This document shows positions 1-26,682 of a DNA stretch of 26,682 bases, piece by piece (position 1 is the stretch's first letter; each line of letters begins with the position of its first letter). The translations under genes were made by a program, and so were the position numbers. The stretch covers positions 1 through 26,682 of the forward strand of contig MDYQ01000308.1 in assembly GCA_003024175.1 (NCBI GenBank), written 5' to 3'. The notes beneath the pieces are model-generated. The model ran no database searches. It saw only the letters and a program-made list of their open reading frames with translations, and was not told where the DNA came from. This DNA comes from Planoprotostelium fungivorum. Lineage: Eukaryota; Evosea; Variosea; Cavosteliida; Cavosteliaceae.

Positions 1-278
1 ATTTTCTCATCGAAGAAGATTTGGTGGATCGAGAGTATCACTTGATTGTGGTCATCTTGACTCACACCGATCTATACATCAGTGACCATCACACACGAAC
101 GACACAAGATCACTGAAACAGGAAGGACTTCAACGTAGAGTTCAACTCCCTCATAGGATTTGTGTGCATCAGTACAGAAGATTTTTCTCCTCATATACAG
201 GAATATCCCACGCGATAAACTGTCAACGGAACGAATGTCCAACGTCGAAGTTGAATGCATGATGTATTGTGATTGTTA

Positions 279-3200
279 TCAATTGTAAGCCCTCAGCTCA
301 TGGTAACCAGAATATGTCTTGTACCGCCTATAGCCAAACACGGCTGCTACCACGATGAGGGCGACTCCTGCGATGGTTCCGATGACAATGCCTGCGATCT
401 GACCCGGATTCAGACGCTTCTTTCCATCGTGACCCTGCTGGTCCTGTCCATCTGCAGCCGTTCACATCTTTGCGTCTTGTCTACATCATCCATGTTCACC
501 TGTGGGTTGGGCATCCGTTTTGGTCGAACTGCCGTCGGTTGGCTGATCGATTGTGTGAGTTCCTCCATTATCGGTAGAAAGTGTTCCGGTCTCTCTGTCA
601 CTTGACGTGTCACTGGTGGTGGGTTTATCATCCGTTGGACTCGCACCAGTGGCACTACCAGTAGGATTGCCATCAGTAGGCTTATCACCCGTAGTTGGCT
701 TATCACTCGTAGTTGGCTTATCGCCCGTGGGAATGACACCACCACCGGTGGGATACGAGCCAGTCTCACTGTTAACCGAGCTGGAGCTGGAAGTAGGAGG
801 ATTGAAGGTGGGTGGTGTGTACACTTCTGTACCGTTGTACATAGTGGCATCAGGGTAAGAATAAGAGGGAGCGACGGCCGTAGTCTGGTGGTCTGGTGGA
901 GGAAGCGGCATGGCATCATTTCCTTGCACTGATATCACAGAGAATCCAGTCTGAGAAGCATACTGTATCTCGTCAGGCCAAGTTTGTAACGCGATGACTC
1001 ACCAACGGCTGATTGGACGTCACCTTCTGAACGGCATCGAAGGCAGAAGGCGCCACGTCAGAATTCTGCACAACGACCACAAAATGGCTCTGTTGATCTC
1101 TCTTTCCACTTGTGATCGAGGTCACCTGCCAAGTCAATCTCGTACAATCGAAACTGACCTTCACCTCCATGCGGTAGATGCCGATCTCCATGAAGTGAGC
1201 CGTCTTGTAGATGAATTCCTCTCGCGAGACGTTGCCGGATAAGCTGACGGTGAGTGTGGCATCTTCTCGGGCCAATCGAACTGGAAGAGTGGAACTGCTG
1301 AGAACTTGGAAGGGCAGGTCACAGGTCGGTCCACGCGATCCCGCGTCGCAGACACATCTTCCCGCCTGACAGCTACCGCGATGGCAAGGCATGACGTCAT
1401 TGCACGCAGCTGTGGGGTATTCTGACGACGAGATCAGACACGTATCGCTTCGAGTGAATCACCCCATCTCCTGATGGTGAAGTTGGATGTGGAATTGTTG
1501 GGTACGAATCCGACGAATTGGGGACCATCACTCTGTGATCACTCAATCGACGAAGAGGAAAGAGACTCACAAAGATGGAATAGGATGGCAACGATTGATA
1601 GCGCATGGTGCTGTCACCGCTGGTGGGTGGATAGAACTTGACTTGTCCACCGGTGTCGATACCCCTCACCATATTCAGGTCGTACGAGACGGGAGGCAGT
1701 TGATATATTCCCGCCTTCCACTCCGTGGAATTAAGATAGTTGACCGAATTGAACTCTATCTTCGTGATGTTCTCTAGGTCAATTCAATTCTATGATCATG
1801 TGAGTTACGAAGATTCACCTGGCTTAACGAAGACCGCTCCATTTCCCACCCACCAAGATTCGCTCAAACCTCCTCCGTAGGCTCTGATGAAGAGATTACC
1901 CACGGTACCATCCCTGCAGAAGAAGAGCTTAGTACCGATAGTCAACCAGTAGTCTCTCGCGGTGGGATCGGTCGATTCGATTGTAACGGGTGACTGAATG
2001 ATCTTGGTTGGGTTTTTTGCAAAAGTGGAAGAGACGAGCTGATGGGCTCGTCAGATGACGAGATAAAGAAATATCTACCGAGATGCAGCGGTAGCCGTCA
2101 GGAATGTAGGTGTTGACGGTGTCGATGAAGAAACTGTCCATGTAATTCCATCGATCCAGCTGCCACATAGGGGCGATGCGGAAGCGAACCGTGAAATTTC
2201 TGGCCTGACTCATGGAATTTCCCAATATCACATAGTAGCCAGAGCCGGACAGCTCGGGAGGGACGTAGAGCCTATCCAAGATCAGACGACGTAACACCTC
2301 ACAACTCACGTTGGTTCCGTGCTGACGTTCATGTTGTAAAGACCCTTGATGTCTGTGTCTTTCTCTCCATCTGGGTTATTCCACCAGTAAGCGGAAGTGT
2401 TGCCGGTGTTGAAGATAGGTATGGCCACCACACTTCCCGGTTGTACCGTGTAGATCAGCGACACACTCTGATTCAAGTAGAGCGGGGGTAATAACACTGT
2501 GGTATTGCATCAGACATTTCACACAAGAACATTCGACCTGGTTCGATTGCGGAGTAGTTTTTTGGATACAATGGTACCCTTTCCACGAGGATTGTCGAAC
2601 CGGGAGAATACAGTGACATCTTGGTTTGGCCGTTGTAGATGGTTCTGACGGCGATGGCATTCGATTTCGATGTGTCTGAAAGCTTCAAGAGGGTTTTCTG
2701 TCTCGATCAGATGCAGATGAGGCGAGGGCCCTCACCTTCGTAGAATCTCTCGGTACCGTCGACCAGGTGAATCCGGAGGGTAATTCAGTTCTGTTACTGG
2801 ACATGACCGAGTAGGTTCCCCCCATCGAAGGACTAGATGTGATCTTCCACGAATAGCATCTCAAGTTATCGCTGAGATAGGTGGGATTCTTGAAAGTCCT
2901 ACCGTACTGAGAGTACGCGGGCACCTGACAAGGTCACGAACGATGAGACCATCAGATGAGCTCACCCAAGGGTTCGACTTTGCCAGATCTCCCCAGATGC
3001 TCAGATCACCCGCATATACCGTGTGGATCACGTCCCATGAGGCCATGACGGCACAGAAGGCACCCGTCTCTAGAAAGGATGCAATGGTCGAGAATTGACC
3101 ACCGTCACCAGCGATGGTGGGTGTGCCTGATGTCATCAGCCATCTCTATACTTGAATCGGCACGGCTCACGATGATCAACGGCCGTCATGTTGGTGTTGT

Positions 3201-4120
3201 ATCCCAAGAAGAAGAAGCTGGGCTGAGAGGTGTCGATCGTGTCGGTCAGTGGAATGCGGAAACAGTTGTTGTTGGGGCAGCTCATGGCTGCAGCCACCTC
3301 TTTGATGTCGTAGGGAAACACGTAAGAAGGGGGAGTGTATCTCAGCAGTCTATAACCGTTGGCGATGACGCTCTGACCCGCGTAGATGGTGGATGCGAAC
3401 AGCTCGGTGATCGTGATGTCGAAATCGGTGGTGGTGGGATTCAGAGTGGCTTGACCGAACCAGATGGACAGACCCACACCGGCCTCACAGATGGAGATAA
3501 TTTGTGACACGTTGTGTCGAGTGTCGTTCCGCCAAGAGTCGAGGGAAGCGTTTCCGTTTCCACAGAGGATGTTGATGGCTGGTAGATCGATCAGATGATG
3601 AAGCATTGAAAAGAGTCGACTCACGGGTGGTGGGCTGCATGCCTGTTATGGAAGTCAGATAGATGCCCGTCTTGGTGGCTGATGATTTAGAAATCAAGAG
3701 GCCCCCTTCCGGAATAGAATCAACATGGCGCGTCACTGCATCAGATCAGCCATCCATTTCAACATCTCTTCATGTGCAATCTCACGTTGGGAACCAGTCG
3801 GGCCAGCATTGCAAACACCTAAGCCCGAACATACTTGAGAGGCGGACACTTGTTGCTGGATCAGAGGAAGGACTTGACTACCAAAGGAAGAGATGAAGCG
3901 GTAACACTACCAGACATTAGAAGAAAGAAGAATTCCAGGTTGAGGTCACCGATGTGTGAACGGCAGTGGGATAATTGAGAGCTTTATCGCAGGCTCGGGT
4001 GAGGTTGACCTCGGATCCAGAGGCCAACGTGATACACGAGAAGCATTGTCTATCGAGCTCTGTGTCCAGAGCGGGCGACAGCACGAAGAGTAGCACCAAG
4101 GTGAGTAGTTCAGCTCTCAT
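279..4120 (-). CDS. Secreted/type I membrane protein with EGF-like module and Thr/Pro-rich stalk (multi-exon)
   Basis: Start chosen at the Met (4118-4120) opening a signal peptide (MRAELLTLVLLFVLSPALDT). The body is read through many short exons with GT-AG introns; those I could phase are 3127-3170, 1533-1570, 1410-1462, 963-1002 and 452-499. The extracellular part is rich in N-x-S/T sites and has no fold I recognise. An EGF-like module with six cysteines (ACNDVMPCHRGSCQ, then GRCVCDAG and PTCDLPF) lies at about 1300-1409. A beta-rich segment follows, then a Ser/Thr/Pro/Asp stalk (510-900) with KPTTSD/KPTTGD repeats. The end is a single hydrophobic helix (GIVIGTIAGVALIVVAAVFG) and a short basic/tyrosine tail stopping at 279. 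The architecture suggests a surface adhesion or recognition protein; ComC/tiger-like amoebozoan proteins are a possible comparison, unproven. Exon joins between 1780 and 4000 are only partly resolved. Confidence 0.75.
676..728. repeat. 18-bp coding minisatellite (stalk repeats)
   Basis: Three near-identical 18-bp units (consensus TTGGCTTATCACCCGTAG) encode the DKPTTS/DKPTTG repeats of the Thr/Pro-rich stalk on the minus strand. Repeats of this kind commonly vary in number between alleles. Confidence 0.8.
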
Positions 4121-4673
4121 CCTGCCGCTGTCGAAGAGGAGTGGTGGATGCGTCGTCTGTTTCTCAAATCTCCTCTGCACGAGAATACTGCAGGTCCGGA
4201 GAGGCGCTTCGGAAGATGACAATACTGCGGGCTTTGACTTAATACAGCGATTCCTTCGAGACCAGACGGAACTGACAACAGATCTGAAGGAAAAAGGGAA
4301 CCTTTAGTATTCGTTCTCCCTCTCGTTCTCTGCTTCTTCTTGAACTTCAATTTTTATCCTTTGATAAAACCTTTCGCCCCTCGGCCGATGCGAAAAGTCA
4401 AAGGAAACTTGGAATCGGATGAGATTTCTGTGAAGAGGAACGCCCTATGGTACGGCGGGCTTGTATAGCATAACGAGGAAGATCGACAAGTGAGAGCAGC
4501 CCTTCTATGGAACACGAGGCATCGCATGAACTTGGGAGGGGGACAGAGACTTCGAGGTCGAGCTGTTTCCGAACTCTAATTGAGGGGAGAACAGCAGACT
4601 GAGATGCTCGGGTCTATCCTGCCCTGCGATGAGCCTCTGTGTAACCATTACGTTTCGGTCGTAACTGACTATC
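4121..4673. other. Intergenic region upstream of the EGF-module gene
   Basis: This stretch holds the presumed promoter and 5' leader of the minus-strand membrane-protein gene and the 3' flank of the small candidate gene. Open frames exist on both strands, but none shows a recognisable domain or a convincing splice structure. I see no RNA gene or repeat here. Confidence 0.5.
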
Positions 4674-5021
4674 TTACAGGCACAGGACACCATCTTGGGG
4701 TGAGACACTTGGAATGTAAAAGAAAGAATGAATGTAGGAAGGAGACTACTTCTTGTCACTCTTCTCTCCAATTTGTTTACATGATTGAGTTCAGCATCGA
4801 ATATCTTGCTACCGGTCCAACTCCAAGATGTAGCCGAGCTCAATCAAAGTCTCTTCGCACCAAGAGACATTGAGAATGACGCTGTTCTGGACCGTAGGAT
4901 CCACCCTCTTGTCGCTCAACAGCATTCTCACTATGTCTGTTTATCATGCCTGAGACGGTTCACATGATGAATGGTCTTGAGTCGATGATGATTTACCGTC
5001 TCTACCGTAGCAAACAGCCAT
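4674..5021 (-). CDS. Candidate small three-exon gene, 55 codons, function unknown
   Basis: A consistent model can be built on the minus strand: exon 1 5006-5021 (MAVCY plus 1 nt), exon 2 4813-4930, exon 3 4674-4707, stop TAA. Exon lengths 16+118+34 sum to 168, divisible by three, and both introns have GT-AG ends. The second intron ends in a long pyrimidine-rich tract (CTTTCTTTTACATTCCAAG), as a real 3' splice site would. The peptide contains DPTVQNSVILNVSW and EETLIELGYILELD, which look like ordinary globular protein, but I recognise no family. It lies just downstream of clathrin on the same strand. It could instead be a fragment of a longer gene, or chance. Confidence 0.33.
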
Positions 5022-5086
5022 TGTTTTTAAGCGGCAGTCCAATTTCTACGCATCACCGAACATCCATCTCATCATGTGCACTGATA

Positions 5087-5092
5087 TTTATT
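5087..5092 (-). terminator. Poly(A) signal AATAAA of clathrin heavy chain
   Basis: AATAAA on the minus strand begins only a few bases after the stop codon at 5097-5099, implying a very short 3' UTR. Confidence 0.6.
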
Positions 5093-5096
5093 TCTA

Positions 5097-8000
5097 TTAA
5101 AATCCGAAGCCAGAGTTGTTTCCTCCAAAACCTTGTTGTTGTTGGAATCCACCATATCCTCCTTGCGCTCCGTACCCTGCGTTCCCGCCAAAACCACCGG
5201 CGGCGGCGTTACCGTACTGATCCATGCCGTAGCCTTGGTTGCCACCAAATCCACCACCGACTCCGTAGCCTGAAGCGTCGGGCTGGCCTCCCTGAGGGTA
5301 GTACCCGATCTGCAGAGTGTTCCCGAGGTACATTTCGTTCGGTTGGTTGAAGTTCTGAACCTCGTTGGCCTTCTTCTCTTCTTCCTTCTTGTTCTTGTCG
5401 AAATCCTTGTACAGAGTGTCCACCTTTGTGATGTACTCTCTGAACACCTGTTCCGCCGTCAGGACCGTCTCGTTGTAGATGAAGCATCTCACCTGGATCA
5501 AGAAGGGGAAGGCAAAGTCGATGATCTGGTTCTTCCAGGCCAACTCGAGTGCGACGTCAGGTCTGATGATGTCGTAGCAAGAGTAGAGCGTCGCGGCGAA
5601 GGCCTCCTTCAGTTGCTGCTGAACGAAAAACTCGAGCAGTCCCTCGGCGACGTCTTGTCTCTTCGATTCTGCGGCAGTTTGGATGGCGTCCTTGTACAAC
5701 TTGTCTTGCTTCGACAGCTCGACACTCTGCTGGAACTTGGCGTTGGACTTGTAGATGTAAGCGGCGATCCTTCTAAACTCCAACAGATCATTCTTCTCCA
5801 ACTGCACGGGGGTCAGAATATAAAGTTTTCCATCTTCGGTCACCTGCTGAGCGAGGGCGAGCTTGTCAAAGTTGTCGTGGGCGTCGACGCTGGAGCGAAG
5901 GGCATCAAAGTCCTCCTCTTCGATGAGGAGCTCGTTCAGAGCGTCGTTGACGGCTTGGACGTTCTTCTCCTGCACGGCCAAGAGGTAAGGCTTGATCATG
6001 GGGAGATGGTTCATCTTGCGAACGAGTCCGACGACGCGGCTGTGGTCGACCCTGGGAGGGGTGAGTATTGGGAACGTTACGTACGGTACGTACCTGGGAA
6101 TGAGGGCGGTGAGCAGGTCGTTGATGAGATTGGGTTGCTCGGACAGATAGTACTGGATCGATCTGTAGCAAACGTCCGTGTTGTGTACCTATCACCGTCA
6201 ATCTACAACACTGTAGATGGTCCCACCTTCGGCACGACTTCCTTGAACAAGGCGTGGTCGAAGGACTCGGCGGGGTGGTTCAGCATGACAAGCGCGGCCT
6301 CGTCAAACTCATCATAGTGAGTGTGAAGGAACACGAGCTCGGGCCACTGAGAGTTAAGTTGGGCGTAGTTGGCCACCTTGGGGATGTTGATCCTCTTGTA
6401 CTGGGCCTTGATAAAGTCCATCAGCTTCTCCTCCTTGTACTTGCTGTACAGACCGGCCAGCTCGGTAAAGAGACCGGCGTGTGCACCCTCGGTCGTGATG
6501 CCTTGCTCCAACAGCTGGATCAGCTCCGAAAAGTGTCCTCTGTTCTCGTAGACACGGAGTACCTGACAAGGTCAGACGGTGATAGAAGGAGACTCTCACC
6601 TCTTCGAGCTCGTCCGGAACGACGACCAAGTGAAGTCCAGCGATCTGAGCCAATCTGAATTCCTTGGCGTCGACGCAGGCGAGATTGACTTCCTTCCAGG
6701 TTCGGCTCGAGTTGGCCTTGTTGGCGGAATCGACAGCCTCCTGATATTCTCCCAGCCTGACCAAAGCTGAAGCGAGCTTGGCGTAATTGGAGATGTTGTT
6801 GAAGAGAATCTTTGCGGCCTCGTACAAGCCTTCGGCGTAACATCTGTCTCCGGTGTCCAACACGTTGGCGGTACAGCCAGGGGTGGAGATGAACTCCTCC
6901 AATTCGGACAATTTGTCGGTCTTGCAGTAAGCGTAGGCTAACTCGGACTCGATCTGAGGCTCCTTGATCTTCTTCGTGGCCATTTCCAGGTAACGAACGA
7001 GGTCCTCAAAATTTCCTTGGCTGTTGGCGGCGTAGATGACCTGGTTTCGATCCTCAGCTCCGGCATCTTTTTTTCACCTCACCTCGTGGTAAAACTCGTG
7101 ATCGTTGGCCTTGAGGAAGGAATTGACGGCCTGCTTGACTTGGTTGTCGTCCAGCTGAGCCTTACCCAACTTGGTGTACACTTCGGGGGTGGCAATGCGG
7201 TCGGCAAACTCGGTCGCGCGGTTCAGATCGTGAACGTGATTGATGAGAACGTCAATGGCGTCAGTCTGCAGCTTGAACTTGTTGTAGACGGTGAAGGCTT
7301 CCTCGTACAGCTCGGCCTGAATGGCGATGGAGGCAATATCGGGCCCGTCGTACTTGTCCAGTCTCTTGATGTAGTCCATCACCTTTGTCGTGTCTGCCTT
7401 GATGGCGGTCAGAATGAGAAGGTTCTGCAGGTCCTTGTTCTCGGAGAATTCGGTGTTGCGAGAGTCGAGGACGATCTACAACGCATCAGACGAGAGATTG
7501 TACGCGCGGGAATACCTTCTGGAGCAGCTCGATGAGCTCGTTGGGCAGCTTGGCCACCATGAAGGCACGGACGGTGGAGCTGACTTCGTCTGGGTTCTTT
7601 GTCTCGGGCAGAGCAGTCTGAGCGACTTGATCTACAACTTGACGCTTGAACTCGTTCTGGTCGTTGAGTACCTTGGCCCACAGCTCTGGGTCCTGACGGG
7701 TGATCAAGTATCTGTCACGGTGTGAGTCGACGCGTTGTAGACGGATGGTTCACCTGGCCTGGTGCTTGAAGAGATTGTTCTTGTTCGTGACGGCCAAGAT
7801 CTCGTCGTCACACATGCCTCTCTTGTAGGCAACAAAGGCGAGGTAGGGATCTCTCTTCTCGCAGTACTTTCCGATGACGCGGGAGTCGTAGTACGGGTTG
7901 TCATTCAAAAACTGCTCGGGACTCTTGTTGCTGTCGATGTTGATCTTGGCGAGGGCGTTGTGAAGCTCTGGCTCTTGGCTGCCCTCGGCAACTCTCGACT

Positions 8001-10804
8001 CCAACCACGGGTGGATAATCTTCATCTTGTTTCTCTTCTCCACGACCTCGACGAGGGCGTCGGTGGGGCAGAGAGATCGCACGGACATCAACAGGTTCTT
8101 GATGTAGTCTTCGTTGCAGCCCACGTCGATGAGAGTGCCGACCACGGTGGGGGTGTTGACGGGGTTGATCTTCTGGACGTAGGCCTCGATGTATCTCGAC
8201 ATGTTGTTCTTGTACAGAAACTTTGTCATGTCGTCGACGAATCCGTGGAGGTCGCAGACGATGATGAAGGGGAGCTGATCGGCCAATTTGGCCTCCTTGA
8301 GGAAATCGCGGATCTTGGCCGGGTCGTACGACTTGGACTCCCTGACCATTCTCTCGACTTCTCTGAATTGTCCGGTCTTGGCGGCAGCCTCGATGTACTT
8401 GTTGTGCACGACGGGGTCCTGCGACGTGTTGACTTGAGAGCCCAGGTAGAAGAAGAGACCTTCGTAGCTCTTGAACGTCTCGAACAACTCGACGACTTTG
8501 GTGGGCGTCAACTGCTCCGAGTATTTCGAGCAGACTTGGACGACGATCTGAAGGTTCTGACGGATGTTGAGGCGGAGGAGGTTCTTCAGGACCTCGAGCG
8601 AATCTTCCACCGAGAGGCGAGAGAAATAACCGACGAGGAAGTCGGGCTGGAAGGCTTGGGTGTTGGTCAAGACCCTCTTGACGTCATTGATGTCGGTGTA
8701 GTGGTCGAGGGCGCGCTGCATGAGGCCTGCCTTCTCGCAGAGAGTTCCGATTCTGGCCTTGTCATAGTGGGTGAACATGTTGTTGGCCAGAATGGCGTCA
8801 GCGACGGCGGGGGCAGAGATGAGATTCATCTCGAGCAACTTGGTCTGCAGAGCTGCGTCTTGGGGACGGTTCTCTTTCAAGACTTCCAAGAGGAGAGAAG
8901 TCGTCTGCTGGATCATTCCCTTTCTCATGAACGTGTCGACGACGGCATTGACGTCGATGAGAGAACCTCCTTGTGCGTTGACCAAATTGGCGGCAAAGCT
9001 GGCGGCGGCGTCTGGGTTGACTTGTACGAGATTGTTGAGAAGCTGCTTCCAGTCGGGGTTGAACGAGACCTTCTGGCAGTACGGCACGATCTTGTCGTAT
9101 TGTCCGGTCTCGGCGAAGAGCATGACGACCTTGGGATGAGTACCGGCCCGGTAGTACACCGTGAGTGCCATCTTGGCATCGGCCTGTCTGACCATGTCTC
9201 CCAACTCCTCGGAACATCCGAGCTTGTCCTCCGACAACCACTTCTCCAGCAGCTCTTTCCTTCCCTGGACCAAGACGGGGCGGGCGAGCTCTACGGTCTC
9301 GGCGGCGTTCAATTTGCCCTTCTCGAGCAAAACACCAAAGTACTGCAAGATGGGTGCAGGTTGGCCGGGCTGCTGAGGCAGCTGCTGGAACATCTGGATG
9401 GTTTTTGGTGTTCTCAGCACACCCTGAGGTGACTCGGCAGCGACCTTGGCGGCTTCCTTGATCTGTCCCGATTGGAAGAGGCGGTTGAACTGGTTCTGGA
9501 ACAAATCTTCCGCTCCGGGCAAGTTGTTGCGCGAGGCCAATTTGATGGCGAGCTCGTAATTGTTCAAGTTGTTGCAGATGTAAGGAACGAGGTTGGCCTC
9601 GTCAATGGTCAGGAGCAAGACTCTTCCCTTCTTGTCGACTCCCAAGATTCCCCCCGTGGCCGTGTGTGCGGCAGTGACAAAGATGGTGTCGGAGGAGATA
9701 CGGTTGCGGTAGATGAGGGTGCCGGTCTCGAGATCAAAGAGGTGGACGTAGCCAAACTTTGTGACGAGGTAGATGATGTTGTACTTCGTGGACACTTGCA
9801 TGGCAACGGGGAAGTCTTGAGCGGCCTCAGGGGGGAAATAGACATCGACGGCTCTCTTCTGGAAGGCGGGGCTGTCGTCGGGCTTGGCCACTTCGATGAT
9901 GTAGAGCTGGAGGTGGATCAATCGTTTGCGACGCCGGGTGCCGGCTCACCTTGGCTTCCGTTCCGGTCTTCTTGGCAAAAGTGAAGATGGTGGAAGGCTT
10001 GTTTCCTCCATCTACAACGAAGCTGCCGAAGGCGGAGGCGTGACCCTCGATGGCTTGAGACACCTTCTTCTCGGTGGAGTAGAGTTGCATGGCACCGGCG
10101 ATGCGACCGTCTCGCTGAGCGATACCTACGACACACAACCACTTTTGGTCATCGTCGGCCTTGTAGTTGATGATCTGGCAATCAGCGAGGGACTGATGGC
10201 GATCGAAGACTTTGACTGGCTCTGATTGTCCCTCAAGGGCCCAGTGGTAGGCGGCCGTGGCGGTGACGAGAGCGATGGTGCTGGTGGAGATCCATCGCCA
10301 GTAGACAACGGCATCGGTCATGGTGGTTGCTTTCAATTTGGCCTTCTGGTCCAAGTTGAAGATCTGCAGCATATTTCCGGCTGGAGGGAATGAATAAAAT
10401 GAAATAAAAGATGGACGATTTACCCTTGAGGGCGATGATGTTTTGGGTGGGGTGCTGGATGGCACTGTCGGCCGTGATGGGTCTGCGAACGACGTTGCCG
10501 GGGTTCTGCATGTCGATGATGGCAATCTGTGACTTCTGCTCTGGGGTAGCTGCCACCTCTCTCACGACGATGTATCGGTCGGACTCCATGGTCAAAAAAG
10601 CGAACCCTATGGCTGCAGGGTTGATACCCAGAGCGGGCAGCTGTTGACGATTCAGATATCTGATACAATGATATAATTGGTTATGACGTTGTAGGTTTAG
10701 GAAGACAAGATAGAGTCGTGAGAGAGAAGAAGAGGAGAGGGAAGAGAAGAATGAGGAAGGAAGTTCACCTGAAGAACCTCCTGAAAACGTATGGGGAGCG
10801 CCAT
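5097..10804 (-). CDS. CLTC: Clathrin heavy chain, complete, 12 exons, 1721 codons
   Basis: Clathrin heavy chain forms the triskelion legs of coated vesicles at the plasma membrane and trans-Golgi. The start is fixed by the conserved N-terminus ([12 protein letters not shown] joined to [13 protein letters not shown]). Exons: 10769-10804, 10424-10640, 9950-10380, 7754-9906, 7516-7711, 7083-7475, 6600-7040, 6227-6562, 6094-6188, 5844-6051, 5493-5801, 5097-5447. They sum to 5166 nt with matching phases. The N-terminal beta-propeller (about residues 1-360; [12 protein letters not shown]), the seven heavy-chain repeats and the hub ([19 protein letters not shown]) all align with animal clathrin, which is slightly shorter at 1675 residues. 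The extra length is mainly a C-terminal Gly/Tyr/Phe/Gln/Asn-rich tail ending [11 protein letters not shown]. The 5' part (exons 1-3) lies in the inverted repeat; the rest is single copy here. Confidence 0.97.
6201..6218. repeat. Perfect hairpin inside clathrin intron 8
   Basis: ATCTACA, loop ACAC, TGTAGAT: a 7-bp perfect stem filling the middle of the 38-nt intron 6189-6226. It contains one of the recurrent TCTACAAC motifs. Confidence 0.7.
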
Positions 10805-11233
10805 GCTTTAGATATCAAAATATATGTTACTCTCTGTGTCAAGTAGTGAGTCACAGCCAATCTGACCTCGACGAAATCGAATCGACGCAACGTCATATCC
10901 TCTTAACGAGAGTCAAAGTCATCCTCCTCACCTATATAGTAATCCACACGTAAAAGTTTAGTGGACCTCCTTCTGATGTTCGTGGAAGGGGCTTGTTCTC
11001 TGGTTGGCGCTGAAGTGCTTCACCCGAGAGCCTACGCGATTGTCGACATTCTTTCGTCGAGGCGAAATTCGAACAACCGATGGTCGCTCACGCCTGCCCT
11101 CCGTCGACATTTATGAGACAGTTGAGCAGAGTCCGCGCCTGTGCTTCTGACGTGGTACCTTGGTCCGAGAAAAGTCCACAAGAACGTAGACACAAAGTGT
11201 GAGACACAGAGAGGGAAGGAGAAGAGAGTAGAC
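10805..11233. promoter_or_regulatory. Divergent promoter region between clathrin and RBM39
   Basis: This 429-bp interval lies between the clathrin start (minus) and the RBM39 start (plus), so it must hold both promoters and leaders. I see no convincing TATA box or known operator; AT-rich runs occur just upstream of clathrin (10815-10850). It is repeated identically at 25359-25787. Confidence 0.6.
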
Positions 11234-13439
11234 ATGGACGGGTTCGATATAGAAGCCTTATTAGAGGCGCGAATGAAGGTAAGAAGATCGGTGATTTTCT
11301 TGATGATGATGATTTCCCTAAGAGCCGAACAGAAGAGGCTCGTTATTGACACGATATTCACCTTCTAGTGTCAATTTTGTGAGGCGCCGATTCGAAATCA
11401 TGATAGTTGATTCAAAGTACAAATGACTGATAGAATTTAACAGGGACAAGATGTGAGCGAATTGGTAGTAGCGGCGCCAGCACCCAACCAACCTTCCACA
11501 GGAAACTTAGCACCACCGGCTGCGGAGGTGGAGGAGAAATCATCAGAAAAGAATGGAAGGGAGGAACACAAAGAAGAGTCGGACAGAAGAAAGTGAGCCT
11601 CTAAACGTCTTCAATATCTATTTCCCATTGTTTGATACAAGTGCTGATGTTTTTAACAGGAGACACCGCTCTGATTCCCCAGGTAGAGAGAGCAGGTCTT
11701 CGCGCCACAGGTAAGCCCTTTTTTTTGCATTGCCACCGAGTATCATTTCTGATTGACTCCCAGACATGACGATAGAGATAGAGATCGCTCTGACCGTGAC
11801 AGAAACCGCTCCGATAGAGACAGGGACCGCTCTGGAGACAGAGATCATTCTAGAGACAGAGATGATAGAAGGTGATATCACTTCCATTTTCCATCATCAC
11901 CTTCTCACACACAAACAGAGACAGGAGAGACCGAGACAGAGATAGGCACGATCGAGACAGGGATCGTTCGGACAGAAGAGATCGAGACAGGGACAGAGAC
12001 AGATCGGACAGAGATCGTCGCGACCGCGATCGAGACGATCGAAGGTGAACATCATCACATCATCCGATCTGCATCTCACATCTCATTCAGGAGGGACATG
12101 TCCCCAGAATCCGAGAGAAAAGACAGAGAGAAGAGGGCGAGAGACAGAGACAGAGAAGACCAGAGGCGTAAGGAAGCCGCCATGACCCCACAGGAGAGAG
12201 AGGCCATGGAATTGGACCGTGATGCACGTACCATCTTTGCCATCAACTTGCCCACACGTGCCGATGAAGATGACATCATCAAACACTTTTCAAAGGCAGG
12301 AGACGTCCGTGACGTCAGACTCATCACCGATCGAAACTCTCGCCGCTCGAAGGGGTGAGCTTCAGCGTTGTAGACGGCCGAACTGACTCGTTGTAGATTC
12401 GCTTACGTCGAATTCTTCGACCAGACCAGCGTTCCCGCCGGACTCAAGATGAGCAACAGCATCATGATGGGCCACGCCATTCAAGTCCAACAGACCTTTG
12501 TTGAGAAGTCTAGAATGCAGACCGTGTCTGCCGTCGTCCAGCCCACTCGTATCTACGTGGGAGCTCTCCACTTGGACATCACAGAAGACGATCTCAAGAA
12601 TGTCTTTGCCCCATTTGGTGACATCGAATTCGTCAATCTACACGTCGAGCCCGACACTGGAAAATCCAAGGGTTTCGCCTTCATCCAGTGAGTGACTCTA
12701 AATATCCATCTACAACCCGCCAATTCTGACCTCCTTCAGGTTCAGAAAGCCAGAAGATGCAAAGAGAGCGATGAACACGATGAACGGGTACGAGATTGCG
12801 GGCAGGACAATCAAAGTGGGTCTGGTGCAGGAGACGCCGAGGACAACCCACTCTGAGCCGGTACACAACCCGGGCGGCCGTGCCCTGTCACACGCAGCCG
12901 GGCCGGGAACCTCTTTCCACTCTTCGAACGACCGTCTGGACGATGAAGGTGAGAGGGTGGGGGTGGAGGGATCTGACTCGTTGTAGAGGATGGAATTCAG
13001 CTGAACGCCCACTCGAGAGCTTCGCTGATGGCGAAATTGCAGAGGGGAGGCTCGAACGTGCTGGAAGCACCACAGACGGTGTCTTATTCTGGCCCCTGTG
13101 TCCTGCTGAAGAACATGTTCGATCCCAGCGAGTGAGTTTTATTCTATTTTATTCTCGTCCCAATTCCGTCTGACTCGTTGTAGAGAAACAGAACCCAATT
13201 GGGACGAAGAGGTGAAGCAGGACGTGAAGGAAGAGTGCTCGAGATTCGGCAGCATCATCCACATTCACGTAGACAGAGAGAGCAAGGGCTTTGTCTATAT
13301 CAAGTTTGGTTCCACACCCGCAGCTGCAAACGCCATCAAGGCACTCGACGGCAGGTGGTTCAGCAAGAGGCAGATCCAAGCCAACTACTTCAACGAGAGA
13401 AGGTACCACGAGCTCTTCAAAGACGCCGTCACCTTTTAG
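11234..13439 (+). CDS. RBM39: RBM39/CAPER-like SR splicing factor, 10 exons, 547 codons
   Basis: This family couples 3' splice-site recognition (binding ULMs of U2AF65/SF3B1) to transcription in the nucleus. Exons: 11234-11278, 11444-11592, 11660-11710, 11764-11871, 11919-12044, 12091-12354, 12397-12687, 12740-12948, 12987-13131, 13184-13439; total 1644 nt, phases consistent. The N-terminus MDGFDIEALLEA matches the family start. Residues about 50-190 form an Arg/Asp/Ser-rich RS-like domain. RRM1 is at about 205-285 (TIFAINLP, SKGFAYVEF), RRM2 at about 298-375 (RIYVGAL, SKGFAFIQF) and a C-terminal UHM-type RRM at about 455-545 (LLKNMFDPSE, NWDEEV, GRWFSKRQI). The linker NVLEAPQTV is typical. 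Four introns (6-9) carry the GTTGTAG/TCTACAAC motif. An identical copy lies at 23153-25358. Confidence 0.94.
12383..12396 (+). other. Shared 14-nt 3' intron end, RBM39 intron 6
   Basis: CTGACTCGTTGTAG ends intron 12355-12396. The same 14 nt end introns 8 and 9 of the same gene. CTGAC resembles a branch site 10 nt before the final G. A second GTTGTAGA sits earlier in this 42-nt intron. Confidence 0.75.
12973..12986 (+). other. Shared 14-nt 3' intron end, RBM39 intron 8
   Basis: CTGACTCGTTGTAG ends intron 12949-12986 (38 nt), identical to the ends of introns 6 and 9. Confidence 0.75.
13170..13183 (+). other. Shared 14-nt 3' intron end, RBM39 intron 9
   Basis: CTGACTCGTTGTAG ends intron 13132-13183 (52 nt), identical to the ends of introns 6 and 8. 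Confidence 0.75.
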
Positions 13440-13452
13440 ACGTGACCTGCGA

Positions 13453-13458
13453 AATAAA
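13453..13458 (+). terminator. Poly(A) signal AATAAA of RBM39 (left copy)
   Basis: AATAAA begins 14 bases after the stop codon. RBM39 and the nucleotidyltransferase converge with only 122 bp between their stops. Confidence 0.6.
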
Positions 13459-13561
13459 AGATTCAAATCATGTGCTTCATGAAGACATTCTATATCTAAC
13501 GAAACAATGTGGCGAGTCGATTTTATCTACACAATCTACATAGAGGACAGTGACGTTGAGA

Positions 13562-14589
13562 TCAGCTGTCGCCGTTCATGCTGAGGAGAGTATCGTGCAC
13601 GTGGGCCTCCATTTCGTCCATAGACATGACTCCCAATGCATCACCGTGCTCCTCTTTGAGATGTTTCATGAGATCTCCCAGCTTCTTGCCGTTCAGACCA
13701 GTCATCTTTTGTATCACGTGCCCGTTGAACTTCTGGCTGAACTCCTCTCTTCTATTCGCCTCTCTCTCTATGGCGTTCCACTCTTCTCTCTTTCCAAAGA
13801 AATCGAGAGCCTCTTCGAGGACGGACTCCGTCTGAAACATGATGTCAGCGATCTGGGTTCTAAAGACGATGAAGTTAACTCACTGGAGGTCGAGTGTCCA
13901 CGTAGTTATCGAGCCACTTGAAGAAGCTCTGGACCATGTCTCTCTTACGCCTCCTCTTCTTCTCTCTCGCCGTCAGCTGCTTGAGTGCATGCGCAGTGAA
14001 GAACTTGCTGGTGGACATCCACCCGAATCCCTCCTCTACAGTGGCGAAACCGAGGGTCCATCTCTGATGATCCAACCCCATGAAGTCGCAGTAGAGCTTT
14101 GGATCTGCAGACAGACGTATGTCTGTGACGAAGCCAGGGTAGTCCCTTCTAACATGAACACCATCGGTGCTGAGAGATATGCCCAGACGCTTCGATACCA
14201 TGCCGAGGAGGTGACCTACGTATCCGAAAGACAGCATGAAGAGCTGAAAAGAGATCAGATGTCGATCGCGAGGGTTTCATCTTCACCTGCCAATCGAAGA
14301 AGGGTTCCTCTACTGTTATGAGATCTATCTGATGTCCTTTGTATTCGAAAGAGGTGAGGTAGGTGTTGACGTTGACCTCCTTGCTTCCTATCGTGGTGGG
14401 ATCGAAGTTGCAGTTGGGATGTCTTACGACCAATATGTCTACGTCGCCGTGACTCTCCTTTCCTGGTGCGGGAGCAGGTATGGCGCATCGCACAAAGTGT
14501 GGGGCCAAAAGGGCCAACAGCTCAGCACCTATCTCCTTGAATCGCTGGGGAGTCAATCTGACCGAGTTCTGTATGGCGTTACCACCCAT
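13562..14589 (-). CDS. Polymerase-beta-fold nucleotidyltransferase, 3 exons, 310 codons (left copy)
   Basis: Exons 14287-14589, 13884-14243 and 13562-13831 sum to 933 nt with consistent phases and GT-AG introns of 43 and 52 nt. The N-terminal third has the signature of the nucleotidyltransferase superfamily: HGDVDILVV, with D49 and D51 as the paired metal-binding carboxylates, and HQIDLITV, giving a third acidic residue D89. Such enzymes transfer an NMP from an NTP to RNA, protein or small molecules. The C-terminal region (FNGHVIQKMTGLNGKKLGDL) resembles the helical tail of CCA-adding/poly(A)-type enzymes (LTG...K.LG pattern), but I cannot assign a substrate. A basic stretch (REKKRRRKRD) could bind nucleic acid. 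Convergent with RBM39. An identical copy lies at 22003-23030. Confidence 0.82.
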
Positions 14590-14939
14590 GTTGTTCGTGT
14601 GTCTTTGTTTCTAATTGAGGAGGGTAGCATTCTCTCTGGTGGTTCGGTGAAAGGGATCAGCGTTTCGTTTTCCGGAATGGAAGCTCTGTAGATGGAGGCT
14701 TTAAATTGGATTTTTAGTTGGGATAATTTCGGCCGATGTGTGAAAGGTTGCAGAGATCATGTCTCCACAAATCTTTGAGTGTCGGTAGTATGAATGTTGT
14801 CATACATCTGAAGAGGACGATGCATCTGCCGATCAGATGATCGATACTCTTCCTGAAGTGCTGCACTTCGCGAACACCAACACCGATCGTGATCCGACAC
14901 GATGATTCTGTTTAGAATACAGTTGTTTATCAAAAATGT
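14590..14939. other. Intergenic, 3' flank of Cys-rich gene and promoter of nucleotidyltransferase
   Basis: A 350-bp stretch between two minus-strand genes. The side next to the Cys-rich stop is its 3' UTR and contains the palindrome at 14855-14869. The side next to 14589 must hold the nucleotidyltransferase promoter. No open frame of interest. Identical copy at 21653-22002. Confidence 0.5.
14855..14869. repeat. Short palindrome in the 3' region of the Cys-rich gene
   Basis: GAAGTGC T GCACTTC: a 7-bp perfect inverted repeat around one base, about 70 bases downstream of the stop. It could fold in the 3' UTR or act as a dimeric protein site. Mirrored at 21723-21737. Confidence 0.6.
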
Positions 14940-15275
14940 TTACTTTCCGCAGCTGACGCATCCGCAGGCATAGCCTCCCTGTCCATCGGAGTAGCAGACG
15001 GGTCCACAGTAGTGGAGCTGCTGGCATCTGGTCTGTCTCTTCTCTTCGACTTCCCTCTTCTCGGCGAAGGTGGCAGAGCATGTGTTCTGGATGTCAGCGT
15101 TCCACAGGCAGTGTCTGCTGTCAGGGTTGCCACAGTCGGCGGGGCAGGTGATGGAAGTGACTTCACCGGAGGTGAAGGTCTCGACGACGTTGTAAGGAGG
15201 CTGAGGGAAGTCCTGAGTCAGGTCGGCGTGGACTGCGAGGCAGAAGACGATGGCAAAGAGGATGGCAACCTTCAT
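14940..15275 (-). CDS. Small secreted 10-cysteine protein, copy 1 (111 aa)
   Basis: A single open frame with a clear signal peptide (MKVAILFAIVFCLAVHA, cleavage predicted before D18) gives a mature chain of 94 residues. Ten cysteines are in the mature part: four in the first half (TCP, ADC, RHC, NTC) and six in the second (TRC, HYC, PVC, ACGC, SCG). A charged stretch EKREVEEKRQ separates the halves. I recognise no family; it may be a disulfide-rich extracellular or defence-like protein, but that is only inference. Compared with the inverted copy at 21317, residues 1-64 differ at seven positions while the remaining C-terminal part is identical at DNA level. No intron is needed. Confidence 0.75.
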   Translation of the reverse strand: MKVAILFAIVFCLAVHADLTQDFPQPPYNVVETFTSGEVTSITCPADCGNPDSRHCLWNADIQNTCSATFAEKREVEEKRQTRCQQLHYCGPVCYSDGQGGYACGCVSCGK

Positions 15276-15324
15276 GTTTCTCTCTTGTGAGCTGTGTTGA
15301 AAATGAGGTTTGGAAGTGGTCAAC
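15276..15324 (-). promoter_or_regulatory. Conserved leader/proximal promoter block of Cys-rich copy 1
   Basis: These 49 bases match 21268-21316 of the inverted copy with four substitutions and no indel, including the leader end CTCACAAGAGAGAAAC. The match weakens upstream, although AGCTACCGC recurs in both. Copy 1 has CATATAG further upstream (15358-15365, minus), whereas copy 2 has TATAAG closer to the gene. Confidence 0.55.
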
Positions 15325-16161
15325 CTTCTGACAAAGCGTCACGCACCCCGCGGACACGCTATATGCCGTGATGACTCAGCGGTAGCTTACCGAAGACGAA
15401 AAGTGAGCGTCTGACACGATATCCCCTATGGAGCTACCTGCCCGACTCAAGACCCAGCCAAGGGAGAAAAAAAGGGATCTTTTTATGTGGGAAGTAGAAG
15501 TGATGAATAAAGGAAGCTGTTCAAATAACATCTCCACGACAAAACGGCCCCGGTTGTGTGGTGGTGGCCCCTATTGGCCTTCACGCCCGCGGCAGCAGGT
15601 CTGAGAGCAAGACATTTTACAGGAACGACGCGTGGAGAATAAGAGACAGACCGGACTACTGGTTGCTGAGCGCTGGAGCGATGGTCTCTTATGAATGATC
15701 ATCGGATGTGGGTGCAATCCATAGAGGTGCATTCCACAAACAACTGCGTGGAAAGATTTTGATCTCCACCTTACAAACCACCAATCATTGAAAATCGTGA
15801 TTGATGATCAGGGTGGAAGACACGTCCACAATTGGTCGCGTGAAGATATGACGAAAGCTGAACGGCTGTCACTCTCCTTGTGTTGAAAGAGACACAGCAT
15901 CTCATTTTTCATCACACATCTTCGTGAACGTCAAGAATATATCCTGTACGATTGTCTCTCGCCAAGAGAAGCTATGGCGTGCAACACTTGACGTCGATCG
16001 AACGTTTCATCACCGCGATGCCTGTTGTGTTCCACTACAACTTGTAATTGGGGAAATTGAGCTGTCCCGGAAAAACAAACGAGACCTGCACAATCAGGAT
16101 ATCGAATGCATCGTCACACATTACTCACGAATCACGGTGATTACACATCCTACAACGTGAA
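15325..16161. other. Intergenic region between Cys-rich copy 1 and PEX6
   Basis: Upstream sequence of two divergent genes. I see no convincing coding region, RNA gene or tandem repeat. It is single copy in this window. CCTACAACG (16149-16157), a variant of the recurrent intron motif, lies a few bases before the PEX6 start. Confidence 0.5.
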
Positions 16162-20708
<4,547 letters not shown>

Positions 20709-21267
20709 AGTGTCTCGATGATGCGTTTATGATGACGATGATCACTCTCATCTCGAACCACCACACACACCGCCGTCTCATGTTCCAAGCGGTCATCACT
20801 TACTGATGCACTCACCCTTCGTTCATCGGATGATGAAGCCAAGTGGCTATATTAGGAAGTAGTTTCAAGTGACCTATGGTAAAGAGATGAACAGTTGTCG
20901 TCAACCCACGTCTTCTCTGTTTCGCCATAGATGCAGAAGGATGACGCCGATCTTTGTCACACCCTTAAGCCACCCCCTGCCCCAACCGCGACGGCCGTTC
21001 GATCATCCACTCACCTCAGTAATCCTTAACCTGATTAGGGCCATCTTCTTAGGAGCTAAATTCTATTATTTCGATGGAGATCTGCAGATCTCGCGCCGGT
21101 CGTTTCTATTTCCGCGTTCGAGAGGCTCCTTTTTTTCGATCCAGGCGAGTTCCACGACAGATGAACGAACTCCACGCCTGTGGCCCACACTCTTGCTCCG
21201 TAAGAAGGCCCGCGCACGCTAGCTACCGCGTTGAGCTCGGTAACATACCAACCGCTCCGGTATAAGG
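20709..21267. other. Intergenic region between PEX6 and Cys-rich copy 2
   Basis: This holds the PEX6 3' flank and the distal promoter of Cys-rich copy 2. A TATA-like TATAAG is at 21261-21266, about 50 bases before the ATG. AGCTACCGC (about 21222-21230) recurs upstream of copy 1 as well. I see no gene here. Confidence 0.5.
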
Positions 21268-21316
21268 GTATACCACTTCCAAACATCATTTTCAAGACAG
21301 CTCACAAGAGAGAAAC
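21268..21316 (+). promoter_or_regulatory. Leader/proximal promoter block of Cys-rich copy 2
   Basis: Counterpart of 15276-15324 with four substitutions; TATAAG sits immediately upstream. The block lies outside the perfectly identical arm, in the diverged but still homologous zone. Confidence 0.55.
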
Positions 21317-21652
21317 ATGAAGGTTGCCATCCTCTTTGCCATCGTCTTCTGCCTCGCAGTCCACGCCGACCTCACTGAGGACTTCCCTCAGCCTCCTTAC
21401 AACTTTGTAGAGACCTTCACCTCTGGCACCATCACCTCTCTCACCTGCCCTGATGACTGTGGCAACCCAGACTCTAAGCACTGTCTGTGGAACGCTGACA
21501 TCCAAAACACATGCTCTGCCACCTTCGCCGAGAAGAGGGAAGTCGAAGAGAAGAGACAGACCAGATGCCAGCAGCTCCACTACTGTGGACCCGTCTGCTA
21601 CTCCGATGGACAGGGAGGCTATGCCTGCGGATGCGTCAGCTGCGGAAAGTAA
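21317..21652 (+). CDS. Small secreted 10-cysteine protein, copy 2 (111 aa)
   Basis: Inverted paralog of the gene at 14940-15275, with the same length, signal peptide and ten cysteines. Coding positions 1-189 differ from copy 1 at about 25 sites (seven amino acid changes: E/Q, F/V, T/E, I/V, L/I, D/A, K/R), without indels. From 21506 onward the two genes are identical. The uneven divergence shows that the 5' halves have separate, older histories, while the 3' halves share a very recent one. Function unknown. Confidence 0.75.
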   Translation: MKVAILFAIVFCLAVHADLTEDFPQPPYNFVETFTSGTITSLTCPDDCGNPDSKHCLWNADIQNTCSATFAEKREVEEKRQTRCQQLHYCGPVCYSDGQGGYACGCVSCGK

Positions 21653-22002
21653 ACATTTTTGATAAACAACTGTATTCTAAACAGAATCATCGTGTCGGAT
21701 CACGATCGGTGTTGGTGTTCGCGAAGTGCAGCACTTCAGGAAGAGTATCGATCATCTGATCGGCAGATGCATCGTCCTCTTCAGATGTATGACAACATTC
21801 ATACTACCGACACTCAAAGATTTGTGGAGACATGATCTCTGCAACCTTTCACACATCGGCCGAAATTATCCCAACTAAAAATCCAATTTAAAGCCTCCAT
21901 CTACAGAGCTTCCATTCCGGAAAACGAAACGCTGATCCCTTTCACCGAACCACCAGAGAGAATGCTACCCTCCTCAATTAGAAACAAAGACACACGAACA
22001 AC
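21653..22002. other. Intergenic, right-arm copy of 14590-14939
   Basis: Identical to the left-arm interval. It holds the Cys-rich 3' UTR with the GAAGTGC/GCACTTC palindrome (21723-21737) and the presumed promoter of the second nucleotidyltransferase. Confidence 0.5.
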
Positions 22003-23030
22003 ATGGGTGGTAACGCCATACAGAACTCGGTCAGATTGACTCCCCAGCGATTCAAGGAGATAGGTGCTGAGCTGTTGGCCCTTTTGGCCCCACACTTTGT
22101 GCGATGCGCCATACCTGCTCCCGCACCAGGAAAGGAGAGTCACGGCGACGTAGACATATTGGTCGTAAGACATCCCAACTGCAACTTCGATCCCACCACG
22201 ATAGGAAGCAAGGAGGTCAACGTCAACACCTACCTCACCTCTTTCGAATACAAAGGACATCAGATAGATCTCATAACAGTAGAGGAACCCTTCTTCGATT
22301 GGCAGGTGAAGATGAAACCCTCGCGATCGACATCTGATCTCTTTTCAGCTCTTCATGCTGTCTTTCGGATACGTAGGTCACCTCCTCGGCATGGTATCGA
22401 AGCGTCTGGGCATATCTCTCAGCACCGATGGTGTTCATGTTAGAAGGGACTACCCTGGCTTCGTCACAGACATACGTCTGTCTGCAGATCCAAAGCTCTA
22501 CTGCGACTTCATGGGGTTGGATCATCAGAGATGGACCCTCGGTTTCGCCACTGTAGAGGAGGGATTCGGGTGGATGTCCACCAGCAAGTTCTTCACTGCG
22601 CATGCACTCAAGCAGCTGACGGCGAGAGAGAAGAAGAGGAGGCGTAAGAGAGACATGGTCCAGAGCTTCTTCAAGTGGCTCGATAACTACGTGGACACTC
22701 GACCTCCAGTGAGTTAACTTCATCGTCTTTAGAACCCAGATCGCTGACATCATGTTTCAGACGGAGTCCGTCCTCGAAGAGGCTCTCGATTTCTTTGGAA
22801 AGAGAGAAGAGTGGAACGCCATAGAGAGAGAGGCGAATAGAAGAGAGGAGTTCAGCCAGAAGTTCAACGGGCACGTGATACAAAAGATGACTGGTCTGAA
22901 CGGCAAGAAGCTGGGAGATCTCATGAAACATCTCAAAGAGGAGCACGGTGATGCATTGGGAGTCATGTCTATGGACGAAATGGAGGCCCACGTGCACGAT
23001 ACTCTCCTCAGCATGAACGGCGACAGCTGA
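22003..23030 (+). CDS. Polymerase-beta-fold nucleotidyltransferase, right copy (310 codons)
   Basis: Exons 22003-22305, 22349-22708 and 22761-23030, identical to the left copy, with HGDVDILVV and HQIDLITV intact. Both copies are complete, so both could be expressed if the duplication is real; their promoters inside the arm are identical too. Confidence 0.8.
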
Positions 23031-23133
23031 TCTCAACGTCACTGTCCTCTATGTAGATTGTGTAGATAAAATCGACTCGCCACATTGTTTCGTTAGATAT
23101 AGAATGTCTTCATGAAGCACATGATTTGAATCT

Positions 23134-23139
23134 TTTATT
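23134..23139 (-). terminator. Poly(A) signal AATAAA of RBM39 (right copy)
   Basis: Mirror image of 13453-13458. Confidence 0.55.
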
Positions 23140-23152
23140 TCGCAGGTCACGT

Positions 23153-25358
23153 CTAAAAGGTGACGGCGTCTTTGAAGAGCTCGTGGTACCTTCTCTCGTT
23201 GAAGTAGTTGGCTTGGATCTGCCTCTTGCTGAACCACCTGCCGTCGAGTGCCTTGATGGCGTTTGCAGCTGCGGGTGTGGAACCAAACTTGATATAGACA
23301 AAGCCCTTGCTCTCTCTGTCTACGTGAATGTGGATGATGCTGCCGAATCTCGAGCACTCTTCCTTCACGTCCTGCTTCACCTCTTCGTCCCAATTGGGTT
23401 CTGTTTCTCTACAACGAGTCAGACGGAATTGGGACGAGAATAAAATAGAATAAAACTCACTCGCTGGGATCGAACATGTTCTTCAGCAGGACACAGGGGC
23501 CAGAATAAGACACCGTCTGTGGTGCTTCCAGCACGTTCGAGCCTCCCCTCTGCAATTTCGCCATCAGCGAAGCTCTCGAGTGGGCGTTCAGCTGAATTCC
23601 ATCCTCTACAACGAGTCAGATCCCTCCACCCCCACCCTCTCACCTTCATCGTCCAGACGGTCGTTCGAAGAGTGGAAAGAGGTTCCCGGCCCGGCTGCGT
23701 GTGACAGGGCACGGCCGCCCGGGTTGTGTACCGGCTCAGAGTGGGTTGTCCTCGGCGTCTCCTGCACCAGACCCACTTTGATTGTCCTGCCCGCAATCTC
23801 GTACCCGTTCATCGTGTTCATCGCTCTCTTTGCATCTTCTGGCTTTCTGAACCTGAAGGAGGTCAGAATTGGCGGGTTGTAGATGGATATTTAGAGTCAC
23901 TCACTGGATGAAGGCGAAACCCTTGGATTTTCCAGTGTCGGGCTCGACGTGTAGATTGACGAATTCGATGTCACCAAATGGGGCAAAGACATTCTTGAGA
24001 TCGTCTTCTGTGATGTCCAAGTGGAGAGCTCCCACGTAGATACGAGTGGGCTGGACGACGGCAGACACGGTCTGCATTCTAGACTTCTCAACAAAGGTCT
24101 GTTGGACTTGAATGGCGTGGCCCATCATGATGCTGTTGCTCATCTTGAGTCCGGCGGGAACGCTGGTCTGGTCGAAGAATTCGACGTAAGCGAATCTACA
24201 ACGAGTCAGTTCGGCCGTCTACAACGCTGAAGCTCACCCCTTCGAGCGGCGAGAGTTTCGATCGGTGATGAGTCTGACGTCACGGACGTCTCCTGCCTTT
24301 GAAAAGTGTTTGATGATGTCATCTTCATCGGCACGTGTGGGCAAGTTGATGGCAAAGATGGTACGTGCATCACGGTCCAATTCCATGGCCTCTCTCTCCT
24401 GTGGGGTCATGGCGGCTTCCTTACGCCTCTGGTCTTCTCTGTCTCTGTCTCTCGCCCTCTTCTCTCTGTCTTTTCTCTCGGATTCTGGGGACATGTCCCT
24501 CCTGAATGAGATGTGAGATGCAGATCGGATGATGTGATGATGTTCACCTTCGATCGTCTCGATCGCGGTCGCGACGATCTCTGTCCGATCTGTCTCTGTC
24601 CCTGTCTCGATCTCTTCTGTCCGAACGATCCCTGTCTCGATCGTGCCTATCTCTGTCTCGGTCTCTCCTGTCTCTGTTTGTGTGTGAGAAGGTGATGATG
24701 GAAAATGGAAGTGATATCACCTTCTATCATCTCTGTCTCTAGAATGATCTCTGTCTCCAGAGCGGTCCCTGTCTCTATCGGAGCGGTTTCTGTCACGGTC
24801 AGAGCGATCTCTATCTCTATCGTCATGTCTGGGAGTCAATCAGAAATGATACTCGGTGGCAATGCAAAAAAAAGGGCTTACCTGTGGCGCGAAGACCTGC
24901 TCTCTCTACCTGGGGAATCAGAGCGGTGTCTCCTGTTAAAAACATCAGCACTTGTATCAAACAATGGGAAATAGATATTGAAGACGTTTAGAGGCTCACT
25001 TTCTTCTGTCCGACTCTTCTTTGTGTTCCTCCCTTCCATTCTTTTCTGATGATTTCTCCTCCACCTCCGCAGCCGGTGGTGCTAAGTTTCCTGTGGAAGG
25101 TTGGTTGGGTGCTGGCGCCGCTACTACCAATTCGCTCACATCTTGTCCCTGTTAAATTCTATCAGTCATTTGTACTTTGAATCAACTATCATGATTTCGA
25201 ATCGGCGCCTCACAAAATTGACACTAGAAGGTGAATATCGTGTCAATAACGAGCCTCTTCTGTTCGGCTCTTAGGGAAATCATCATCATCAAGAAAATCA
25301 CCGATCTTCTTACCTTCATTCGCGCCTCTAATAAGGCTTCTATATCGAACCCGTCCAT
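23153..25358 (-). CDS. RBM39: RBM39/CAPER-like splicing factor, right copy (547 codons)
   Basis: Exact reverse-complement copy of 11234-13439, including all nine introns; exon coordinates follow from 36592 minus the left-arm values. All three RRMs and the RS-like region are intact and no disruption is present. The shared 14-nt intron ends are mirrored at 24196-24209, 23606-23619 and 23409-23422. Confidence 0.92.
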
Positions 25359-25787
25359 GTCTACTCTCTTCTCCTTCCCTCTCTGTGTCTCACACTTTGT
25401 GTCTACGTTCTTGTGGACTTTTCTCGGACCAAGGTACCACGTCAGAAGCACAGGCGCGGACTCTGCTCAACTGTCTCATAAATGTCGACGGAGGGCAGGC
25501 GTGAGCGACCATCGGTTGTTCGAATTTCGCCTCGACGAAAGAATGTCGACAATCGCGTAGGCTCTCGGGTGAAGCACTTCAGCGCCAACCAGAGAACAAG
25601 CCCCTTCCACGAACATCAGAAGGAGGTCCACTAAACTTTTACGTGTGGATTACTATATAGGTGAGGAGGATGACTTTGACTCTCGTTAAGAGGATATGAC
25701 GTTGCGTCGATTCGATTTCGTCGAGGTCAGATTGGCTGTGACTCACTACTTGACACAGAGAGTAACATATATTTTGATATCTAAAGC
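25359..25787. promoter_or_regulatory. Divergent promoter region, right copy
   Basis: Exact copy of 10805-11233 between the second RBM39 (minus) and the second clathrin start (plus). Confidence 0.55.
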
Positions 25788-26682
25788 ATGGCGCTCCCCA
25801 TACGTTTTCAGGAGGTTCTTCAGGTGAACTTCCTTCCTCATTCTTCTCTTCCCTCTCCTCTTCTTCTCTCTCACGACTCTATCTTGTCTTCCTAAACCTA
25901 CAACGTCATAACCAATTATATCATTGTATCAGATATCTGAATCGTCAACAGCTGCCCGCTCTGGGTATCAACCCTGCAGCCATAGGGTTCGCTTTTTTGA
26001 CCATGGAGTCCGACCGATACATCGTCGTGAGAGAGGTGGCAGCTACCCCAGAGCAGAAGTCACAGATTGCCATCATCGACATGCAGAACCCCGGCAACGT
26101 CGTTCGCAGACCCATCACGGCCGACAGTGCCATCCAGCACCCCACCCAAAACATCATCGCCCTCAAGGGTAAATCGTCCATCTTTTATTTCATTTTATTC
26201 ATTCCCTCCAGCCGGAAATATGCTGCAGATCTTCAACTTGGACCAGAAGGCCAAATTGAAAGCAACCACCATGACCGATGCCGTTGTCTACTGGCGATGG
26301 ATCTCCACCAGCACCATCGCTCTCGTCACCGCCACGGCCGCCTACCACTGGGCCCTTGAGGGACAATCAGAGCCAGTCAAAGTCTTCGATCGCCATCAGT
26401 CCCTCGCTGATTGCCAGATCATCAACTACAAGGCCGACGATGACCAAAAGTGGTTGTGTGTCGTAGGTATCGCTCAGCGAGACGGTCGCATCGCCGGTGC
26501 CATGCAACTCTACTCCACCGAGAAGAAGGTGTCTCAAGCCATCGAGGGTCACGCCTCCGCCTTCGGCAGCTTCGTTGTAGATGGAGGAAACAAGCCTTCC
26601 ACCATCTTCACTTTTGCCAAGAAGACCGGAACGGAAGCCAAGGTGAGCCGGCACCCGGCGTCGCAAACGATTGATCCACCTC
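25788..26682 (+). CDS. CLTC: Clathrin heavy chain, right copy, 5' part only (cut by window edge)
   Basis: Exons 25788-25823, 25952-26168 and 26212-26642 encode the first 228 codons (most of the N-terminal beta-propeller), identical to the left copy. The window ends inside intron 3 (26643 onward), three bases before where the copied acceptor would finish. Whether a complete second clathrin gene, a truncated one or an assembly edge follows cannot be seen. Confidence 0.85.

Follow-up and report, generated by a model that had tools for sequence, protein, structure and literature searches.

The window analysed here is the whole of contig C269 (26682 bp). It contains a spacer with a PEX6-like gene between two arms that mirror one another exactly, and this raises the question of whether one chromosome carries a large inverted duplication or whether the palindrome was made when the contig was assembled. 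The palindrome turns at inverted genes for predicted secreted proteins and runs into the contig end; alternative layouts of a single region, or a faulty join, are thus more likely than a new chromosomal duplication. The repeat is composed as follows:

9910..15086, plus strand: left arm, identical to the right arm over 5177 bp
15087..15320, no strand assigned: inner diverged part of the inverted repeat (234 bp), 88% alike to 21272-21505, with the switch at about 15082-15108
15321..21271, plus strand: spacer with the PEX6-like AAA ATPase gene (gene at about 16160-20708, limits set by eye)
21506..26682, minus strand: right arm, reverse complement of the left arm, reaching the final base of contig C269

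Self-BLAST gives one inverted pair in the window, 9910-15320 vs. 26682-21272, i.e., 5411 bp with 27 mismatches and 0 gaps. All 27 mismatches are confined to 15087-15307, and 9910-15086 is identical to the reverse complement of 21506-26682 at 5177 of 5177 positions (0 differences). The exact mirror arms of at least 5177 bp described in the initial annotation are thus confirmed, coordinates included, and they are present in the assembly: both arm places are retrieved at 100% from the whole assembly for the three arm parts searched, which, together with the 5177 identical bases, rules out chance similarity. No third arm copy was found in the assembly searches covering 9700-11400, 11390-13600 and 13592-15082; besides the two arms, these searches matched copies of the R genes described below and 52 bp at 85% on contig C143. 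The contig stops inside the right arm, its last base being 26682, and a unique flank after this arm is absent on C269. The outer end of the right arm is therefore a contig end and not a biological boundary, and the full length of this arm lies beyond what the contig shows.

The genes of the arms and of the two turns are:

5097..10804, minus strand: clathrin heavy chain gene, ends taken from the frames and the start codon, 5' part within the arm
11234..13439, plus strand: RBM39-like RRM gene with an RRM_1 match in one exon, present in full in both arms, limits set by eye
13562..14589, minus strand: gene called nucleotidyltransferase in the initial annotation, complete in both arms, 3' limit set by eye
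14940..15275, minus strand: R1, gene of a predicted secreted Cys-rich protein (111 codons plus stop), a mosaic by its alignments
21317..21652, plus strand: R2, inverted paralogue of R1, whose relatives change less from one part to the other than those of R1

Each arm contains the RRM gene and the «nucleotidyltransferase» gene in full, the 3' part of the Cys-rich gene and, of clathrin, no more than the 5' part. The duplication of three genes and part of clathrin, as first described, holds for two complete genes and the 5' part of clathrin, the Cys-rich gene being included only in its 3' part. The arm boundary at 15087/21505 had been placed correctly, but it sits inside this Cys-rich gene, which had been missed. 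The name RBM39 comes from the initial annotation, Pfam showing RRM_1 in the part tested; the putative nucleotidyltransferase gene has no Pfam match. The clathrin of the window matches clathrin heavy chains of the PDB. The plain name PEX6 was dropped for PEX6-like: when the second AAA domain is used as query, VCP/CDC48-type chains score higher (up to 395 bits vs. 317 bits for PEX6 chains), the alignments with PEX6 chains spanning nearly the full query. Apart from short repeats, and from the 80 bp with which contig C288 ends, the PEX6 spacer is single in the assembly; a segment found once thus lies between the inverted homologous repeats R1 and R2.

R1 and R2 are identical at 350 positions of their common stretch of 377 bp, and neither protein has a Pfam match. 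Relatives of this R family are found in the assembly on C288, C234, C310, C321, C130 and C147; C454, C259 and C21 match more weakly. Among the members aligned, the coding parts are alike while the flanks are mostly unlike.

The relatives of R1 differ between its two parts. The 5' part agrees with the gene that lies at the C288 end at 188 of 193 positions and with R2 at 169 of 193, whereas the 3' part is identical to R2 at 144 of 145 positions and to the C288 gene at only 116 of 145. Expressed as differences, R1 departs from the C288 gene at 29/145 positions of its 3' part and at 5/193 of its 5' part (Fisher p 1.5e-7), and from R2 at 1/145 and 24/193, respectively (Fisher p 1.1e-5). The FastTree trees of the two parts disagree: in that of the 5' part, R1 falls into a clade with the genes C288 and C310b (support 1.0), and in that of the 3' part it groups with R2. 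On the basis of these comparisons, R1 is a mosaic of a C288-type 5' part and an R2-type 3' part, i.e., a mosaic repeat is found at a junction, as in an inversion by recombination.

R2 is identical to the C288 gene at 173/193 positions in the 5' part and at 117/145 in the 3' part, i.e., 20/193 vs. 28/145 differences (p 0.027), and its placement in the 5' tree has weak support (0.78). R2 may itself be an older hybrid. Judging from the sequences, it is more likely that the left turn near 15087, and not the right one, is the switched junction; since the distance of R2 to the C288 gene also shifts and R2 is maybe an older hybrid, this choice is not certain. With the same caution on R2, the right spacer end is more likely the original neighbour of the clathrin-RBM39 side (side A).

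Three other candidates were rejected. (i) A hairpin fold-back at the turn: the fold of 14930-15330 is no more stable than that of shuffled sequences (z -0.57). (ii) A mobile element: what is repeated at the turn belongs to a small protein-coding gene family, and element ends were not noticed in the R gene comparisons. (iii) A telomeric end: neither (TTAGGG)3 nor (TTTAGGG)3 was found, on either strand, in the window, in C288 and in pieces of C75, C143, C63, C228 and C321.

Other flanks are found on two contigs. The last 80 bases of C288 (11013 bp) match the left spacer end at 94% and adjoin the R-type gene of that contig; in the multiple-gene alignment, C288 and the left spacer end agree at 73/83 positions, with 5 gap columns. 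The rest of C288 matches the window only at the R genes and is not arm sequence, and C288:4201-9899 has no second copy elsewhere in the assembly at E 1e-20. The matching end of C288 could belong to a paralogue and the promoter of that paralogue. C75:1-4523 agrees with window 9591-5069 at every base, and C75 diverges thereafter (this run of 4523 bp, like that of 5177 bp in the arms, is exact by the way it was delimited); the identity extends 28 bases past the clathrin stop codon, and C75 begins 318 bp beyond the stopping point of the right arm. As the flank on C75 differs, the clathrin-RBM39 side has two outer flanks and, within C269, two inner neighbours. At most 3 of the 4 junctions of an inversion are thus seen, one of them resting on 80 bp of C288; the fourth (C288-type flank, R3/R2 hybrid, right spacer end) was not found in the assembly search.

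Redundancy elsewhere in the assembly was sampled with 220 bp pieces, one from the very start of each of 20 contigs selected by their numbers, and at internal points (19 pieces from 20 contigs chosen, one being too short). In the searches for second copies, the best 40 of 42, 190 and 76 candidates were scored, and the counts of second copies are lower bounds. At least 7 of the 20 contig ends (C5, C120, C166, C189, C258, C304 and C373) have one other place at 99-100%. Five others belong to repeat families (C212, C327, C350, C419 and C442), one has a 91% copy (C74) and for the remaining 7 there is no second copy among the matches listed. At least 2 of the 19 internal points have a perfect second copy, i.e., C214 on C446 (2501/2501 bases) and C168 on C168 itself, inverted; 2 more have a 95-97% copy. 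The comparison of ends and internal points (at least 7/20 vs. at least 2/19) gives a Fisher p of 0.13.

Around the end copies of C5, C120, C166, C189, C258 and C304, comparisons over 635-800 bases each show full identity. In the case of C5 and C120, the end of each sits within the other, about 40 kb from the end, and the two are unmerged; the overlap is of about 40 kb as deduced from the end positions. Over the six compared pairs (C5/C120 at both ends, four other ends and C214/C446) there are 0 differences in 6,990 bp. C143 and C75 have 4 mismatches in 3228 bp, and other redundant stretches differ by about 5-18%: identity in the assembly is patchy. Second copies are common in this same assembly, a property that is expected for false duplications.

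Contig C168 carries a second palindrome, C168:1-29742 being the inverted copy of C168:103954-73988. Its arms run over 13781 bp with 5 mismatches, then through a patch near 90% (at about 13781-14650). Beyond the patch they are about 98.8% alike on average and exact at 24400-28553; after 28553 there are 49 mismatches up to 29742 (about 96%), then no likeness. The arms of C168 thus differ by substitutions, indels and the patch of about 90%. The following genes lie in the last stretch of about 96%:

29520-28639 and 74213-75094 of C168: inverted NmrA-like gene pair

The arms turn exact 85 bp past the stop codon of this pair, and the switch is therefore beside the gene and not inside it. One arm of C168 reaches the contig end. 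The left end of the C168 spacer recurs on C143 (82-95% alike), together with part of the NmrA-like gene; the 4.7 kb of C143 compared beyond that spacer end have no match to the C168 arms. As this spacer-end copy is only 82-95% alike, a haplotype switch inside the C168 spacer would be needed. The two palindromes examined (2/2) turn at inverted paralogues, and in both cases an outside contig joins a spacer end to a different flank. C168 was found by sampling and was studied because it matched; the value 2/2 thus refers to the palindromes looked at and is not a rate.

The reading that we tentatively prefer is that recombination between inverted paralogues led to alternative orientations of the PEX6 spacer, which the assembly folded into one contig. 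The spacer is flanked by the inverted paralogous Cys-rich genes, and homologous recombination inside their coding sequence would invert it in some copies, be it a haplotype, a homologue or a sub-population. Side A would, in the standard arrangement, meet the right spacer end through R2, and on the other side an R3-type gene would connect the left spacer end to the C288-type flank. After the inversion, side A would meet the left spacer end by way of the hybrid gene R1. An assembler that came into the spacer from one of these arrangements and went on into the other would print side A twice, giving a false palindrome. The identical copies of side A would then mean that the two copies of the region are homogenised or homozygous here, and would not give the age of a duplication. 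Such a folding would produce the order seen, i.e., identical arm, diverged repeat inward of the crossover, unrelated spacer ends and one mosaic repeat.

Several observations speak for folded orientations: the turn lies inside inverted paralogues, R1 is a mosaic by its alignments, C288 matches the left spacer end, C75 gives a second flank, and the fold-back anatomy of C168 is similar, with C143 giving its left spacer end another flank. We infer that the organism has both orientations and that these were joined in the contig. Against this, the fourth junction was not found, the link to C288 is short (80 bp at 94%), the switch of C168 is just outside a gene, unlike that in R1, and a haplotype switch would be needed within the C168 spacer. 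Moreover, no second, diverged copy of the PEX6 spacer was retrieved from the assembly, so that two haplotypes at C269 are assumed, not seen.

A plain artefact is possible but rather unlikely in our opinion. A chimeric molecule, of which amplification may be the source, or a wrong join through the R genes would have made one turn, and the organism would have a single arrangement, in which the spacer has the C288-type flank on one side and side A on the other, without inversion or duplication. The contig ending in an arm is in keeping with this, as are the perfect second copy at one other place for at least 7/20 sampled ends and the unmerged C5 and C120; the 0 differences in 6,990 bp of sampled second copies fit re-used sequence. 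However, the exact run common to R2 and the C288 gene at the switch is of only 26 bp (from the alignment), little for a join by k-mers or by overlap, and this speaks against a plain k-mer join. At 15087, R1 has a base that neither R2 nor the C288 gene has (the C234 gene has the same base as R1). Both points disagree with an artefact but are not conclusive, as another R3-type allele may be involved. Lastly, the arms of C168 differ, and re-used reads thus do not explain C168.

The alternative of a true inverted duplication in one chromosome appears unlikely. A switch from an R3-type gene into the inverted R2 would have copied side A across PEX6, by fold-back repair, template switching or break-induced replication; the C288-type flank would have been replaced and the right arm would continue into C75. 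This scenario predicts a mosaic R1 and a less altered R2, and it requires no fourth junction, none being found in the assembly. The start of C75, 318 bp past the stop of the right arm, the highly identical inverted arms (0 differences in 5177 bp) and the second palindrome on C168 agree with it, and both fold-back and break-induced replication between inverted repeats are proposed for C. albicans in passages of PMC6591007. Yet unique flanks after both arms are not found in one contig: that of the right arm is absent, and both palindromes (C269 and C168) reach a contig end. The weight of the identical arms is also reduced by the exact second copies at contig ends. As to other genomes, palindromes of the type seen in the 2013 assembly of Adineta vaga were not found in A. 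ricciae by Nowell et al. (PMC5916493) and only one is present in a later A. vaga assembly (PMC7749112), whereas those of Botryllus withstood depth checks (PMC12448946). An extension of the duplication to a genome with many real large palindromes, each begun by a switch at an inverted paralogous pair and kept near-identical by arm-to-arm conversion, with fast-evolving families as recurrent turning points that would also make hybrid genes like R1, seems improbable to us.

These results support in part the interpretation given in the initial annotation, which offered a very recent duplication or homogenisation, or a wrong assembly. Among the routes that it named (template switching, break-induced replication and gene conversion), a homology-driven switching is backed by the mosaic R1 at the left turn. 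An inverted duplication within one chromosome, with second copies of the RBM39 and nucleotidyltransferase genes, is not established, in view of the missing right flank, the alternative context on C75, the end copies (at least 7/20) and the likeness to C168.

The palindromes of the 2013 assembly of A. vaga were reportedly overturned by a chromosome-level assembly. The 2013 assembly resembles the present case in that homologous copies were inverted on one contig or scaffold, with many collinearity breaks (passages of PMC5916493, PMC7953838 and PMC7749112); the arms of A. vaga were homologues found by gene collinearity, while here the identity of the arms is 100% on C269 and, for the most part, about 99% or higher on C168. 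Jaron et al. count the palindromes of A. vaga and warn that erroneous scaffolding can produce artificial ones (PMC7953838). In the work on false duplications, two versions of one region enter an assembly as duplicates, partly on the same scaffold (PMC9516828), as may be the case here; the word «inverted» is absent from that text, and turns at paralogous genes are thus probably not described there.

Natural inversions between inverted repeats are documented in yeasts. On Saccharomyces chromosome XIV, a gene-family inverted repeat flips a 24 kb region (as outlined in PMC9731477), i.e., a gene-bearing segment lies, as here, between inverted paralogous family genes and recombination there gives two orientations. 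The Saccharomyces repeat is of about 4 kb and almost identical, with both orientations documented in strains, whereas here it is of about 0.38 kb at 93%, in one contig. At CEN4 of Candida albicans, a segment between inverted repeats is inverted on one of the homologues, and inverted repeats, some of them with ORFs, go with one-homologue inversion, segmental amplification and long homozygous tracts (parts of PMC6591007), which is similar to the present locus; the Candida events are backed by PCR and read depth, while the present one is known from assembled sequence alone. C269 is a candidate and not a proven member of this class of inversions, as the four junctions and the two orientations are not all seen.

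A striking palindrome can arise when two arrangements of one region meet in one contig, and we advise against counting the genes of such arms as duplicated. If the inversion is real, a secreted-protein gene family would be remodelled by recombination within its coding sequence, giving hybrid proteins and a flipped PEX6-like gene.

Clathrin is identical between the window and contig C75 of the same assembly up to 28 bases beyond the stop codon; from there (window 5069, C75:4523) the two sequences diverge, and thus the clathrin block too has two different flanks. The family of Cys-rich small secreted-protein genes is scattered over the assembly, with flanks that are unrelated between members, and the kinship of the members is not the same in one part of the gene as in the other. 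Two of the members lie on contig C288:

C288:2814-3210, Cys-rich gene
C288:10548-10924, Cys-rich gene

The 8-mer CGTTGTAG is found at 21 places between 2631 and 26573 of the window, on both strands and with the copies of both arms counted (expected: about 0.8). Several copies seem, by eye, to be localized at the 3' ends of short introns, and CTGACTCGTTGTAG is the form of three copies within the RBM39-like gene. Examples are:

window 12389, CGTTGTAG
window 12979, CGTTGTAG
window 13176, CGTTGTAG

The assembly contains another giant inverted pair, on contig C168 (1-29742 vs. 73988-103954), which turns at inverted NmrA-like genes and whose arms are near-identical, with one 90% patch. Judged from the contig ends, C5:1-40734 and C120:1-39553 overlap head-to-head over about 40 kb; the ends of this overlap are identical, yet the contigs were left unmerged in the assembly.

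At the left end of the window, positions 1-4236, C143:58445-62652 and C63:79583-81582 are mutually similar, and their identity shifts abruptly along the stretch between about 100% and about 90%, as if an old divergence were interspersed with conversion tracts.
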